From the NCBI GenBank assembly GCA_020723325.1, contig DYJD01000022.1, forward strand, positions 62,001 to 126,000: DNA of 64,000 bases. The letters run 5' to 3'. The position numbers and the translations under genes are program-made. The stretch comes from Desulfosudis oleivorans. Lineage in GTDB: Bacteria > Desulfobacterota > Desulfobacteria > Desulfobacterales > SURF-7. The notes beneath the pieces are model-generated. The model worked only from the letters and a program-made list of their open reading frames with translations. It made no database searches and was not told the DNA's origin. Positions 1 to 64,000 of the stretch are shown here, in pieces. Position 1 is the first letter of the stretch; every line of letters starts with the position of its first letter.

Positions 1-2
1 TT

Positions 3-2390
3 CACAGCCTCAGTCATCTCCCGTCTTTTAAATTCAATGAAGAAGGGTATCAGGGCCTCAGCGAAAAAGTGTTTGCCTGCGTGAATGAATACAATGTGGG
101 GGCTGCCACGGTTTTCGCCTTCGGCCGTTCTTTTCTGGCCAATCGTTTCGGTCATTTGACTTCCATGCACCACCATTATTTGCTGGAGGGCTTGCAGGGG
201 GCTTTTGCCGATATCCCGGCCATTCTGGTGGCCGGCGGGCCCTCCCTGGACAAAAACATCCATCTGCTGGCAGAGGCCAAAAACAAAGCCGTGATCATCG
301 CCGTGGACACGGTATTACCGGCCCTGCTGTCCCGGGGAATAGCCCCGGATTTTGTGACTTCCATTGATCCCGAGGAATTCACATTTGAAAAATATGCGGA
401 AGTCATTCCCCAGATTGAGAAAACGGCCCTCATCTGCACGGCCTGGGTAACCCCTAAAGTTCCCAAGACCTTTCCCAACGGCAGGGTGTTTTGGACATTT
501 GCCGGCAACGGTGTGGAATCCTGGATGAATTCATTGATGGGCGGGAGATTGCTGACCACCGGGGCCAAAACCGTGGCCCACCTGAGTTTCACCGCGGCGG
601 TCATTCTCGGTTGTTCACCCATTGTGTTTGTCGGGCAGGACCTGGCTTTTTCCGGGGAAAAGGACCATGCTTCCGAGACCGTGCTTTCCAATCAGGATAT
701 GCTGGACGACTTGTTCAAATCCGGCAAGGATTTGATCTGGGTGGAAGGCAATCTTCAGGAAAAGGTGGCCACCAACCGGTCCTTTTACAGCATGATCAAA
801 TCCTTTGAAAAGATGATCGCCGGAACCCCCGGCCGCTATATCAATGCCACGGAAGGCGGCGCCCGTTTGGCAGGGACGGAGATCCGGACACTGCGTGAAG
901 TCATGGATGCCCATTGCGGTAGGGCCTATGATATTGAAGAACGCATCGATGCTTTTTTCAGCCGGACGCCGCGAATGGCCAGTGAAGTCCTGCTGCGGGA
1001 ATTCCGGGAAGTGAAAAAGCAGATCAGAAACCAGCACGGCTATATCCGCAAATCGGATAAAATCAGCCGGCAATTGCGCAGCCGCATCGCCGCCTTGCGT
1101 AAAAACGGCCTTGCCTATCGCTCCGCATCGGCTTTGCCCAAGCCGGTTCAAAAAATGTTGAATGAGATCGATGGTTTTCATCAGAAAATGGACAAGGCCT
1201 ATGGTCTTTGGCACGTTTTGGAGGAAATCACCCTGGAGGGTCTGCGTCACAGCGAGCGCCTGCGGCATTCCATCGAACTCCTGAAGAACAAGCCCGAGCG
1301 CTATCTGGACTGGATAGAAAAGAATCTGGACCGGTTGGATATCATCAACCGCGTGCGGCGGGAGGTGCTGGGGGAATTTGAAACCCACCTTGAAAGGACC
1401 CTGGATTATCACGCCGAGGAGTCCGAACTGAAACAGCAACTGAGAGTAAAGGAGACCGGAATAGACGAATATCTCAACCTGATGCGATTATATGATGAAT
1501 GCGGCCAAATCACTATGCTGGACCAAGTGCTTGCGGAAGTGGGCCAAGCAAACCAGGATTCTCCGGAAATCCAGTATTATCAGGGGTGCGTGGCTGCCCA
1601 TCGTTTCGAGCAAGCCCGGGCGGAAGTACATTTCAACTCCGCCATCCGGCTAGATCCCGACTTTTCCCAACGGGTCTCGGCCTTTGGCCATCAAATGGCG
1701 GAACAGTATTATCGCTACACCCTCCGGCTGAAAATGGACGGTTACGACATCCGCAAAATGCTTCTGAGAGGTGCGCGTTATTGCAGCACCCACAAGGAAT
1801 TGAATCTGGAAATGAACGAGCTCGTTACCAAGGACCTGACAGCCGTCGGCGCTGCTTTGGAAGCAGGGGAATTTGAAAAAGCAGGTTCCAGGATCGCCCC
1901 CTGGGTCCGGGAGCTGGCTGAAAATCCCAAGCTTTCGGAATGTCTGCGACCTGCCCCCATGGGGGAATTGCTGCGCCATCAAGGACAGTTACTGATTCAA
2001 AAGAGTGAATTCATGGCCGCGGCCGAGTGCTTTCAGCGTGCCATGGAATATCTGCCCCATGCCACCGACCTGTATATCCACCAATGCGATGCGCTGTTTG
2101 CCGGTGAAAGCTTTGATGCCGGTATCGCTTGTTTGCAGAAAGCCGTTGCCAGGGACCGCAATTATGCGATCTACTGGGAAAACATCGGTGATCATCTCCA
2201 AGCTGTACAACAATTCGGCGATGCCATCCTGGCTTATGAACAGTGCTTTATCGTCCTGCCGGATAAGATCGACCTGCTGAAGAAAATCGGGGATTGCTAT
2301 ATGGCCTTGGAGCAGCCGTCAGCCGGCCGGGAGGCGTATATTCAGTATACCCTGAAAAGCGGCCGGGTGCCGGCTTTGAATATCGGATGA
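3..2390 (+). CDS. Maf-type motility accessory factor (DUF115/MptE-like) with C-terminal TPRs; 5' end outside window
   Basis: The frame is open from base 3, so the true start lies before the window; the GTG at 69 is only the first internal start-like codon. The DUF115 core carries PAILVAGGPSLDKN, the nucleotide-sugar binding signature of Maf proteins, about 70-80 residues into the visible part. It is followed by a helical region and TPR-like helices near the C terminus (AECFQRAMEYLPHATDLY). Maf proteins are thought to transfer pseudaminic or legionaminic acid to flagellin in the cytoplasm. Finding it opposite a pseudaminic acid operon fits that role. It is followed after 9 bp by another TPR protein on the same strand. 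The family call is firm; the sugar it uses is inferred from context. Confidence 0.85.
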   Translation, partial: HSLSHLPSFKFNEEGYQGLSEKVFACVNEYNVGAATVFAFGRSFLANRFGHLTSMHHHYLLEGLQGAFADIPAILVAGGPSLDKNIHLLAEAKNKAVIIAVDTVLPALLSRGIAPDFVTSIDPEEFTFEKYAEVIPQIEKTALICTAWVTPKVPKTFPNGRVFWTFAGNGVESWMNSLMGGRLLTTGAKTVAHLSFTAAVILGCSPIVFVGQDLAFSGEKDHASETVLSNQDMLDDLFKSGKDLIWVEGNLQEKVATNRSFYSMIKSFEKMIAGTPGRYINATEGGARLAGTEIRTLREVMDAHCGRAYDIEERIDAFFSRTPRMASEVLLREFREVKKQIRNQHGYIRKSDKISRQLRSRIAALRKNGLAYRSASALPKPVQKMLNEIDGFHQKMDKAYGLWHVLEEITLEGLRHSERLRHSIELLKNKPERYLDWIEKNLDRLDIINRVRREVLGEFETHLERTLDYHAEESELKQQLRVKETGIDEYLNLMRLYDECGQITMLDQVLAEVGQANQDSPEIQYYQGCVAAHRFEQARAEVHFNSAIRLDPDFSQRVSAFGHQMAEQYYRYTLRLKMDGYDIRKMLLRGARYCSTHKELNLEMNELVTKDLTAVGAALEAGEFEKAGSRIAPWVRELAENPKLSECLRPAPMGELLRHQGQLLIQKSEFMAAAECFQRAMEYLPHATDLYIHQCDALFAGESFDAGIACLQKAVARDRNYAIYWENIGDHLQAVQQFGDAILAYEQCFIVLPDKIDLLKKIGDCYMALEQPSAGREAYIQYTLKSGRVPALNIG

Positions 2391-2399
2391 TCATCTAAA

Positions 2400-4637
2400 A
2401 TGAATGAGCAGTTGAACCGCGCAATTCAGGAGCATTTGTCCGGCCGGGTTGAAAACGCCGTGGCCATGTATCAGCGCATCCTTGACCAGGAACCGCAAAC
2501 GCCGGAAGCCTTGTATTTGCTGGGGCTGACGGCGGTGCAGAGCGGGGACCTGGGCCGCGCCGCCGGTTTGATCCAACGGGCGATCGCCTTGAAGCCCCAG
2601 GAGGCCGATTATCATCATCATCTCGGCTTGGTGATGGAACGAATGGGTTGTCTGCCGGAGGCGGCGGAGGCTTATAAAAATGCCCTGCGGTCCGACCCGG
2701 CTCGTCTGGAGGCCTTTCGGAGTCTGTTGCGCATCTGTCCAGGGGAAACCGGGCTGGGCCTGTGGTTGGGGAACCTCTTGTTTGCCAAGGGCAGCCTGAC
2801 CGAGGCCTTGAAGTACTATCAACTGGTGGCGGACCAGGCCCCGGATAACGCGGCGGCCCTCAATAACATGGGCTGCATTCTGCAACGTCTGGGGCGTCAT
2901 ACCGAAGCGGAAACGGCCTTCCGGCGGGTTTTAACCCTCAGCCCTGAGAATGCCGAAGGACTGAATAACCTGGGCTACGCCCTTTACTTGCAGGGGAAAC
3001 TTGAAGGGGCCATGGATTGCTATGGTAAAGCCGTTGCCCTGAATCCGGATTTCAAGCAGGCCTGGCTTAATCTGGCAACAGTGCTGCAATTGAATGGGAA
3101 TTACGCGGAAACCGTGGAGGCCTTTCGCAATTGCATCCGGCTGACGCCAGAAAACGCCGAGGCACATTTCAAGCTGGGGTACATCCATCATCGCGCCCAC
3201 AATTTCAGCGATGCCATTAAAAGTTATGAACTCGCCCTGCAATTGAAGCCTGAATCCCCCGAATATTGTAACAATCTGGCCTGCGCCTTGATGGAAAACG
3301 GCGCGGTGGAGGCTTCCCTGGAATATTTTGAGCGCTGCCTCGGTATGCAACCGGATTTTGTGGATGGGCTCTGCAATTTGGGGCGGGCCTACAAAAAATT
3401 GGGCCGACTGGATGAAGCCGCTCGGAAGATGAAACAGGCCCTCCGATTAAAGCCGGATTTACATATGGTGCACAATGAACTGGGCATGGTGTATGCCGCC
3501 CAAGGGCGCTATCAGCAGGCCATGGATTGCTATCACAAGACCCTGCAATTGAATCCGGACTATGCCGAGGCCTGTTATAACATCGGATGCGCCCTGGAAG
3601 GAACGGCCCGCTTTCAGGAGGCCCTGATATTCTATCAGCAGGCCATTCAAAAGAAGCCGGATTTTGCAGAAGCCCATGTGAATAAAGCCTTGCTGCTGCT
3701 GCTCCACGGCCGGTATGCGGAAGGTTGGCAAGCCTATGAATGGCGCTTTAAGCGCAAAGACCTGCGGGGCCGTTACTGGAATCGCTACGGTGTTCCCCTC
3801 TGGGACGGCGGTCCTTTTCACGGTAAACGGCTTTATATACAGAAGGAGCAGGGCCTGGGGGATACCATCCAATTTGCGCGTTTTTTTCCGCTGGTGAAGG
3901 CCCTGGGCGGAACCGTGATTTTCGAGGCGGAGAAGCCTTTGATACCGCTCCTGAAGCAGGTGGCCGGGCTGGATGAGGTCGTGGAATTCCAGGGCACGGA
4001 GCACCCGGCCCCGGTGGACTTGCACATCTATTTGTTCAGCCTGCCGACCCTGCTGGGGACAACCCTTGAGACCCTCCCCGCAACATGCCCTTACATTCAT
4101 GCCGATCAGGGCAAAGTGGAATACTGGCGCCGGCGCTTGAATCACCCTGATCTGAAGGTGGGGCTGGTTTGGGCCGGAAACCCGGAAAACAAGGACGATG
4201 CCTTCCGATCCTGCCATTTGTCCCAATTTGAGCCGTTGTCCCAAATTCCGGGGGTGCAGTTGTACAGCCTACAAAAAGGGACAGCGGCCGGGCAGGTTTC
4301 AACCGTGACCTGGGCGGAGCGCATTGTATGCCTGGGTGAGGAATTGAAGGACTTCACTGATACTGCGGCAGTCATGGCGAATTTGGATTTGCTCATCGCC
4401 GTTGACACGGTGGTTGTGCATTTGGCCGGGGCCATGGGACGTCCGGTATGGAACCTGCGGCATGCCAAACCCTACTGGGTTTGGATGCTGGAAAAAACCG
4501 ATTCCGTGTGGTATCCCACCATGCAGATCTACCGTCAGGAGCAGTTGCGGGAATGGGGACCGGTCATTGATCGGGTCGGAGCGGATCTCACGCTAATGGC
4601 CCAAAGCCGGCTTCCCTCTTCAGCAATCAACTTGTAG
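2400..4637 (+). CDS. TPR protein with C-terminal glycosyltransferase-9-like domain
   Basis: Residues 1 to about 440 are roughly a dozen 34-residue TPR units, many with the A..NLG and PD/PE signatures. Residues about 455-745 resemble the ADP-heptose:LPS heptosyltransferase (GT9) fold: EQGLGDTIQFARFFP near the start, VGLVWAGNP in the middle, and AVDTVVVHLAGAMG near the end. This architecture is common in glycosylation islands and may modify protein or flagellar glycans. The protein is a paralogue of the product at 11733-13340, but its late segment reads AKPYWVWML where the paralogue has the more usual PDWRWML, so substrate or activity may differ. Likely co-transcribed with the Maf gene 9 bp upstream. 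Confidence 0.8.
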   Translation: MNEQLNRAIQEHLSGRVENAVAMYQRILDQEPQTPEALYLLGLTAVQSGDLGRAAGLIQRAIALKPQEADYHHHLGLVMERMGCLPEAAEAYKNALRSDPARLEAFRSLLRICPGETGLGLWLGNLLFAKGSLTEALKYYQLVADQAPDNAAALNNMGCILQRLGRHTEAETAFRRVLTLSPENAEGLNNLGYALYLQGKLEGAMDCYGKAVALNPDFKQAWLNLATVLQLNGNYAETVEAFRNCIRLTPENAEAHFKLGYIHHRAHNFSDAIKSYELALQLKPESPEYCNNLACALMENGAVEASLEYFERCLGMQPDFVDGLCNLGRAYKKLGRLDEAARKMKQALRLKPDLHMVHNELGMVYAAQGRYQQAMDCYHKTLQLNPDYAEACYNIGCALEGTARFQEALIFYQQAIQKKPDFAEAHVNKALLLLLHGRYAEGWQAYEWRFKRKDLRGRYWNRYGVPLWDGGPFHGKRLYIQKEQGLGDTIQFARFFPLVKALGGTVIFEAEKPLIPLLKQVAGLDEVVEFQGTEHPAPVDLHIYLFSLPTLLGTTLETLPATCPYIHADQGKVEYWRRRLNHPDLKVGLVWAGNPENKDDAFRSCHLSQFEPLSQIPGVQLYSLQKGTAAGQVSTVTWAERIVCLGEELKDFTDTAAVMANLDLLIAVDTVVVHLAGAMGRPVWNLRHAKPYWVWMLEKTDSVWYPTMQIYRQEQLREWGPVIDRVGADLTLMAQSRLPSSAINL

Positions 4638-4660
4638 TTTTGCACAGAGGCGTTGAACCC

Positions 4661-5431
4661 ATGGCATTATGCGCGCCCATTGAGCCCCGAAAAAAGGAAT
4701 ACGCATGTTCCGTGCCGGGAGTGGCTGAAATGATTCCGCGGGGATTGAAGCGAGCCCTGGATGTGGGTTGTTCCAGCGGGGGGCTCGGCCTCTACTTGAA
4801 GACCACAGCCGGCTATGAAACCGTCGTGGGTATTGAATATTCTGCGGCAGCGGCGGAGAAGGCCAAGCTGCACCTGGATGCTGTTTTTTTGGGGGATGCA
4901 AGCACCATCAAGCTTCCGGCCGAGTATGCAGAATATTTCGATGTGATCGTCTATGCCGATGTGCTGGAGCATCTGTATGACCCCTGGTCCGCGATCGGCG
5001 GGCAACTTGCATGGCTGAAGCCCCAGGGCTATGTGGCCGCCAGTATTCCGAATATCAAGAACCTGTTTGTGATCTTGAATTTGTTGGCCGGCCGTTTTGA
5101 TTATGCCGAATTCGGACTGCTGGACCGGACCCACATCCGGTTTTTCACTTCCCAGACCGCCGTGGAGCTGTTCCTGCAAAATGGATTGCGGTTGGTGGAT
5201 TTCCGGCGCTCATTCCGGCCGGCTGCCTGGCATGCGGAAATGAATGCCGGCAATCCAGCGGACCCGGGCATCCTCACGGTCTATGAAAACATCTATCAAA
5301 AATTCATTCAGGGCCAAGATTGCACGGGTGATCTCAAACAATGTTTCGGGCTCTTCGCCTTCTCCCCGGAGGCAGTGGCCGACCTGTTTACCGCCCAGTA
5401 CCATATGCTGTTTCAACGGCGTGAAGAATGA
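4661..5431 (+). CDS. class I SAM-dependent methyltransferase
   Basis: The SAM-binding motif I is visible as ALDVGCSSGGLGLYL, followed by an acidic residue (GIEYS) and a DVIVYADVLEHLYDPW motif typical of Methyltransf_11/23 enzymes. The ATG at 4661 has AGAGG ten bases upstream; a TTG at 4640 in the same frame is an alternative start just after the previous stop. The stop overlaps the next start as ATGA at 5428-5431, so translation is coupled to the glycosyltransferase. The likely substrate is a sugar or glycan in the flagellin glycosylation pathway, but this is inferred only from the neighbours. Confidence 0.75.
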   Translation: MALCAPIEPRKKEYACSVPGVAEMIPRGLKRALDVGCSSGGLGLYLKTTAGYETVVGIEYSAAAAEKAKLHLDAVFLGDASTIKLPAEYAEYFDVIVYADVLEHLYDPWSAIGGQLAWLKPQGYVAASIPNIKNLFVILNLLAGRFDYAEFGLLDRTHIRFFTSQTAVELFLQNGLRLVDFRRSFRPAAWHAEMNAGNPADPGILTVYENIYQKFIQGQDCTGDLKQCFGLFAFSPEAVADLFTAQYHMLFQRREE

Positions 5432-6675
5432 GCGCAATGCCCGCAATGGAAAAATACCGGGTAGTGGTAGTGATCAGCCCGGGCATGGCGGCGCCCTGGA
5501 TCTTGTCGGATTTGGCCGCGGCTTTTGCCCAGGGCGGCAGCGAAATTTTTATCATCGACCTGCGGGAACTGGAGAAAAAGCCGTCAACCCAGGAGAAATT
5601 GGCTTATTTCGAAGATATTACCGCGGCCCTGATCCGGTTTTCACCCCATTTTGCCTTGGGCTACAACACCTCTGTTTTTATTTCCCTGCCGCCCAACAAT
5701 CCCCGGGCGCATTTTTTTGAAGCCTTGCAGATTCCCTATATATCGCTTTTTTTCGACAATCCCTTGCTGAGCGGCTATGCCAACGCCATCCTGACACCGG
5801 AATCCTCCCTGTATACGGTTTTTATCTGGGACCGGCATTACTTGGACTTGTTTCGCAGCAGCCTCCGCAAGGAGGCCTTTTACCTGCCCCTGGCCACCAA
5901 CCCGGAAGTATTCAAGCCGGATCCGGCCGATGCCGGCTACACCTGTGACCTCAGTTTTGTGGGTTCGGTGTCCGAGGAGACGGACTACGCGAAAGGGCGC
6001 AAGCAGGCGGGCTGGCATGAATGGCTGGTGGGCTTTGCCGAAAATGTGGTTCAGACCAAGCAGGCCAATCCCCATGCTTCCATCGAACAGGTGATTGCCG
6101 CCTTTCAACAAACCTTCCCACAACAAACCCAGGAGATCTTGAGCGCCTATCTGCGGAGCGATGCCTCCAGTGATTTCATGTTGTCCCTGTATGCCCAACT
6201 GGGGGATCAGTACCGCCTGGAAGTGATGGACAGCCTTACGGAATTCAAACCGCACATCTTCGGCGGCAAAGGCTGGGAAAGGATGCGCAGAGGCGGGGCG
6301 GTTTTGGAGGGTAGCACGGCCTATGGCGCGGAGTTGTCGCGCATCTATCGGAAGTCCAGGATCAATCTGAACATCTCGAGTGTTCAGTTGATGGATTCCG
6401 TCAACCAGCGGGTATTTGATGTGCCGGCCAGCGGCGCCTTTTTGCTTACGGATGCAAGGGCCCAGCTCGGAACTTTGTTCGAACTCGGCTTCGAGATGGT
6501 CACATATGCTTCTGTGGAGGAGTTGCGCAAGCATGTGCGCTATTATCTGGAGCACGATGAGGAGCGTCAAGACCTGGCCCAGAATGCCCGCAGGCGCGTC
6601 TTGGCCGAGCATACTTATTTCCATCGCGCCGCAAGCATCATCGCTGTTTTAAAGGACAAGGGCTTGATCGACTAA
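5428..6675 (+). CDS. CgeB-like glycosyltransferase (DUF3880 plus glycosyltransferase C-terminal domain)
   Basis: The N-terminal half has the DUF3880 pattern (ISLFFDNPLLSG, FIWDRHYLDLF, FYLPLATNPEVF). The C-terminal half has the Glyco_trans_1_2 pattern (INLNISSVQLMDSVNQRVFD, VPASGAFLLTD, RQDLAQNARRRVLAEHTY). This matches the CgeB / GT4-like proteins found in flagellin and S-layer glycosylation islands. It overlaps the upstream methyltransferase by 4 bp and ends 23 bp from a convergent gene. The donor and acceptor cannot be read from sequence. Confidence 0.75.
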   Translation: MSAMPAMEKYRVVVVISPGMAAPWILSDLAAAFAQGGSEIFIIDLRELEKKPSTQEKLAYFEDITAALIRFSPHFALGYNTSVFISLPPNNPRAHFFEALQIPYISLFFDNPLLSGYANAILTPESSLYTVFIWDRHYLDLFRSSLRKEAFYLPLATNPEVFKPDPADAGYTCDLSFVGSVSEETDYAKGRKQAGWHEWLVGFAENVVQTKQANPHASIEQVIAAFQQTFPQQTQEILSAYLRSDASSDFMLSLYAQLGDQYRLEVMDSLTEFKPHIFGGKGWERMRRGGAVLEGSTAYGAELSRIYRKSRINLNISSVQLMDSVNQRVFDVPASGAFLLTDARAQLGTLFELGFEMVTYASVEELRKHVRYYLEHDEERQDLAQNARRRVLAEHTYFHRAASIIAVLKDKGLID

Positions 6676-6698
6676 GGGCTGATCAGCCGTGAAAAGGG

Positions 6699-8432
6699 TT
6701 ATTCCTCCGCCACCAGGATTTCACCGTTGTACATGATGCATTTGCGACAAATGGGCGGCAATGCTTCCTGCTCATACCGCAGGATATGGCGGCGCAGATT
6801 CCGATATACAGGGCTGCCCCAGATTTCCATCAGATCCTGGTCCAGAATATTTCCGACACGGCTTTCACCCGCAAGATCATAACAGCAAAAGACAATATCG
6901 CCGTTCACCCGCACCGCCAGTTGAGTGAAGGGCATGGGGCAGAAGGATTGGGCCTTATCGGCCGAGACCCGCAGGTTTTTCAGCGCAACGGTCTTTATGT
7001 CCAAACCCGGCCATTTCATGGCGTAAATGGATTCAATGGGCAAATCCGGGAAATCCTGTTGCAGAAATGCCGGCGGCTCCGGGATAAGCGGATCACCTGG
7101 ACGTTTGATGATGGTATTGTCGATGCTGATGCGGGTGTTCTGCAGATATTTGCGCAGCATGGCCACATGCTTGACAACGGTGTGGTAGTCGGAGCCCCGC
7201 CGGATGCGGTTGTTTTCCTCCGGCGAACGGCCGTCGATGGAAATTCCGATATGATCCACACCGGCATGGGCCAGGCTGCGGCAAAGGGATTCGGTAACCA
7301 GCATGGCATTGGTATTGAATTGAACATGGGTGATATGGGTTTCGGCTTTCAGGCGCCGGCACATTTCCGGCAGGGCCTTGTTCAAAAGCGGTTCGCCGGA
7401 AAGATATAAAATGCATTGGTGAATGGATGGAATTCTTCTGATTTCCGCCAAAATCCGGTTGAACAGGCTCTCTTCCATCACGGTTCGGCCGATGCTGTGG
7501 TAGTCATTGCCCGTGGGACAATGGCGGCAACGGAGATTGCAGGCGCTGGAGGTTTCGATGCGGATATTGCGCAGGCGCGCGAGGCCGAAATCCGGGTCAA
7601 GATCCGGAATCCGCTGGAAAAGGGTTTGGGCGCCGGTATATTCGCCGATTTTGAGGAAATTGCCGGCCATCTGGAAATGGGCTTCCGCGTCGGCCGGGCT
7701 GGCCGCCAGGATTTCCTGGTAGCAATGGATCATCTCCGGGGGGCTCAGACTTTCCCGCAGAACGGTTTCAAGGTTGATATGGGCGATTTTGTAATCCGGA
7801 TGCCGGATGATCAATTTTTGAAAACAAGCGATGGCTTCTTGGCGCCGACCGAGGCTGTGGAGGGTCAGGCCCAAATTGTTCAGGGCATCCATGGGTTCAT
7901 CCGTGAGGGCGGCGGCGCGTTCAAAGCAGAATGCGGCCGCTTCCGGCTGTTGCAGGCGGTTCAGGGCATTTCCCAAATAAAACCATGAATCCGGAAGAGC
8001 CGCCGCTGTCTCTATCATATGTTCTTTACAAGCCAGAGCCTGGGGGGCATTGGCCAAATTCAACAAGGTGATGCGGATATTATTGGCGGCCTCCGGGTAG
8101 CTCTTTTTCAAGGCCAGGGCCTGGTGGTATGCCGCCAATGCTTTTTCCGGCTGGGCCAGGCGGTTGTAAACATTCCCCAAATTGAAAAACGCCTCTGGAA
8201 AATCCGGGGCCAGCTCCACTGCTTTTGTCAGATGGCAAAGGGCGTTGGCGTGGTCTTCCGCCATGGTCAAGGCCAGGCCGAGATTGCATTGCACAGCCGG
8301 CAAATCCGGGTGTTGGGCCAGAATCAGACGATACAATTCCATGGCGGTTTGCAGGTCACCCTTTTGGTGATGCCCCACCGCAATTTGATACAACTGGTTG
8401 ATGTCGAATACCCGGGGGGGATTGGGGTTCAT
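6699..8432 (-). CDS. TPR-radical SAM/SPASM fusion protein
   Basis: Residues 1 to about 275 are TPRs beginning with FDINQLYQIAVGHHQKGDL. The rest is a radical SAM domain with the cluster motif CNLRCRHC, a GE-type motif (LYLSGEPLLN) and a C-terminal SPASM-like auxiliary cluster region (FCPMPFTQLAVRVNGDIVFCC, then CRKCIMYNG). SPASM enzymes modify peptides, proteins or sugars. The TPRs suggest docking to a protein partner. It is the last gene of the long minus-strand pse run, 22 bp after the sulfotransferase gene. The substrate is unknown; flagellin or its glycan is a reasonable guess. Confidence 0.8.
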   Translation of the reverse strand: MNPNPPRVFDINQLYQIAVGHHQKGDLQTAMELYRLILAQHPDLPAVQCNLGLALTMAEDHANALCHLTKAVELAPDFPEAFFNLGNVYNRLAQPEKALAAYHQALALKKSYPEAANNIRITLLNLANAPQALACKEHMIETAAALPDSWFYLGNALNRLQQPEAAAFCFERAAALTDEPMDALNNLGLTLHSLGRRQEAIACFQKLIIRHPDYKIAHINLETVLRESLSPPEMIHCYQEILAASPADAEAHFQMAGNFLKIGEYTGAQTLFQRIPDLDPDFGLARLRNIRIETSSACNLRCRHCPTGNDYHSIGRTVMEESLFNRILAEIRRIPSIHQCILYLSGEPLLNKALPEMCRRLKAETHITHVQFNTNAMLVTESLCRSLAHAGVDHIGISIDGRSPEENNRIRRGSDYHTVVKHVAMLRKYLQNTRISIDNTIIKRPGDPLIPEPPAFLQQDFPDLPIESIYAMKWPGLDIKTVALKNLRVSADKAQSFCPMPFTQLAVRVNGDIVFCCYDLAGESRVGNILDQDLMEIWGSPVYRNLRRHILRYEQEALPPICRKCIMYNGEILVAEE

Positions 8433-8454
8433 GATTTCCTGCTTTCAACGGATT

Positions 8455-9807
8455 TCAGCAATACCCGAAATAGTCCAGCCCTTCACGGGCGTTTTTTTCA
8501 ATTGCTTCCAGAATCCGATTGTCTGAAGCCCAGGCGGGCGGCGTACGGAATTTGTGAATGCGGTCCTTTTTCAAATGGATGACCTTGTGATCCAGGGGCA
8601 CATTCAGAAAGTCCGCAATCCGTGCCACGGTTTTTTCCGGCTCCAGGCAGAGATCCTCGTAGCGGATCAGCAGGAACCGGTTGCCCAGGGTTTCGCCGTA
8701 TTTTGCGCCCAGGAGCGACATTTTTTGCCACAGATAGGCGAACAGCGAACATTCCACTAGACCCGGGGGCGGATCAAACTTGTTGCTGCCCATGCCCTTG
8801 CCCAGCTCGGCTGTCAATGGGATGCCCTGCCATTCCTGGATATCTGTCCGGTCAAAATAGATGAGCCTGCCGAAATCGGAATTGGGAAACTCGGAATGGG
8901 GTGATAAGGCCACGTCGCGTCCATCCCGGACGATCTGAATGAATTTCGCTTCCGGAAAGACCCGGGACAACATGGGCATCAGAAAAATGTTGGGCGGCGC
9001 CTTCCAGCCCCACCGGGGGTAGGCCACCTTGGAGGCTATAAGACGCAGGAAATAATCCCGCAGGAGCAGCAACTCCGTTTCAGCGATGTGATGCTGCCGA
9101 TCAGGGTAGTAGCGGGTGATCAATTCGCTTAAGCCCATGAACGGACCGACGCCGGGTATGCCGGTACTGATATCCTGCTCATCATAGGCGTAGTTCAACT
9201 GGGTCCCCATGCAAATGCCGTTTTTGATCAGGAGCAAGGCCACTGCCGAAGTGCCGGAATGGAAGGCCCCGGTGACAATGATGGGGGACAGGGCTTGTTG
9301 TTGAATCATTGCCTTGATGGAATGCTCGGTGAGGGTTGCGGCCATTTCATTAAAGGCTTGTTCCGGGGCAATGGCGTTGCGGGTGATATGGGGGAGCAGT
9401 TCTGCACAATCGGCTTTATAACCGTTATAGCAGGATTCCACACGGATGGCGGCACGCCTTGGGATGGTTTCAAAATAGCGGGAAATGACGTTGTTCAAAG
9501 CCGCAAGGGCCTGATCAATGGTACTCCCGAAGCCCCACAGGCCCGGCAGCAGATTCGGACAGTTCATCAAATGGGCCTGATTTTTGAATTCTTCGATAAA
9601 CACATGCTGTATATCCACGCCGGCTTTGGCCGGAACGGATAAAGGACTGCCGCGGAAATGATCCAGGACGTTGTTCATGAGGGCCCGGGCATTCTCCGGC
9701 GAGTCATGGCGGACGGTGAAGGTGGGCAGCATTCCGGGATGGCTGCAAAGGAAGTGATCACCGGATTTGGAAATGACAAAACCGTTGGTTTGTTCGGTAT
9801 GGTTCAT
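8455..9807 (-). CDS. PAPS-type sulfotransferase-like protein
   Basis: The start is taken as the ATG at 9807 because it overlaps the upstream stop as ATGA and has GGAG upstream. A longer frame to 9984 runs back inside the previous gene and its added residues look like antisense-frame translation. The sulfotransferase 5'-phosphosulfate loop is visible as VTGAFHSGTSAVALLL. The 3'-phosphate motif is QIVRDGRDVALSPHSEF. A typical late segment reads LLIRYEDLCLEPEKTV. About 450 residues, longer than simple sulfotransferases because of a roughly 180-residue N-terminal part. In this context it may sulfate the flagellar glycan; the acceptor is not evident. Confidence 0.75.
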   Translation of the reverse strand: MNHTEQTNGFVISKSGDHFLCSHPGMLPTFTVRHDSPENARALMNNVLDHFRGSPLSVPAKAGVDIQHVFIEEFKNQAHLMNCPNLLPGLWGFGSTIDQALAALNNVISRYFETIPRRAAIRVESCYNGYKADCAELLPHITRNAIAPEQAFNEMAATLTEHSIKAMIQQQALSPIIVTGAFHSGTSAVALLLIKNGICMGTQLNYAYDEQDISTGIPGVGPFMGLSELITRYYPDRQHHIAETELLLLRDYFLRLIASKVAYPRWGWKAPPNIFLMPMLSRVFPEAKFIQIVRDGRDVALSPHSEFPNSDFGRLIYFDRTDIQEWQGIPLTAELGKGMGSNKFDPPPGLVECSLFAYLWQKMSLLGAKYGETLGNRFLLIRYEDLCLEPEKTVARIADFLNVPLDHKVIHLKKDRIHKFRTPPAWASDNRILEAIEKNAREGLDYFGYC

Positions 9808-11021
9808 TGGCAATAGTCTCCATGGATAGAGCGGCCGGGATGGCCTGCTTGGCTGTTTGGGTTTCCTGCTCCGTTCAGAAGGTGATAAAATGCTTCCCCA
9901 CTTTTCTGCCAGGTATGCCCGGAAAGATCCGCACCGGCTGCGGCGCCGATTGGTTTTAGTTGTTCCCGGTTCCGGTAAGCCCATTCCAGTTGTTCGATGA
10001 TTTCTTCCAGATCCGGGTCGTCCCAGGTGTAGCGGCCTTCGGCGGAATGGATGTTCATGGGCCTCAAGCGCTTGAGGACGATGGCGTTTCTGTCGGTTAG
10101 GATATCCCGGTGGCCGCTGCTGTTGGAAGCAATCACCGGTTTGCCGCAGGCCATATATTCCATGAGCACCAGGTTGGTACCGCCTTCGCAGCGGTTGGGG
10201 AAAAGTCCGATGTCCGTATTCTTGTAGATCTTAGCCATTTGGGCATTGGGCCGCGGCAGCAGGGTGATGACGCGGTTGCCGTCCACACCGTTGGCCTGCA
10301 ACGCGGTTTGGATCAGTTGCATATAGTCATTTGAATCCAGTTTAAAAGTGATGTAGGGGGAGCTGGTCATGGTGGCCAGGCTTTGGGACCAGGCATTGAA
10401 CCAGGCGTTGATCAGCATCACATCCGGATGGCGCTCCTGCAGCACTTTGACGGCCCGGATGACCAGGTCCTGGCCTTTGCGGAGCTCGAATTTTCCCCCG
10501 GAAAAAATGACGAAGCGATCCTGGAACAGGGTTTTTCCTGAATGGCAGGGATTGAACAATTGCGGGTCGATCCCCTGGATCACCGTGGTGACTTTCGTCA
10601 GGCCGTGGTTGCGCAGCACAGTCTCGCACCAGCGCGAGCCGGCCACGATCAAATCAAAATTTCTTTGGCCGTTCTGAATGTATTCGGGTTTCAACATATC
10701 GGTCTCGAAAAAGGTATACCCCACATTGGGGCGGCCTTTGATTTTGAGCAGCCAGGGTTCCAGGGAATGGTTTACAATGGCTTGCAGAACCGGATGGTCC
10801 ACCGTGCCGTGGGGCGGCTGGGACAGTTGAGCCGCTTCCTCCTGGCTGACCAGTTTGCTCCGCAGAAAATGAAAGTCCAGCTCGTCTTCGATGTCGTTGA
10901 GACTGAAGGCTTGGGTGACATAACGGGTCTCCACCAGACTGGAAAGGGCTTTGAGCAGGTATTTCCCGCAGATACCCCAGCCATGGCGGTTGCCGTTGGG
11001 CATGATCAGGTATATGGACAT
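9804..11021 (-). CDS. GT4-family glycosyltransferase
   Basis: The C-terminal Rossmann domain shows the group 1 pattern: FVIFSGGKFELRKGQDLVIRA, IGLFPNRCEGGTNLVLMEYMACGKPVIAS. The acidic pair in EGGTNLVLME is spaced by eight rather than seven residues, a slight departure from the canonical EX7E. The N-terminal domain begins MSIYLIMPNGNRHGWGICGKY. It overlaps the sulfotransferase gene by 4 bp downstream and lies 17 bp after the methyltransferase gene. It is expected to add a residue to the glycan made or transferred by this island. Confidence 0.8.
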   Translation of the reverse strand: MSIYLIMPNGNRHGWGICGKYLLKALSSLVETRYVTQAFSLNDIEDELDFHFLRSKLVSQEEAAQLSQPPHGTVDHPVLQAIVNHSLEPWLLKIKGRPNVGYTFFETDMLKPEYIQNGQRNFDLIVAGSRWCETVLRNHGLTKVTTVIQGIDPQLFNPCHSGKTLFQDRFVIFSGGKFELRKGQDLVIRAVKVLQERHPDVMLINAWFNAWSQSLATMTSSPYITFKLDSNDYMQLIQTALQANGVDGNRVITLLPRPNAQMAKIYKNTDIGLFPNRCEGGTNLVLMEYMACGKPVIASNSSGHRDILTDRNAIVLKRLRPMNIHSAEGRYTWDDPDLEEIIEQLEWAYRNREQLKPIGAAAGADLSGHTWQKSGEAFYHLLNGAGNPNSQAGHPGRSIHGDYCQ

Positions 11022-11038
11022 GGGCTATGCTCGCTTTC

Positions 11039-11704
11039 TTACGAATCAATCCCCGGTTTTGCCGCCGTGGCCGGCTGTGCGGATTTTTTTTGTTGAATAA
11101 AGGCCCAGTACAGATCTTCCCCGGCCATGACCTGAAATTTGATGTCCAGGGCATCCAATACCTGGAATCCGCTGCGCTGGAATAGCGACAACCACATGCC
11201 CTTGCCCAACACACTGTAGTGGTTCGGATTGTTCTGGTGAGAACAGCTCGTTTCCGGGGCCGGGACTTCCACATACAAAAACGCCCCGGGTTTCAAGACC
11301 CGCTGAAATTCGGACAGGGTGTAATAGGGGAAAATGCTGTGTTCCAGACAATGCCGGCACCAGATAAAATCAAAGCAGTTGTCTTCAAATTCCAGAAAGG
11401 ACTGATCCATTTCATATACATCAAAACCGCTGGCCCGGCAGATCTCAAGATCTTCCCGGCCGATGGTAATGCCCATGGCGGCAAGCCCCTTGTTTTTGAA
11501 AAGCGCAAGGGCCGCGCCTTGGCCGCAGCCGATGTCCAGGACACGGCTGGCCGGCGCCAAGCCGTATTTGAGCATGAAATAATCAAACATTTTATCGGTC
11601 AATTGGCTGTGGAGTTGGCTTTGGGGTTCCGGGTAGACATCACCACGGATGCGTTCCAGAAAACGTTCTATTTTTTTAAATTCCGCTGATATCGCTTGTG
11701 TCAT
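11039..11704 (-). CDS. class I SAM-dependent methyltransferase
   Basis: Motif I is SRVLDIGCGQGAALALF and the post-motif segment reads FDFIWCRHCLEHSIFPYYTL, followed by RVLKPGAFLYVEVP, typical of Methyltransf_11/23. The ATG at 11704 has a GGAGAGGGG stretch upstream; an in-frame TTG at 11710 is less likely. Embedded between two glycosyltransferase genes in the pse run, so it probably methylates a sugar. It is distinct in sequence from the other two methyltransferases of the island. Confidence 0.75.
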   Translation of the reverse strand: MTQAISAEFKKIERFLERIRGDVYPEPQSQLHSQLTDKMFDYFMLKYGLAPASRVLDIGCGQGAALALFKNKGLAAMGITIGREDLEICRASGFDVYEMDQSFLEFEDNCFDFIWCRHCLEHSIFPYYTLSEFQRVLKPGAFLYVEVPAPETSCSHQNNPNHYSVLGKGMWLSLFQRSGFQVLDALDIKFQVMAGEDLYWAFIQQKKSAQPATAAKPGIDS

Positions 11705-11732
11705 GGCCAACCCCTCTCCATTGCTGGTGATT

Positions 11733-13340
11733 TTACAAAATGGGTAACAAATCCTGCGCCAATTCCTGAAACAAAGCCTCCCAGTCCCCGGTCCGGGGTT
11801 GCCGGAAAATACGGATAGCCGGATACCACGGAGAATCTTTGCGCGCCAACATCCAGCGCCAGTCCGGGGAAAACGGTAGGATCAGCCATGTGGGTTTACC
11901 CATGGTGGCGGCCAGATGGGCCACGGCGGTATCCACGCTGATGATCAAATCCAGATTGGCCAGGAGACCGGCCGTGTCGCTGAAATCGGCAAACAGTTCA
12001 CCATAATTCTCGATCCCCCAACTTGCCGCATCAGCCGCCGCTGTTCCCTTTTGCAAGCCGAAAACCCGGATCCCCGGCAGTTTGGTCAAACGGCTGAAAT
12101 GTTGAAGCGGGCAGGAGCGGTTGTGATCATTCAGATGGGTGGAGCTGCCGGCCCAGACAATGCCCACCTTGAAAGCCTTGCAGGCGGTGCGCGCGCGCCA
12201 GAAATCGGATTTCTCAACCGGGAGGTTCAGCCCGGCAACAACAGCGGGGATTGAATCCGGCCTGGTTGCAAATATGCGCGGCAAGCTCAACAGGTGCGTA
12301 TAAAGATCGGCCGGGACACCGGGGCGGCCATCCGGTGCGCGCTCGGCCAGCTCATCAATGCCCGGAAAACCCTGCAACAGATCCAAAAGCGGTTTTTTGG
12401 CTTCTAAAATGACGGTCCCGCCCCTGGCCTTTACCAGGGGCAGGTAACGCATGAATTGAAGGGTATCGCCGAAGCCCTGCTCGCCGTGGACAAAGAGCCT
12501 GCGGCCCGCAAATGGACTGCCGTCCCATTGGGGCATGTCATGGCAGTGGGGATACAGCACCTCCCAGTCCGGCATCTTCTGGCGCCATTCATATTCGCGC
12601 CAACCCTGGTCAAAGTCGCCTTGGAGCAGCATCAACATCGCTTTTTTGAAACGCACATCCGCATTTTGCGGATCGATCACAAGCGCCTTGCTGTAATACG
12701 CATCGGCTTCTTGGTAGCGCCCCATGGTTTGGCATACAACCCCTAAATTATTATATGCATCCGCAAAGCGATCATTGATGGCAATGGCTCTTTGATAGTG
12801 GGCGTAGGCGGTTTCAATATCCTTATGGGTCTGCTCAATGAGAGATCCCAGATTATTGTATGCGGCGGCATAATCCGGCTTGAATTCGATGGCCTTTTGG
12901 TAACATTGGATGGCTTCCGCGCAATGGCCTTGCTGGGCAAGGACATTGCCTAGATTAAAATGGGCTTCGGCAAAATTCGGATGGATGCGCAGCAGGTTTT
13001 TTAAGGCGGCTGTGTGGTCTGATTTCAACTGGACGGCTTGAATATATGCTTTTGCAGCACCTGCATGGTCTCCGCGGGCCTCGCTGATGATTCCGAGATT
13101 GAAGTAGAAATGCGGATTGCGTGGCAAGTTCCGGATGGCTTTTTCGATTAATATCACGGCTTCATCGTTCCGGCCGACCTGGTGGGCGATCAGACCCAGT
13201 AAATGCAGGGCATCCGGCTGATCCGGTTGCTTTTGCAGGATGGCGCGGTAAATTTTTTCCGCGGCTTCGAGCTGCCCGGCCTGGTGCTGATGGACGGCGG
13301 TTTTCAAATCCGCGCTGTATGTGTCTTTTGAGACGGTCAT
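11733..13340 (-). CDS. TPR protein with C-terminal glycosyltransferase-9-like domain (paralogue of 2400-4637)
   Basis: About seven TPR units occupy residues 1-250 (NLGNVLAQQGHCAEAIQCYQ and similar). Residues about 260-535 form the GT9-like domain with GEQGFGDTLQFMRYLP, VGIVWAGSS and SVDTAVAHLAATMG, then FSPDWRWML. These are the consensus forms for this widespread TPR-GT architecture, so this copy looks less diverged than the + strand paralogue. It follows pseI by 36 bp. The TPR part could bind flagellin or another enzyme of the glycosylation machinery. Confidence 0.8.
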   Translation of the reverse strand: MTVSKDTYSADLKTAVHQHQAGQLEAAEKIYRAILQKQPDQPDALHLLGLIAHQVGRNDEAVILIEKAIRNLPRNPHFYFNLGIISEARGDHAGAAKAYIQAVQLKSDHTAALKNLLRIHPNFAEAHFNLGNVLAQQGHCAEAIQCYQKAIEFKPDYAAAYNNLGSLIEQTHKDIETAYAHYQRAIAINDRFADAYNNLGVVCQTMGRYQEADAYYSKALVIDPQNADVRFKKAMLMLLQGDFDQGWREYEWRQKMPDWEVLYPHCHDMPQWDGSPFAGRRLFVHGEQGFGDTLQFMRYLPLVKARGGTVILEAKKPLLDLLQGFPGIDELAERAPDGRPGVPADLYTHLLSLPRIFATRPDSIPAVVAGLNLPVEKSDFWRARTACKAFKVGIVWAGSSTHLNDHNRSCPLQHFSRLTKLPGIRVFGLQKGTAAADAASWGIENYGELFADFSDTAGLLANLDLIISVDTAVAHLAATMGKPTWLILPFSPDWRWMLARKDSPWYPAIRIFRQPRTGDWEALFQELAQDLLPIL

Positions 13341-13376
13341 ATGGCAGACCTTGCCCCTTGGAATTTTTCCGGCCTT

Positions 13377-14432
13377 TTATTCATGGGCAACATGCTCCCA
13401 GGAAAGGGGCGTTCCTTTTTGAATATCCTGCCGCGCTTTTTTGCCGAGCACGGCTTGGAAATGGCGCGGGTGCAGCCCATCCGCCGGCCGGATGGAGCGA
13501 ACATTTTTATTGGAGAAGGTTTCGCCCTGGCGAATATCCTCTGCCACAAAGAGCGACCTTCTGAATTTCAGGCTTTGCTTCTGCTTGCCCGATGGCTGAT
13601 ACTCGATGGTGCCCAAGGCTTTTTCAGCAATACGGATAGCCTTTACCATTTGGGCGAATTCCTCCGGCTCCATGGAAAAGGAACTGTCCGGGCCGGGGTC
13701 TGATCTGAAAAGGGTAAAATGTTTTTCGATGAGGCACGCGCCGAGAACCACGGCGGCAACTGCCACGGTCCAGCCCATGGAATGATCGGACAGGCCCACC
13801 GGTACAGCAAAGGTTTCCGCCATGTGCGGAATGGTGCGCAGGTGCATTTCCTCAAACGGGGCCGGGTAGGCGCTGGTGCATTTCAGGAGTGCGGTTGCAT
13901 TGCCACCGTGTTGGGAAATGGTGGTAAGGGCCTCATGAATGTCGGCCTCGGTGGCCATGCCCGTTGACAGGATCACGGGCTTGCCGGTTCGGGCGATTTT
14001 CTGGAGCAAGGGCAGATCCACGATTTCAAAGGAGGCGACCTTGAAAGCCGGTACATCTAGGGCGGATAGAAAATCCACGGCCGTGTCGTCAAAGGGGGTG
14101 GAAAAAAAATCCAGGCCGATTCCTTCCGCAATCTTCTTCAATTCGGCTTGCCATTCCCAGGGCATGTAGGCCTCGGCGTAAAGCTCATATAAAGTCCTGC
14201 CCTTCCAGATGGTATCGGTGATTTGAAAATAGGGGTTGCGGCAATTCAGCGTAAGGGTATCGGCTGTATAGGTCTGGACTTTGACCGCATCCGCACCGGC
14301 TGCTTTGGCCGCATGGATGATGCGCACCGCCTGGTCAAAATCCTGACCATGATTGGCGGACATTTCGGCGATGATATAAACCGGCTGGCCCGGACCGATG
14401 GGCCGGCCCTTGATTTCAATGCATGGCTTCAT
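13377..14432 (-). CDS. pseI: pseudaminic acid synthase (NeuB family)
   Basis: 351 residues, the usual length. The NeuB domain is clear: YIIAEMSANHGQDFDQAVRI, FFSTPFDDTAVDFL, PVILSTGMAT, LLKCTSAYPAPFEEM, VGLSDHSMGW, ACLIEKHFTL. A C-terminal SAF (antifreeze-like) domain follows (RRSLFVAEDIRQGETFS). It condenses the 2,4-diacetamido-altrose intermediate with phosphoenolpyruvate to pseudaminic acid. The GLSDHS and NCRNPYFQ-type segments favour PseI over sialic or legionaminic synthases, and the presence of pseB, pseC and pseG around it supports that. It overlaps pseG by 17 bp. Confidence 0.92.
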   Translation of the reverse strand: MKPCIEIKGRPIGPGQPVYIIAEMSANHGQDFDQAVRIIHAAKAAGADAVKVQTYTADTLTLNCRNPYFQITDTIWKGRTLYELYAEAYMPWEWQAELKKIAEGIGLDFFSTPFDDTAVDFLSALDVPAFKVASFEIVDLPLLQKIARTGKPVILSTGMATEADIHEALTTISQHGGNATALLKCTSAYPAPFEEMHLRTIPHMAETFAVPVGLSDHSMGWTVAVAAVVLGACLIEKHFTLFRSDPGPDSSFSMEPEEFAQMVKAIRIAEKALGTIEYQPSGKQKQSLKFRRSLFVAEDIRQGETFSNKNVRSIRPADGLHPRHFQAVLGKKARQDIQKGTPLSWEHVAHE

Positions 14433-15981
14433 AGGTTCCGATTCCTTGTCTGATCATGCTGACCGCCTTCTGGCCGTTGATTTCCAGCAACGGACCGGCC
14501 TCAAAATCCGCGCCGGCAAAGGCTCGGATGGAAGCCGGGTTGGTGGGCTTGATTTGCGCCAGCAGGCGGGTAATACCGGTTCCCAGCAGCAATTCCCGGG
14601 ATGCTTTTGAGATCAAGGCGCTCCCGTATCCTTTGCCGTGCAAGGTCGGATCAAGACACACGGAAACCAAGGCGCTGTCGCCATTGAGATCAAAGCGGAT
14701 CTGTCCGATGGGACCCTTGCCGGTGGTCTCGGCGATGTAATACCGGCAGGCGCCGTTGCCGAGCCGGGCGTTGAACCATTGCACATGTTCATTCCAGGGG
14801 ATGGGCGCTGAATGAAAGGAAGCTGATCGTACCGCCGGCATGTTCACCCATTCCCAGACCATTCTGCAATCCTCTTCCCGGGCCGGTCTTAACCGGATCT
14901 CCTTTTCCAACATGGCGCGCAAGACCCGGCGGCAGCCGTTGCCGTCCACAAGCCGGCGTCCGTTTTGGGCCATCTGACTGCGCTGCGTAAAAGACTGCCC
15001 CAGGCTTTGCACCTTCTCGACCAGCACCGGCAATGAAATATCGGCATGCCAGCCCAGGTTGATGCCGGCCTTGTGCTCATGAAAATGTTCGGCAACCGCG
15101 CGCTGGTTTTCCGCGATGGGGATCAGCAGGCTGGGCAGGGCCATATAAGCCGTTTCCCAAACGGTTGTGCCCGCAGCCATGACGGCCATATCCGCCTCAG
15201 CCATCAGCACGGCCATCTCCCGTACATCTTGAAAAATCCGGACGGTTTCCGGGTGAGCGCGAGCCAGTTCTGCCAATGCTTCCCGGCGCGGATTGGCAGG
15301 GCCGACAACTACCATCAAGCGGAGTTCCGGGAGGTCTGCTGCTGCGAGGGCCGACACGACCCGGCTGGTGATGTCAACCGGATCACTCCCGCCCATGGTC
15401 ACCAGGATGTTGTTGCCCATGGCGGCGACCTCTCGATTCCAATCCATCCATTTCCGGTATTCAGCGCGCAGGAGAACATGGCGGGTACCCATGAGCAGGG
15501 CGGCGTCACTGTTGCGGTTCATATACAAGTCCGGATGGGCGGAAAGGTTCTGGTTCAAAATTATATCAGCGGTATATTCCTTGGCGCGGCCGTCGTCATC
15601 AACCACGAGGGTGTTGAATCCGGCGGAACGGATGTGTTTCTGGAAAAACGCATCAAAGTGATAGCCGTCGATGGCGATCCAGCTTGCATTATATTCTGCG
15701 GCGATGGCGATGGTTTTTTCAGCATCGGCCGGGGTGCCCGGCAATGGGGACAAGATCTGAACGGCCATGCCCTCCTGCAGCAGGCGTTCCCGGATGGCCG
15801 GCGGCGGATCGGATAGCACAAACAGGCATTCCCCTCCATGCCTTTTCCATGCCTGACCAAGGGCCAGGCACCGCAACACATGCCCGGAACCCATGCAGAA
15901 ACTGGCATCCGTCCGGATGATCAAAAACGGGTTGCCGCTTTTGCTTTCACTGGATTTGGGTATAGTGCTTCTGACGGACAT
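14416..15981 (-). CDS. pseG: UDP-sugar hydrolase PseG fused to a GNAT (PseH-like) acetyltransferase
   Basis: Residues about 18-350 match PseG (GT-B fold hydrolase that releases UDP from the diacetamido sugar): FLIIRTDASFCMGSGHVLRC near the start, VVDDDGRAKEY, LVTMGGSDP, and AVMAAGTTVWETAYMALPSLL. Residues about 365-521 are a GNAT domain with LRPAREEDCRMVWEWVN, VCLDPTLHGKGYGSALI (the acetyl-CoA loop) and NPASIRAFAGADFE. In Campylobacter, PseG and the N-acetyltransferase PseH are separate; here one protein would carry both the acetylation and hydrolysis steps. No separate pseH gene was found nearby. The start overlaps the upstream pseF-like gene by 35 bp. Confidence 0.9.
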   Translation of the reverse strand: MSVRSTIPKSSESKSGNPFLIIRTDASFCMGSGHVLRCLALGQAWKRHGGECLFVLSDPPPAIRERLLQEGMAVQILSPLPGTPADAEKTIAIAAEYNASWIAIDGYHFDAFFQKHIRSAGFNTLVVDDDGRAKEYTADIILNQNLSAHPDLYMNRNSDAALLMGTRHVLLRAEYRKWMDWNREVAAMGNNILVTMGGSDPVDITSRVVSALAAADLPELRLMVVVGPANPRREALAELARAHPETVRIFQDVREMAVLMAEADMAVMAAGTTVWETAYMALPSLLIPIAENQRAVAEHFHEHKAGINLGWHADISLPVLVEKVQSLGQSFTQRSQMAQNGRRLVDGNGCRRVLRAMLEKEIRLRPAREEDCRMVWEWVNMPAVRSASFHSAPIPWNEHVQWFNARLGNGACRYYIAETTGKGPIGQIRFDLNGDSALVSVCLDPTLHGKGYGSALISKASRELLLGTGITRLLAQIKPTNPASIRAFAGADFEAGPLLEINGQKAVSMIRQGIGTYEAMH

Positions 15982-16696
15982 TTTGGTTGATTTCCCGTAG
16001 TTCCGGGTTGGTTTCCAATAAAGCCATGATATCGCTCAGATAAAAATCATGGGTGCCGCGGTACAAGGCCTGATACACGGTCTGAATCAATTGAAAATCC
16101 TCGGGAGTGTCCAGGGTCAGGCGATAATCTGAAAAATCCGTGGCGCATTGATAATGGAAAACCCTGTTGGTTTTTTTTTCATAAATGTACGGGGTGACAT
16201 GCTCGCGCTGGTATGCTTCTACCGCATGGGCATAGGCATCGGCAAGGCCGGCCATGGAAAAAACTTCCGTATCCGTTCCCGGAGGATAGGTCCGTTTGGT
16301 GTTGAGCGGGCCGGCATTACTGACGATATCATAGGTGTGGCTTTGATAGAAGCGAATGATGTCATCGCCGATGATAGGATCAAAGAGGGGACAGTCCGAG
16401 GTGATGCGCACCACTGTTTCGGCGTGGTTTTCCACAGCCGCATGATAGTAGCGGGACAGGACATCGGCCTCACTGCCCCTGAATACCTGGGTCCGGTATT
16501 GCCGGGCCAGGTCAGCGATGGGATCATCCATGGGGCCGTCGGTGGTGGCCACCACGATGGTCTGGATGGTTTCACAGCGGCCCACGCGCTCGATCACGTG
16601 GCCCAGCACGGGCTTGCCCAGAAGATCCTTCATGACCTTTCCGGGCAGGCGCGTTGATCCCATGCGGGCTTGAATGATGGCGACGACGTTGTTCAT
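15947..16696 (-). CDS. pseF: cytidylyltransferase, probable CMP-pseudaminic acid synthetase (SpsF/PseF family)
   Basis: The N terminus VVAIIQARMGSTRLPGKVM is the CTP-transferase signature of the SpsF family; further motifs are VRITSDCPLFDPIIGDD and YRLTLDTPEDFQLIQ. It would activate pseudaminic acid as CMP-Pse for the Maf transferase. The SpsF type differs from the NeuA-like PseF of Campylobacter, but it occupies the pseF place in many pse clusters, so the role is assigned by context. It lies 6 bp after the HisF-like gene and overlaps pseG. Confidence 0.8.
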   Translation of the reverse strand: MNNVVAIIQARMGSTRLPGKVMKDLLGKPVLGHVIERVGRCETIQTIVVATTDGPMDDPIADLARQYRTQVFRGSEADVLSRYYHAAVENHAETVVRITSDCPLFDPIIGDDIIRFYQSHTYDIVSNAGPLNTKRTYPPGTDTEVFSMAGLADAYAHAVEAYQREHVTPYIYEKKTNRVFHYQCATDFSDYRLTLDTPEDFQLIQTVYQALYRGTHDFYLSDIMALLETNPELREINQNVRQKHYTQIQ

Positions 16697-16702
16697 GGTC
16701 TC

Positions 16703-17476
16703 CTAGGCCGGGATCATGTTGGCATTGCGCACCATGATCCCCTTTGATTGCAAATACTGTTTGGCCCCAAGGGGCGTTTGTTCCGTAAAATGGAACATGC
16801 TGGCCGCGGCCAGGGCCGAAGCGCCGCCGGCATGGACCGCCTGATAAAAGTCCTCGAAACATCCCGCGCCGCCCGAGGCGATCACCGGAATGGAAACCGC
16901 TGCCGATACGCAACGGATTAAGTTGAGGTCATAGCCCTGCATGGCCCCGTCCTGCTGAATGGAGGTGATCAGGATCTCGCCGGCCCCGCGTTTTTCCATT
17001 TCTTTGGCCTGATGGGTAACTTCCTTGCCGGTGGGCCGGGTTCCGCAGGCGGAGTAGCAGTAATAACGGCCGTTTTCCGCCTTGGCATCCAGGCTCGCCA
17101 CAATGCACTGGGAGCCGAAATGATGAGCGGCCTGATCAACCAGGTCCGGGGTTTCAAAAGCCGCGGTGTTGATGGCGACCTTGTCGGCACCGGAGCGCAG
17201 CAGGTTTTTGATGTCGGACAAGGAAGTAATTCCGCCGCCCACGGTGAGCGGTACAAAACATTCCTGGGAAAATTCGGCCACGGATTCAAAATCCGGCGGG
17301 CGGTTTTCCATTCCGGCGGTGATATCCAGTATGATCAGCTCATCCACCTCGCGCAGGTTATAGACCTTGACCGCCGGCAGGACCGTCCCGACCCGGCGCC
17401 AACTGTCAAAAGCAACGCCTTTCACCAGGCCCGGGCCTTTCCAGAGCAAGGTGGGTATGATGCGGACCTTCAACAT
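16703..17476 (-). CDS. HisF-like amidation partner (WbuZ type)
   Basis: A (beta/alpha)8 barrel related to HisF, starting MLKVRIIPTLLWKGPGLVKG. In true HisF this region reads IIPCLDV.DG, and the first catalytic aspartate (Asp11) is replaced here by leucine. The second catalytic aspartate position looks kept (VASLDAKAEN). The barrel phosphate motifs VGGGI and ASGGAG are present. With HisH and the N-acetyl sugar amidotransferase as neighbours, it fits the glycosyl-amidation WbuZ/HisF2 group. In that group the barrel is thought to pass ammonia from the glutaminase to the amidotransferase rather than make histidine intermediates. It lies 27 bp after hisH. Confidence 0.85.
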   Translation of the reverse strand: MLKVRIIPTLLWKGPGLVKGVAFDSWRRVGTVLPAVKVYNLREVDELIILDITAGMENRPPDFESVAEFSQECFVPLTVGGGITSLSDIKNLLRSGADKVAINTAAFETPDLVDQAAHHFGSQCIVASLDAKAENGRYYCYSACGTRPTGKEVTHQAKEMEKRGAGEILITSIQQDGAMQGYDLNLIRCVSAAVSIPVIASGGAGCFEDFYQAVHAGGASALAAASMFHFTEQTPLGAKQYLQSKGIMVRNANMIPA

Positions 17477-17503
17477 GACGGCTTGGGATCCTCCCTGACC
17501 CGG

Positions 17504-18124
17504 CTAATGGATTGCCAAAAAATTACGGATGACCCGGAAGCCGGATTTCTGGCTTTTTTCCGGATGAAATTGAACCCCGAACACGTTTTGCTGCATCACC
17601 GCTGAGATGAAATTTCCACAATAGGGGGTGGTGGACATGATGCATTCCCGGTTTTTGGTGATGAAATGATAGCTGTGGACAAAATAGAAGTCCGTACCAT
17701 CAGCGACATCGGCAAACAGCGGCGCATCTTCCACCGGGTAGACTTCATTCCAGCCCACATGGGGAATGCGTGTTTCCGGGCTTTCCGGTTCCAGTTTTTT
17801 AACCTGGCCGGGAATCAGCCCCAAACCGCGGGTTTCACCGCCTTCGTACCCGACTTCTCCCAGAAGCTGCATGCCCAGGCAGATGCCCAGGAGGGGTATT
17901 TGCTCCTGAAGCACTTCCCGTAAGATGGCTTGGGTCCAGCCGCTTTGATTCAATTGCTCCATGCCGTCCCGGAAGGAGCCGACCCCCGGCAGGACAAGGT
18001 GGGAGGCGGTTTTCACATCACGAGGATCGTCGGATATGAAAGCGGCGGCGCCGCATTCCTCAAAGGCGCGCTTAACCGACTGCAAGTTGCCGAGGCCGTA
18101 ATCGATGATCAAGGTTGCAGACAT
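17504..18124 (-). CDS. hisH: HisH-like glutamine amidotransferase subunit
   Basis: Class I glutaminase with the nucleophile elbow LLGICLGMQLL and the His/Glu pair in FGVQFHPEKSQKSG, so it should release ammonia from glutamine. The ATG at 18124 is chosen because GAGGAG sits seven bases upstream; a longer frame to 18145 adds only basic residues. It starts inside the 3' end of the amidotransferase gene (53-bp overlap). Its partner here is the HisF-like protein and the sugar amidotransferase, so a role in acetamidino sugar synthesis is more likely than histidine synthesis; no other his genes are in the window. Confidence 0.85.
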   Translation of the reverse strand: MSATLIIDYGLGNLQSVKRAFEECGAAAFISDDPRDVKTASHLVLPGVGSFRDGMEQLNQSGWTQAILREVLQEQIPLLGICLGMQLLGEVGYEGGETRGLGLIPGQVKKLEPESPETRIPHVGWNEVYPVEDAPLFADVADGTDFYFVHSYHFITKNRECIMSTTPYCGNFISAVMQQNVFGVQFHPEKSQKSGFRVIRNFLAIH

Positions 18125-19289
18125 CCGCCTTCTCCTCGCTGGCATTGTCGTAATTGATTTTGGTCAAATTGCCGTGGCGGTCCTTGATCAGATTGCCGCG
18201 GGCATCTGTGCGGAAAAGTTTTTTATTCGTAAAGCGGTCGCAGATGCGGATAAAGTCGTCAATGGAAAGATCCAGGGGGTTAAGGATGTTTTCCAGGGAT
18301 TCCCCCAGGTAGGTCCAGGGGAATTTGCCGTCGTGTTCCTTGACCAGGGTCAGGCCGTCTTCGCGGGTGATACGTTCCCGGCGAATGTGCAAGCAGGCGA
18401 TGTCCGTGGCCCGGCCGAATCCGAATTTCAGGAATTTGAAATAGTCGTGGATGCCGGTCTGGTGGTTGTCCAGGTTTTCATAGCTCACCACCGAGCCTTC
18501 CACGGTCCGGTTGAAGGTGGTCAGGCCATGGGCCTGGGACAACAGGGCGTTGGCATAGCCGTCCCAGGGGATATAATAACCCAGGAAAATGCCGGAGACT
18601 CCCGCCGCTTTCAATTCCGCATCCGTGGGGTAGGTGAAGGGAATCAAATGCCTTTTTTCAATGCCTTCCTGGCCGATGAGATCCGTCACCCGCAGGCCCA
18701 AAAGCCCGCCGAACTCCTCCAGCCAGCGCCGGGTCAGAATATTGTCCTTGCTGGCGGCGGCCGGCCCGCCGTATTCGTTTTGGGGGTTTTCACCCCAGAC
18801 GATCAAGGGCACGCGGTATTGCACCGCGGTCCTTACCGGCACGGTAAAAATGCTCACATGTTCCGGCCAGGAAATATCGCCCACCTGGGTAAGGCCGACG
18901 CGGTTCAGTTTTTTGCGAACCACCCGGTTGGTGGTCATTTCAACGTAATCAACCCCCAGGCGTTTAATGTTTTCAATATTTTTGCGGCCGATGTCCGACA
19001 GATGGCAGGTGGTGGCCGTGACGCACAGGGGATTCATGTCCAGTTGCAGCATGCGGATGACCTGGTAGGTGCTGTCCTTGCCGCCGCTTACCGGGATGAT
19101 GCAATCCCAGTTTGTGCCGTCCTTGGAACGATAGCGTTCGAGAATTTCCATGAGTTCGTTTTTGCGGGCGGCCCAGTCCACTTCCTTGCGCTTTTCAAAA
19201 TTGCGACAGGCGCTGCACACTCCTTCTGTATCGATAAAAAGGTCGGGCTTGGTTTCCGGCATCACGCATTTTTTGCAATAGCGAATCAT
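18072..19289 (-). CDS. N-acetyl sugar amidotransferase (PseA/WbpG/LegG-type)
   Basis: The N terminus RYCKKCVMPETKPDL plus VCSACRNFEKR gives two CxxC pairs for a zinc site. The PP-loop ATP-binding motif is IIPVSGGKDSTYQV. Length (405 residues) matches the family. These enzymes use ATP and ammonia to turn an N-acetyl group into an acetamidino group, with HisH and HisF-like proteins supplying ammonia; all three are adjacent here. With the pse genes around it, the product is probably an acetamidino form of pseudaminic acid, as PseA makes in Campylobacter. The last 15 or so residues overlap hisH and look like an extension. Confidence 0.88.
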   Translation of the reverse strand: MIRYCKKCVMPETKPDLFIDTEGVCSACRNFEKRKEVDWAARKNELMEILERYRSKDGTNWDCIIPVSGGKDSTYQVIRMLQLDMNPLCVTATTCHLSDIGRKNIENIKRLGVDYVEMTTNRVVRKKLNRVGLTQVGDISWPEHVSIFTVPVRTAVQYRVPLIVWGENPQNEYGGPAAASKDNILTRRWLEEFGGLLGLRVTDLIGQEGIEKRHLIPFTYPTDAELKAAGVSGIFLGYYIPWDGYANALLSQAHGLTTFNRTVEGSVVSYENLDNHQTGIHDYFKFLKFGFGRATDIACLHIRRERITREDGLTLVKEHDGKFPWTYLGESLENILNPLDLSIDDFIRICDRFTNKKLFRTDARGNLIKDRHGNLTKINYDNASEEKADVCNLDHRLRPRQLAVG

Positions 19290-19324
19290 TGTTTGCTCTC
19301 CTGGTGTGAATTACTCCCCATTGG

Positions 19325-20746
19325 TTATATGGCTGCCGCCGCTGCTTCAGGCCGATGGGCCGAGTCCTTGGAAGTGACAAAGGTGAAAGTTTTCACCAGT
19401 TGATCTTCCCGCAATCCCAGGCCGATTTTTTGATTGATGCGTTTCAAATGACGGGCCACCTCCTGCTGAAACAAGTCATCGGGGATATCGGTCAGGTTGA
19501 AACGCAAATCCTGGCGATCGCCCATGCGCATTAAATAATCTTCAAAATCGTCGGCAAAACCCTTGGCTTTGGCAATGTCGAACATGGGAGTGCCGGGTTG
19601 GGGCAGCAGGTAGCCGGTGCTGGGGTAGATGTCGAGATCATGGCAGACGTCAAAGGTTTGCTTCAAGGTCGCAAGGGTTTCTTCCGGGTAGCCCAGGACA
19701 ATGCTGGTGAAAGAGGTGATGCCGGCCAGGTCCAGGGCGATTTTCTGGCGCTTGAAATCCTCCACTTTCAGCTTTTTCTGCATGCTTTTTAAAATGGCCG
19801 GGCTGCCGGACTCCAAGGAATAGCCAAAACTCAGGCAACCGGAGTTCTTGACCGCCTGCAGCAAATCCAAGTCTTTTTCGGTGAACAGATCCGAACGGAT
19901 GTCGGCGTTCCAGAAGAAACGCAGCCCGCTGTTAGCAACGCCGCTCACGAATTCCTGAACCTGCTTTTTATTGGAAAAGGTCAGTTCGTCGAAGAAATTG
20001 ACGTAATTGATCCCATATTTGTCCTTCAGCAGGGCGATTTCATTCAGGATGGAAGCCACCGAACGCCGGCGGTAACCGGTATATTGAAAAACATGATAGC
20101 AGAAGGTGCAGCGGAATGGACAGCCCCTGGCCGTGTTGACCACAAAGGCCCTGATTTCCTCTTTGGGAATCGGGTAGGGTTCGGGTACGTCCTGGAAGGA
20201 TTTGCTTAAATAAAGTTCCATATCGAACAAATCCCATTTGGGCGGCTCCAGGATGCTGATGTTCCGGATGGGTTCCGCCTGGCCGGTGTCCACGATTTGT
20301 TTTTTTTCCTTGAATACGATGCCTTTGACTTCCCTAAAGGAACGGCCTTTACAAAAGGCATCCAGTAATTCCAGCATGACTTCCTCGCCCTCGCCTTTTA
20401 CAGCGATATCCACCGCCGTATTCTGAATCAGGAATTCGGGAATGGAGGAGGCCACCGAGTTGCCGGCGATGATCAGGGCCCGGGGATTGGTTTCCCGGGC
20501 AATGGCCGTGATTTTCTTGACATATTTGTAGCCGGAAACCAGGGTGCCGGTGGCGATGACGTCATAGGGTTTTTGGAGTAGAAGTTTGCGCAGTTGTTCG
20601 TCCGTATGGCGGTGGGCTTCGATGTCGAAGATATCAAAACTATACCCGGCTTTTTGCATGGCCGAAGCCACATAGGCGATGCCGGTGGGGAAATAGGCCT
20701 TGTTCATGTAGGGCCGCAAACAGGGTATGATGATGGCGATATTCAT
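19325..20746 (-). CDS. cobalamin-binding-type radical SAM enzyme
   Basis: The N-terminal ~150 residues form a B12-binding-like Rossmann domain (MNIAIIIPCLRPYMNKAYFP, ALIIAGNSVASSIPEFL, DIAVKGEGEEVMLELLDAF). The radical SAM core carries the cluster motif RGCPFRCTFC and GYSLESGSPAILKSM. The DxHxxG-type B12 contact is not obvious, so cobalamin binding may be weak or absent. Such enzymes methylate unreactive carbons or rearrange sugars. It lies between the amidotransferase and the Pse-associated methylase, so a modification of the nonulosonic acid is plausible. Exact reaction unknown. Confidence 0.75.
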   Translation of the reverse strand: MNIAIIIPCLRPYMNKAYFPTGIAYVASAMQKAGYSFDIFDIEAHRHTDEQLRKLLLQKPYDVIATGTLVSGYKYVKKITAIARETNPRALIIAGNSVASSIPEFLIQNTAVDIAVKGEGEEVMLELLDAFCKGRSFREVKGIVFKEKKQIVDTGQAEPIRNISILEPPKWDLFDMELYLSKSFQDVPEPYPIPKEEIRAFVVNTARGCPFRCTFCYHVFQYTGYRRRSVASILNEIALLKDKYGINYVNFFDELTFSNKKQVQEFVSGVANSGLRFFWNADIRSDLFTEKDLDLLQAVKNSGCLSFGYSLESGSPAILKSMQKKLKVEDFKRQKIALDLAGITSFTSIVLGYPEETLATLKQTFDVCHDLDIYPSTGYLLPQPGTPMFDIAKAKGFADDFEDYLMRMGDRQDLRFNLTDIPDDLFQQEVARHLKRINQKIGLGLREDQLVKTFTFVTSKDSAHRPEAAAAAI

Positions 20747-20783
20747 GGCTTGTCCTTTCTTAACAGCATGGGCTTAGGGCTTT

Positions 20784-21410
20784 TCAGGACGCTTTTCTGA
20801 AAATCCAGAAGGTCACATCATCCCAGCCCCCGGCGCTTTTCGATAGAAAACCCTGCTCCACAAGGGTCAGTTCCGGAAACAGTTCCAGGTAGAGCCTGCC
20901 GTAATCTTGCTTGAACAGGGCGCCGCGCTGGTTGCGGTAAGGAATTTCCGTAAGCTCTTCCGCATGATATTCGGCGCAGAGCACATAATGCTTGGCACAA
21001 CGCACAATCTCGGCCATGACCAGCGGCAGGGATGGTTGGGGTTGATGAATCAGAACCCCGGCGGTGAAAACCAGGTCGAACCAGCGGTCCCGGAAAGGCA
21101 ATTCCCGGGCCGGCGACCAAAGCACATTGATGCTGGGGAGTTTCTGTTTCAGGAGGGTGAGGGCATTTTCATTGATATCCACCCCATAGATGTTTTTGGC
21201 CGGCAGGCATTGGGCCAGCCAGTGCAGGTTCGCGCCGATATTGCAGCCGACCTCCAGCACCGAAGCAAACGGGTAGTCGTTGTGCAACTGTTTCCAAAAC
21301 TGCTCCCGGCCGTTGCCGGCATCCTGATTGCGCTCGACATATTCATTGCCGAATTCGCCGCCCCAAAGTTTTTCCAGGCGGGTGATCTCGGAAAAGGCAG
21401 GTTCGGTCAT
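20784..21410 (-). CDS. pseudaminic acid biosynthesis-associated methylase
   Basis: 208 residues. The start TRLEKLWGGEFGNEYVERN and the SAM motif SVLEVGCNIGANLHWL are characteristic of the methylase family that travels with pse genes. Later segments are DLVFTAGVLIHQP and CAKHYVLCAEYHAEELTEI. Predicted to methylate pseudaminic acid or its precursor, although no reaction has been read from sequence. It follows pseC by 9 bp and precedes the radical SAM gene. Confidence 0.85.
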   Translation of the reverse strand: MTEPAFSEITRLEKLWGGEFGNEYVERNQDAGNGREQFWKQLHNDYPFASVLEVGCNIGANLHWLAQCLPAKNIYGVDINENALTLLKQKLPSINVLWSPARELPFRDRWFDLVFTAGVLIHQPQPSLPLVMAEIVRCAKHYVLCAEYHAEELTEIPYRNQRGALFKQDYGRLYLELFPELTLVEQGFLSKSAGGWDDVTFWIFRKAS

Positions 21411-21419
21411 GGCGGTCTC

Positions 21420-22655
21420 CTATAAATGCGAAGGTATTGTAAGGGATTGATCCTTGGCAGGGGCCGGGAAAACCCGGGCCATTGCCGTGAGCTCATTCAG
21501 TGTGGCGATGACATGGATGGTGTCCCGCGCCCCCATGGCCGCATGCATGGGCAGGGAGAGGATGGATTGGTAGGCTTCCTCTGCCAGGGGGCACAGGCCG
21601 GGGGCGGTGCCAAAGGTCTTGCGGTAATAGGGGTGCAGGTGCACCGGGATGTAATGCACATTGGCACCGATGCCCTGCCCGCGCAGCAAGGTGAACAGTT
21701 CCGCGCGGTCCAGGCCGCTGCTTTGGAAATCGATTCTAACCACATAGAGATGATAGGCGTGCCGGACATGGGGCTGTACCAAAAGGGCCTGAATAGCGGG
21801 ATTGTCTGCAAAACCTAGCCCATAAGCAGCGGCGATGGTCTGGCGGATCTGTAGAAATTCAGGCAACCTTTTGAGCTGACTGATGCCCAGGGCGCACTGG
21901 ATGTCCGTCAATCGGTAGTTGTAACCCAGATCGGTCATCTCATAATACCAGGTTCCGGATTGGGCCCTTTGGGTGTGATCCGTGTTAATGCCGTGATTGC
22001 GAAAGCGCCGCAGCTTTTCCGCCAGGTCTGGGTGATCGGTAACGATCATCCCGCCTTCACCGGTGGTGATATGTTTCACCGGGTGGAAGCTGAAAACGGT
22101 GGCATCGGCCAAGGTGCCCACTTTCCTGCCTTTGTATTCAGCCCCGAGGGCATGGCAGGCATCGGCGATCAGAAAGAGGCCGTGCTGGCGGGCCAAGGTT
22201 TGGAGTGCATCGTAGTCGCAGGGCTGACCGGCATAATCCACTGCCAGGATGGCTTTGGTGCGCGGGCTGATCTGTTCCGCCACTTTTTCCGGATCCATCA
22301 GAAGGGTGGCAGGATCGATATCCACGAACACCGGTACCCCCTTTTGATAAACCACAGCATTGGCGCTGGCAGCGAAAGTCATGGGCGATAGAATGACTTC
22401 ATCCCCCGGACCGATGCCCATGGCGTGCATGACGGCATGCAAGGCGGCCGTGCCGTTGGCAACCGCCACGGCATGGCCGGCGCCGGTGAAGTCGGCAACG
22501 GCTTCTTCAAAAAAGCGGATCCTTGGGCCGGTGGTCAGATAGTCCGATTGCAGAACATCCAGAACCGCCTGGATGTCGCTTTCATCAAGCTGTTGCCGGC
22601 CATAGGGAATAAAATGCTCCGGCGGTGTGTTTTGTGCTCTTACTTTCATGGTCAT
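21420..22655 (-). CDS. pseC: UDP-4-amino-4,6-dideoxy-N-acetyl-beta-L-altrosamine transaminase
   Basis: DegT/DnrJ/EryC1 aminotransferase of 411 residues beginning near IPYGRQQLDESDIQAVLDVL. PLP contacts are seen in VANGTAALHAVMHA and LIADACHALGAEYKG, with the Schiff-base lysine in FSFHPVKHITTGEGGM. The phrases GANVHYIPVHLHPYYRK and SILSLPMHAAM are typical of PseC. It converts the 4-keto product of PseB to the 4-amino sugar. Either of two methionines (22655 or 22649) could start it. It lies 56 bp downstream of the pseB fusion gene. Confidence 0.92.
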   Translation of the reverse strand: MTMKVRAQNTPPEHFIPYGRQQLDESDIQAVLDVLQSDYLTTGPRIRFFEEAVADFTGAGHAVAVANGTAALHAVMHAMGIGPGDEVILSPMTFAASANAVVYQKGVPVFVDIDPATLLMDPEKVAEQISPRTKAILAVDYAGQPCDYDALQTLARQHGLFLIADACHALGAEYKGRKVGTLADATVFSFHPVKHITTGEGGMIVTDHPDLAEKLRRFRNHGINTDHTQRAQSGTWYYEMTDLGYNYRLTDIQCALGISQLKRLPEFLQIRQTIAAAYGLGFADNPAIQALLVQPHVRHAYHLYVVRIDFQSSGLDRAELFTLLRGQGIGANVHYIPVHLHPYYRKTFGTAPGLCPLAEEAYQSILSLPMHAAMGARDTIHVIATLNELTAMARVFPAPAKDQSLTIPSHL

Positions 22656-22711
22656 TTCAAGGGCCTTTTCCCAAGCTTTTCATTGCTGCCGGCAGGTGAA
22701 ACCTTAAAACA

Positions 22712-23923
22712 TTAATTGAGGCCGATCAGTTGCTTCAATTCAGGCACCGTCAACCATTCACTGTTGCTGTCGCTGGTATATATGAATCCTTCCGGCATTT
22801 TTTGGGCGTTTTTATAATTTTTTCTTTCCCACCAGGAGAAATTGGGCAGAATCACGTACATGCCGTCATAACTGATGGTATTGCGGCCGTCCTCCTCGGT
22901 GATGAGGGCTTCATGGAGTTTCTCGCCGGGCCGGATACCGATATATTCGATCTTGCATTCCGGCGCCACGGCCTTGGCCAGGTCGGTGATCTTCATGCTG
23001 GGGATTTTGGGAACAAAGATTTCGCCCCCCTGCATGTGGCATAAGCCTTTTAAAACCAGGTCCACGGCCTGATCCAGGGAGATCCAGAAACGGGTCATGC
23101 GCTTGTCCGTGATGGTGATCCTGCCGTTTTGCTTCTGGCTGTTGAACAAGGGGATGACGCTGCCGCGGCTGCCGATGACGTTGCCGTACCGCACGCAACT
23201 GAAGCGGGTGCCTTTTTCGCCGGCATAGGAATTGCCGTTGACAAAAATTTTATCCGAGCAGAGTTTGGTGGCGCCGTAAAGATTGACCGGGTTGACGGCC
23301 TTGTCCGTGCTGAGGGCGATCACTTTTTTCACACCGGCGTCAATGGCGGCGTCGATGATGTTCTGGGCCCCGTGGATATTGGTTTTGATGGCTTCAAAGG
23401 GATTGTATTCACAGGAGGGGACCTGCTTGAGGGCCGCGGCGTGGATGACGATATCCACGCCGGCCATGGCTCTGCGCAGGCGGTCCACATCCCGGACATC
23501 GCCGATGAAATAACGCAGATTTTCTTCGCCGAACTGCTGGCGCATCTCATGCTGTTTCAATTCATCCCGGCTGTAAACCCGGATCACCTTGGGTTGGTAT
23601 TTTCCTGTCATGATCCGGCAGAAATGCTTGCCAAAGGAGCCGGTGCCGCCGGTTACCAGAATGGTTTGCTCGGACCAGTCGATTTTGCCCACATCGGCGT
23701 TGCCGTTGCGCAACAAGGTTTTGACCTCGGCGATACTTTTCTTGTGAATATGGAGCATTTCCTTGATTCTGAAAAGCACCGTGAGATCCTCATTGGAATA
23801 GCGCCGCTGGCCGCCGTTGGTTTTGGCCGGGCTGATGAAATCAACGAATTCCTTTTGCCAATAACGAATTGTGGAGACAGGGACTTCAATTTTAGTGCCG
23901 ATTTCTTGGATACGATACATCAT
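22712..23923 (-). CDS. pseB: MerR-type DNA-binding domain fused to UDP-GlcNAc 4,6-dehydratase (PseB)
   Basis: Residues 1 to about 72 are a MerR winged helix: YRIQEIGTKIEVPVSTIRYW, then GGQRRYSNEDLTVLFRIKEM. After a short linker, residues about 85-403 are a full PseB/FlaA1 SDR enzyme: NAD loop LVTGGTGSFGK, catalytic STDKAVNPVNLYGATK (Asp207, Lys208, Tyr216), and RPGEKLHEALITEEDGR. The enzyme makes the first pathway intermediate by inverting C5 of UDP-GlcNAc. The ATG at 23923 is preceded by AAGGTG at good spacing; a GTG at 23932 is also in frame. PseB proteins normally lack any DNA-binding domain. As the first gene of the operon, the fusion suggests direct feedback control (see findings). Confidence 0.92.
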   Translation of the reverse strand: MMYRIQEIGTKIEVPVSTIRYWQKEFVDFISPAKTNGGQRRYSNEDLTVLFRIKEMLHIHKKSIAEVKTLLRNGNADVGKIDWSEQTILVTGGTGSFGKHFCRIMTGKYQPKVIRVYSRDELKQHEMRQQFGEENLRYFIGDVRDVDRLRRAMAGVDIVIHAAALKQVPSCEYNPFEAIKTNIHGAQNIIDAAIDAGVKKVIALSTDKAVNPVNLYGATKLCSDKIFVNGNSYAGEKGTRFSCVRYGNVIGSRGSVIPLFNSQKQNGRITITDKRMTRFWISLDQAVDLVLKGLCHMQGGEIFVPKIPSMKITDLAKAVAPECKIEYIGIRPGEKLHEALITEEDGRNTISYDGMYVILPNFSWWERKNYKNAQKMPEGFIYTSDSNSEWLTVPELKQLIGLN

Positions 23924-24014
23924 GATCTTCACCTTTTGCCATGGTGTTGTTCATTTTAGGAGAGAACTCCTTTCAGGATGGAATTGTGTTCGCTTGCCCC
24001 GGGCTTTTGTTATT

Positions 24015-24041
24015 CTATCGGCCATACACAGGTAAAAGTTA
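24015..24041 (-). promoter_or_regulatory. sigma-28 (FliA)-like promoter for the pse operon
   Basis: On the minus strand TAACTTTT, 11 bases, GCCGATAG. The enterobacterial consensus is TAAAGTTT-N11-GCCGATAA, so 6/8 and 7/8 positions match with exact spacing. The predicted transcript would start about 85 bases before the pseB ATG. Seen by eye; transcription is not shown. Confidence 0.6.
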
Positions 24042-24053
24042 AATTCAACTTTT
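24034..24053. promoter_or_regulatory. 20-bp dyad overlapping the sigma-28 -35 box (possible MerR operator)
   Basis: Perfect 7-bp inverted arms AAAAGTT and AACTTTT separated by AAATTC. The size matches MerR-family operators. It covers the predicted -35 element and lies just downstream of the sigma-54-like start point, so a bound regulator could affect both promoters. A second, weaker dyad (AGGAG-AGAA-CTCCT) is at 23958-23971 in the leader. Confidence 0.45.
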
Positions 24054-24068
24054 TGATTAACTTCTCTC

Positions 24069-24084
24069 TGCAAATCATATGCCA
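24069..24084 (-). promoter_or_regulatory. sigma-54-like promoter for the pse operon
   Basis: Minus strand reads TGGCATATGATTTGCA. The -24 TGGCA and -12 TTGCA elements match the RpoN consensus, with the required ten bases between GG and GC. It lies upstream of the sigma-28-like promoter for the same operon. Confidence 0.55.
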
Positions 24085-24091
24085 TGAAAAA

Positions 24092-24128
24092 CAATTACGA
24101 ATTATGAATTACAAATTATGAATTGTGG
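24092..24128 (+). repeat. 37-bp AT-rich repeat arm (solo)
   Basis: One of seven 37-bp arms in the window built of AATTAYGA-like 8-bp units, starting CAATTA and ending GTGG. This copy is in the 250-bp gap between pseB and the SDR gene and has no visible partner arm. Confidence 0.85.
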
Positions 24129-24181
24129 ATGGGGGTCAATTAGAATAAAGGGCAAACTTGACCTGGGAATTGGCTGGCCGG

Positions 24182-25114
24182 TCAATCGGTGGACCGGGAA
24201 AAAGTTGCAGGGTGGTGGGTAAGGGTTGCCCGCAGTGCGGATTCGATATCCGGATAGGTGAAAGTAAAACCGTGGTGAAGGAGTTTTTGAGGAATGGAGC
24301 GCTGGCTGAAGAGCACGGCGTTGCCCAGTTCGCCCATGAGCAGGCGGATCAGGAAGGCCGGAACCTGCATGAAACTCGGGCGACCCATGGCTCTGCCCAG
24401 GGCCAGGGCCAGGTCGCGGTTGCGGGCCGGATAGGTGCCGCAGAAATTCACCGGACCGTCGATCTCATCATGGTGCAGCAGGAAATCAACGGCCTGCAAT
24501 AAATCCTGGATGTGAATCCAGGGGAACCACTGGGTGCCGCTGCCCAGGGGGCCGCCCACATAGAAGCGGTAGGCTGGAATCATTTGGGCCAGTGCCCCGC
24601 CGTTATTGCCAAGCACTACCCCAAAGCGGGCCAGCACCACCCGGACGCCCAGGGAACGGGCTTGTTCAGCGGCTTTTTCCCAATCGCGACATACCACGGC
24701 CAGAAAATCATTGCCGCCCGGCTCCTGTTCGTTCAGCAGATCGTCGCCGCGGTGGCCGTAAAATCCGGCGGCCGAAGCGTTTAGGAGGAGCAGGTTGCTT
24801 TTATCCGGCAGGGCCTCCACGATATTGGTGGTGGTCTTGACACGGCTTTCGTAAACGTCCTGCTTGTATTTTTCCGTCCAGCGCTTGAAGATGGTTTTAC
24901 CCGCAAGGTTGATCACCGCGTCCACTTTTTTCAGTTCGTCCTGCCATGCGCCTTTTTTGGACGTGTCGGCGGTGATGAAGCGAATGGACTCGCAGGCCTG
25001 GGGAACCAACGGCGGGCTTGTTCCCAGGGCCGTAATCCGATGGCCTTGGGCCGTCAAGAACCGTGTTAGATACGTTCCGATGAAACCGCCGCCGCCGGTG
25101 ATCATGATTTTCAT
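24182..25114 (-). CDS. TIGR01777-family SDR epimerase
   Basis: 310 residues with the extended SDR NAD(P) loop MITGGGGFIGTYLTRFL, VINLAGKTIFKRWTEKYKQ, a catalytic region LLNASAAGFYGHRGD, and the C-terminal DUF1731-like part (MQVPAFLIRLLMGELG, QRSIPQKLLHHGFTF). Family members are predicted sugar-nucleotide epimerases or reductases of unknown substrate. AGGAG lies ten bases before the ATG. The thioesterase gene is divergent from neither side; it lies upstream on the same strand with a 21-bp gap. No clear functional link to the pse operon. Confidence 0.85.
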   Translation of the reverse strand: MKIMITGGGGFIGTYLTRFLTAQGHRITALGTSPPLVPQACESIRFITADTSKKGAWQDELKKVDAVINLAGKTIFKRWTEKYKQDVYESRVKTTTNIVEALPDKSNLLLLNASAAGFYGHRGDDLLNEQEPGGNDFLAVVCRDWEKAAEQARSLGVRVVLARFGVVLGNNGGALAQMIPAYRFYVGGPLGSGTQWFPWIHIQDLLQAVDFLLHHDEIDGPVNFCGTYPARNRDLALALGRAMGRPSFMQVPAFLIRLLMGELGNAVLFSQRSIPQKLLHHGFTFTYPDIESALRATLTHHPATFSRSTD

Positions 25115-25135
25115 CTGCTGTGGGCTCCTTACTTT

Positions 25136-25684
25136 CTACACATCACAGGCCGCATTGTCCCTTTGGCAGGCTTTTTCCTTGCGCTTTTCCGCAAGGCGGA
25201 CGCTGCGTCGCGCCATAGCCTCCCGATTGCGTCTTTTTTCGTCTTCAGTTTCGAGAATCAGGGGCGGAACTCCCTTGGGTTTAAAAGTATCATCCAGGGC
25301 CACAAAGGTCAGGTAGGCTGAGGCCGTGTGGCGGCGGGCGCCGGTGAGCATGTCCTCGGTTTCCACCCGTACCCCGATCTCCATGGAAGAACGGCCCACC
25401 ATGTTCAAACTGGCCTGTACATGCATGAGATTGCCGATATAGGCCGGGTTATGAAAATCCAGCCGGTCAATGGAGGCGGTCACCACATTGGACTGGGCAT
25501 GGCGCACGGCCACCACGCCGGCGGCATTGTCAATGTGTTTCATGACCACGCCGCCATGGACATTGCCGGCCAGGTTGGCGTCCTGGGCTGTCATTAATTG
25601 GGTAAAACTGATTTTGCTGATTCGAACCGGTTTGCCTTCCATACTTTTTGCCTTTGGGGTTATTTTTTTTAACATTGATATCAT
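25136..25684 (-). CDS. acyl-CoA thioesterase (hotdog fold, YciA/BFIT type)
   Basis: The hotdog signature is visible: MTAQDANLAGNVHGGVVMKH, the catalytic Asn/Asp region, then VVTASIDRLDFHNPAYIG and TASAYLTFVALDD. It should hydrolyse acyl-CoA to free CoA and acid. The first ATG (25684) and a later one at 25642 are both possible; the later one gives the standard N terminus MEGKPVRISKISF. The basic C-terminal tail (EDEKRRNREAMARRSVRL) is typical of the family. Same strand as the SDR gene and probably co-transcribed. Confidence 0.8.
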   Translation of the reverse strand: MISMLKKITPKAKSMEGKPVRISKISFTQLMTAQDANLAGNVHGGVVMKHIDNAAGVVAVRHAQSNVVTASIDRLDFHNPAYIGNLMHVQASLNMVGRSSMEIGVRVETEDMLTGARRHTASAYLTFVALDDTFKPKGVPPLILETEDEKRRNREAMARRSVRLAEKRKEKACQRDNAACDV

Positions 25685-25747
25685 TGGAAAAGATTATCTC
25701 GGAAAGGTGATAGAAATTTTTTCAAGGGATGTCAAATAAAATTTTAT

Positions 25748-25775
25748 TAAAGTTTATTATTGTCCCGGTCGATAA
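25748..25775 (+). promoter_or_regulatory. sigma-28 (FliA)-like promoter
   Basis: TAAAGTTT (8/8 to consensus) and GTCGATAA (7/8) separated by 12 bases, one more than ideal. A start about seven bases after the -10 would leave a short leader with GGAGG at 25785-25789 ahead of the ATG at 25798. Confidence 0.6.
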
Positions 25776-25797
25776 CCAACATGTGGAGGTTTGCAGT

Positions 25798-26433
25798 ATG
25801 AATATCGGTCCGGTTAAAATAAATGTCCGGCAGGCCTTTAATGCTTCCGGCAAGGCCGCTCGGGGTAATGAGGAACCAACCCAGGATGCGGCCGGGATCC
25901 CTGGAGCTGAAAAAAAAGAAACCGCCCGTAAAGGTTTGGAGATAGGCAAGCGCTTGCATGCATCGGAACTGACCGAGGCTGAGTTTGAAAAGGTTAAAAA
26001 ACTGAAGCAAGTGGATACGGCGGTGCGGGCCCATGAGATGGCCCATGTGGTCTCTGGCGGACGTTATGTGCGCAGCGGCGCGAAATTTCAGTTCGAGCGC
26101 GGGCCGGACGGCAAAGCCTATGCCGTGGCCGGCGAAGTGGGCATCGATATCTCAGCGGTACCGGGAGACCCCAGGGCCACGGTGGAAAAAATGCAGACCG
26201 TGCAACGGGCGGCCCTGGCACCCACGGACCCATCCGCCCAGGATCGCCGTGTGGCGGCTAAGGCGGCCCAGATCCAGGCGGATGCCGCGTTGGAGATGGT
26301 TCTGATGCGTTTAAAGGAAAGCGACACACAGGCCAAAGAAAATACGGTGTATCAAAGTCATAAAAGCGAAAAGGCCTATGCGGCAGATGGAAAGACAAAT
26401 GCAACCGGGACAATCATCCATATGATCGGTTAG
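25798..26433 (+). CDS. SprA-related putative zinc metalloprotease
   Basis: 211 residues from the ATG at 25798, chosen because GGAGG is eight bases upstream and the sigma-28-like promoter ends just before it; an in-frame start at 25729 would precede the promoter. The central motif [13 protein letters not shown] contains HExxH, the zinc-binding pair of the SprA-related family. It is followed by [19 protein letters not shown] and [16 protein letters not shown], both family hallmarks. The function of the family is unknown. The linkage here to a FliA-type promoter and to flagellin 850 bp downstream suggests a role connected with motility. No signal peptide was seen. Confidence 0.8.
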
Positions 26434-26481
26434 GTTGACCGGTAATGATAAGAACAGCATACATCCAGGAGGGAATACGCC

Positions 26482-26736
26482 ATGGAAATCAATCAATTGG
26501 ATCAAGTCAACAGCGCAACGGCCCAGGTGGCCCGGCCGGAAGAGCCCAAGCGGGCTCCTCGGGAAACGGAAGCGCCGGCCCAGAACCTGAGCAATAATAC
26601 AAGAGAGGCCTTCCGAGTGGAATTGTCCGAAGAGGCCAAGGCCAAACAGGCTGAGGAAAAATTGCAGGCCGAATCCGAACAGCCACCTCCCAGGCAAAAC
26701 AACACATATAATGCCGCAGGCGAAATTGCCGGCTGA
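26482..26736 (+). CDS. small hypothetical protein
   Basis: 84 residues, not recognised. The start is supported by AGGAGGG eight bases upstream. It is Glu-, Ala-, Gln- and Pro-rich and has a segment FRVELSEEAKAKQAEEKLQA that resembles the short helical motif (VxLSxEA) of small flagellar-associated or FlxA-like proteins. No membrane segment or signal. It lies 48 bp after the SprA-like gene and its 3' part is next to another small gene with a similar motif, so all three may be one unit leading to flagellin. Confidence 0.6.
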   Translation: MEINQLDQVNSATAQVARPEEPKRAPRETEAPAQNLSNNTREAFRVELSEEAKAKQAEEKLQAESEQPPPRQNNTYNAAGEIAG

Positions 26737-26749
26737 TCAGGTGACGGCA

Positions 26750-27145
26750 ATGAAGGTTACCGGTAGTTATAATGCGGCTAATATCCAGCAGCCACCTGCA
26801 TCCGGAACGCGGACTCCGCGGGCCGTGTATGAGACGGTTTTGAATACCGCGGACCGCGTTTCGGATACGGGCGAGGCAAAAGAGGATACGGCGGCTTATT
26901 CGGTGCGAATCTCCGATCAAGCGCGGGCCAAAGCTGAATTTGAAAGCGGTCAGCGAAGGGAAGGCGCTGCTTTTGAGAGCCGGGCCCGGCGGGATAGGAG
27001 CGAATTTGAGCGCCGACAGCAACAGGAAAAGGCGGCCTTTGAACGTCAGGAAGCAGAGAAAAGCGCGGAGTTCAGACGAAAACAACAGGCTGAGGCAAGA
27101 GTATTTAAAAGCAATTATGAATTACGAATTACGAATTATGAATAG
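26750..27145 (+). CDS. small coiled-coil protein whose C terminus is encoded by a repeat arm
   Basis: 131 residues, not recognised. The ATG at 26750 has AGGTGA five bases before it. The N-terminal half contains YSVRISDQARAKAEFE, similar in style to the motif in the preceding small protein. The second half is a charged Glu/Arg/Gln helix (RRDRSEFERRQQQEKAAFER), probably a coiled coil. The last ten residues (NYELRITNYE) and the stop codon come from the 37-bp repeat arm at 27112-27148, so the original C terminus was probably replaced by insertion of the repeat. Confidence 0.6.
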   Translation: MKVTGSYNAANIQQPPASGTRTPRAVYETVLNTADRVSDTGEAKEDTAAYSVRISDQARAKAEFESGQRREGAAFESRARRDRSEFERRQQQEKAAFERQEAEKSAEFRRKQQAEARVFKSNYELRITNYE

Positions 27146-27272
27146 TGGTTCGGACGTTTCGGGTCTTTGTTTTGCCGGTTTTTTTGCCATAGGTCGTACA
27201 GATTAGGATGATATTTTAATAAAATTGAGAAAATACCTTGATTCATAATTCATAATTCGTAATTCATAATTG
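27112..27272. mobile_element. MITE-like element, copy 1 (161 bp)
   Basis: Two inverted 37-bp arms, 27112-27148 and 27236-27272, enclose 87 bp. Arms are made of AATTAYGA-like units and begin/end with CAATTA...GTGG / CC..GATT...AATTG. The inner right side (ATAAAATTGA then AAATACC) is also present in copy 2, which supports a real element. The left arm ends the preceding gene; the right arm lies 16 bp before the flagellin start codon. No coding capacity. Confidence 0.6.
27161..27176 (+). promoter_or_regulatory. weak sigma-54-like site before flagellin
   Basis: GG, ten bases, GC with TTGC at -12, but the -24 half is poor (GGGTC instead of TGGCA). It lies inside MITE-like copy 1. No better flagellar promoter was seen between 27146 and 27288. 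Confidence 0.25.
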
Positions 27273-27288
27273 TATTTCAGGGGGTTTT

Positions 27289-28122
27289 ATGCGGATCAAT
27301 ACAAACATAAGTGGAATGTTCGCCGTCAAATCGTTACAGGAGGGGCAGCAAGCCCTGCAGGCCAGTCTGGACAAGATCTCCAGCGGGCGGCGGATCAACA
27401 AGGCTGCGGATGACGCCGCGGGCATGACCATTGCCGATACCCTGGCCAGCCAGGCCCGGGGCATGGGACAGGCCATCCGCAATGCCAACGATGCCATTGC
27501 CATGGCCCAGGTGGCGGACGGTGCTTTGGAAAATTCCTCCCAGATCATTCAGACCATTCGGGAAAAGGCCTTGCAGGCTGCCAACGACAGCCAGAGCTAT
27601 GAATCCCGCCAGGCGATTCAGGCGGATATCGGCAAGCTGCTGTCCCAGTTGGATAATGTCGCACAGACGACCAGTTACAACGGCCAGCGGCTCTTGACCG
27701 GCGATTTTACCGACAAGAGTTTTCAGACCGGGGCCAATGCCGGTGAAACCATTTCCCTTTCCATCGGGTCGGCGGCTTCGAACCAACTCGGCAGCAATGA
27801 AACCGGCAGATTGAGTGACATCGATGTGACCAGTACTGAGGGCGCCCAGGCTGCCGTTCAGATTGCCGACCAGGCCCTGGCCGACTTGAACAGCAACCGC
27901 TCCCAGATCGGTTCCGTGCAAAATCAATTGACTTCCACGATTCAGAATCTGTCCAGCTCCCAGATCAATATATTCGCATCGGAATCCACCATCCGGGATA
28001 CGGATATGGCCGAGGAATCCATGGTCTTGTCACGGCTGAAATTACTCAATCAGGCCCGGGCCTATGCCTTGGCCCAGACAAAGGATCGAGGAGAGAGTAT
28101 CTTGGGATTGCTGAAAGGGTAG
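27289..28122 (+). CDS. fliC: flagellin
   Basis: 277 residues, about the shortest workable flagellin. The N-terminal D0/D1 helices begin MRINTNISGMFAVKSLQEGQ and contain ISSGRRINKAADDAAGM. The C-terminal D1/D0 segment has IRDTDMAEESMVLSRLKLLN. Between them only about 60-70 residues (ANAGETISLSIGSAASNQL to TEGAQAAVQI) remain, so the variable surface domain is almost absent. AGGGGG precedes the ATG by four bases. It would be exported by the flagellar apparatus and is the obvious acceptor for the pseudaminic acid pathway; Ser/Thr residues in the central segment are candidate sites. Confidence 0.95.
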   Translation: MRINTNISGMFAVKSLQEGQQALQASLDKISSGRRINKAADDAAGMTIADTLASQARGMGQAIRNANDAIAMAQVADGALENSSQIIQTIREKALQAANDSQSYESRQAIQADIGKLLSQLDNVAQTTSYNGQRLLTGDFTDKSFQTGANAGETISLSIGSAASNQLGSNETGRLSDIDVTSTEGAQAAVQIADQALADLNSNRSQIGSVQNQLTSTIQNLSSSQINIFASESTIRDTDMAEESMVLSRLKLLNQARAYALAQTKDRGESILGLLKG

Positions 28123-28127
28123 AACGG

Positions 28128-28164
28128 TAATTATGAATTAGGAATTACGAATTATGAATGGTGG
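28128..28164 (+). repeat. 37-bp AT-rich repeat arm (solo)
   Basis: Same arm as at 24092 and 27112, ending GGTGG, located five bases after the flagellin stop codon. No partner arm is seen before the next gene. Confidence 0.85.
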
Positions 28165-28226
28165 AATTAGGTCGGCTTATATTTGCTGAAAATCATTAAC
28201 CCGTTATTTTATCATAGTTGACTTTA

Positions 28227-29966
28227 TCACATGGAGATGGAGCCTTTACGGAAGTCGGTTTTGGTTAGATGCACATTGATGAGAACCGGCCGGCCGTTGG
28301 CGGCAAAGTTGCGGGCGGCAGTCAGCGCTGCGGGAATTTCCGTCTCCTTGGTGACGAGAATTCCCTTGGCGCCGAAACCTTCCGCCACCTGATGGTAGTC
28401 GGTATAGCGCAGGACCGTGGCCACATCGTCCTGGAACAATTCGATCTGGTCCCGGGCGATCTGGGCCCAGGAGGCGTCGTTGCCCACCACGGCAATGATG
28501 GGAAGTTTATGCCGCACGAAAGTGTCGAATTCCTGCAGGCTGTAACCGGCGGCGCCGTCGCCGTATAGAAGCCAGACCTCGGCCTGGTTTTGACAAAGTT
28601 TCGCTCCCAGGGCAAAGCCGGCGCCCACCCCCAGGGTGCCGAAGGCGCCTGGGTCAAGCCAGCTTAAAGGCTTTCTCGGCCGCAGCATATAGGCGGCCGT
28701 GGCCACGAAATCCCCACCGTCAGCCACCAGAATACTATTCTCGCCGAGAAATTCATCCAGTTGCCGGAGGAAGCGCAGAGGATTAACGCCGTTGGCTGCC
28801 TGGGCGCCCATGGCGGTAATTTCCGCTTCCCTTTGATCATCAGCCGAACGCAGACCGCTGATCCATTCACTCCGCTTGGTCAGGGCAGCGGGGGTGCCGG
28901 CCAGGCTTTGCAGAAACAGGGCCGGGTCGGCGTGCACAGCCAGGTCCGGCTTGCGGTTGAGGTTCAAATCTGTTTTGCTGCGGTTGGCGGCGATCAGTTT
29001 GGCCTTGGCCGGGATGGCCCTGCCGTAATCCAGCCGAAAATCACAAGGCATGCCGGCAATTAAAACCAGATCCGCCTTTTTCAGAGCTTCCTTGCGTTTG
29101 TGGCGCATTTGCAGCGGATGAGCAGGACCCATGAGTCCCCGGGCCATACCGGTGAGAAATACCGGCAAACCCAAACGCTCAATGGCGACGGCAAGCTTGC
29201 CGATTTCGGCAGGATTCAGCAAGGCCTGACTGCCCACGATCAGGACCGGGCGTTTGGCTTTGGTCAGCATGGCCAAAGCCGCAGCGGTTTTTTCTTTTCT
29301 CAACTTGGGCATGGTGGGTCTGCGGGGAGTGGTCTTGACCGTGTCCAGGTCACAGGCAAACATTTTATCCATATGGCGGTTGAGATAAAATTGAAACAAT
29401 TTGCTTTTGAGCATATTGGGAGGTAGTTCCCGGGTTTTAAAGCCGTACCATTCGCGCACCAGTTTCTCGCTATATAAAAGGTCGATGGGGCATTCCACAA
29501 AAACCGGTCCGGGCACACCGGAGCCGGCCACTTCAAAGGCATGTTCCAAAACCGGGCCGATATCGCAATTGCGGTTGATGGTCACGGCCATTTTAACCAC
29601 GGATTTTACCAGGGAGATCTGATCAATGTCCTGCAGGGAGCCCCGGCCTTTGGCCAGGGTGGCGGCCGCGCCGCCCAGGAGGATCAGGGCGGACTGGGCC
29701 ATCTGGGCATTTTTCAGGGCGGTGATGGTATTGGTTACGCCCGGGCCGGCGGTTACGGCCGCCACCCCGGGTGCGTCGGTGAGCCGGGACACCGCGTCGG
29801 CGGCAAAAACGGCGTTGACTTCGTCACGCACATCCACAACCCGGATATTGAGGCGGTTGCAGCCTACTAAAATAGGGGAAATGTGCCCGCCGCTGAGGGT
29901 GAAAATCCAGCGGACTCCGTGATCTTTTAAAATTTCGGCAATCAAGCGGCCGCCGTTATTGTCCAT
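28227..29966 (-). CDS. thiamine-diphosphate enzyme, ILVBL / 2-hydroxyacyl-CoA lyase-like
   Basis: 579 residues with all three TPP-enzyme domains. The N-terminal PYR domain has [16 protein letters not shown] and [16 protein letters not shown] (the conserved glutamate). The middle domain has [15 protein letters not shown]-like sequence. The PP domain has the GDG...N cofactor motif from [12 protein letters not shown] to AVVGNDASW. The GGHISP opening and the WAQI ending of the motif resemble eukaryotic ILVBL (acetolactate synthase-like, a 2-hydroxyacyl-CoA lyase) more than catabolic acetolactate synthases. No small regulatory subunit gene is adjacent. Reaction uncertain. Confidence 0.75.
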
Positions 29967-29993
29967 GATATTTCTCCGGATTTGGAAGGATCT

Positions 29994-30311
29994 TTAGGTG
30001 AACAATTTGGCCAACAACCGCTGCAGCAGCGGGGGGCGCGGCACGCCCATGCGGCTTAAGTAGTTTTCCCGGGAATCAAAAATCAAATAGCTGGTAACCG
30101 CATCCCAGGCTATGCCGCCCTGGAGATTGGCGATCCAGTCACCGTTTTCCGCGTCGATTTCCGGTACGCGGCCCACCACGAACAACTTGCCGCCGTAATT
30201 TTTAAAGGAAACATATTCCAGGACAGCTCCGTCCTGGAGTGCGTCCGGGGCATTGGCAATATAAAAGACAACCAGTTTGCCGTGAAAATCCGGAAGGGAT
30301 TCCATTTCCAT
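29994..30311 (-). CDS. small conserved-looking hypothetical protein
   Basis: 105 residues from the ATG at 30311, which has GAGG six bases upstream; the longer frame to 30377 adds unlikely residues. The protein reads as a small alpha/beta fold (LVVFYIANAPDALQDGAVLEY, KLFVVGRVPEIDAENGDW) and I do not recognise its family. It lies 27 bp upstream of the TPP-enzyme gene on the same strand, so the two are probably co-transcribed. Confidence 0.6.
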   Translation of the reverse strand: MEMESLPDFHGKLVVFYIANAPDALQDGAVLEYVSFKNYGGKLFVVGRVPEIDAENGDWIANLQGGIAWDAVTSYLIFDSRENYLSRMGVPRPPLLQRLLAKLFT

Positions 30312-30546
30312 GCTGGGCCTCTGTTCCTTGGGTCTTGGTGCAATTGGAAATACCGCGGCCGGCGGGTTGCTCGGCACGGCGGCATGAATACCGGCGCAGT
30401 TAAAGTAGCAAGCCCGGCCGGAATTGTAAAGCGTCCTTTTTGGCGCAACCTTTCATTCTGGTAGATATTTTGCATATTTTTTTCCAAATGGCGGTGGGGA
30501 ACAGGTACGCTTTCACCTTCATCAAAGGTCATGATCCGTCAATCCA

Positions 30547-30810
30547 ATGAAGATTCAATCTCCGTCCCATCTTATTCCCTATTTTTATCCAACTGAGCAA
30601 ACGTCCCTTTTGGCGGCGGAGAAAAGGGAAGTTTTTGCCGGTCATGAGCCCGGGCAACAGCATTTGCCGCTAAGAAAAGAGCAATGGGGTGCCCAAGGTC
30701 ATCGTTATTATTTGAAATCAAGTACGGAGAATGATATTTATAATATGAAACAAACCATGGTATCACAAGGAACAGCTACAAAGGGCGGTTTGATCGATGT
30801 TTATGCCTGA
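30547..30810 (+). CDS. possible small hypothetical protein
   Basis: 87 residues, not recognised, with no membrane segment or known motif. The ribosome binding site is poor. Support comes from its position in tandem, 26 bp before a well-started gene, and from the end segment TMVSQGTATKGGLIDVYA, which resembles the short C-terminal phrases of small flagellar-associated proteins. Could be a chance frame. Confidence 0.35.
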   Translation: MKIQSPSHLIPYFYPTEQTSLLAAEKREVFAGHEPGQQHLPLRKEQWGAQGHRYYLKSSTENDIYNMKQTMVSQGTATKGGLIDVYA

Positions 30811-30836
30811 GGAAAAATGGAGAAAGGAGAAAGTCG

Positions 30837-31103
30837 ATGAGTGCTCAGAACGAGCAAACTTTCATCAAGATCGATATTTTGGAGAGTGCCATCGAGTCGC
30901 AATTAATCACTTCCATATTAACCGAGCGGGAAATCCCACATTTTTTACGCTCCTTTCATGATACTGCTTATGACGGGCTTTTCCAGATGCAAAAGGGCTG
31001 GGGGGAGATCAGCGCTCCGGCCCGGTTCAAGGAGGAAATTTTGGAAATAATTGCCGCTGTCAGAAGCACGCCCGTGGAACAAGTTTCCGATCCGGATTTT
31101 TAG
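30837..31103 (+). CDS. small DUF2007-like protein
   Basis: 88 residues; AAGGAG precedes the ATG. The pattern FIKIDILESAIESQLITSIL, then IPHFLRSF and GEISAPARFKEEILEII, fits the DUF2007 / putative signal-transducing fold (one beta-alpha-beta unit in which a helix follows a short strand). No catalytic residues. It is 33 bp upstream of the RelA/SpoT-like gene and may be in the same transcript. Confidence 0.55.
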   Translation: MSAQNEQTFIKIDILESAIESQLITSILTEREIPHFLRSFHDTAYDGLFQMQKGWGEISAPARFKEEILEIIAAVRSTPVEQVSDPDF

Positions 31104-31136
31104 ATCATTCCCCAGAGGTGGTCCTAAATAAAAATT

Positions 31137-32306
31137 ATGTATATTTCAGCTTTCCCACACCGCGAGGAGTTGTTTGAAATCACCAATCGCTGGCTTTCCG
31201 ATCAGTTGGAGCCGGCCGATCCCCTGAAAATAACCCGTATCATCACTTATGACAGTTTCATGGCTTGGGAACTCATCCAGGATTTTATCAGTGATCTGCT
31301 GCCTTTGTTGTTTGCGGGTTCTGTACGCATCAAACCCATTACCACCAAAAAGGAACTCAAGGATTTCTTGTGTCGCTCCGCCCATCGTCGGACTGTGGGG
31401 ATCGAGGCATTGATCAAAGACTATCTGCGAACGCCGGAATACTATTACAACAGTTCACCCATTGCTGGACTAATTTTTCATGATGACCGTGAGCATATCT
31501 TGAGTCTGTGTCGGTTCAAGCGCATCAAACGCACGGCCGAGAAAGCCAGCCGTTATGCTTCTGAATACATCCATCAGGAGGTGCTCAAGGCGGCCCACCC
31601 TTCTTTGTCCAAACGCTTGCCGAGCGAAGTGTTTGAAGACCCAGGGGTCTTGGCTGAGCTGATTCGGGCTGAAAAAAAGGTCATGGCCCAAATCCAGGAG
31701 AACGGCCTGCGCTTGCCCAAGGAGATCATGACCATTCGGGATGTACTTGGCATGAAAGTCGTCATTGATCAGTCGGATGAGTCCGGCCTGGAATCGGCCC
31801 TGCTCAGCCTGCCGGGGCTGGACATTGTTGAGAAGGAGCGCCACACCGGCATGTATAATGCTGTTCATTACCTGCTGGAGGTGCCGGTGGATACAGACAA
31901 GATGCAAGGCAGATTTCAGAGCGCTGTTCCTGCCTTGAAACTGGCATCCAGGGGGCTGGCCGTTGATGGAATTGAAAATGACTTTAAAATATTTTCCTCA
32001 ACCGGACTGAATACGATTCAGATCGACCTGATTGTCACTAGTTTCAAGGAACTGGTGGAGTCGGAAATCGGACGGTCTATGCATGAAAAGCGCATCTTTG
32101 ATCAGCGCCAGCAGCAGCGTTTTTATGGCAATATCCCCAAAAACATAGAATATATCATTGAGTACTTGCTGGCGGTGGGCTTGAGTCCTTCGATTCATAT
32201 CGATGAAATTCCCATCAAAATCTGGGGGCGCTATCTGCCGGATACCTTGGGCTTCAGCGTGCGGCAATTGTTCAACATGCCGGAGTACAGCTTGATCGAT
32301 ATATAG
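31137..32306 (+). CDS. uncharacterised protein with RelA/SpoT-like nucleotidyltransferase motifs
   Basis: 389 residues. The N-terminal ~150 residues are mixed helical and unknown. Residues about 165-300 carry motifs that resemble the (p)ppGpp synthetase fold: MTIRDVLGMKVVID matches the D.xG.R(I/V) strand, and HTGMYNAVHYLLEVP matches the Y..xH motif. The order and roughly 35-residue spacing fit. However, the canonical G-loop and the R in GxR are altered (GMK), so activity is doubtful. The ATG at 31137 has a weak ribosome site (AGAGGTGG about 19 bases upstream). Remote similarity only; a structure search would decide. Confidence 0.6.
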   Translation: MYISAFPHREELFEITNRWLSDQLEPADPLKITRIITYDSFMAWELIQDFISDLLPLLFAGSVRIKPITTKKELKDFLCRSAHRRTVGIEALIKDYLRTPEYYYNSSPIAGLIFHDDREHILSLCRFKRIKRTAEKASRYASEYIHQEVLKAAHPSLSKRLPSEVFEDPGVLAELIRAEKKVMAQIQENGLRLPKEIMTIRDVLGMKVVIDQSDESGLESALLSLPGLDIVEKERHTGMYNAVHYLLEVPVDTDKMQGRFQSAVPALKLASRGLAVDGIENDFKIFSSTGLNTIQIDLIVTSFKELVESEIGRSMHEKRIFDQRQQQRFYGNIPKNIEYIIEYLLAVGLSPSIHIDEIPIKIWGRYLPDTLGFSVRQLFNMPEYSLIDI

Positions 32307-32334
32307 GAGATCACAGATACGGCAACACAGTAAA

Positions 32335-32360
32335 TCTTGCTCTTGCTCTTACTCTTACTC
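32335..32360 (+). repeat. hexamer microsatellite
   Basis: Four tandem units, TCTTGC twice and TCTTAC twice, in the 278-bp gap between the RelA/SpoT-like gene and the motB-like gene. No gene is seen in that gap; it also holds the sigma-54-like site. Confidence 0.7.
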
Positions 32361-32532
32361 AGCTTTCAAAGACCCCTCCATACCCGGCAATTTTTTCCCA
32401 TGTCACCATTCGGTTCTGAATTCCCGGCTCTGCGTAAAAGGTTTATCTTGTATTAAGCGAATGCGGGATAGTAATAATACCGGCAAGCAGCCCTTGTCTT
32501 GGAAAAATTTGATCCAGGCAATGAATTTCTCG

Positions 32533-32549
32533 TTGGCATAGTTTTGGCT
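32533..32549 (+). promoter_or_regulatory. sigma-54-like promoter before the motB-motA-like pair
   Basis: TTGGCATA, four bases, TGGCT, with exactly ten bases between GG and GC. -24 TTGGCA matches well; -12 is TGGC instead of TTGC. It lies 36 bp before the ATG at 32585. Confidence 0.5.
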
Positions 32550-32584
32550 TTCTTTTCAGCAGTAGTCTTCAGGGAGAATTTTAC

Positions 32585-33475
32585 ATGAATTCAATATTGC
32601 CATCAACGCACACAACCGATTGTCTCGACACCAATACGGTTTCTTCTGCCGATTGTAGCACGGATGATAAACAACTAGAGTCGTATATTTTCGATTATGC
32701 GGCTGTAATGGATACTGGAATCCCTGTTGACAGTCTAGGACTTTTGCAAAGAAAAAAACAGAAAACCGTGCATTGGTCCATCCTTTGGTCTGATATCATG
32801 ATGACCATGTTCGTGCTTTTTCTGGTATTGTATGTTCATAAAGCCATCCAGCAAGGGTTCTCTCTGGGAAAACCCAAGGCCGCTTCAGAGCAAAAGATTG
32901 AAACCACTCCGGCGCTATCCAGACAAAAGAATCAGATGGAAATCCTGCCCCCGCCGGTGGAACATGTTTATGAATGGGGTATTCCCCTCATGAGGGACAA
33001 GCTGTTTTCCGATCTACGTTCCATAGAGTTTGGGCCGGACCAGGCGGTCCGCATTGTCTTGCCGGGAGATGTTTTGTTCGATACCGGTCAATTGGAATTA
33101 AGAGCAACGGCTCGGGACTCCTTGCGGGAAATTGCCGATTTGTTGAAACGTTTCCCTTATATGGTCAATGTGGTCGGCCATACAGATGCGGCCCCAAGCA
33201 ATTCCGAGCGATACGGCACCAATTGGGAGCTGTCCTCCCTGAGGGCTTGCGCCGTGGCGCGTTTCCTGATGGAAGAAATGAAGCTGCCGGAAGAGCGCTT
33301 TTATGTGAGCGGGTATGCCCACATAAAACCGGCATATAGCGATGACACCATTGAAAACCGCGCAGCCAACCGTAGGGTGGAAATCCTTATCACCCGTGAT
33401 CTTCCCTTTGGAAGACACGGCCGTTTGCGTGAATTACCCCTGGGCGGAGGATATCATGTCACTGGAAGAAAATAA
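32585..33475 (+). CDS. MotB/OmpA-type flagellar stator protein
   Basis: 296 residues. One membrane segment at residues about 66-86 (WSDIMMTMFVLFLVLYV) holds Asp70, in the position of the proton-carrying aspartate of MotB. A C-terminal OmpA peptidoglycan-binding domain at about 155-280 has VNVVGHTDAAPSN, LSSLRACAVARFL and NRAANRRVEILI. The 60-residue cytoplasmic N-terminal extension is longer than in usual MotB. AGGGAG lies ahead of the ATG. It precedes the MotA-like gene and overlaps it by 20 bp; the usual order is motA first. The pair probably forms a stator ring in the inner membrane. Confidence 0.8.
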   Translation: MNSILPSTHTTDCLDTNTVSSADCSTDDKQLESYIFDYAAVMDTGIPVDSLGLLQRKKQKTVHWSILWSDIMMTMFVLFLVLYVHKAIQQGFSLGKPKAASEQKIETTPALSRQKNQMEILPPPVEHVYEWGIPLMRDKLFSDLRSIEFGPDQAVRIVLPGDVLFDTGQLELRATARDSLREIADLLKRFPYMVNVVGHTDAAPSNSERYGTNWELSSLRACAVARFLMEEMKLPEERFYVSGYAHIKPAYSDDTIENRAANRRVEILITRDLPFGRHGRLRELPLGGGYHVTGRK

Positions 33476-34412
33476 TCAGGCGGATGACTGGAAAAAGGGA
33501 TATTTCCAAGCCGTTGGTGAATTCAAGACCTCGGCAACCATGATGAGGCCTTTTGTGCATTCCTATGCTTGGATGGCCCGCAATCGCAATCTGGTGGGGC
33601 TCGGCATCTGCGTGGCGCTTTTTTTGCTGGGCTTTATGCTGCAAGGGAATATGGGCGTATATTTCAATCTTTCGGGTCTGGTCATCGTCATCGGCGGTAC
33701 GGCCGGCGCAACCCTGGTCAGTTACCGGCTGGAGCGGATCAGCATTGTGATCAAAGTGCTGCTGGGTTCCTATCTCCAACCGGTGAAGCAGGTTAATGAA
33801 ATTGTTGAAATCCTGGTGGATCTTTCTGTGAAATGCAGACTGAAAGGACTCCTGGCGCTGGAAGAGGATGAAGAGGAGACCGCTATTCTATTCCTGCGCA
33901 GGGCCTTGGGTTTTTTGGTGGACGGATATCCCTTGCATCAGATCCGGGATCTTTTACACACGGAAATGGTTTATTTCCGCATGCGGCGTGAAAAGAGCGA
34001 ACGCTTGCTGCTCACCATGGCGGAGATTTCTCCGTCTTTCGGCTTGGTGGGGAGCGTGGTGGGGATGATCGCCATGCTGGCCGGGGTGGGGGATACGGAC
34101 ATTGTTTTGGCTACAGTCCCCATTGCCCTGACTTCAACAATCTATGGGATCGTCTTTGCCAATTTCTTTTTTTTGCCCTTTGCCGTCAATATTCGTGAAA
34201 GGACCGAACAGGAACTGCTGTTGCAGAAGGTCATCACCGATGGCGTCCTGGCCATCGGCAGCGAACAACACCCAAGGATCTTGGAAATGAAGTTAAAATC
34301 TTTTCTGACACCTTCTGAAAGACACGGCAAGCTTGTGTCCCTGGAACGGATTCGGGAAAAATTCCGCATTCAGCCGGAACCAGGTATCAAAGATCCGGTA
34401 ATAAGGGATTGA
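33456..34412 (+). CDS. MotA/TolQ/ExbB-type stator protein
   Basis: 318 residues from the ATG at 33456, which has GGCGGAGG five bases upstream. Four membrane segments are visible: LVGLGICVALFLLGFML, LSGLVIVIGGTAGATLVSY, SFGLVGSVVGMIAMLAGV, and TSTIYGIVFANFFFLPF. The cytoplasmic loop carries charged residues (LLHTEMVYFRMRREKSER). The last two segments match the MotA_ExbB domain (VPIALTSTIYGIVFANFFFL). With the MotB-like partner it would form an ion-driven motor for the flagellum; the ion cannot be told. Confidence 0.8.
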   Translation: MSLEENNQADDWKKGYFQAVGEFKTSATMMRPFVHSYAWMARNRNLVGLGICVALFLLGFMLQGNMGVYFNLSGLVIVIGGTAGATLVSYRLERISIVIKVLLGSYLQPVKQVNEIVEILVDLSVKCRLKGLLALEEDEEETAILFLRRALGFLVDGYPLHQIRDLLHTEMVYFRMRREKSERLLLTMAEISPSFGLVGSVVGMIAMLAGVGDTDIVLATVPIALTSTIYGIVFANFFFLPFAVNIRERTEQELLLQKVITDGVLAIGSEQHPRILEMKLKSFLTPSERHGKLVSLERIREKFRIQPEPGIKDPVIRD

Positions 34413-34455
34413 AAATATAAGGAATAGCCATTCCCGTTGCATTTAACCAACTGAT

Positions 34456-34492
34456 CCTTGATTCATAATTCCCAATTCGTAATTTATAATTG
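34456..34492 (-). repeat. 37-bp AT-rich repeat arm (solo)
   Basis: Same family as the arms at 24092 and 27112, in the inverse orientation. It lies five bases before the stop codon of the CoA-transferase remnant. Confidence 0.8.
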
Positions 34493-34497
34493 CCTTT

Positions 34498-34671
34498 TTA
34501 TCCCATGGCCCCGGAATCCAGGATCGCCTTGATTTCATCGTTCTTTTTGCCAAGTACTTCACGTAAAAGCCATTCATTGTGCTGCCCATGTTCAGGGGCC
34601 GGACCCCGGACCATGATTTCACTGTTTTGGGCTTTAGTGGGCGGCCCATCCGGAGGATAGATGAAAAATAA
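34498..34671 (-). pseudogene. remnant of a family III (CaiB/BaiF) CoA-transferase, C terminus only
   Basis: A minus-strand frame of 57 codons reads YPPDGPPTKAQNSEIM, then GPAPEHGQHNEWLLREVLG and NDEIKAILDSGAMG before a TAA. That is the usual C-terminal end of CaiB/BaiF CoA-transferases (ExGQHxxxxLxxxLG..xxEI..L...G). There is an in-frame stop 58 codons upstream and AT-rich sequence beyond, so about 85% of the gene is missing. No intact relative occurs in the window. It is flanked by a 37-bp repeat arm, suggesting loss by repeat-associated rearrangement. Confidence 0.7.
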
Positions 34672-34776
34672 TTAAATGTCAATTTAAAAAAAAATTAAAT
34701 TTTTATTTATAATGAAATTCAACACAAAAACGATTCTTTTTATTTTTTTATTCCAAATCTCCGCCAAAGATGTTGC

Positions 34777-34805
34777 TTGACAATGGCAGCGCAATTGTGT
34801 AAACA
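34777..34805 (+). promoter_or_regulatory. possible sigma-70 promoter of the VWA lipoprotein gene
   Basis: TTGACA, 17 bases, TAAACA. The -35 box is perfect; the -10 matches only three positions of TATAAT. It lies 120 bp upstream of the start, in the AT-rich 513-bp gap 34413-34926. That gap also holds a repeat arm and the CoA-transferase remnant, and nothing else is seen in it. Confidence 0.35.
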
Positions 34806-34926
34806 TAGTTCACGGGCGAAAATCATGATTTTTGATAAGGACTCAAGCCCGAAAAAGATTCAGAAGTAACATAGATTCACAGGCATTTTCGATCATGTTA
34901 CACCGCAATCGCTAAGGAGAAAAGGA

Positions 34927-36711
34927 ATGATTTTAACAGATCGCCAAAAACGAACAAAAGCCCATATTCCGGCATTCATGATTACCGCCGGTTTGATATT
35001 CTGTTTGCTGGTGCAACTCACCGGTTGCAGCAGCGACAGCAGTCCCCCTCCCCCCGCTCAAAAGCACGAAAAGGTTTTTGATCTGGAGGCCACCAAAGTC
35101 GCGAATAAAGCGCCTATGTTGAATCCGGTATCGGATCAGATCGCTTATGTGGGAGTTCCAATATCCATTACATTGAGTGCATTGGATTCCATGGGCGATA
35201 TTCTCTTGTACGACATATCAGAGGTAAATCTGCCGGACGAGGACAAGAAGCCCGGTGAGCTGCCCAATGTAACCAAAACAGATAATCCCTCCACCAGAAC
35301 ATTCATCTGGGCTTGGACTCCTTCCCAAGCCGGCGATTATTATTTTAAAGCCTCGGTCGCTGATGACGGCAACCCGATCATGCGGGATTCGGAAATATTC
35401 CGAATTCGGGTATGCGAGCTTGCTGTTGCCAATGAACCGCTTGATTTGAAGTTTTATTTTGACGACCAAGACCCCAACAAACCGGCAAATTTTTCTCCCA
35501 CTGTGATCGCCGCTACCAAATCGTCCAAGGTCCCGGTAACCGGTTTGGGAAACAGCAATTTTGAGTTTATAGACAACGGTTATTTAATGACCGAGGGGGA
35601 AAAGGATGAAACCAAGTTGTGGATGTTTCCGGCAACCACCGATGTTCTGCTGTTGCTGGATTTATCCGGCAGTACAAATAGCGTATATACGGAAATGAAG
35701 GCCGGTGCTAAGAAATTTGTGGATTATGTACTAACCACCAGGCAGAATATCGCCGTTTATTGTTATGCCGGCAGGGACAATGAAGAAGATCTTATTAAGA
35801 AAATGAGTGGTTTTATAGGCGCCCAGCAGAACAAACGCAACATTCAAGCAATTCGGAACCAGTTGTACGGCGCAATCAATGCTCTGGATAATGAAATTCA
35901 GACAGGCGATTCTTCAGATTTATACGGCGCCGTCATCAAAGGGATTGAAGCGCTCGATAAGCAATCTAAAAATTCATCCACCAAAATCGGTACATTAGTT
36001 GTCTTTTCCGACGGCAGGGACAGCGCGGAACGATACACATTTGAAAAAGCAATGGAACATGTAAATGCAAGACCGCAGAAAATGTATCACAATGTCATTA
36101 CCATCGGCGTCAATATTTCCGCCACGGATACAAACCGAAAGGGAAGGTTGCTTGTGGATGAGCAGAGCGCCATTGGCAAGGACGGATTCTTTAGGGCGGA
36201 AACAAAGGTAGACCTCATAAAAAGATTTACCGAGGCAGCTTTTGCCGTCCGCTCCGCAACTCTGAGATCCTATGTACTGGCTTTTTGTCTGCCTTACCGG
36301 GCCGACAATAGAACACTAGCGGCCACTGTGACAGATAATGTCGGTAATATCACGCGATCTTCAGAGAAAGTTACTGTCACATATTCCGCCGATGAATTTG
36401 AAGATGGGTGTGATGATAAGGTGGATGAAGAAAAAGTTAAATATTATGATTTTGACGGTGACGGCCATTATTCTGTTGCTGGAAATGTAAAACTACATGA
36501 TTGCAATGATTTTGATCCATATAACTGGACCCAATGTAATATTACCGACAAGGATAACGATGGGTTTTGCGGCTCCGGCTGCGACATCAATCCTGACTGC
36601 CAGGATGATCCGGATAAGGAACCCAATGCCGATCTCATCAATCCGGATATGACGGACACTACAATCGATGAGTTTGATCAAAACTGCGACGGCTATGACG
36701 GCAAACGGTGA
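34927..36711 (+). CDS. lipoprotein with von Willebrand A domain and MopE-like metal-binding C terminus
   Basis: The N terminus carries a long basic segment, a membrane helix and a lipobox VQLTGC (Cys34), with Ser at +2, so it should go to the outer membrane. Residues about 60-160 look like a cadherin/Ig-like domain (APMLNPVSDQIAYVG). Residues about 238-440 are a VWA domain with the MIDAS motif LLLDLSGSTNS and later VVFSDGRDSAER. The last ~100 residues have repeated Asp-rich motifs (DFDGDGHYSVAGN, CNDFDPYNWTQC, DKDNDGFCGSGCD, DEFDQNCDGYDG), as in the MopE-like putative metal-binding repeat. AGGAG-like bases precede the ATG. Likely a surface adhesion or calcium-binding protein. Confidence 0.8.
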   Translation: MILTDRQKRTKAHIPAFMITAGLIFCLLVQLTGCSSDSSPPPPAQKHEKVFDLEATKVANKAPMLNPVSDQIAYVGVPISITLSALDSMGDILLYDISEVNLPDEDKKPGELPNVTKTDNPSTRTFIWAWTPSQAGDYYFKASVADDGNPIMRDSEIFRIRVCELAVANEPLDLKFYFDDQDPNKPANFSPTVIAATKSSKVPVTGLGNSNFEFIDNGYLMTEGEKDETKLWMFPATTDVLLLLDLSGSTNSVYTEMKAGAKKFVDYVLTTRQNIAVYCYAGRDNEEDLIKKMSGFIGAQQNKRNIQAIRNQLYGAINALDNEIQTGDSSDLYGAVIKGIEALDKQSKNSSTKIGTLVVFSDGRDSAERYTFEKAMEHVNARPQKMYHNVITIGVNISATDTNRKGRLLVDEQSAIGKDGFFRAETKVDLIKRFTEAAFAVRSATLRSYVLAFCLPYRADNRTLAATVTDNVGNITRSSEKVTVTYSADEFEDGCDDKVDEEKVKYYDFDGDGHYSVAGNVKLHDCNDFDPYNWTQCNITDKDNDGFCGSGCDINPDCQDDPDKEPNADLINPDMTDTTIDEFDQNCDGYDGKR

Positions 36712-36756
36712 CAGACAGCAGAACTTTTTAAATTAATCAAATAGAAATAAACGGCT

Positions 36757-36792
36757 AAAACGCCATCCGAAATCATCGGATGGCGTTTTTTT
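36757..36792 (+). terminator. rho-independent terminator after the VWA lipoprotein
   Basis: Perfect 10-bp stem CGCCATCCGA / TCGGATGGCG with a five-base loop and a run of seven T, 46 bp after the stop codon. Confidence 0.9.
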
Positions 36793-37123
36793 GTGATCTT
36801 TTTCACCATGAACCTGTTGCAGACCTCATTGGCAAGCCTGTGCAAATTGAATAATGTCTTTGCAGATGAAATCGGAAGCTGTCGACTGAAAAAAGCCTTG
36901 AAAATAAGATTTAAATGGATAATATGTGGGTATCTGATGAGTTCAGCCGGATGGTCTGTACCAGTATGGATTGTAAATGGTGCGTGAATACAGTCGGTCT
37001 GATCGCAGGAAAAAGCACATTTCGCACCCAGCCTCCGCAAAAGCTCAATAATCAGTCAGCATCAATCGGATTGAGAGTACAGACCATTACCATCTATCGA
37101 TATTATCGTAAGGAGACAAGGAA
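36793..37123. other. 331-bp non-coding leader before the repeat protein gene
   Basis: No convincing gene. Short open frames here lack ribosome sites. It contains AAGGAG just before the ATG at 37124 and a small palindrome TATCGATA near 37096. No clear sigma-54, sigma-28 or sigma-70 site was found. Confidence 0.5.
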
Positions 37124-39832
37124 ATGAAAACAAAAATTATATCAATCGGTTCTATAGTGCTGATGCTTTTTTCATTGTCTTCATCAGCCTGGGCCGGCTC
37201 TGATGTGAAAGATGCGGTCATCAATATTCCAGGCCCCACAAGCAAAGCCGCTAACATATCCGTGGGCAACGAGAACAAGGCGGATATGAGCTCCATCAAG
37301 CTCAAGAATGCCAAAACCCGCGGTGCCATAATCAATGCCGATCAAGGCAAGCAGAAAGTCAATGTGGCCGTGGGTAAGCAAAATGAGGCCAACCAGGGCA
37401 GCGTGCAGGTGGGTGGTTCGGTTCAAGGCGCGGTCATCAATACCAATCTCAGCAAAAATAATGTCAATGTGGCGGTGGGCAACCGCAACCAGGCCAATTT
37501 AGCCTCGGTCAAGACTGAGGGTGGTGACGTTAAAGGCGTGATCGCCAATACCACGTCGGCCAAGACCGCCACCAACGTGGCGGTGGGAAGCGGGAACAAG
37601 GCGGATCTGGGTGCCGTCAATCTCCAGGGCAGCGAATTGACCGGCGCCGCGTTGAATACCACCGTGGGGCAGACGGTTACCAATGTGGCGGCCGGCAAGG
37701 ACAACACAGCCAATTTAAGTTCAGTGGAAATGTCCGGCAGCCAGGTAAAAGGGGCCACGGTGAATACCGTGGTGGGCCAGACGGTCACCAATGTGGCCGC
37801 CGGGAACGCCAATAAGGCCGATCTTGGAACCACCAATCTGAAAGATAGCAGTGTGAAGGGCGCCACCGTGAATACCGTGGTGGGCCAGACCGTCACCAAT
37901 GCTGCCGTGGGCAATCAGACCAAGGCTGAGCTTGGTTCTACCTATATGGAAAAAAGCGAGCTGAAAGGGGCCGCGGTCAATACGGTGGTCGGACAGACGG
38001 TTACCAATGCGGCTATCGGTAATAAAGCCAAGGCCGATATGGGTACAACGGATATGAAGAACAGCTCGGTGGAAGGTGCCCTGGTGAATTCAGGGGGCGG
38101 CATGGTGGTCACCAATGCGGCCATTGGCAATAAAACCGAAGCCAACATGGCCACTGTAAGCATGGAGAACAGCACCGCCAAAGGGGTGATGGTGAACACC
38201 GCCGGCGGAGCCGTGGTGACCAATGCGGCCATCGGCAATAAAACCGAAGCCAACATGGCTACAGTAAAAATGGAGAACAGCACGGCCAAAGGAGTAACGG
38301 TGAACACCACCGGTGGGGCCATTGTAACCAATGCGGCCATCGGCAGCGAGGCCAAGGCCAACATGGGCGCAATGAGCATGAAGAACAGTACCCGTGAGGG
38401 AGTGACGGTGAACACGGCCGGCGGAGCAGTTGTCACCAACGCCGCCATCGGCAACAAAACCGAGGCCAACATGGCCTCTGTGAACATGGAGAACAGCACG
38501 GCCAAGGGGACGATTGTAAACACCACCGGCGGGGCCATTGTGACCAATGCGGCCATCGGCAGCGAAGCCAAGGCCAACATGGGCGCGGTGAGCATGAAGA
38601 ACAGCACCAGTGAGGGCACCACGGTGAATACGGCCCTGGGTGGCGTGGTGACCAATGCGGCCATCGGCAAAAAGACCGAGGCCAACATGGCCTCCGTGAA
38701 CATGGAAAACAGCACGGCCAAAGGGGTCACGGTGAATACCACCGGCGGGGCTATTGTGACCAATGCGGCCATCGGCAGCGAAGCCAAGGCCAACATGGGC
38801 GCGGTGAGTATGAAGAACAGCAGCCGGGAAGGAACCACGGTGAATACGGCCGTTGGTGGTGTAGTAACCAATGCGGCCATCGGCAGCAAGACCGAAGCCA
38901 ACATGGCCTCCGTGAACATGGAAAACAGCACGGCCAAAGGGACCATTGTGAACACCACCGGCGGTGGGATAGTGACCAACGCCGCCATCGGCAGCGAAGC
39001 CAAAGCCAACATGGGATCAGTGAGCATGAAGAACAGCAGCCGTGAAGGGACCACGGTGAATACCACTGCCGGCGGTGTGGTGACCAATGCGGCCATCGGC
39101 AAAAAGGCCAAGGCCAACATGGGGTCGGTGAACATGGAGAACAGCACGGCCAAAGGGACCATGGTGAATACCGCCGCCGGCGGCATCATGACCAATGCGG
39201 CCATCGGCAGCGAGGCCAAGGCCAATATGGCGGCGGTGAACATGGAAAACAGCAACCTCCAAGGCAATGTGACGAATACAGTGGCAGGTGGCGTGGTGAC
39301 CAACGCGGCCATCGGCAGCAAGTCCAAAGCCAACACCGGCGCGATCAACATGGAAAACAGCAATATGAAAGGCAACGTCACCAACACGGTGGCGGGTGGC
39401 GTGGTGACCAATGTGGCCCTGGGTAGCAAGTCCAAAGCCAATACCGGTTCAGTGAATATGGAAAACAGCAACATGAAAGGCAATATCACCAACACGGTGG
39501 CAGGGGGCGTGGTGACCAATGTGGCCTTGGGCAGCAGATCAAAGGCCAACCTCGGCTCGGTTAATCTGGAAAATGCCGATGTGCAGGGTAATATTGTCAA
39601 TAAAGCCGGCGGCGGGCTGGTGACCAATGTGGCCATCGGTTCGGGCAGTGAAGCCAACTCCGGTGCGGTGGTTGTGAAGAATCGCAGCGTGAAGGGCAAT
39701 ATCACCAATATATCCGGTTCCGGCCTGGTGGTGAATGATACGGATTTGTCCATTTTGAGCGGCGGTCAGAATACCAATATCGCCGTCGGCAGCGGGAAGG
39801 AATCACATAAAAATTCGGTTGTATTTAAATAA
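37124..39832 (+). CDS. secreted protein of 24 tandem 36-residue repeats
   Basis: 902 residues, family not recognised. A signal peptide (IISIGSIVLMLFSLSSSAWA, cleavage after Ala24) is followed by 24 copies of a 36-residue unit and a short tail. Each copy contains a T/VNxAxG(N/S)xxxAN core, an acidic or lysine pair, and a segment like VNTTGGAIV. Units 10-19 alternate between two sub-types, giving a 72-residue (216-bp) higher-order repeat, and are nearly identical in DNA. The sequence is poor in Cys and aromatic residues and rich in Asn, Ala, Val, Gly and Thr, which suggests a beta-solenoid or curli-like amyloid fibre. This is an inference. AAGGAG precedes the ATG. The VWA lipoprotein gene is upstream. 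Confidence 0.8.
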   Translation: MKTKIISIGSIVLMLFSLSSSAWAGSDVKDAVINIPGPTSKAANISVGNENKADMSSIKLKNAKTRGAIINADQGKQKVNVAVGKQNEANQGSVQVGGSVQGAVINTNLSKNNVNVAVGNRNQANLASVKTEGGDVKGVIANTTSAKTATNVAVGSGNKADLGAVNLQGSELTGAALNTTVGQTVTNVAAGKDNTANLSSVEMSGSQVKGATVNTVVGQTVTNVAAGNANKADLGTTNLKDSSVKGATVNTVVGQTVTNAAVGNQTKAELGSTYMEKSELKGAAVNTVVGQTVTNAAIGNKAKADMGTTDMKNSSVEGALVNSGGGMVVTNAAIGNKTEANMATVSMENSTAKGVMVNTAGGAVVTNAAIGNKTEANMATVKMENSTAKGVTVNTTGGAIVTNAAIGSEAKANMGAMSMKNSTREGVTVNTAGGAVVTNAAIGNKTEANMASVNMENSTAKGTIVNTTGGAIVTNAAIGSEAKANMGAVSMKNSTSEGTTVNTALGGVVTNAAIGKKTEANMASVNMENSTAKGVTVNTTGGAIVTNAAIGSEAKANMGAVSMKNSSREGTTVNTAVGGVVTNAAIGSKTEANMASVNMENSTAKGTIVNTTGGGIVTNAAIGSEAKANMGSVSMKNSSREGTTVNTTAGGVVTNAAIGKKAKANMGSVNMENSTAKGTMVNTAAGGIMTNAAIGSEAKANMAAVNMENSNLQGNVTNTVAGGVVTNAAIGSKSKANTGAINMENSNMKGNVTNTVAGGVVTNVALGSKSKANTGSVNMENSNMKGNITNTVAGGVVTNVALGSRSKANLGSVNLENADVQGNIVNKAGGGLVTNVAIGSGSEANSGAVVVKNRSVKGNITNISGSGLVVNDTDLSILSGGQNTNIAVGSGKESHKNSVVFK
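37196..39830 (+). repeat. 108-bp tandem repeat array with 216-bp higher-order period
   Basis: Twenty-four coding units, 108 bp in regular ones (for example ATG GAG AAC at 38162 and at 38270). Central copies are most alike, edge copies more diverged, as expected of expansion by unequal exchange. Confidence 0.85.
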
Positions 39833-39854
39833 TTATCGAAAGGGCGGTTCGCCT

Positions 39855-39899
39855 GTAGGGGCGGTTCGCGAACCGCCCGTACACACGAACCGCCCCTAC
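39855..39899. repeat. REP-like inverted repeat between convergent genes
   Basis: Arms GTAGGGGCGGTTCG (39855-39868) and CGAACCGCCCCTAC (39886-39899), with a further 18-bp palindrome around GGCGGTTCGCGAACCGCC inside. It supplies the TAG stop of the minus-strand cyclase gene (39896-39898) and may act as a terminator for both genes. Confidence 0.8.
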
Positions 39900-42800
39900 C
39901 ATCCGTTTCCAATCTGATCCAAATCCCATTGCAGGTCCATTTCCCGGAACATTTCCCGGGCCATTTCCATATAATTCATACTGCTCAACCCATCCAGGGT
40001 TTCAGAGCGATTTTCCATTCTGGATAGATATTCGCCCACCACAAGATAAGTCCTGGATAATTCAATCCGGGCGTTCAGCCGTTTCCCTTCCGCAATACTT
40101 TTTAGTAACCACTTTTTGGCTTTGTGGTATTGACGGGTGAGGTAGAAAAGGGAGCCTATCAAGCGGAAGGTTTCGGTGCGTTCATAAGCAAGTCTGGCGG
40201 CCATGGTCGTTATTTGCTTGCTCATTCGGATTGTCTGTCTGGTAAAGGTGTTGATCGTGTTGGAATCGCCTTTTTGAAGGACTTGGCGGAGCTGGGCAAG
40301 ATCAGCCAGGAAACAGGTGGTCAGATAATTGCTTAAATATGGTGGAGACACGTGTTGGAGTTCAGACTTGAATTGTTCGGTCTGTTCCATGGCCGACCCG
40401 GCGTCCTTGAGGTTGTTCATCAGGATCAGAATGCGGGTTCGAAAGGCGGACAACACCATACGGATCTGCTTGAAGTCGGTTGCGGAGGTGAAAGCAAGCC
40501 CCTCGTCCGCTTCCAGCAGGGCTGCGGAAAGTTTGCGATACTTGAGCAGGAGTTTGACATTTAAATAATATTTCAAAGCCCGGACAAAGGCATGGTTGAA
40601 GAGTTGATGGATTTCCGAAAGTTTGCCCACCAATTGCCGGGCTCCGGCATAATCCCCTTGTTCCAGGCGGATACGGCCGTGAAAAACGATATAGGGGGCA
40701 ACCAGCATGATTTCACCCATTTTCAGTCCGCTTTCAACAAGCTGATGATCATAGGTTTTATTCCATTTGCCGTCATAGTAGTCTGGAAAAAGCACGGCCA
40801 ATTCATAGGTCAGTCTATCTTTTTCGTCCAAGGGATCGAGTTTGTTTTGCACAAACGCTAGGATTTTACGACTGAGCCTGAAGGATGTGGCCGGCCAGGA
40901 AAAGACAATGCTGAAACCCATGAGCATGCCCACACCGCCGGGTATTTGGGTCAAATCAAAGCGGGCCAGCAATTTTGAAAATGCAAGGGATTCCTCAAAA
41001 AAGCCGCGGGGATCAAGGTTGGAAAGGGCCGCGGCTTTATAATAATACAGATTGATGATTTCAGTGTCTTTACCCGAGGGGCTTTTGCGCCAAAAAAACC
41101 AGGGGCAATAAATGCTTAAAATGAGCCGGCATAAGCAGTTGAAAAGCCGATAGGCACGGGCCGGTGCAGCCGATGACCGCCTATGCCCATGGCGCGACAG
41201 GGCCTTTTGAAAATATTCATAGGCCTCGGCATGGCGGCCTTTGTTGTAGAAACTGAAGGCAATGTTTTTTTCAAGTGCGGCCACGGCCAGGGGGTCGGCC
41301 ACGGCACCCTGCTTGGCCAGGTAGCGCTTCAGGCTTTCGCGGTAATAATGCAGGGCTTCATTGGAAGCCGCGGCTTTCATGGCTTCTTCACCGGCTTTGA
41401 TCATGAATTTTTCAGCCTTTTCCGGGTCATCGCCACAACTGTAGTGATAGGACAACATGCCGTAGAATTCGTTCAGCCGTTCCGGAAACAACATTTCGAT
41501 GGCCTGGGCGATTCGGCGGTGCAGCTCTTTCTTGGTGCTCATTAAAATGGAGTCATAGGCGGTTTCCTGGGCCAGGGCGTGCCTGAAAAAATATTCGGTC
41601 TCCTTCATGCGCTCACGTTCTTTGATGAATTCGGTTTGCAGCAGTTTTTGGAGACTCTGGTCCATGCCGGATGTATCTTCAGCCACTATTTCCAGAATGC
41701 GGTAGAAAAAGCTTTTGCCGATCACCGAAGCAGTACGGAGCAACCGGCGTGTATGTTCATCCAGATGATCGATTCTGGCCATGATGACATCATGGATGGT
41801 TTGGGGGATGGCAATATCCTCCCAAGCCTGGGACGAAGCCCGGTAAGCATTTTGCAAGGAGACCTCGCCCGTATCCTGAAAGGAGCGCAGCACTTCTTCG
41901 ATAAAATAGGGATTGCCGCCGGCGCGGGTGAGAATCCGGCGGCAGAGGTCGGGAGGGAGTTCTGCCTGGGGCATCAGGTTTTTGATCAACAAGCTACCGC
42001 CATGCTGGGAAAGGGGCTGGAGGTTGATTTCGGAATAATGGGAATTGAATCGCTCCCGCAGAAGCCCGGCAATACGCTCACCGGTTTCCGTATGGCGTGG
42101 ACGGAGCAGATTCAAGAAGATCACCGGCAAGGTTTGGGCAATGGGGAACAGGGAGATGAGCAGGTCGACGCTGGTGCCGTCGGCCCAGTGAAAATCTTCC
42201 ATGATAATCAAAAGGGGGTTTTGGCCGCAGAGGCGGCAAAATAACTGGCGAACGCTTTTAAAGATAAGGGTTTCAAGGGCCGCACCCTTTATCCCTTTCA
42301 AACGGCCGCAAAAGGGGGCCGGCAGTTTCAGGCCCATTAAAGTGGCGATAAAGGGGATGGCGTCGTCGGCCTCGCCGGCCATGGCTGTGCGGATGGCGTA
42401 TACCAAACGCTGGAAGGCCTCCGGCTCCGTCTCTTCTTCAGAAATAGCGGCCCACTGCCTGAATAGGTCGATAAAAGGGTGATAACTCAAATTTTTACCC
42501 ATGGACAGGGCCCGGCCTTCCAATATATTGAAGCTGTTCAGCACAGGATTGGTTTTACACTCGGCGATCAAGCGGGTTTTGCCGATGCCCGCTTCCCCGA
42601 AAAGGCAGATGATTTGTCCCTTGCCATCTGTGGCATTTGAAAAAATGCCGTGCAGCAACTTGATTTCGCCCTCCCGGCCTACCAAGAGGGAGACAACAGC
42701 CCGGCTTATCGGGGGAAGCGCGCGATACAATGTGATTTTTTCAGAAAGCAGTTCGTAAATGGGCTGGGGCTCTGATTTTCCCTTTAGCATTACCGGCGGC

Positions 42801-43318
42801 AATTCCTTGAAGCGAAACCATTTACGGGTGGCTTGATAGGTGGCGGGCCCCACCAGAATCTGCCCCGGTAAGGAAACTTCTTCCAAGCGCGCGGCAAAAT
42901 TCACCGTATCACCCATGACGGTGAAATCCCGTCTTTTGGAGCCGCCCACCACTCCGGCAATGACCACCCCTGTGTTGATGCCCACATGGACAGCCAATGG
43001 ATTGGGCAAATGCTGGGTGTTGTTGAAACCTTCCATGCGCTGTTTGATTTCAATGGCGGTGTTGAGGGCGTTGATGGCCGCCTGCTCTTGGGCGGTGGGC
43101 AGACCGAAGAGCACCATGACACAATCCCCCATGAACTTGTCGATGGTGCCGCCGTGTTTTTCAATGGTCTCTTCCATCATGGCAAAACAGGCGTTCATCA
43201 TTGCTGTAATGAACTCCGGATCACTGGTTTCAGACATGGCGGTAAAACCGACCATGTCCACAAACATGACAGTGACGAATCTACGTTCGGATTCCTTGAA
43301 TATGGCAGATGGCTGCAT
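39896..43318 (-). CDS. class III adenylate/guanylate cyclase domain fused to AAA-type ATPase and TPR region
   Basis: 1140 residues. Residues about 10-190 are a class III nucleotide cyclase domain: VTVMFVDMVGFTAMSE with a metal-binding Asp, then DKFMGDCVMVLFG and VMGDTVNFAARLE. A predicted ATPase follows, with Walker A as LFGEAGIGKTRL and Walker B-like LLIIMEDFHWAD. The C-terminal half is TPR-like helices. This is the common cyclase-plus-signalling-ATPase architecture. The substrate-deciding residues cannot be settled by eye. The TAG stop lies in a REP-like repeat. Monocistronic; its product would act in the cytoplasm. Confidence 0.85.
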   Translation of the reverse strand: MQPSAIFKESERRFVTVMFVDMVGFTAMSETSDPEFITAMMNACFAMMEETIEKHGGTIDKFMGDCVMVLFGLPTAQEQAAINALNTAIEIKQRMEGFNNTQHLPNPLAVHVGINTGVVIAGVVGGSKRRDFTVMGDTVNFAARLEEVSLPGQILVGPATYQATRKWFRFKELPPVMLKGKSEPQPIYELLSEKITLYRALPPISRAVVSLLVGREGEIKLLHGIFSNATDGKGQIICLFGEAGIGKTRLIAECKTNPVLNSFNILEGRALSMGKNLSYHPFIDLFRQWAAISEEETEPEAFQRLVYAIRTAMAGEADDAIPFIATLMGLKLPAPFCGRLKGIKGAALETLIFKSVRQLFCRLCGQNPLLIIMEDFHWADGTSVDLLISLFPIAQTLPVIFLNLLRPRHTETGERIAGLLRERFNSHYSEINLQPLSQHGGSLLIKNLMPQAELPPDLCRRILTRAGGNPYFIEEVLRSFQDTGEVSLQNAYRASSQAWEDIAIPQTIHDVIMARIDHLDEHTRRLLRTASVIGKSFFYRILEIVAEDTSGMDQSLQKLLQTEFIKERERMKETEYFFRHALAQETAYDSILMSTKKELHRRIAQAIEMLFPERLNEFYGMLSYHYSCGDDPEKAEKFMIKAGEEAMKAAASNEALHYYRESLKRYLAKQGAVADPLAVAALEKNIAFSFYNKGRHAEAYEYFQKALSRHGHRRSSAAPARAYRLFNCLCRLILSIYCPWFFWRKSPSGKDTEIINLYYYKAAALSNLDPRGFFEESLAFSKLLARFDLTQIPGGVGMLMGFSIVFSWPATSFRLSRKILAFVQNKLDPLDEKDRLTYELAVLFPDYYDGKWNKTYDHQLVESGLKMGEIMLVAPYIVFHGRIRLEQGDYAGARQLVGKLSEIHQLFNHAFVRALKYYLNVKLLLKYRKLSAALLEADEGLAFTSATDFKQIRMVLSAFRTRILILMNNLKDAGSAMEQTEQFKSELQHVSPPYLSNYLTTCFLADLAQLRQVLQKGDSNTINTFTRQTIRMSKQITTMAARLAYERTETFRLIGSLFYLTRQYHKAKKWLLKSIAEGKRLNARIELSRTYLVVGEYLSRMENRSETLDGLSSMNYMEMAREMFREMDLQWDLDQIGNGW

Positions 43319-43748
43319 GGGAAACCCCTTCCATCAAAAGAAGGTTGTCTTTTGGCCAAACGCATAAAGCGGCCGTATACAAACGATCAGATCCGGGAAG
43401 CATGGCTTTGTCGAATACTTTCACACAGCGGGAGGTTTTACTGAGATTTCGTAAAATCATGATTGATATGGCGATGATTCGTATCATAGTTCGCAAATAA
43501 TGCAAGGGAAAACCATTAACTGCAATTCAATTTAATCGTATTTTTCCGTTCGATTTTTGAAAAAAAAGCTGCTATGGGTGGAAAACTGTTGCCAGCTCTT
43601 CCGTAGCGGTGGTGTGATTGGAAACCGGGACAGATGCAGATGGTGCTTTTCAGTCATCATTTCGGCCGTTCGCCAACGTGGTAGCGGCTTCCAGCCGCGC
43701 TACTGCCGAAACGATAATCAAGGTATTAATAAGGAGTTACAGAGTAAT
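43319..43748. other. 430-bp intergenic region between divergent genes
   Basis: Separates the cyclase (minus) and the oxidoreductase (plus). No gene is supported: the + frame from 43557 to 43748 is only an upstream extension of the next gene. It holds the REP-like repeat at 43678-43722. Confidence 0.5.
43678..43722 (+). repeat. REP-like repeat, copy A
   Basis: GTAGCGGCTTCCAGCCGCGCTAC hairpin followed by GCCGAAACGATAATCAAGG. The same arrangement recurs at 60801-60846. Confidence 0.75.
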
Positions 43749-44708
43749 ATGGGACCGGTCAAAGTGGGTGTTGTGGGGGTCGGATATCTAGGAAAATTCC
43801 ATGCGGAAAAATATGCCGGGCTGCCGGATGCCGAACTGATCGGTATTGTGGACACAAATGAAGCTGCGGCTGAACGCATTTCAAGGCAGTTGAATGTACC
43901 GGCTTTTGCAGATTACCGGGCCTTGCTGGGAAAAGTGGAGGCGGTCAGCATTGTCGTGCCCACCAATTGCCATCACGCCATTACCAAGGATTTTTTGCTG
44001 AACGGTGTGGATGTCTTGGTGGAAAAACCCATGACCACCACCCTGGCGGAAGCCGATGAATTGATTCAAATCGCCAAGCTGAAACAGCGGGTGCTGCAAG
44101 TGGGGCATCTGGAACGCTTCAATTCCGCCTTGACAGCCATTGCCGGTATTCTGGGACAGCCGTTGTTCATCGAATCCCATCGCTTGGCGCCTTTCAAGGA
44201 TCGCAGCATGGATGTGGATGTGATTCTGGATATCATGATCCACGACATTGATATTATCCTGAATGCCACCGGTTCACCGGCCAAGGCCATCCATGCCGTG
44301 GGCGTACCCATTCTGTCAAAGGAGAAGAACGATATCGCCAATGTCCGCATTGAATTCGAATCCGGTTGCGTGGCCAATGTGAGCGCCAGCCGCATCTCCG
44401 CCAAGGAAATGCGCAAGATCAGGATTTTTCAGAAAGACGCCTATCTGTCCATTGATTTTGCCGCCCAGCAGGTGGAAGTATACCGGCGTCATGGGCTGCC
44501 GGACCAGGGGGAGATCCCGCAGATCGTTTATGAAAAGATCGACATTCAGCAAGGTGATTCCCTGAAAAAGGAGATTCAGTCTTTTCTGCACGCGGTGCAA
44601 ACACGCACGGAACCCGTGGTCTCCGGCGAGGCCGGCCGCAATGCCCTGCGGGTTGCCCTGGAAATCGTGACCCAGGTGAATGCCAAAAAAGCATTTCTCA
44701 ACCTTTGA
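43749..44708 (+). CDS. Gfo/Idh/MocA-family oxidoreductase (linked to lpxB)
   Basis: 319 residues from the ATG at 43749 (AAGGAG twelve bases upstream). The Rossmann motif is VKVGVVGVGYLGKFHAEKY. The family motif VLVEKPMTTTLAEADELI has the catalytic lysine of the EKP signature, and a VDVILDIMIHDIDIIL segment follows. It ends 25 bp before lpxB. A Gfo/Idh gene between lpxA and lpxB is common in Deltaproteobacteria, but lpxA, lpxD and fabZ are not adjacent here. It may make a 3-amino sugar or act on a UDP-sugar precursor of lipid A; no aminotransferase partner is present. Confidence 0.8.
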   Translation: MGPVKVGVVGVGYLGKFHAEKYAGLPDAELIGIVDTNEAAAERISRQLNVPAFADYRALLGKVEAVSIVVPTNCHHAITKDFLLNGVDVLVEKPMTTTLAEADELIQIAKLKQRVLQVGHLERFNSALTAIAGILGQPLFIESHRLAPFKDRSMDVDVILDIMIHDIDIILNATGSPAKAIHAVGVPILSKEKNDIANVRIEFESGCVANVSASRISAKEMRKIRIFQKDAYLSIDFAAQQVEVYRRHGLPDQGEIPQIVYEKIDIQQGDSLKKEIQSFLHAVQTRTEPVVSGEAGRNALRVALEIVTQVNAKKAFLNL

Positions 44709-44733
44709 TCCAAATAGACCTTTGTAATCTGTA

Positions 44734-45942
44734 ATGGAAAAACATACAAAACCTAAAAAAATGCTGATCGTAACCGGCGAGACCTCTGGAGATCAGCATG
44801 GGGCCAAGGTGGTGACGGCCCTGAAAAGCCTTGATCCTACGGTGCAGGTATACGGCATCGGCGGGGATGCCCTGGCCCGGGCCGGTGTGGAACTTCTGCG
44901 CCATTCAAAGGATCTTGCCGTGGTGGGGATTCTGGAGGTGCTGGCCAGCTTTCCCCAAATCTGGGATGCCTATACGGCGCTGAAAAAGACCATTCGGGAA
45001 AGCCCGCCGGACTTGGTTTTGCTCATCGACTATCCGGATTTTAATCTGCACGTGGCCCGATTTGCCAAAAAGCATGGGGTGCCGGTTCTTTATTATATCA
45101 GCCCGCAGATTTGGGCCTGGCGCCAGGGCCGGGCCCAAAAAATGGCGAAAATTATAGACAGGATGGCGGTGATCTTTCCCTTTGAGGTACCGTTTTACCG
45201 GCAAGTCGGCCTGGATGCCAATTTTGTGGGACATCCCTTGCAGGACCAGGAATTCTCCTTTATGGAACCCACCCAGGCCCGGCAGGTTTTTGGAATGGAA
45301 AAGGAGCAACCCATAATCGGTCTCTTGCCGGGAAGCAGGCGGGGAGAAATTGAAAGGTTGTTGCCCTTGATCCTGGATGCCGCCGTGCTCATCAAACGGG
45401 AGATACCGGCGGCCGGCTTTATTTTACCGCTGGCACCGCGGATTGCCTTCCAAACCGTGGATGCCCTTATCCAAAAACGCGGGATTCCGGTGCGGGTTGT
45501 GGCCGATCAATTCTATCAAGTTGTCGACATATGTGATTTGGTCCTGGTGGCCTCTGGAACTGCCACCCTGGAAACAGCCTTTCTGGAAAAGCCCATGGTT
45601 ATTCTGTACAATGTTTCACCGTTGACCTATTGGATCGGCGCCCAATTGGTAAAGGTCGAATGTGTTGGAATGGCCAACATCGTGGCCGGCAAAAAAATCG
45701 TTCCGGAATTGATTCAAAACAAGGCCACGCCGGCCAGGATAGCGGCCGAGGCCTTGGCCATTTTGAGAAATCCAGAGCAGATGAATTCCATCAAGGTCGA
45801 GCTGGCCCGGATCAAAGCCAAGTTGGGCGGGCCGGGAGCAGCAAACCGCGTGGCGGAGATGGCTTTCGCCATGTTGCATAAGGCTAAAAACCCAAGCCGG
45901 ACGGACAACCCTGGGGGATTAACCACCCATGGAATTTTTTAA
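44734..45942 (+). CDS. lpxB: lipid-A-disaccharide synthase
   Basis: 402 residues, normal length. Diagnostic segments: LIVTGETSGDQHGAKVV, VYGIGGDALARAGVEL, VLLIDYPDFNLHVAR, YYISPQIWAWRQGR, FVGHPLQD, LLPGSRRGEIERLLP and LVASGTATLETAFLEKPMV. It joins UDP-diacylglucosamine and lipid X on the inner membrane to form the lipid A disaccharide. The last residues beyond 390 (RTDNPGGLTTHGIF) are extra and overlap the convergent PilZ gene by 24 bp. Confidence 0.95.
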   Translation: MEKHTKPKKMLIVTGETSGDQHGAKVVTALKSLDPTVQVYGIGGDALARAGVELLRHSKDLAVVGILEVLASFPQIWDAYTALKKTIRESPPDLVLLIDYPDFNLHVARFAKKHGVPVLYYISPQIWAWRQGRAQKMAKIIDRMAVIFPFEVPFYRQVGLDANFVGHPLQDQEFSFMEPTQARQVFGMEKEQPIIGLLPGSRRGEIERLLPLILDAAVLIKREIPAAGFILPLAPRIAFQTVDALIQKRGIPVRVVADQFYQVVDICDLVLVASGTATLETAFLEKPMVILYNVSPLTYWIGAQLVKVECVGMANIVAGKKIVPELIQNKATPARIAAEALAILRNPEQMNSIKVELARIKAKLGGPGAANRVAEMAFAMLHKAKNPSRTDNPGGLTTHGIF

Positions 45943-46515
45943 TTGACTAACGGCCGGGTAGCGTCTGCGATCCAATCCTTTGCGGCGGTCGGCTTTGATT
46001 CGCCATTCCATATCAAAATAATCCGGGTCGATTTTATGCCGTCTTTCCTTGCCGCTGCGGCGGTCTTTTTGAAAATCATGGGTGAATTTTTTGATAAATT
46101 CCTTGACTTGAATGAGTTGGGGCGGGGTCATGGCGCCGAAGCGGATGCTGCGGTTTCGGATTGTGCGTCCATCCGGCAATTTGCCTACCTCAATCTCCCG
46201 CACCACTTCATAGGCAATTTTTTTAACAACAGCCCCTTTGCCGGGGATGTTAATGGACAGCTCCCGGCAATTCCGGCTGCGCTCCTTGTTTTCAATGAAC
46301 TGGACCATGAGGCCGCCTTCACTGATGTTGATGATCGGGCCTAGTTCCACGGTTTTTTCGCCCACCAGGCCCAGCAGGCGGGGCAGATGTAAAATCACGA
46401 TGGGTCCGGTTTGGACAATGAACCGCTTCCATTTTCGGCGATACTCCCTGGGAAGCTTATCCTGGTCCGATTTTTCAGGCTCCTCGATGCGGATGCCGAT
46501 CTCGAGATCTTCCAT
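45919..46515 (-). CDS. PilZ-like domain protein
   Basis: 198 residues from the ATG at 46515 (a GTG at 46521 is an alternative). The c-di-GMP-type motif is partly kept: YRRKWKR for the RxxxR and IINISEGGL for the (D/N)xSxxG. The C terminus is strongly basic (KDRRSGKERRHKID, RRKGLDRRRYP), as in some membrane-associated effectors. Probably a cytoplasmic second-messenger receptor linked to motility or polysaccharide control. It converges with lpxB, overlapping by 24 bp. Confidence 0.65.
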   Translation of the reverse strand: MEDLEIGIRIEEPEKSDQDKLPREYRRKWKRFIVQTGPIVILHLPRLLGLVGEKTVELGPIINISEGGLMVQFIENKERSRNCRELSINIPGKGAVVKKIAYEVVREIEVGKLPDGRTIRNRSIRFGAMTPPQLIQVKEFIKKFTHDFQKDRRSGKERRHKIDPDYFDMEWRIKADRRKGLDRRRYPAVSQLKNSMGG

Positions 46516-46742
46516 GGGCACTGTTTCCTTTTGAAAAATGGCGGTAGGGGTAACGAGCTCGCGCTTTGTGGGTAAAATCAGCAGCGCTTGTTATTCATTA
46601 TTACCAAATATTAATGATATTTGTAAAGTGTTTAATATGATCTTGCTGAACAACAGGATACTGTTTCACATATGGGGAAGCCAGAAGGCGCTTGAAACAG
46701 TATCCTGAAAGGGTTTGGGTCTGAAAAACAGCCAAACGGGTT
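46516..46742. other. 227-bp intergenic region with a long inverted repeat
   Basis: Between the PilZ gene and the ferredoxin gene, downstream of the minus-strand redox operon. Holds the inverted repeat at 46654-46707; no gene seen. Confidence 0.5.
46654..46707. repeat. perfect 15-bp inverted repeat with 24-bp spacer
   Basis: CAGGATACTGTTTCA (46654-46668) and its exact complement TGAAACAGTATCCTG (46693-46707). The spacer itself can form a smaller hairpin (AAGCC AGAA GGCGCTT). It follows the last gene of the redox operon and may end or stabilise that transcript, although no T run follows. Confidence 0.8.
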
Positions 46743-47111
46743 TTACATTTTTGCCAGGGCAAAAGCGGTTTGAACTTCGCCCAATAAAACATGGCGTTTA
46801 AATACCTGGCGCATTTTATTGGCATCCATGTGTTGATAGGCGATGGGCTCCTGGCCTTCGATTTCAACGGTCACATTGGGTTCGCTGCTGCACATGCCGA
46901 GGCACCCTGCTGCCAGAACCCGGATATCCTGCCGGTCCGCCTCAGCCATTTCCTTCATCAGGGCATCCATGACTTCCCGGGCCCCTGAGGCGATTCCGCA
47001 GGTGCCCATATGCACCGTTACCAGGATCTTGGCCTTGCCTTCCCGCAAAGACATGTCTTTGGATACTTTTTCTTTCAAATTTTTCAAATCACTCACTGAC
47101 AGTTTGGCCAT
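46743..47111 (-). CDS. thioredoxin-fold [2Fe-2S] ferredoxin-like protein
   Basis: 122 residues. The fold is that of NuoE/HndA-type ferredoxins: ILVTVHMGTCGIASGA and RVLAAGCLGMCSSEPNVTVE. Only three of the usual four cysteines are visible (Cys38, Cys70, Cys74); the second is alanine in the first motif, as in many GTCGIAAGA proteins of this group, so cluster binding is uncertain. It is the last gene of a minus-strand operon with the HATPase and PHP genes and would carry electrons or sense redox state. Confidence 0.75.
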   Translation of the reverse strand: MAKLSVSDLKNLKEKVSKDMSLREGKAKILVTVHMGTCGIASGAREVMDALMKEMAEADRQDIRVLAAGCLGMCSSEPNVTVEIEGQEPIAYQHMDANKMRQVFKRHVLLGEVQTAFALAKM

Positions 47112-47129
47112 CTTATCCTCCAGTTGTTT

Positions 47130-47675
47130 TCACGCATTCATGATATCGTGCAGTTCTTCTTGTATTGCCTGCTGAATGTATTGAAGAACAGCGGGTTCAT
47201 TCAAGGGTACTTCCGCAAGCTCCTTCCGGATGTTGCGGGTATCCATGGTAAAATCTCTGCCATCATACATATGTGTATATTCGATGTCAATTTCCGGATA
47301 ACCGGCTATCAAGGAAACCAGGCTTGCGGCCATATTGCCCACCGGGGCACGGTCAATATGGTCGTATTGAAAAATCCCCCGGACACTGGTGCCTTGGCCG
47401 GGTTTGGAGGAGATTTCAAAACCGCCGCCGCAACGTTCCGCCGCGGCCTTGAAAAGGGGCAGACCCATGCCCACGCGTCTGGTGGTGCGGGAAGTGACAA
47501 AGGGGTCGGTGATGTGTGCCAGCATAGGTTCCGAGATTCCCTTGCCGTTATCGGTGATTTCAATGACCAGGCGGTTGGCTTTCGGATCTTCCTGAACCAG
47601 GATGCGAATCAGACCGGCCTGGGCGGCAATGCCGTTTTCAGCCAGATCCAGGATATGCAGGGACAATTCCTTCAT
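47130..47675 (-). CDS. histidine-kinase-like ATP-binding protein
   Basis: 181 residues from the ATG at 47675; a longer frame to 47801 runs back over the PHP gene. It has the HATPase N box (LHILDLAENGIAAQAGLI), the G1 box (ITDNGKGISEPML), and RVGMGLPLFKAAAERCGG followed by SKPGQGTSVRGIF. There is no sensor, phosphoacceptor or receiver domain. It shares the operon with DRTGG and hydrogenase-like genes, a recurring context in clostridia and deltaproteobacteria. The partner is probably a regulatory switch rather than a response regulator. Confidence 0.8.
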   Translation of the reverse strand: MKELSLHILDLAENGIAAQAGLIRILVQEDPKANRLVIEITDNGKGISEPMLAHITDPFVTSRTTRRVGMGLPLFKAAAERCGGGFEISSKPGQGTSVRGIFQYDHIDRAPVGNMAASLVSLIAGYPEIDIEYTHMYDGRDFTMDTRNIRKELAEVPLNEPAVLQYIQQAIQEELHDIMNA

Positions 47676-47676
47676 T

Positions 47677-48450
47677 TTATCCAGCGGTCCTTTTGGTGGA
47701 ATAAACGATTTGGCGCCCGGCCCGGCCCTGGAAGGCCAGCCGGATTTCCTGGATACTGGGGTTATTGATAAAGAATTTTGTGGAAACCCGGCCGATCTCA
47801 CCGGGGAAATGGGCGTCGGAAGAGGTGATGCAGGTGAGGGGCCGGCCCATTAACAAAGCTGTGCCAGCCTCTTCCGGCCTTACTCGATAGGATACCTCCA
47901 CCGCATCCAGGGGCAGGTCCGGCGGAATAAAGCCCAGTTGGGAAGGGATGCTGAAAGCCTGTTTGTCGATGTGGGCGGCCACGGCCAGCCCGCCCAGGTC
48001 ATGGATTTTGCGAACCAGGGTGTTGAGCTCAACGGCCACGGCGCCGATGAGCAGGCGTGGATTCTGATCCAGGACTTCGTCATCCACATTGGCGACAACT
48101 TGGTACCCGAAAACATCCGGCTGGTTTTCGCCTTTGAGATGTTGATACACAAAGGCCTGCATGGCCAAAGCCGTTTCCAGCCCATCAAACAGGGCGATCA
48201 AATGGGCCTCTTCCACGGAACAGATTTCCATACCCGGCAATACGCACAGGCCTTTTTGCCGGCCTCTTTCCATGGCAGCGCCGGCATTTTCCACCGTATT
48301 GTGGTCGGTAACGGCAATGATATCCAGACGTTTTTCCGCACTATAATCCACTACGGCGCGGGGGGTCATATCCCAGTCCCCGCAGGGGGATAAACAGGTG
48401 TGGATATGCAGATCCGCACGGAACAGGCGCAATTCATTCCCACTGGTCAT
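47677..48450 (-). CDS. PHP-domain metal-dependent phosphoesterase
   Basis: 257 residues with PHP motifs RADLHIHTCLSPCGDWDM, IIAVTDHNTVENAGAAM, LPGMEICSVEEAHLIALF and a late SDAHFPGEIG. These supply the His/Asp metal ligands. The exact substrate is unknown; relatives act on phosphate monoesters or nucleotides. It overlaps the HATPase start by one position (stop at 47677, start at 47675), so the two are translationally linked. Confidence 0.85.
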   Translation of the reverse strand: MTSGNELRLFRADLHIHTCLSPCGDWDMTPRAVVDYSAEKRLDIIAVTDHNTVENAGAAMERGRQKGLCVLPGMEICSVEEAHLIALFDGLETALAMQAFVYQHLKGENQPDVFGYQVVANVDDEVLDQNPRLLIGAVAVELNTLVRKIHDLGGLAVAAHIDKQAFSIPSQLGFIPPDLPLDAVEVSYRVRPEEAGTALLMGRPLTCITSSDAHFPGEIGRVSTKFFINNPSIQEIRLAFQGRAGRQIVYSTKRTAG

Positions 48451-48494
48451 GGTACAAAGATTCCTGTAATCTTATTATGTCGAACCAGGGGTGG

Positions 48495-48824
48495 TCATAA
48501 TTCTGCATAGATCCGGCCGGATAGTTCAAAAGATGATCCTGGATAGGTGAGCACCGGTATCCCTTCGGCGTTGGCTTTATCCACCGTCTCCGGAGCCGGA
48601 GTGCTGCCGCCGGTGATTACAATGGCCGCCATTTCCCGCAGTACCGCCACGGCCACGATGTTCTGGTGGGCCTGAACCGTGAGCCAAACACAGCCCACGC
48701 CGGCATTGCCCATGACCTCGCTGAGCAGATCACCGCAATAACCGCCTTTGATTTCCTTGTCCAGACCGGTTTGTCCGGCAGCCACTTTCAGACCGAATTT
48801 TTCCACCAGCTCTTTTACTTTCAT
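48495..48824 (-). CDS. DRTGG-domain protein
   Basis: 109 residues: MKVKELVEKFGLKVAAGQT, then GGYCGDLLSEVMGNAGVGCV and VITGGSTPAPETVDKANAEG. This is the DRTGG fold, found with CBS domains or with hydrogenase and kinase-like genes; ligand unknown. It is a paralogue of the protein at 50666-51019, with which it shares the pattern (GxxxSDV...VWLTVQ / VFLTGLV). It lies between the hydrogenase-like gene and the PHP gene. Confidence 0.8.
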   Translation of the reverse strand: MKVKELVEKFGLKVAAGQTGLDKEIKGGYCGDLLSEVMGNAGVGCVWLTVQAHQNIVAVAVLREMAAIVITGGSTPAPETVDKANAEGIPVLTYPGSSFELSGRIYAEL

Positions 48825-48877
48825 GGCACCTCACACATCATTCAAGGGTAATCGACCATAAGCCTTCAGCAGGGCAA

Positions 48878-50230
48878 TCAAGGCCTTTTTTTCAGTGATT
48901 TCAATTTTTCATGGAGATCCGTATTCTGAATTCCACGTAGCTCCAAATAAACGCAATCCTCCGGCGCTGCCTCACCTTTTACCAGATCTTCGGCAAAGGT
49001 CCGGCAATCCGGCGAGCCGCAGGCGCCGCAGCTTTTTCCATCAATAATTCGCACAATTTCTTCAATCAAACGCATTTCCTCAAAGGAAAAGGTTTTTTCC
49101 TGCTGTCCGCCGATTTTTTTTAGATCCTGGGGGCTGACTTTGGGAAAAAACCAGTTGCTGTCATACAAGCGCAGCACCCGTTCGCGGTTCAGCCGGGTGC
49201 CCACGCCGAGAACCTTGGACATCTTCAGGGCCGCGCTTTTGGCAAGATATTTATCAATGGCATTCAAGGCTCCGCCGATACAGCCTTCACGGCAGGCCCT
49301 GAATTCGATGTATTCGATGTCGCGGAAAAGACCGATCTCGATTTTTTCCAGGTAGGTAATGGTTTCATATAATCCGGCCACAGCCAGAATTCTTTCCAGG
49401 CCGGTGGCTTCAGCCTCACCACCGCTCAGGCTCCATAGAATTCCGCCGCCGGAGGTGCATTGTTCAAATTCATAACCGGCCTGGGCAAAGGGGATTTTGT
49501 CGCTTTTTTCCAGATGCTTGATTTGTCGCGATAGTTCGGCGTAGATGTCATTGATGCCCAAGGCGCCGGTGGAATGCGTGCCTTTGCCCAGTTCCTTTTT
49601 GGGAATTCCCATTTTACTGGGGCAGGGATTGATATAGTAGAGCAGAATATCATGGCCTTCGATGCCGTAATGGTGTTTGAACTGGCTGAGCACATCCCTG
49701 GCCATCAAGGCCACCGGCCGCATGATGGGGTGCACATGGGGCAGAAGGCTCGGGAAGCGATGGACGATCAGGCGGATAACCACTGGGCACACCGGCGAGA
49801 TCAGGGGCCAGGGGGATTCACCGGTCTTGCGGTTGCGGGAAACATATTCGGCCGTGGCCCACTGAAACATTTCAAAATAATAGGCCATATCCACGGCATG
49901 GGTAAAACCCATGCTTTTCAGACCCTGGAGAATATCCCGGGGCAGAATGCCGGGAAACTGGGAATACAGCACTGGAGAAACCAGGGCAATGGAGATTTTA
50001 TCACTGCTCAGGGAATTGAGGTCTGAAGTGGAAGCGGTGATGGCCCCTTGTTCACAGATGCGGATGCATTCACCGCAACCGATGCACACGGAATGTTTGA
50101 CGGCAGCCTTGCCGTCGCGAACACGGATGGCCCTGGTGGGGCATCTTTTCACGCAAAGACTGCAACCCAGACACAGATCCGCTTCCGTGTGGACAAAAAA
50201 ATGTCTGGGTGCGTCCTTTTCTTCTTGCAT
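48878..50230 (-). CDS. [FeFe]-hydrogenase-like protein, probable sensory type
   Basis: 450 residues. Residues 15-65 are two 4Fe-4S motifs (CLGCSLCVKRCP, CIGCGECIRICE). The H-cluster domain follows: L1 motif SPVCP (145-149), L2 motif NPCPSK (Cys203), L3 motif FRACREGCIGG (Cys313, Cys317). The four cubane-ligand cysteines are kept, but the cysteine that in true hydrogenases shuttles protons (C299 in the CpI numbering) is valine (147). This favours a sensor (HydS) over a working enzyme. A third Fe-S motif CGACGSPDCRTF lies near the C terminus. Neighbours are RsbW-like, HATPase and DRTGG genes. Confidence 0.8.
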   Translation of the reverse strand: MQEEKDAPRHFFVHTEADLCLGCSLCVKRCPTRAIRVRDGKAAVKHSVCIGCGECIRICEQGAITASTSDLNSLSSDKISIALVSPVLYSQFPGILPRDILQGLKSMGFTHAVDMAYYFEMFQWATAEYVSRNRKTGESPWPLISPVCPVVIRLIVHRFPSLLPHVHPIMRPVALMARDVLSQFKHHYGIEGHDILLYYINPCPSKMGIPKKELGKGTHSTGALGINDIYAELSRQIKHLEKSDKIPFAQAGYEFEQCTSGGGILWSLSGGEAEATGLERILAVAGLYETITYLEKIEIGLFRDIEYIEFRACREGCIGGALNAIDKYLAKSAALKMSKVLGVGTRLNRERVLRLYDSNWFFPKVSPQDLKKIGGQQEKTFSFEEMRLIEEIVRIIDGKSCGACGSPDCRTFAEDLVKGEAAPEDCVYLELRGIQNTDLHEKLKSLKKRP

Positions 50231-50236
50231 ATCCGA

Positions 50237-50662
50237 TCAACCTTTGTTGTAAAAAGTCATGGAAACATGGGTTCCTTGACCAGGTTCAGATGTGATTTTC
50301 AAGGCATCTGAATTTTTTTTCATATTGGGCAGGCCCATGCCGGCCCCAAAACCCATTTCCCGGTATTCTTCCTTGGCAGTGGAATAACCTTCCTGCATGG
50401 CCAGCTCAATATCCAGGATGCCGGGGCCCCTGTCCGCCACTTCCAGGATCACCCGCTCCGAATTCACGTCCACGGAAAGCTCGCCATCGCCGCCGTGCAT
50501 GACCAGATTCATTTCCGCCTCATAGCCGCAGATGGCCACCCGGCGCACCAAATCTTGATTGTAATTCATTGATTTCAATAGATTCTTGACATGGATTGAG
50601 GCTTCACCGGCATGGATAAAATCATTTTTGGCAACATGGTAGCTCTTGTGAATGGAGGTCAT
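50237..50662 (-). CDS. RsbW-like anti-sigma factor / ATP-binding protein
   Basis: 141 residues; the HATPase_c_2 pattern: RVAICGYEAEMNLVMHGG (N box), VADRGPGILDIELAM, GFGAGMGLPNMKKNSDAL, SEPGQGTHVSM. Such proteins are serine kinases/anti-sigma factors, but no anti-anti-sigma partner is adjacent. Its spacing (three bases after DRTGG, six before the hydrogenase-like gene) indicates a shared operon and a role in signal transduction from the sensor. Confidence 0.75.
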   Translation of the reverse strand: MTSIHKSYHVAKNDFIHAGEASIHVKNLLKSMNYNQDLVRRVAICGYEAEMNLVMHGGDGELSVDVNSERVILEVADRGPGILDIELAMQEGYSTAKEEYREMGFGAGMGLPNMKKNSDALKITSEPGQGTHVSMTFYNKG

Positions 50663-50665
50663 TTG

Positions 50666-51019
50666 TCACCGATTCCCATGAACGCCGGTGAGCCCGCCCT
50701 GGTATAAGCGCCCACAGGAAACAAACATGGAAAGGGGGGTCACCAGCAGGGGAATGTCTTCCTGTTTGGCCAGGGCAATTACCTCCGGCGATGGCTTTTT
50801 GTTGCGGACAAAAACAATGGCGCCGGCGCCGGAAACAGAGGCGGTTCTGACAGTCTGCAATGTGACCAGCCCGGTGAGAAACACGCTGCCCTCGGCAAAG
50901 CCGGCCAAAACATCACTCATGAGATCGCTGCCGCGACAATAATGGAACTCTTGGTCTTTTTTTTCTTCGCCCGATAAAAAGTCGGACTCCAGAATTTTTG
51001 CGATTTCACTCAGTTTCAT
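50666..51019 (-). CDS. DRTGG-domain protein (second copy)
   Basis: 117 residues from the ATG at 51019, which aligns with the start of the other DRTGG protein (MKLSEIAKILES against MKVKELVEKFGL); an in-frame ATG at 51040 is possible and has AAGGA eleven bases before it. Key phrases: YCRGSDLMSDVLAGFAEGS, VFLTGLVTLQTVRTA and IPLLVTPLSMF. First gene of the minus-strand redox operon, divergent from nuoE. Confidence 0.75.
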   Translation of the reverse strand: MKLSEIAKILESDFLSGEEKKDQEFHYCRGSDLMSDVLAGFAEGSVFLTGLVTLQTVRTASVSGAGAIVFVRNKKPSPEVIALAKQEDIPLLVTPLSMFVSCGRLYQGGLTGVHGNR

Positions 51020-51069
51020 GACAACAGCTATACCTTTCATGATCCGGCTTTTCCTTGGGATGGTTCGGC

Positions 51070-51085
51070 TGGCGGACGACATGCT
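51070..51085 (+). promoter_or_regulatory. possible sigma-54 site upstream of nuoE-nuoF-fdhA
   Basis: TGGCGGACGACATGCT: GG and GC ten bases apart, with TGGC and TGCT kept. It sits 205 bp before the nuoE ATG. A sigma-70-like TTGACA at 51162-51167 with a poor -10 is an alternative. Confidence 0.3.
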
Positions 51086-51289
51086 GTATTCACTTTGTAT
51101 GTTGTATAGAGTATCGTTGGAATGCTGTCAATCAAAGAACAGGAATATTCAAATCAATTCATTGACATTTGGGCTTTATTGTGGAATTTTAGCCGGGAAA
51201 ATTTACGCAGATGGATTTCAGCCCGGTACCGGGATTTCATAATTTTAACGTTTAATCGTTTCAGCTCAAAATTGCAGGAGAACAGTGTT

Positions 51290-51784
51290 ATGTCCATTCT
51301 GACCCGCCCCAGCCATCCGGATATCACCGATGCCATGTGGGACAAGATCGATGAAATCATTGACGCCAACAAAGACATTGCCGGTTCGGTCATTGGCGTT
51401 TTGCGCATGAGCCAGGACGCTGTTGGGTATCTGCCGGTGGAACTCATCGATTACATTGCCGAAGGCATGAATCTGCCCGCCAGCCAGGTTTACGGCGTGG
51501 CTACCTTTTACGCCTTGTTTTCCCTCAAGCCCAAAGGCAGAAATATCATCAAAGCCTGCACCGGCACAGCTTGCTATGTCAAGGGCATCAAGGAAATCCT
51601 CAGCCACATTACCAACAAACACGGGATCAAGGAAGGCGAAACAACGGCCGATCGGCGCTTCTCCTTGGAAGGGGTCCGCTGCCTGGGCGCTTGCGGCTTG
51701 GCACCGGTTATGATTGTCAGTGAAAATATTCACGGCAACCTGAAACCCGATGAGGTGGTGGGTATTCTTGAAAACTACAAATGA
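51290..51784 (+). CDS. nuoE: NuoE-like NADH dehydrogenase subunit ([2Fe-2S])
   Basis: 164 residues from the ATG at 51290, with AGGAG nine bases upstream; the longer frame from 51122 runs into AT-rich leader. The family pattern is clear: IDANKDIAGSVIGVLRMSQD, GYLPVELIDYIAEGMN, QVYGVATFYALF, IKACTGTACYVKG (CxxxxC), and VRCLGACGLAPVM (CxxxC), giving four cluster ligands. It hands electrons between the flavin of NuoF and the rest of the complex. First gene of the plus-strand redox operon with nuoF and fdhA. Confidence 0.9.
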   Translation: MSILTRPSHPDITDAMWDKIDEIIDANKDIAGSVIGVLRMSQDAVGYLPVELIDYIAEGMNLPASQVYGVATFYALFSLKPKGRNIIKACTGTACYVKGIKEILSHITNKHGIKEGETTADRRFSLEGVRCLGACGLAPVMIVSENIHGNLKPDEVVGILENYK

Positions 51785-51882
51785 TGACATTGGTTCATGA
51801 ACGCTACGGCAATGGGCGGGCGCATGGCGGTTGAAAGACAAGTCCCGTGCGTTGCCCTGAACAAATCAGGCAGGAGAAACTC

Positions 51883-53670
51883 ATGAGTAAAAACAGAATC
51901 CAATTAATGTTATGTGGAGGAACCGGTTGCCACTCCACAGGCAGCAAGAAATTTGAAAAGGCCCTGCAGCAAGAGCTTGAAGCCAAAGGCCTGGCCGAAG
52001 AAATCAAAATTGTGGAAACCGGTTGCAACGGCTTTTGTGCCGTTGGTCCGGTCATGCTGGTCCAGCCCGAAGGCATTTTCTATCAGAAGTTGAAGGTGGA
52101 AGACGTTCCGTATTTGGTGGAAGAGCATTTTCTGAAAGGCCGGCCAGTCAAGAAATTTTTCTTTGTGGAGCAGAAAAACAAGGCAACCATCCCCCATATG
52201 AACGACATCCCCTTCTTTTCCAACCAGGTTTACCGCGCCATGCGCAACAAAGGGGTCATTGATCCGGAAGTCATTGACGAATATATTGCCCGTGAGGGCT
52301 ATTTCGGCGCCGCCAAGGCCTTGAACGAGATGACCCCGGAGCAGGTCGTGGAACAGATCAAGATTTCCCAATTGCGGGGCCGGGGCGGGGCTGGTTTTCC
52401 CACCGGCATGAAATGGGCCTTTGCCGCTGCCAGTCCGGGCGAGGAAAAATATGTGTTGTGCAATGCCGACGAAGGTGATCCCGGCGCTTTCATGGACCGC
52501 AGCATTCTGGAAAGCGATCCCCATGCGGTTCTGGAAGGCATGATCATTGCAGCCAGGGCCATCAATGCCCGCCAGGGTTATATCTACTGTCGGACGGAAT
52601 ATCAATTGGCCATCCGCCGTCTGGACATCGCCATCCGCCAGGCCAAGGAATACGGGCTGCTGGGGGAGAACATCCTGGGTTCGGGTTTCTCCTTTAACAT
52701 CGACATTTATCAGGGCGCCGGCGCTTTTGTCTGCGGCGAGGAAACCGCCCTGATGCGCTCCATTGAAGGCAAGCGGGGCATGCCGCGGCCGCGGCCGCCT
52801 TTCCCGGCCCATAAGGGGCTCTGGGACAAACCCACCATTCTGAACAACGTGGAAACCCTGGCCAACATCCCCCAGATCATCATCAAAGGCGGGGCCTGGT
52901 ATGCCAGTATCGGTACGGAAAAGAGCAAAGGCACCAAGGTGTTTGCCCTGTCCGGGGATGTGAACAACATCGGTCTGGTGGAAGTGCCCATGGGCCTGCC
53001 CATACGCAAGCTGATCTATGATATCGGCGGCGGCATTCCGGGCGGCAAAAAATTCAAGGCGGTTCAGTTGGGCGGTCCTTCCGGCGGCTGTATCCCCGAG
53101 CATAAGCTCGACACCCCCATTGATTACGAGGAAATCACCAAGGTCGGCGCCATCATGGGCTCCGGCGGCGCCATTGTCATGGATGAGAACACCTGTATGG
53201 TGGACATGGCGCGTTTCTTCATGGACTTTATCCAGGATGAATCCTGCGGCAAATGCACCCCCTGCCGTGAGGGTACCCGCCGCATGCTGGAGCTTTTGGA
53301 GAAGATCTGCCATGGTGAAGGTCAGGACGGGGACATTCAAAGCCTGGAAGCCCTGGCGGAAGTCATCGGCCAATCGGCCTTGTGTGGTTTGGGGCAGACC
53401 GCGGCCAATCCGGTGCTTTCCACGTTGCGCTTTTTCCGGGAAGAATATGAAACCCATATCAAGGAAAAAGTGTGTCCGGCCAAACGCTGCGTCGCCCTGC
53501 TCAAGTTCGAAGTCAATCCCGAGATGTGCAAGAAATGCGGCCTGTGCTTCAAAGCCTGCCCATCCGAGGCCATTGCGTGGAAAAAGAAGGAAGTGGCGGT
53601 CATTGATAAAAGCAAATGTGTAAAATGCATGAGCTGCTTTGATAAATGCAAATTCGACGCGATTTTTTAA
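51883..53670 (+). CDS. nuoF: NuoF-like NADH dehydrogenase flavoprotein with ferredoxin domains
   Basis: 595 residues from the ATG at 51883 (CAGGAG upstream). An N-terminal thioredoxin-like [2Fe-2S] domain (MLCGGTGCHSTGSKKF, VETGCNGFCAVGP) precedes the NADH/FMN core: RGRGGAGFPTGMKWAFA, YVLCNADEGDPGAFMDR, GAFVCGEETALMRSIEG, and SCGKCTPCREGT for the 4Fe-4S site. A C-terminal two-cluster ferredoxin follows (CKKCGLCFKACPSEAI, CVKCMSCFDKCKF). This is the HydB/HndC form found in bifurcating hydrogenases and formate dehydrogenases rather than the complex I form. It passes electrons between NAD(P)H and the formate dehydrogenase subunit downstream. Confidence 0.93.
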   Translation: MSKNRIQLMLCGGTGCHSTGSKKFEKALQQELEAKGLAEEIKIVETGCNGFCAVGPVMLVQPEGIFYQKLKVEDVPYLVEEHFLKGRPVKKFFFVEQKNKATIPHMNDIPFFSNQVYRAMRNKGVIDPEVIDEYIAREGYFGAAKALNEMTPEQVVEQIKISQLRGRGGAGFPTGMKWAFAAASPGEEKYVLCNADEGDPGAFMDRSILESDPHAVLEGMIIAARAINARQGYIYCRTEYQLAIRRLDIAIRQAKEYGLLGENILGSGFSFNIDIYQGAGAFVCGEETALMRSIEGKRGMPRPRPPFPAHKGLWDKPTILNNVETLANIPQIIIKGGAWYASIGTEKSKGTKVFALSGDVNNIGLVEVPMGLPIRKLIYDIGGGIPGGKKFKAVQLGGPSGGCIPEHKLDTPIDYEEITKVGAIMGSGGAIVMDENTCMVDMARFFMDFIQDESCGKCTPCREGTRRMLELLEKICHGEGQDGDIQSLEALAEVIGQSALCGLGQTAANPVLSTLRFFREEYETHIKEKVCPAKRCVALLKFEVNPEMCKKCGLCFKACPSEAIAWKKKEVAVIDKSKCVKCMSCFDKCKFDAIF

Positions 53671-53688
53671 GGTGAAGGAGAAAGCCTT

Positions 53689-56382
53689 ATGAATAAACCC
53701 AATATCATCGTTATCAATGGACAGGAATATCTGTTCACACCCGGGGAAACCATTCTTACCGTAGCCAGAAGGAACAATGTGGATATCCCCACCCTTTGCC
53801 ACATGAAAAACGCCACCCCCACCGGCGCCTGCCGTATGTGTGTGGTGGAAGTGCAGGGCGCCCGCAGCCTGATGGCGGCCTGCACGGTCCCGGCCGGCCC
53901 CAATATGGTGGTGCGCACGGAATCGGAGCTCATCGCCAAGGCCCGCCGCATGATCATCGAACTGATGCTCACATCCGGCAACCATGAAGACTGCCTGGTC
54001 TGTCCGGCCACCGGAGATTGCCGGCTCCAGGAATTGGCTTATAAATATCAGATCAAGGCCGGGCGTTTTCCCAAAACCAAAAGCAGATATGATCTGGAGG
54101 CGGTCAATCCCTTTATCATCCGCAATTTTTCCAAATGTCTGGCCTGCGGCCGCTGTGTCCAGGCCTGCAATGAGGTACAGGTCAATACAGCCATTGATTT
54201 CGGCTATCGCGGCGCCCGGACCAAAATCATCACCAAAGGCGACCGCACCCTGAAGGATTCCGACTGCGTATTCTGCGGAGAATGCATTCAGGTGTGCCCG
54301 GTGGGCGCCCTGATCCCCAAAGATGCTTACAAGAAAGCCAGAATCTGCGATACCAAAAGTGTGCGCTCCACCTGTACCTATTGCGGGGTGGGTTGCCAGG
54401 TGAACCTGCATGTGAAGAACAATGAGGTTCAGCACATCACCGGCCGGGGGGATGCGGCTCCCAATTTCGGCAGCCTGTGTGTCAAGGGTCGCTTTGGATT
54501 TGATTTCATCGCTGCCAAAGAGCGCCTGAAGACCCCGCTGATCAAAGAAAACGGCGCCTTCCGGGAAGCGAGCTGGGATGAAGCCATCGGGTTGGTGGCG
54601 GAACGTCTGTCTGCCATCAAGGCCAAGCACGGGGCAGACAGCCTGGGCGTACTCACTTCCGCCCGAATCAGCAACGAGGAGAACTACGTGGTTCAGAAAT
54701 TCGCCCGGGCCGTGCTCAAAACCAACAATGTGGATCATTGCGCCCGGCTCTGACACAGCTCCACGGTGGCCGGTCTGGCCGCCAGTTTCGGCAGCGGTGC
54801 AATGACCAATCCCATTGCGGATATGGAAAAAGCGGAAGTCATCCTGCTCACCGGCACCAATACCACGGAAAACCATCCGGTGATCGCCGCTTATATCAAG
54901 CGCGCCGTTCAATTCAAAGGGACAAAGCTCATTGTGGTGGATCCGCGGCGCATTAAAATGGCCGCCTTTGCCGAGCAGTGGCTGCGGCCCTATCCAGGCA
55001 CGGATGTGGCCTGGCTCAACGGCTTGATGCATGTGATCATCAAGGAAAACCTGCACGACAAGGAATTTATCGCCAATCGTTGTGAGGATTTTGAGGCCCT
55101 GGCCAAAAGCGTGGAAGCCTTCACCCCGGAATATGTGCAAAACCTTACGGGCATCCCGGCCCAGGATTTGATCCAGGCCGCACGGCTATATGCCGGCGCC
55201 AAAGTAGCCTCCATTGTGTATTGCATGGGCATCACCCAGCACGTGAGCGGAACCGACAATGTGAAAGCCCTGGCCAACCTGGCCATGCTGTGCGGCCATC
55301 TGGGTGTGGAAGGCGGCGGGGTCAATCCCTTGCGGGGCCAGAACAATGTCCAGGGGGCCTGCGACATGGGCGGCCTGCCCAATGTATTCACCGGTTATCA
55401 ACCGGTTACGGACGGCGCCAATGTGAAAAAAATGGAGGAAGCCTGGCAGGTTACCGGCCTGTCCACCAAGGTCGGGCTCACGGTCACGGAAATGATTCCC
55501 AAAGCCCATTCCGGTGAGATCAAAGCCCTGTACATAGTGGGCGAAAATCCGCTGATCTCCGATGCGGATGTGAATCATGTGGAGAAGAGTATTGCCCACC
55601 TGGATTTCCTGGTGGTGCAGGATATTTTCATGACGGAAACAGCCCAAATGGCCCACGTGGTGCTGCCTTCCCTCTGTTTTGCCGAGAAAGACGGGACCTT
55701 TTCCAATACTGAGCGCAAGGTGCAACGCATTCGCAAGGCCGTGGACGGTCCGGGCTCGGCCAAGACCGATTGGGAGATCATCTGCGCCATTTCCCGGAAA
55801 ATGGGTTATGCCATGAATTACGCCAGCAGCCGGGAAATTTTCGAAGAGATCGCACGGGTCACGCCTTCCTATGGCGGGATTACCTACGAGCGGATTGAAC
55901 ACGAGGGCTTGCACTGGCCCTGTCCCACCAAGGACCACCCGGGCACGAAAATCCTGCATACGGCCCAGTTCACCCGGGGCAAAGGGAAATTCCATGCCAT
56001 TGCCTTTGTGCCCCCGGCGGAAAAGACCGATGCCGAATATCCGCTGATTTTAACCACCGGCCGGGTGCTGTATCATTATCATACCGGCACCATGACCCGC
56101 AAAAGCGAAGGCCTGAACGAACGCGCGCCGGAATGCTTCATTGAAATGGCCAAAGCCGACGCGGAAAAATACGGTGTCAAAGCCGGCGCCGTGGCAACCA
56201 TAGCTTCCCGGCGGGGTGAAATCAAAGCCAAAGTTAAAATTTCCGAAACTGCCGTAGCCGGCACGGTATTTTTGCCCTTCCACTTTGTGGAAGCCTCGGC
56301 CAACAAGTTGACCAACGCCGCTCTGGATCCCATATCCAAAATTCCGGAATTCAAGGTGTGCGCCGTAAAGGTTTTAGCGTAA
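53689..56382 (+). CDS. fdhA: selenocysteine-containing NAD-linked formate dehydrogenase alpha subunit (read through UGA at 54751)
   Basis: The frame continues through an in-frame TGA at codon 355 for a total of 897 residues. Codons around it read VDHCARL-U-HSSTVAGL, the formate dehydrogenase active-site sequence with selenocysteine. The N-terminal ~220 residues are NuoG-like: a [2Fe-2S] site (CHMKNATPTGACRMCVVE), a His/Cys cluster (HEDCLVCPATGDC), and two 4Fe-4S motifs (CLACGRCVQACN, CVFCGECIQVCP). The molybdopterin domain starts CTYCGVGCQVNLHV, with GTNTTENHPV and RGQNNVQGACDMGGLPN later, and a C-terminal molydopterin-binding domain. It should oxidise formate and pass electrons to NAD via the NuoEF-like subunits. 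It ends just before a strong terminator. Confidence 0.93.
54751..54783 (+). promoter_or_regulatory. UGA selenocysteine codon with bacterial SECIS hairpin
   Basis: After TGA (54751-54753), 18 bases, then a five-base loop GGTCT (54772-54776) closed by a 7-bp stem GGTGGCC / GGCCGCC (one G-T pair). Loop sequence and spacing are the same as in the E. coli fdhF SECIS element as I recall it. Confidence 0.9.
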
Positions 56383-56399
56383 TTTTTTTTAGGGAAGAC

Positions 56400-56434
56400 A
56401 AAAAAAGCCTGCGACTTGTCGCAGGCTTTTTTTT
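56400..56434. terminator. bidirectional rho-independent terminator between fdhA and fum
   Basis: AAAAAAGCCTGCGAC, loop TT, GTCGCAGGCTTTTTTTT: a 9-bp GC-rich stem with A and T runs on both sides, lying between two convergent genes. It overlaps the last two bases of the fumarase stop codon region. Confidence 0.92.
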
Positions 56435-58043
56435 ATGAACCGAGACAGGTTTGAAAGAAGTCATGGCCCTTATCATCCACGATGATAAAGGCCGGAAAAT
56501 CCTTTACCGTTATTTTAAAGATCGCCTCCATGCCGAGTTCCGGATACTCAATGGTTTCCACGGCGGTGATACATTCCTTGCCCAGCCGGGCTGCCGGGCC
56601 GCCGATGGAACCCAGATAAAATCCGCCGTAACGCTTGCAGGCTTCGGTGACGGCGGGTGTGCGGTTGCCTTTGGCCAACATGACCAGGGAACCGCCCCGT
56701 TCTTGGAAAAGAGGCACATAGGAATCCATGCGGCCGGCGGTGGTGGGGCCGAAGGAGCCGGACGGATAGCCCGGCGGAGTCTTGGCCGGGCCAGCGTAAT
56801 AGATCATATGGTTCTTAAAATATTCCGGCAGGTCGCCGCCCTGGTCAAGACGTTCCTTAAGCTTGGCGTGGGCAATGTCACGGGCTACCACGATGGGGCC
56901 GCTGAGCAGCAAGCGGGTGGCCACGGGGTGCCGGCTCAGAATGGCGCGGATGACGCTCATGGGTTGATTCAGGTCGATGGGCACGGCTTCGCCGTCTTCT
57001 CCCCGGGGTTCCGGCAGGAATCGGGCCGGATTTGTTTCCAGTTGTTCCAGGAAAATGCCTTCCCGGTTGATTTTGGCCTTGATGTTACGATCCGCGCTGC
57101 AGCTCACACCCAGGCCGATGGGACAAGAGGCCCCATGGCGCGGCAGGCGGATAACGCGCACATCGTGGCAAAAATATTTCCCGCCGAATTGGGCCCCCAG
57201 TCCGACCTCCCGGGATTTTTGCAGGAGCGCTGCTTCCAGTTCAAGGTCGCGGAAGGCACGGCCGATGGTATTGCCCGCGGTGGGCAGGCTGTCCAGATAG
57301 CCGGCCGTGGCCAGTTTGACGGTTTTCAAGACAACTTCGGCTGAAGTTCCGCCGATGACAAAAGCCAGGTGATAGGGCGGGCAGGCGGCGGTTCCCAGGA
57401 TTTTTAATTTTTGGGCCATAAAGGTCGTCAGCGCCGTGGGATTCAGGATGGCCTTGGTTTCCTGAAACAGAAAGGTTTTATTGGCCGAACCGCCCCCTTT
57501 GGCAATGAACAGAAAACCATAGGCCTGGCCATCCACGGCAGCCAGCTCAATCTGGGCCGGCAAGTTGTTGCGGGTATTGGCCTCATCGAACATGGTCAAA
57601 GGCGCCACCTGGGAATAGCGTAAATTGTTTTTAGCATAGGCATTGAAGACCCCCCTGGCCAGGGCGGCTTCATCGCCGCCGCCGGTCCAAACCTGCTGGC
57701 CTTTTTTTCCAATGACGATGGCAGTGCCGGTATCCTGGCACATGGGAAAAACAAATTCAGCGGAAATGATCGCGTTCTTAAGCATTTCCAGGGCCACATA
57801 ACGATCATTCACGGAACTCTCCGGATCATCCAGGATCTGCCGCAGTTGTTGCAAATGGCTGGTCCGCAGCAGGTGGGCCACATCCCTGAAGGCGGTTTCT
57901 GCCAATACAGTCAGACCTTCCGGTGCAATGGTTAGAATATCCTTGCCTGCAAACACACCTGTGGACAAATGGTCTTCGGAAATTTTTCGGTACGTTGTTG
58001 TATCTTCCCTAAGGGAAAACAATTCTTGATGAACAAATTCCAT
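56433..58043 (-). CDS. fum: class I (iron-sulfur) fumarate hydratase
   Basis: 536 residues. The alpha-type part has [32 protein letters not shown] and [20 protein letters not shown]. The beta-type part has [20 protein letters not shown] and [20 protein letters not shown]. Both halves are in one chain, as in FumA/FumB. It hydrates fumarate to malate in the cytoplasm using a 4Fe-4S cluster. No other TCA gene is adjacent. The preceding intergenic holds MITE-like copy 2. Confidence 0.93.
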
Positions 58044-58064
58044 CCTTCACCACCTTTCTAAAAA

Positions 58065-58169
58065 CAATTAGGAATTATGAATTACGAATTAGGAATTAAG
58101 GTGTTCCATCTGTTTATAAAATTGATAGAATACCACGATTCATAATTCGTAATTCATAATTCATAATTG
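58065..58169. mobile_element. MITE-like element, copy 2 (105 bp)
   Basis: Inverted 37-bp arms at 58065-58101 and 58133-58169 with only 31 bp between. The inner right side ATAAAATTGA...GAATACC matches copy 1. Its right arm encodes the C terminus and stop of the minus-strand PilZ gene. Confidence 0.65.
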
Positions 58170-58510
58170 TCTTCAACAATCGATAGGCCCACAAGAAAAT
58201 GTCCCTTAAAACGGCCCTGATCATCCCGGGTGATATGCTGAATGATGGTTTTCAGCTTTTCAAAACTGCCGGAAGCCTCCGGTCCATAGTACTTCATCTG
58301 GAGGATCTGGCCTTCATGGAGGTGCTGCAATACTTCTGAATCCTCGCGCACGATAATGCACATGCCGGTGGAAGAGACATCCCTGATTTTAAACTGATAA
58401 GGGGATTCCAAGCCTTGGGGTGAAAATTCAACGCTGTAGAAGTTTTCCGGGAAAATGCGGTGTTCAGTGCGTTTTTCCGATGGATTATTATTCATTAACT
58501 CTTGGATCAT
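58154..58510 (-). CDS. PilZ-domain protein with repeat-derived C terminus
   Basis: 118 residues. PilZ motifs are KRTEHR for RxxxR and IRDVSSTGMCI for the D/NxSxxG. After LVGLSIVED the last residues (NYEL) and the stop come from the 37-bp repeat arm at 58133-58169, so the end of the protein is fixed by the repeat. Likely a c-di-GMP receptor. GGTATCCCCATG-type leader; no clear strong ribosome site. Confidence 0.7.
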   Translation of the reverse strand: MIQELMNNNPSEKRTEHRIFPENFYSVEFSPQGLESPYQFKIRDVSSTGMCIIVREDSEVLQHLHEGQILQMKYYGPEASGSFEKLKTIIQHITRDDQGRFKGHFLVGLSIVEDNYEL

Positions 58511-58627
58511 GGGGATACCTCTGTTTACCGTTGTCGGCAGATGAAACGGTTTTTCCCTTCAGTTCCCATATATCTTATAGTATCGGATATTTCAATTGAT
58601 TTTAATTGAAGCAGAAGGCAAAAAATG

Positions 58628-58676
58628 TGACCGATTGCAAAGGAGCTGGAAGGAAACGGCTCCCAGGCAATCGGTC
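58628..58676 (-). terminator. large terminator hairpin downstream of htpG
   Basis: Read on the minus strand: GACCGATTGC (58667-58676), inner hairpin with GGGAGCC / GGCTCC-like arms, GCAATCGGTC (58629-58638), then ACATTTTTTG. It follows the htpG stop by 17 bp. Confidence 0.75.
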
Positions 58677-58692
58677 GGGAGGGGGGAGGTGG

Positions 58693-60624
58693 CTAGTTGT
58701 TAATGGCCCCGGCCATCAAGTCACCCACCAGCTTGGAAAATTTGGAGGGGTTTTCAATCTTGCCGCCTTCGCTGATAACGGCCATATCCATGAGCAGGTC
58801 GGTATAGTCGTTGATCAGAGGATTCTCCTTGTCCTTTTCCAGCAGGGCGTTGATTTTGGCGATGACCGGATGGTCCACATTCAATTCCAGGACCCGTTTG
58901 ACTTCCGGCATGGTTTGGCCGGTGGAGCGCAGGATTTTCTCCATATAAGCGCTCATGTCGTAATTGTCGCCGGACAGGCAGGCCACGGATTCCTTGAGAC
59001 GGGTGGAAGGCTTGACTTCCTTGATCTTGCTCTCCAGGCGTTTCTGGATATGCTCAAATAAGGCGGAATAGGCCTTTTTCTTGGCGTCATCCACATCCCC
59101 CACATCCAGGTCGCCTTTTTCAGCGCTTTTCAGTTTTTTACCGTCGTATTCGGTCAGAGACATGACCACCCATTCATCCACCGGATCGGTCATCAGCAGC
59201 ACTTCGAAGTCCTTGGCCTTCAGGGCTTCGAGATGGGGGCTGTTGATGATGGCGGACAGGTTGTCGCCGGTGATGTAGTAAATCTCCTTTTGGTCCTTGT
59301 TCATGTTGGCCACATAGTCTTTGAGGGAAACAAATTTTCCGTCGGATTTGGTGGTCTTGTAGCGCACGAATTCCGCGATCTTGTCCTTGTTTTCAAAATC
59401 CGTGTGAATGCCGCTTTTCAGAATCGGACCGAATTCTTTATAAAAAGACTCATATTGTTCCGGCTCCATCTTGGAAAAGAGTTCAAAGAGTTTCTTGACT
59501 ATATTTTTACGGATATTGCGCACCAGGCGGTCCTGCTGCAGGATTTCCCGGCTGACATTGAGATTCAGATCCGGCGCATCCACCACACCTTTGACAAATC
59601 CAAGGTAGTCGGGGATCAATTCCTTGCAATTTTCCATGATGAAAATTCGTTTGCAATATAACTGCAGCCCGTGTTTTCTTTCGGGTGTGAACAGATCAAA
59701 AGGAGCTTTGGACGGAATATACAGCAGGACATGATACTCGGTGGTGCCCTCCATTTTCATATGCAGATGGGTGAGGGGCGGATTCCAGTCGTGGCTGATA
59801 TGGGTATAGAACTCCTTGTGCTCCTCCTCGGTAACCTCATCCTTGTTTTTCAGCCAGATGGCTTTCATGGAGTTGAGGGTCTCTTCCCGCATGACCTTGC
59901 GGGTTTTTTCACCCACCGGCTTACCGTCCTTATCCAGAAGCTGCTCTTTTTCCGGGATGGGCTCGTCTTTCTCAACATCCATCACAATCGGGTAGGAAAC
60001 AAAGTCCGAATGCTGCTTGACAATGCGGCGGATGATCCATTCTTCGGTGAAATCAGGTTCGTCTTTTTCCTTGTCCTTCAGTTCCAGAATGATGTCGGTT
60101 CCACGTCCGGGCCGGGTGGTCTCTTCAATGGTGTAGGCGCCGTCACCCAGGGATTCCCAGCGGGTAGCGCTTTCTGAACCGGCTGCGCGCGTAATGATCG
60201 TCACTTTTTTGGCCACGATGAAAGCACTATAAAATCCGACGCCGAACTGACCGATCAATTCCGGTGTGATGGCGGATTCTTTCTTGCTCTGCTCCAGGGC
60301 CTGCAGAAAAGCACTGGTGCCGCTTTTGGCAATGGTGCCGATGTTTTCCATGACTTCAGCATGGGTCATACCGATGCCGTTGTCGGTAACCTGCAAGGTC
60401 TTTTTGGATTTATCCGCCGTGATTTTAATTTTCAATTCACTGTCGTCCCCCAGCAGCTCCGGCGCTGTCTGGGCTTTGAAGCGCAGCTTGTCGATGGCAT
60501 CAGAGGCATTGGAAATCAGTTCCCGCAGGAATATCTCCGAGTTGGAATACAGGGAATTGATAATAAGCTTAAGCAATTGCTGAACTTCGGTTTTAAATTG
60601 GTGGGTCTCTTTTTTCATTGCCAT
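58693..60624 (-). CDS. htpG: Hsp90-family molecular chaperone
   Basis: 643 residues, typical length. Hallmarks: [70 protein letters not shown], and the C-terminal dimer region [21 protein letters not shown]-terminal GHKL ATPase, middle and C-terminal domains are in order. It helps fold or protect client proteins under stress. Monocistronic with its own hairpin terminator downstream. Confidence 0.97.
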
Positions 60625-60726
60625 GCTGACTCCTGTTGCTGATCGGTTTATCGTTTTGTAATGTGGATACCAAATCTGGAATAAAATGGTGGCAAATCCG
60701 AATTTGTCAAGGCCGCCAAAACGAAA

Positions 60727-60755
60727 AACGGTTCAGGGATGATCCCTGAACCGTT
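60727..60755 (-). terminator. terminator downstream of the acyl-CoA dehydrogenase gene
   Basis: Arms AACGGTTCAGGGAT and ATCCCTGAACCGTT around one base (14-bp perfect stem), followed on the minus strand by TTTTTCGTTTT. It lies about 140 bp past the gene's stop. Confidence 0.8.
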
Positions 60756-60800
60756 GATTTCACTATGTAACGTGGGCCGCTTCCCTGGCCATTTTCCATG

Positions 60801-60846
60801 GTGGGAGCGGCTTCCAGTTGCTATGCAGCCGAAACGATGATCAAAG
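60801..60846 (+). repeat. REP-like repeat, copy B
   Basis: GTGGGAGCGGCTTCCAGTTGC, then CAGCCGAAACGATGATCAAAGG; aligns with copy A at 43678-43722 with several substitutions. Between htpG and the acyl-CoA dehydrogenase gene. Confidence 0.75.
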
Positions 60847-60892
60847 GTCCGCAAAGGAGTCTTTGACAACCGCGGCTGAATCCTGCTCGTTC

Positions 60893-62704
60893 CTATCCGT
60901 TGAAGGCGGCCAGGGGCATGGCCATAACCGCATCATTGGCGTCGGAAAGGGCTTTCATTTTACCCATGGTGGCCGGCAGCAGGGATTTGATAAAATACCG
61001 GGCCGTGCACACTTGTCCTTCATAAAAAGCCACATCCTTGCTTTTGGCAGAGGCGATTTTGGGAGCCGCCACCACGGCCCGCCACAAATGCTGCCAGGCC
61101 ATGACCACATCACCGCAAACTTCCAGGAAGGGCGTGGCGGCGGCAAAGGCATCCAGCACCTTGGCGGACATGGCGGTCATACCCATATTCATGGCGACTT
61201 CGCCGAGTTTGTTCACGGCTTTCTCCACCCGCTCGGCCAAGTCTTCCAGGCCGGCTGTGGTTTTGGCTGCCGCAATGGTTTTATTGATCACACCCAGTAG
61301 TTCCATAAAGGGTTTGCCCTTGTTCATACCCAGCTTGCGGCCCAACAAATCCATGGCCTGAATGCCGTTGGTGCCCTCGTAAATGCTGGTGATCTTGCAA
61401 TCCCTAAGGAGCTGTTCCTGGGGAAATTCCTTGATATAGCCATAGCCGCCGTACACCTGAACACCCTGCACGCAAACATCGAAGCCCTTATCGGTGCTGT
61501 AGGCCTTGACAATGGGAATCAGCAGCTCAATGAGATTTTGGGCCGTGTTTTTGTCTTCTTCGTTTTGGGCCACAGCCACCCGGTCGATACAGGAGCCGAG
61601 AAAATAAATCATGCTGCGGATGCCTTCCACATGGGCTTTCATGAACATCAACTGGCGGCGCACATCCGGATGCTCGATAATCGACACAGTGGGGGCATTG
61701 GGGTCCATGAACTGAAGCAGATTCTTGCCTTGCTTGCGCTCCTTGGCATAGTTGACGGCATTGATGTAGGAGGCCGTGGCAAAGCCGAAACCCTGCAAGC
61801 CCACGCCCAGGCGCGCCTCATTCATCATCAGGAACATGGCTTTCATGCCTTTGTTCTCTTCGCCCAGCAGCAGGCCGCGGCATTTGCCTTTGCCGCCCAA
61901 GGCCAGGGAACAAGTGGCGTTGCCGTGGATGCCCATTTTTTCTTCAATACCGGTGCACACCACGTCGTTGTCTGCACCCAGGCTGCCGTCCGGATTCACC
62001 CAAATTTTCGGAACGATGAACAGGGAGATACCGCGCGTACCGGCCGGTGCGCCCTCGATGCGGGCTAAAACCGGATGAATGATATTCTCCGTGAGATCAT
62101 GCTCGCCGCCGGAAATGAAAATTTTATTGCCGGTAATGGTGTAAGTGCCGTCGCTGTTTTTTTTGGCTGAAGTGGTCAGGGCGCCCACATCTGATCCGGC
62201 CTCGGGTTCGGTGAGCAGCATGGTGCCGGCCCATTGCCCGGTATACATTTTTTTAACAAACAATTTTTTCTGTTCCAAGGTGCCGAGTTCTTCGATCATT
62301 TTTGCAGCACCGTGGGTCAGACCCGGATACATCATCCAGGCACAGTTGGCACCGGTGAAATATTCGCCGGCAGCAAGGGCCACGGTCTTGGGCATGCCCT
62401 GACCGCCGTATTGGGGATCATCGGTCATGGCGATCCATTCACCTTCACAAAAAAGTTTATAGGGTCGCTTAAATGCCTCTGGAACCTTGACCACGCCGTT
62501 TTCGTACTTGCAGCCTTCGTCGTCACCGATTTTTTGGGTGGGGAGGATTTCTTTCACCGCAAGATTGCGGGCTTCCGAGATAATGAGATCAACCGTTTTC
62601 TTGTCGAAATCGGCATATTTCTCAAATTGGGCCAGATCCGCGACATTGAGCATTTCATGTAAAACAAAATCAATATCCCGACGATCCGAAATTGCCTGTG
62701 CCAT
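60893..62704 (-). CDS. acyl-CoA dehydrogenase with extended C terminus
   Basis: 603 residues. The central signature is AGTMLLTEPEAGSDVGALTT, followed by ITGNKIFISGGEHDLTENII. The region YEGTNGIQAMDLLGRKL contains the usual catalytic glutamate region, and a C-terminal Acyl-CoA_dh_C-like extension (VCTARYFIKSLLPATMGKMK) completes it. FAD-dependent oxidation of an acyl-CoA, electrons going to an electron-transfer flavoprotein. Size matches the long-chain / AidB-like group; the chain length cannot be told. It has its own terminator downstream. Confidence 0.9.
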   Translation of the reverse strand: MAQAISDRRDIDFVLHEMLNVADLAQFEKYADFDKKTVDLIISEARNLAVKEILPTQKIGDDEGCKYENGVVKVPEAFKRPYKLFCEGEWIAMTDDPQYGGQGMPKTVALAAGEYFTGANCAWMMYPGLTHGAAKMIEELGTLEQKKLFVKKMYTGQWAGTMLLTEPEAGSDVGALTTSAKKNSDGTYTITGNKIFISGGEHDLTENIIHPVLARIEGAPAGTRGISLFIVPKIWVNPDGSLGADNDVVCTGIEEKMGIHGNATCSLALGGKGKCRGLLLGEENKGMKAMFLMMNEARLGVGLQGFGFATASYINAVNYAKERKQGKNLLQFMDPNAPTVSIIEHPDVRRQLMFMKAHVEGIRSMIYFLGSCIDRVAVAQNEEDKNTAQNLIELLIPIVKAYSTDKGFDVCVQGVQVYGGYGYIKEFPQEQLLRDCKITSIYEGTNGIQAMDLLGRKLGMNKGKPFMELLGVINKTIAAAKTTAGLEDLAERVEKAVNKLGEVAMNMGMTAMSAKVLDAFAAATPFLEVCGDVVMAWQHLWRAVVAAPKIASAKSKDVAFYEGQVCTARYFIKSLLPATMGKMKALSDANDAVMAMPLAAFNG

Positions 62705-62877
62705 TGGTGTTGTCTCCTTTTTTAGTTGATGGGGGCCTGCTTGTAAGCCTAGTGCCCGAAAATCAAATTGTTTACATTATCAGAGAAGCTATATTAGTCA
62801 AGAATTTTTAAGCGCGTTCGAGGGGAATCACATGTAAACTTGGCGCGGAATGTACTGGCACTAATTTTACCTAAATT
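62705..62877. other. 173-bp intergenic region between two minus-strand genes
   Basis: Between the PilZ protein (62878) and the acyl-CoA dehydrogenase (62704). No gene, terminator or clear promoter seen. Confidence 0.4.
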
Positions 62878-63291
62878 TCAAGCAGATGTGTCAGGAGGGG
62901 CTTCATGGTGGACGTGTTTGTGCATAAAATTCTCCAGCATCATTCTCTTTCTATGCGGGATATCCATGAACTCGATGCTCAGGCGTCTTGTTACTACTGA
63001 ATAAAAGGGAATCACTTTGGGTAAGACAACCTCTGAAACAACCCGGAAGGGGATATGGTCCACCACAAAACCCGATCCGGTCATGAAAATATCCATTTTA
63101 TTGGTGCCGTCGGTTTTAAGCTCGTTTTCCTGGGCGTCGACACAATGAAAGGCCATACCAGCCGGGCTGATATCAATGATGTTACCGATTTTGGAAAACG
63201 TGGTGTTCGGTTTTAAGACGGCAAACGCACCTTCGCAGACCTTGAATCTTTTAACCTTACGGCGTTCGATGATCTGTTTGTCAGGCGACAT
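62878..63291 (-). CDS. PilZ-domain protein
   Basis: 137 residues from the ATG at 63291, preceded by GGGAG nine bases upstream; an in-frame ATG at 63330 is weaker. Motifs: RRKVKRF for RxxxR and NIIDISPAGMAFHCV for DxSxxG, then RRLSIEFMDIPHRKRMMLENFM near the C terminus. Third PilZ-like gene in the window. Probably a c-di-GMP receptor. Confidence 0.75.
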   Translation of the reverse strand: MSPDKQIIERRKVKRFKVCEGAFAVLKPNTTFSKIGNIIDISPAGMAFHCVDAQENELKTDGTNKMDIFMTGSGFVVDHIPFRVVSEVVLPKVIPFYSVVTRRLSIEFMDIPHRKRMMLENFMHKHVHHEAPPDTSA

Positions 63292-63441
63292 GGCACGCGC
63301 TCCCATGAAAACATAAGGATGAAATTTCATGGATAGACGAAAAATGGAATATTATCCTAAGCTATCTATACAGAGTATAGGGGGGAATTGTCAATTGTTG
63401 ATTTGGGCGGAAACACATTATTTATTTCCAGTATTGGTTTT

Positions 63442-63999
63442 TCAGGCCGATAGTTTTCGGCTGACTTGAACAATGTCGATATGCTGGTATATCTGCTCAA
63501 TGGCCGCAGGAGTCCAATGGGCCTCACCGGACAGGGTCTTATAGCCTTTTTTATTCAGACGTTCGACAGTATCGGCAATGGATAACTTCTGCTTTTCTTT
63601 CATACCTATAATAACGGCGATCATTTTTGACTTGTAATCATCCGGCACAGCCGTGGTGTTTGGTTTTGGGGCGGAAACCGGAGACATCGGTTCGGACTCT
63701 TTTCGAGGGTGCTCAAGGGTTTTAATCTGGCCATCGGATGGGGGCGTGATGGGTTCAATAAGGTCAGCCAAGTCATCGGTTTCCAATATCGGCGGTATTG
63801 GTTTTTCCTCCTTGGGTTCGGCAAGGTTTTCGGTTTGAGGAGCAGATGGGGATGGAAGGGGTTCGATGAGATCCACAAGGTCATCGGTTTCCAAGGGAAA
63901 CAGCCCGGTCGATTCCAAGGAGTGATCCCCGGAATTTTTCGGCGGTTCCAAAGAATCATCAAGTGTAGTCGGCTCTTTGTGATCAGTGAAACTGTCTGT
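63442..63999 (-). CDS. acidic repeat protein with recombinase-like C-terminal helix-turn-helix; 5' end outside window
   Basis: The frame is open to the window edge, so the N terminus is missing. Two copies of an acidic phrase, LETDDLVDLIEP and LETDDLADLIEP, are separated by about 34 residues. The C-terminal part, MKEKQKLSIADTVERLNKKG and YKTLSGEAHWTPAAIEQIY, looks like the DNA-binding helix-turn-helix found at the end of serine-recombinase proteins (ExxxLNxxGxxTxxG..WxxxxIxxI). A whole recombinase is not seen here. Function unknown. Confidence 0.6.
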   Translation of the reverse strand, partial: TDSFTDHKEPTTLDDSLEPPKNSGDHSLESTGLFPLETDDLVDLIEPLPSPSAPQTENLAEPKEEKPIPPILETDDLADLIEPITPPSDGQIKTLEHPRKESEPMSPVSAPKPNTTAVPDDYKSKMIAVIIGMKEKQKLSIADTVERLNKKGYKTLSGEAHWTPAAIEQIYQHIDIVQVSRKLSA

Positions 64000-64000
64000 T

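Follow-up and report, generated by a model that had tools for sequence, protein, structure and literature searches.

How the glycosylation of flagellin is matched to flagellar assembly and to the supply of sugar is, to our knowledge, poorly understood, the Listeria protein GmaR being the example that we know of. A gene of Desulfosudis oleivorans brings the question down to a single protein: why should the enzyme that takes the first step towards pseudaminic acid carry a DNA-binding domain at its head? The gene lies in a stretch of 64,000 nucleotides, the whole of which was analysed and which we call the window, where it is the first gene of a pse (pseudaminic-acid) operon. A first-step enzyme with a DNA-binding head, facing an operator predicted to the base, makes this question testable in a small purified system; and if the head does bind and repress there, the enzyme would help control its own production.

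A MerR head joined to PseB

The fusion gene (22712..23923, minus strand) is a single open frame of 403 amino acids that runs from 23923 to 22712, intact and without frameshift. It begins with an ATG at 23923; a GTG at 23932, in frame, is a possible alternative start. Residues 3–73 (23705..23917, minus) form a MerR winged helix-turn-helix, recognized by Pfam MerR_1 (PF13411; 59.7 bits, the cut-off being 21.6, and E 3e-16), by alignment and in the structural model. Then comes a linker, residues 74–83 (23675..23704, minus), in the translation of which there is no methionine, and finally the inverting UDP-GlcNAc 4,6-dehydratase PseB, residues 84–399 (22727..23674, minus), which matches the NCBIfam equivalog TIGR03589 with 521 bits against a cut-off of 408 (E 7.5e-157). 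The catalytic motif of PseB is described as [ST]DKxnYx3K (PMC8987622). Residues 205–220 fit it, with S205-T206-D207-K208 followed by Y216-x3-K220, the catalytic D207, K208, Y216 and K220 being placed at 23264..23305 (minus) from the translation of the frame and the alignment. Judged by its sequence, the PseB part is a complete enzyme with its catalytic motif intact. The closest solved structure is Helicobacter pylori FlaA1 (2gn4), 55% identical to the enzyme part, and among the 60 listed of 79 matching solved sequences the best stretch always lies in that part.

The AlphaFold model, made from an alignment of 58 selected sequences, has a mean pLDDT of 88.4 and a pTM of 0.78. It displays a MerR fold over residues 3–72 (helices 5–12 and 16–25, a strand at 40–42 and a helix at 64–72), a segment of low confidence in the linker region (73–79, pLDDT below 50), then the PseB fold. 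The C-terminal dimer helix and the effector domain of classical MerR proteins are absent from the model. The original prediction, that a MerR head is joined to a complete PseB, is thus borne out by PF13411, by TIGR03589 and by the uninterrupted frame; the domain search that it named as a check finds a clear MerR similarity.

That prediction also called for a search of PseB homologues for an N-terminal MerR domain, and the fusion does recur, in 25 distinct loci from several families. Among the best 80 loci of a contig scan, which is all that the survey covers outside the phylum, so that rarer fusions elsewhere could escape it, 12 carry the head in frame and 68 are without it. The 12 are labelled Deltaproteobacteria, Desulfobulbaceae, Desulfobacterales, Desulfosudis and, once, Proteobacteria; the 68 include members of many other phyla. 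Full-length fusions were found in 12 of the 291 genomes of an order sample, together with one truncated by a contig end (G236), and in 7 of the 395 genomes of a phylum sample (G580, G307, G344, G355, G000, G067 and G140), the last three of which belong to both counts. An alignment of 13 fusions, 53–78% identical to the protein of the window, has STIRYW...GGQRRY as the conserved core of the heads, with core residues invariant or nearly so. All 12 fused records among the best 80 loci come from metagenome-assembled genomes (MAG), as might be expected if an assembly artefact or a misassigned start codon had created the fusion; the identical joint, however, is shared by 25 distinct loci that come from different assemblies and belong to several families, and this conservation rules the artefact out, its probability being negligible.

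In a PseB tree, two headless proteins, L100 (genome G182) and L019 (G489), are nested within the fused group, and so they are in a careful tree restricted to 51 of 133 rows, where distant non-fused rows were taken as the outgroup. On these sequences, a single gain of the head would imply at least two losses without loss of pseB. The fusion at L032 may be a separate event.

The leading position of the gene in its operon, another element of the original prediction, is upheld by what lies downstream. Next to it, after a gap of 60 nt, is the PseC aminotransferase gene (21420..22655, minus; TIGR03588, 473 bits against 423.5), and the remainder of the pse operon (13377..21410, minus), assigned with NCBIfam and Pfam, encodes a Pse-associated methylase, a B12 radical SAM protein, an N-acetyl sugar amidotransferase, HisH, a HisF/WbuZ-like protein, a PseF-like cytidylyltransferase, PseG-PseH and PseI. 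The methylase, the amidotransferase, HisH, PseG and PseI are above the NCBIfam cut-off (TIGR03587, TIGR03573, TIGR01855, TIGR03590 and TIGR03586); the HisF/WbuZ-like and PseF-like proteins fall under it, and the radical SAM and GNAT parts were assigned by Pfam. With the proteins of the window as queries, a PseC homologue was found within 1 kb downstream of the fusion in 24 of 25 entries (24 distinct loci, as L009 and L235 are the same one); at L011 it is 5.7 kb away. Further pse genes follow the fusion in many loci.

The promoter element before the fusion gene

According to the original prediction, the protein may act on the region at 23.92–24.09 kb. This proposal now has strong comparative support, with a predicted sigma54-like promoter and three candidate binding units located there, at 24035–24084. 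The promoter, TGGCAT-N5-TTGC (24070..24084, minus), was found by a pattern scan of the window with what we take to be the sigma54 consensus: the pattern has 18 matches with at most one mismatch against 16.3 expected, and this one alone is without mismatch. A similar site precedes 21 of the 25 fusion genes. Comparative reading of upstream regions led to the predicted operator (24035..24063, minus), made of units AAGTT (24059–24063), AAGTT (24047–24051) and AACTT (24036–24040) in steps of 11–12 nt and comprising the near-palindrome AAAGTTGAATTTAACTTT at 24035–24052. This region is the only place in the 7.2-Mb genome that matches AAAGTTNNATTNAASTTT without mismatch. Further on is a conserved GCCGATAG (24015..24022, minus), conjecturally the −10 element of a FliA (sigma28) promoter. 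Upstream regions of the fusions share this order: sigma54-like TGGCAY-N5-TTGC, then AAGTT/AACTT units, then CCGATA. Sigma54 transcripts start about 12 nt past the GC of the site. If this rule holds, the units of the window would cover roughly −5 to +23 of the predicted start.

Scanned for the element with up to three mismatches, the window yields two places, the fusion promoter and 25738–25755 (two mismatches, within a frame), 1.75 being expected by chance, and none before the flagellin gene at 27289. The promoter alignment (A2) retains 18 of the 25 fused upstream regions; L009 and L010 were omitted as they have no clear element near the gene, L016, L017 and L032 as they have no regular block, and L096 and L099 as near copies. 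Two smaller alignments contain ten elements (A3) and a selection of ten fused and ten stand-alone ones (A4). At L119, L120, L090 and L091 a repetitive GTTCACCG/AACGG-rich stretch, noticed by eye, separates the fusion promoter from the start codon.

Do the repeats belong to pseB, to the promoter, or to the head? After removal of duplicates, the comparison drew on loci whose upstream regions were usable, 25 distinct fused ones, some of them close mutual relatives, and 109 distinct non-fused ones; loci with less than 150 nt upstream and copies identical over the last 120 nt were omitted. A palindrome score of at least 13 out of 15 was reached by 17 of the 25 fused regions and by none of the 109 non-fused ones (shuffles: 1 of 125 and 2 of 545, respectively); the pattern was learned from the fused genes, and the fairer tests are the non-fused set, the genome scans and the headless relatives. 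When a sigma54-like site is required as well, an AAGTT/AACTT pair 9–13 nt apart occurs in 14 of 21 fused regions, in none of 19 non-fused ones and in 0.3% of shuffles, with the proviso that the searchable stretch is merely 33–55 nt in 7 of the 19 against 1 of the 21, and that chance may account for a few of the 19, from other phyla. Among the headless relatives, L100 has a good sigma54-like site and L019 a looser one, both without the repeats, and the neighbouring headless loci L101, L103 and L124 likewise retain the site and lack the repeats. Since these relatives keep the promoter but not the repeats, the repeats go with the head. The rule has exceptions: 8 of the 25 fused regions score below 13, and the strict spaced pair is missing in 7 of the 21 (L011, L012, L013, L014, L098, L099 and L118), where the units are mostly degenerate or rearranged.

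Stand-alone relatives and candidate targets

The same kind of element is also found before MerR genes that are not fused to anything (L219, L222–L224, L226–L229, L231, L233, L241, L242, L244, L246, L289 and L292), with a sigma54-like promoter and AAGTT repeats, in islands of the glycosylation type. Their frames extend over 113–164 amino acids from stop to stop (82 at L219). The pattern TxR[FY]WE...P.RT.GGQRRY is common to stand-alone and fused heads, with variants such as SGQRRY at L312 and, often in fused heads, WQ instead of WE. In a tree of 77 columns, fused and stand-alone heads come together (support 100/99), apart from 13 of 14 ordinary MerR proteins of the same order, the fourteenth being a very long branch. 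The stand-alone proteins possess a further tail, absent from the fusion, which we read as a helix, and the steps between their repeats are often 6 nt, as against 11–12 nt. By sequence, these genes look like an undescribed group of regulators.

A test from the protein side used a profile (A7) built from ten stand-alone proteins and run over the 291 genomes; the reading of upstream regions left out two contig-edge pieces in G278 and a fragment in G177. Of seven newly examined stand-alone genes, two have promoter and repeats (L289, L292), two a partial form (L290, L312), and three no element within 450 nt (L293, L298, L311). Among 23 ordinary MerR genes, a sigma54-like match was found in two, a repeat match in two, and both together in none. 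At L219 (960–1655, in G177), the element is followed by the short stand-alone frame, then by a second, partial MerR piece, a doubling that suggests decay or recombination; at L228, a gene for a protein of the 23S rRNA-intervening-sequence type (12018–12398) lies between element and MerR gene.

Genome scans indicate how closely the element is tied to these genes. In eight of ten chosen fusion genomes, AAAGTTNNATTNAASTTT without mismatch marks the fusion promoter; the ten together have just one more such place. This place (G205, C1:308512) is a repeat of the whole promoter block (L218, about 9478–9554), some 42 kb from the first, and it precedes genes for a CmcI-like methyltransferase, a radical SAM protein and an MptE/Maf-type protein. 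Allowing one mismatch gives 43 places on both strands of the ten genomes against 48 for the reversed control, an absence of excess that makes weak sites indistinguishable from chance. In G269, an element near the end of contig C230 may be that of the fusion gene located on C113.

A model of the promoter block (R2), based on sequence alone and made from 18 fused rows, was then run with Infernal under strict filters, because of which weak sites are lost. Over the 291 genomes it finds 32 places at E ≤ 5e-4. At 22 of these a MerR gene follows on the same strand, at most 1.1 kb away: it is fused at 12, of which 9 are rows of the model, and stand-alone at 10, none of which is in the model; in G278, another gene intervenes before the stand-alone MerR. 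Of the other ten, two are at a contig edge and eight have no adjoining MerR. Four of these eight belong to fusion genomes (G205, G248 twice, G236), and the three that were read (L218, L232 and L234, leaving out G248 C259:258) each lead into an operon with an MptE/Maf-type gene. The rest are one in G278, in an island shared with a stand-alone MerR, and three without explanation, in G234, G049 and G072. Every one of the 13 matches at E about 1e-12 or better comes from a fusion-bearing genome, which was to be expected with most of them being rows of the model. Over the 395 phylum genomes, R2 finds 17 places. A MerR gene follows 11 of them, fused in 6 cases (5 being model rows) and stand-alone in 5, with four genomes in common with the order run; one leads to a GT9-like gene in G580, a fusion genome (L249), and at five the stretch read has no MerR gene. 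In genomes without a listed fusion, the order run has three MerR-less places and the phylum run five. Two loci of G359 (L243 and L250) have a clear promoter with repeats and no MerR in the stretch read, one of them preceding a TPR protein gene; they are possibly targets in trans, or else the MerR gene is farther off. For the stand-alone group, which sits in glycosylation islands of this phylum, the promoter element offers a means to find further targets.

A putative enzyme-regulator and its alternatives

What might the head be doing? As the presence of the repeats follows that of the head, whether fused or stand-alone, rather than that of pseB or the promoter, the head very probably binds the AAGTT/AACTT units of its own promoter. 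Their position at the predicted start site makes repression the most likely outcome: bound over the start, the protein would hinder the promoter, hence the pse operon, and, in some relatives, operons with Maf-type glycosyltransferases before which this element also stands. The PseB part would supply the oligomer, aligning several heads on the repeats in replacement of the tail of the stand-alone proteins. This view rests on the missing dimer helix and on the enzyme's own kin, FlaA1, CapE and WbjB being described as hexamers; in WbjB, NADP+ bridges adjacent dimers and has been proposed as an assembly switch (PMC5774825). Taken as a whole, this picture of a two-domain enzyme-regulator, drawn from comparisons of sequences, seems to us probable. 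A further step, for which the original prediction named UDP-GlcNAc, NADP or product as the signal, is speculative: occupancy by UDP-GlcNAc or NADP(H), or assembly of the hexamer, would alter DNA binding and make the protein a trigger enzyme. We would consider possible, while leaning to doubt, the extension in which a PseB hexamer set by NADP(H) and UDP-GlcNAc acts as a ruler, holding the heads in register with the 11–12-nt repeats, so that the supply of sugar nucleotide would gate the pse operon and, in relatives, the Maf operons.

Other readings have to be weighed against this one. The protein could bind the repeats and yet activate or reshape a promoter of the sigma54 or sigma28 kind, in the manner of classical MerR proteins, which are activators at spacers of 19–20 bp (PMC5859096); the units, however, sit at the predicted sigma54 start and not between promoter elements, and the modelled head has no long dimer helix, which leaves activation unlikely. 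It is quite improbable that the repeats are part of a FliA (sigma28) promoter, or the site of another flagellar regulator, and that the MerR genes merely happen to reside in such operons. Unit 3 followed, after 11 nt, by GCCGATAG does agree with the FliA consensus, which we take to be of the E. coli type in all our scans, with two mismatches (1.1 matches with up to three mismatches being expected in the window); both the fused and the stand-alone elements are often followed by CCGATA, and in G307 the pattern is found 82 times against 26 in the reversed control. Yet the same counts are 83 against 100 in G000, 51/56 in G205, 48/53 in G154, 43/57 in G067 and 55/41 in G580, the mismatch-free repeat pattern is nearly confined to the fusion promoter in the ten genomes, and spaced units are absent from non-fused pseB promoters with a sigma54-like site. 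A FliA promoter of the E. coli type was rejected as a full account, the pattern not being enriched in G000. Five loci around mismatch-free FliA matches were read by eye: L251 (G067) precedes a CheD-like chemotaxis gene, and the other four look non-flagellar.

Finally, the head might be a relic, or a module for localization or assembly with no regulatory role. The headless L100 and L019, nested in the fused group and keeping pseB after what, under a single gain, would be a loss of the head, are in keeping with this; against it stand the near-invariant STIRYW/GGQRRY core of the 13 fusions and the retention of the repeats together with the head, so that we hold a relic to be very improbable.

The fusion recalls several known systems. 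PutA, BirA and NadR are trigger enzymes; without proline, PutA acts as the repressor of its own operon (PMC8249747). The fusion resembles them in uniting an enzyme and a DNA-binding domain in one chain, and a candidate site, strongly supported by comparison, lies at its own promoter; unlike them, it has a MerR head, a sugar-nucleotide dehydratase and a flagellin-glycosylation operon. Listeria GmaR combines a glycosyltransferase function with control of flagellar genes, as an anti-repressor acting on the repressor MogR (PMC3150276). Here too, one protein would couple glycosylation with gene control, by a route other than the anti-repression of GmaR. We know of no MerR domain in GmaR. As to the head, BldC is a protein of 68 residues with a MerR-like head that binds spaced direct repeats of the unit AATTxxxx(C) (PMC5859096). 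The fusion likewise has a head without the long dimer helix and spaced repeats upstream; it differs from BldC in its enzyme, in a third unit that is either direct or inverted (inverted in several cases), and in an oligomerization that may come from PseB. Full-text searches, in a collection without most subscription journals, listed no paper that deals with a MerR-PseB fusion or with MerR-type regulation of glycosylation islands. What would be new is a MerR-fused PseB as a variant of the trigger-enzyme type, with a predicted operator; the stand-alone MerR group, the conservation of the repeats and the candidate targets of Maf type among relatives go beyond the original prediction.

Some features of the window bear on the sugar and its destination. 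The divergent neighbour of the operon is a flagellin gene (27289..28122, plus; Flagellin_N/C), the product of which is the likely recipient of the sugar. Farther away, an MptE-like protein (PF01973) with TPRs (69..2390, plus) was assigned by Pfam and is a Maf-related candidate, without a listed match to Maf_flag10_N. The B12-binding radical SAM protein and the Pse-associated methylase (19325–21410, minus), both also present at L008, L148 and L149, may act to give a modified pseudaminic acid. A single frame (14416–15981, minus) joins PseG, with TIGR03590 over the cut-off, to a PseH-like GNAT acetyltransferase domain. Lastly, a dispersed AT-rich repeat, in variants of aattcataattcgtaattcat, was noticed by eye in intergenic positions at about 24092–24124, 27113–27145 and 27241–27275.
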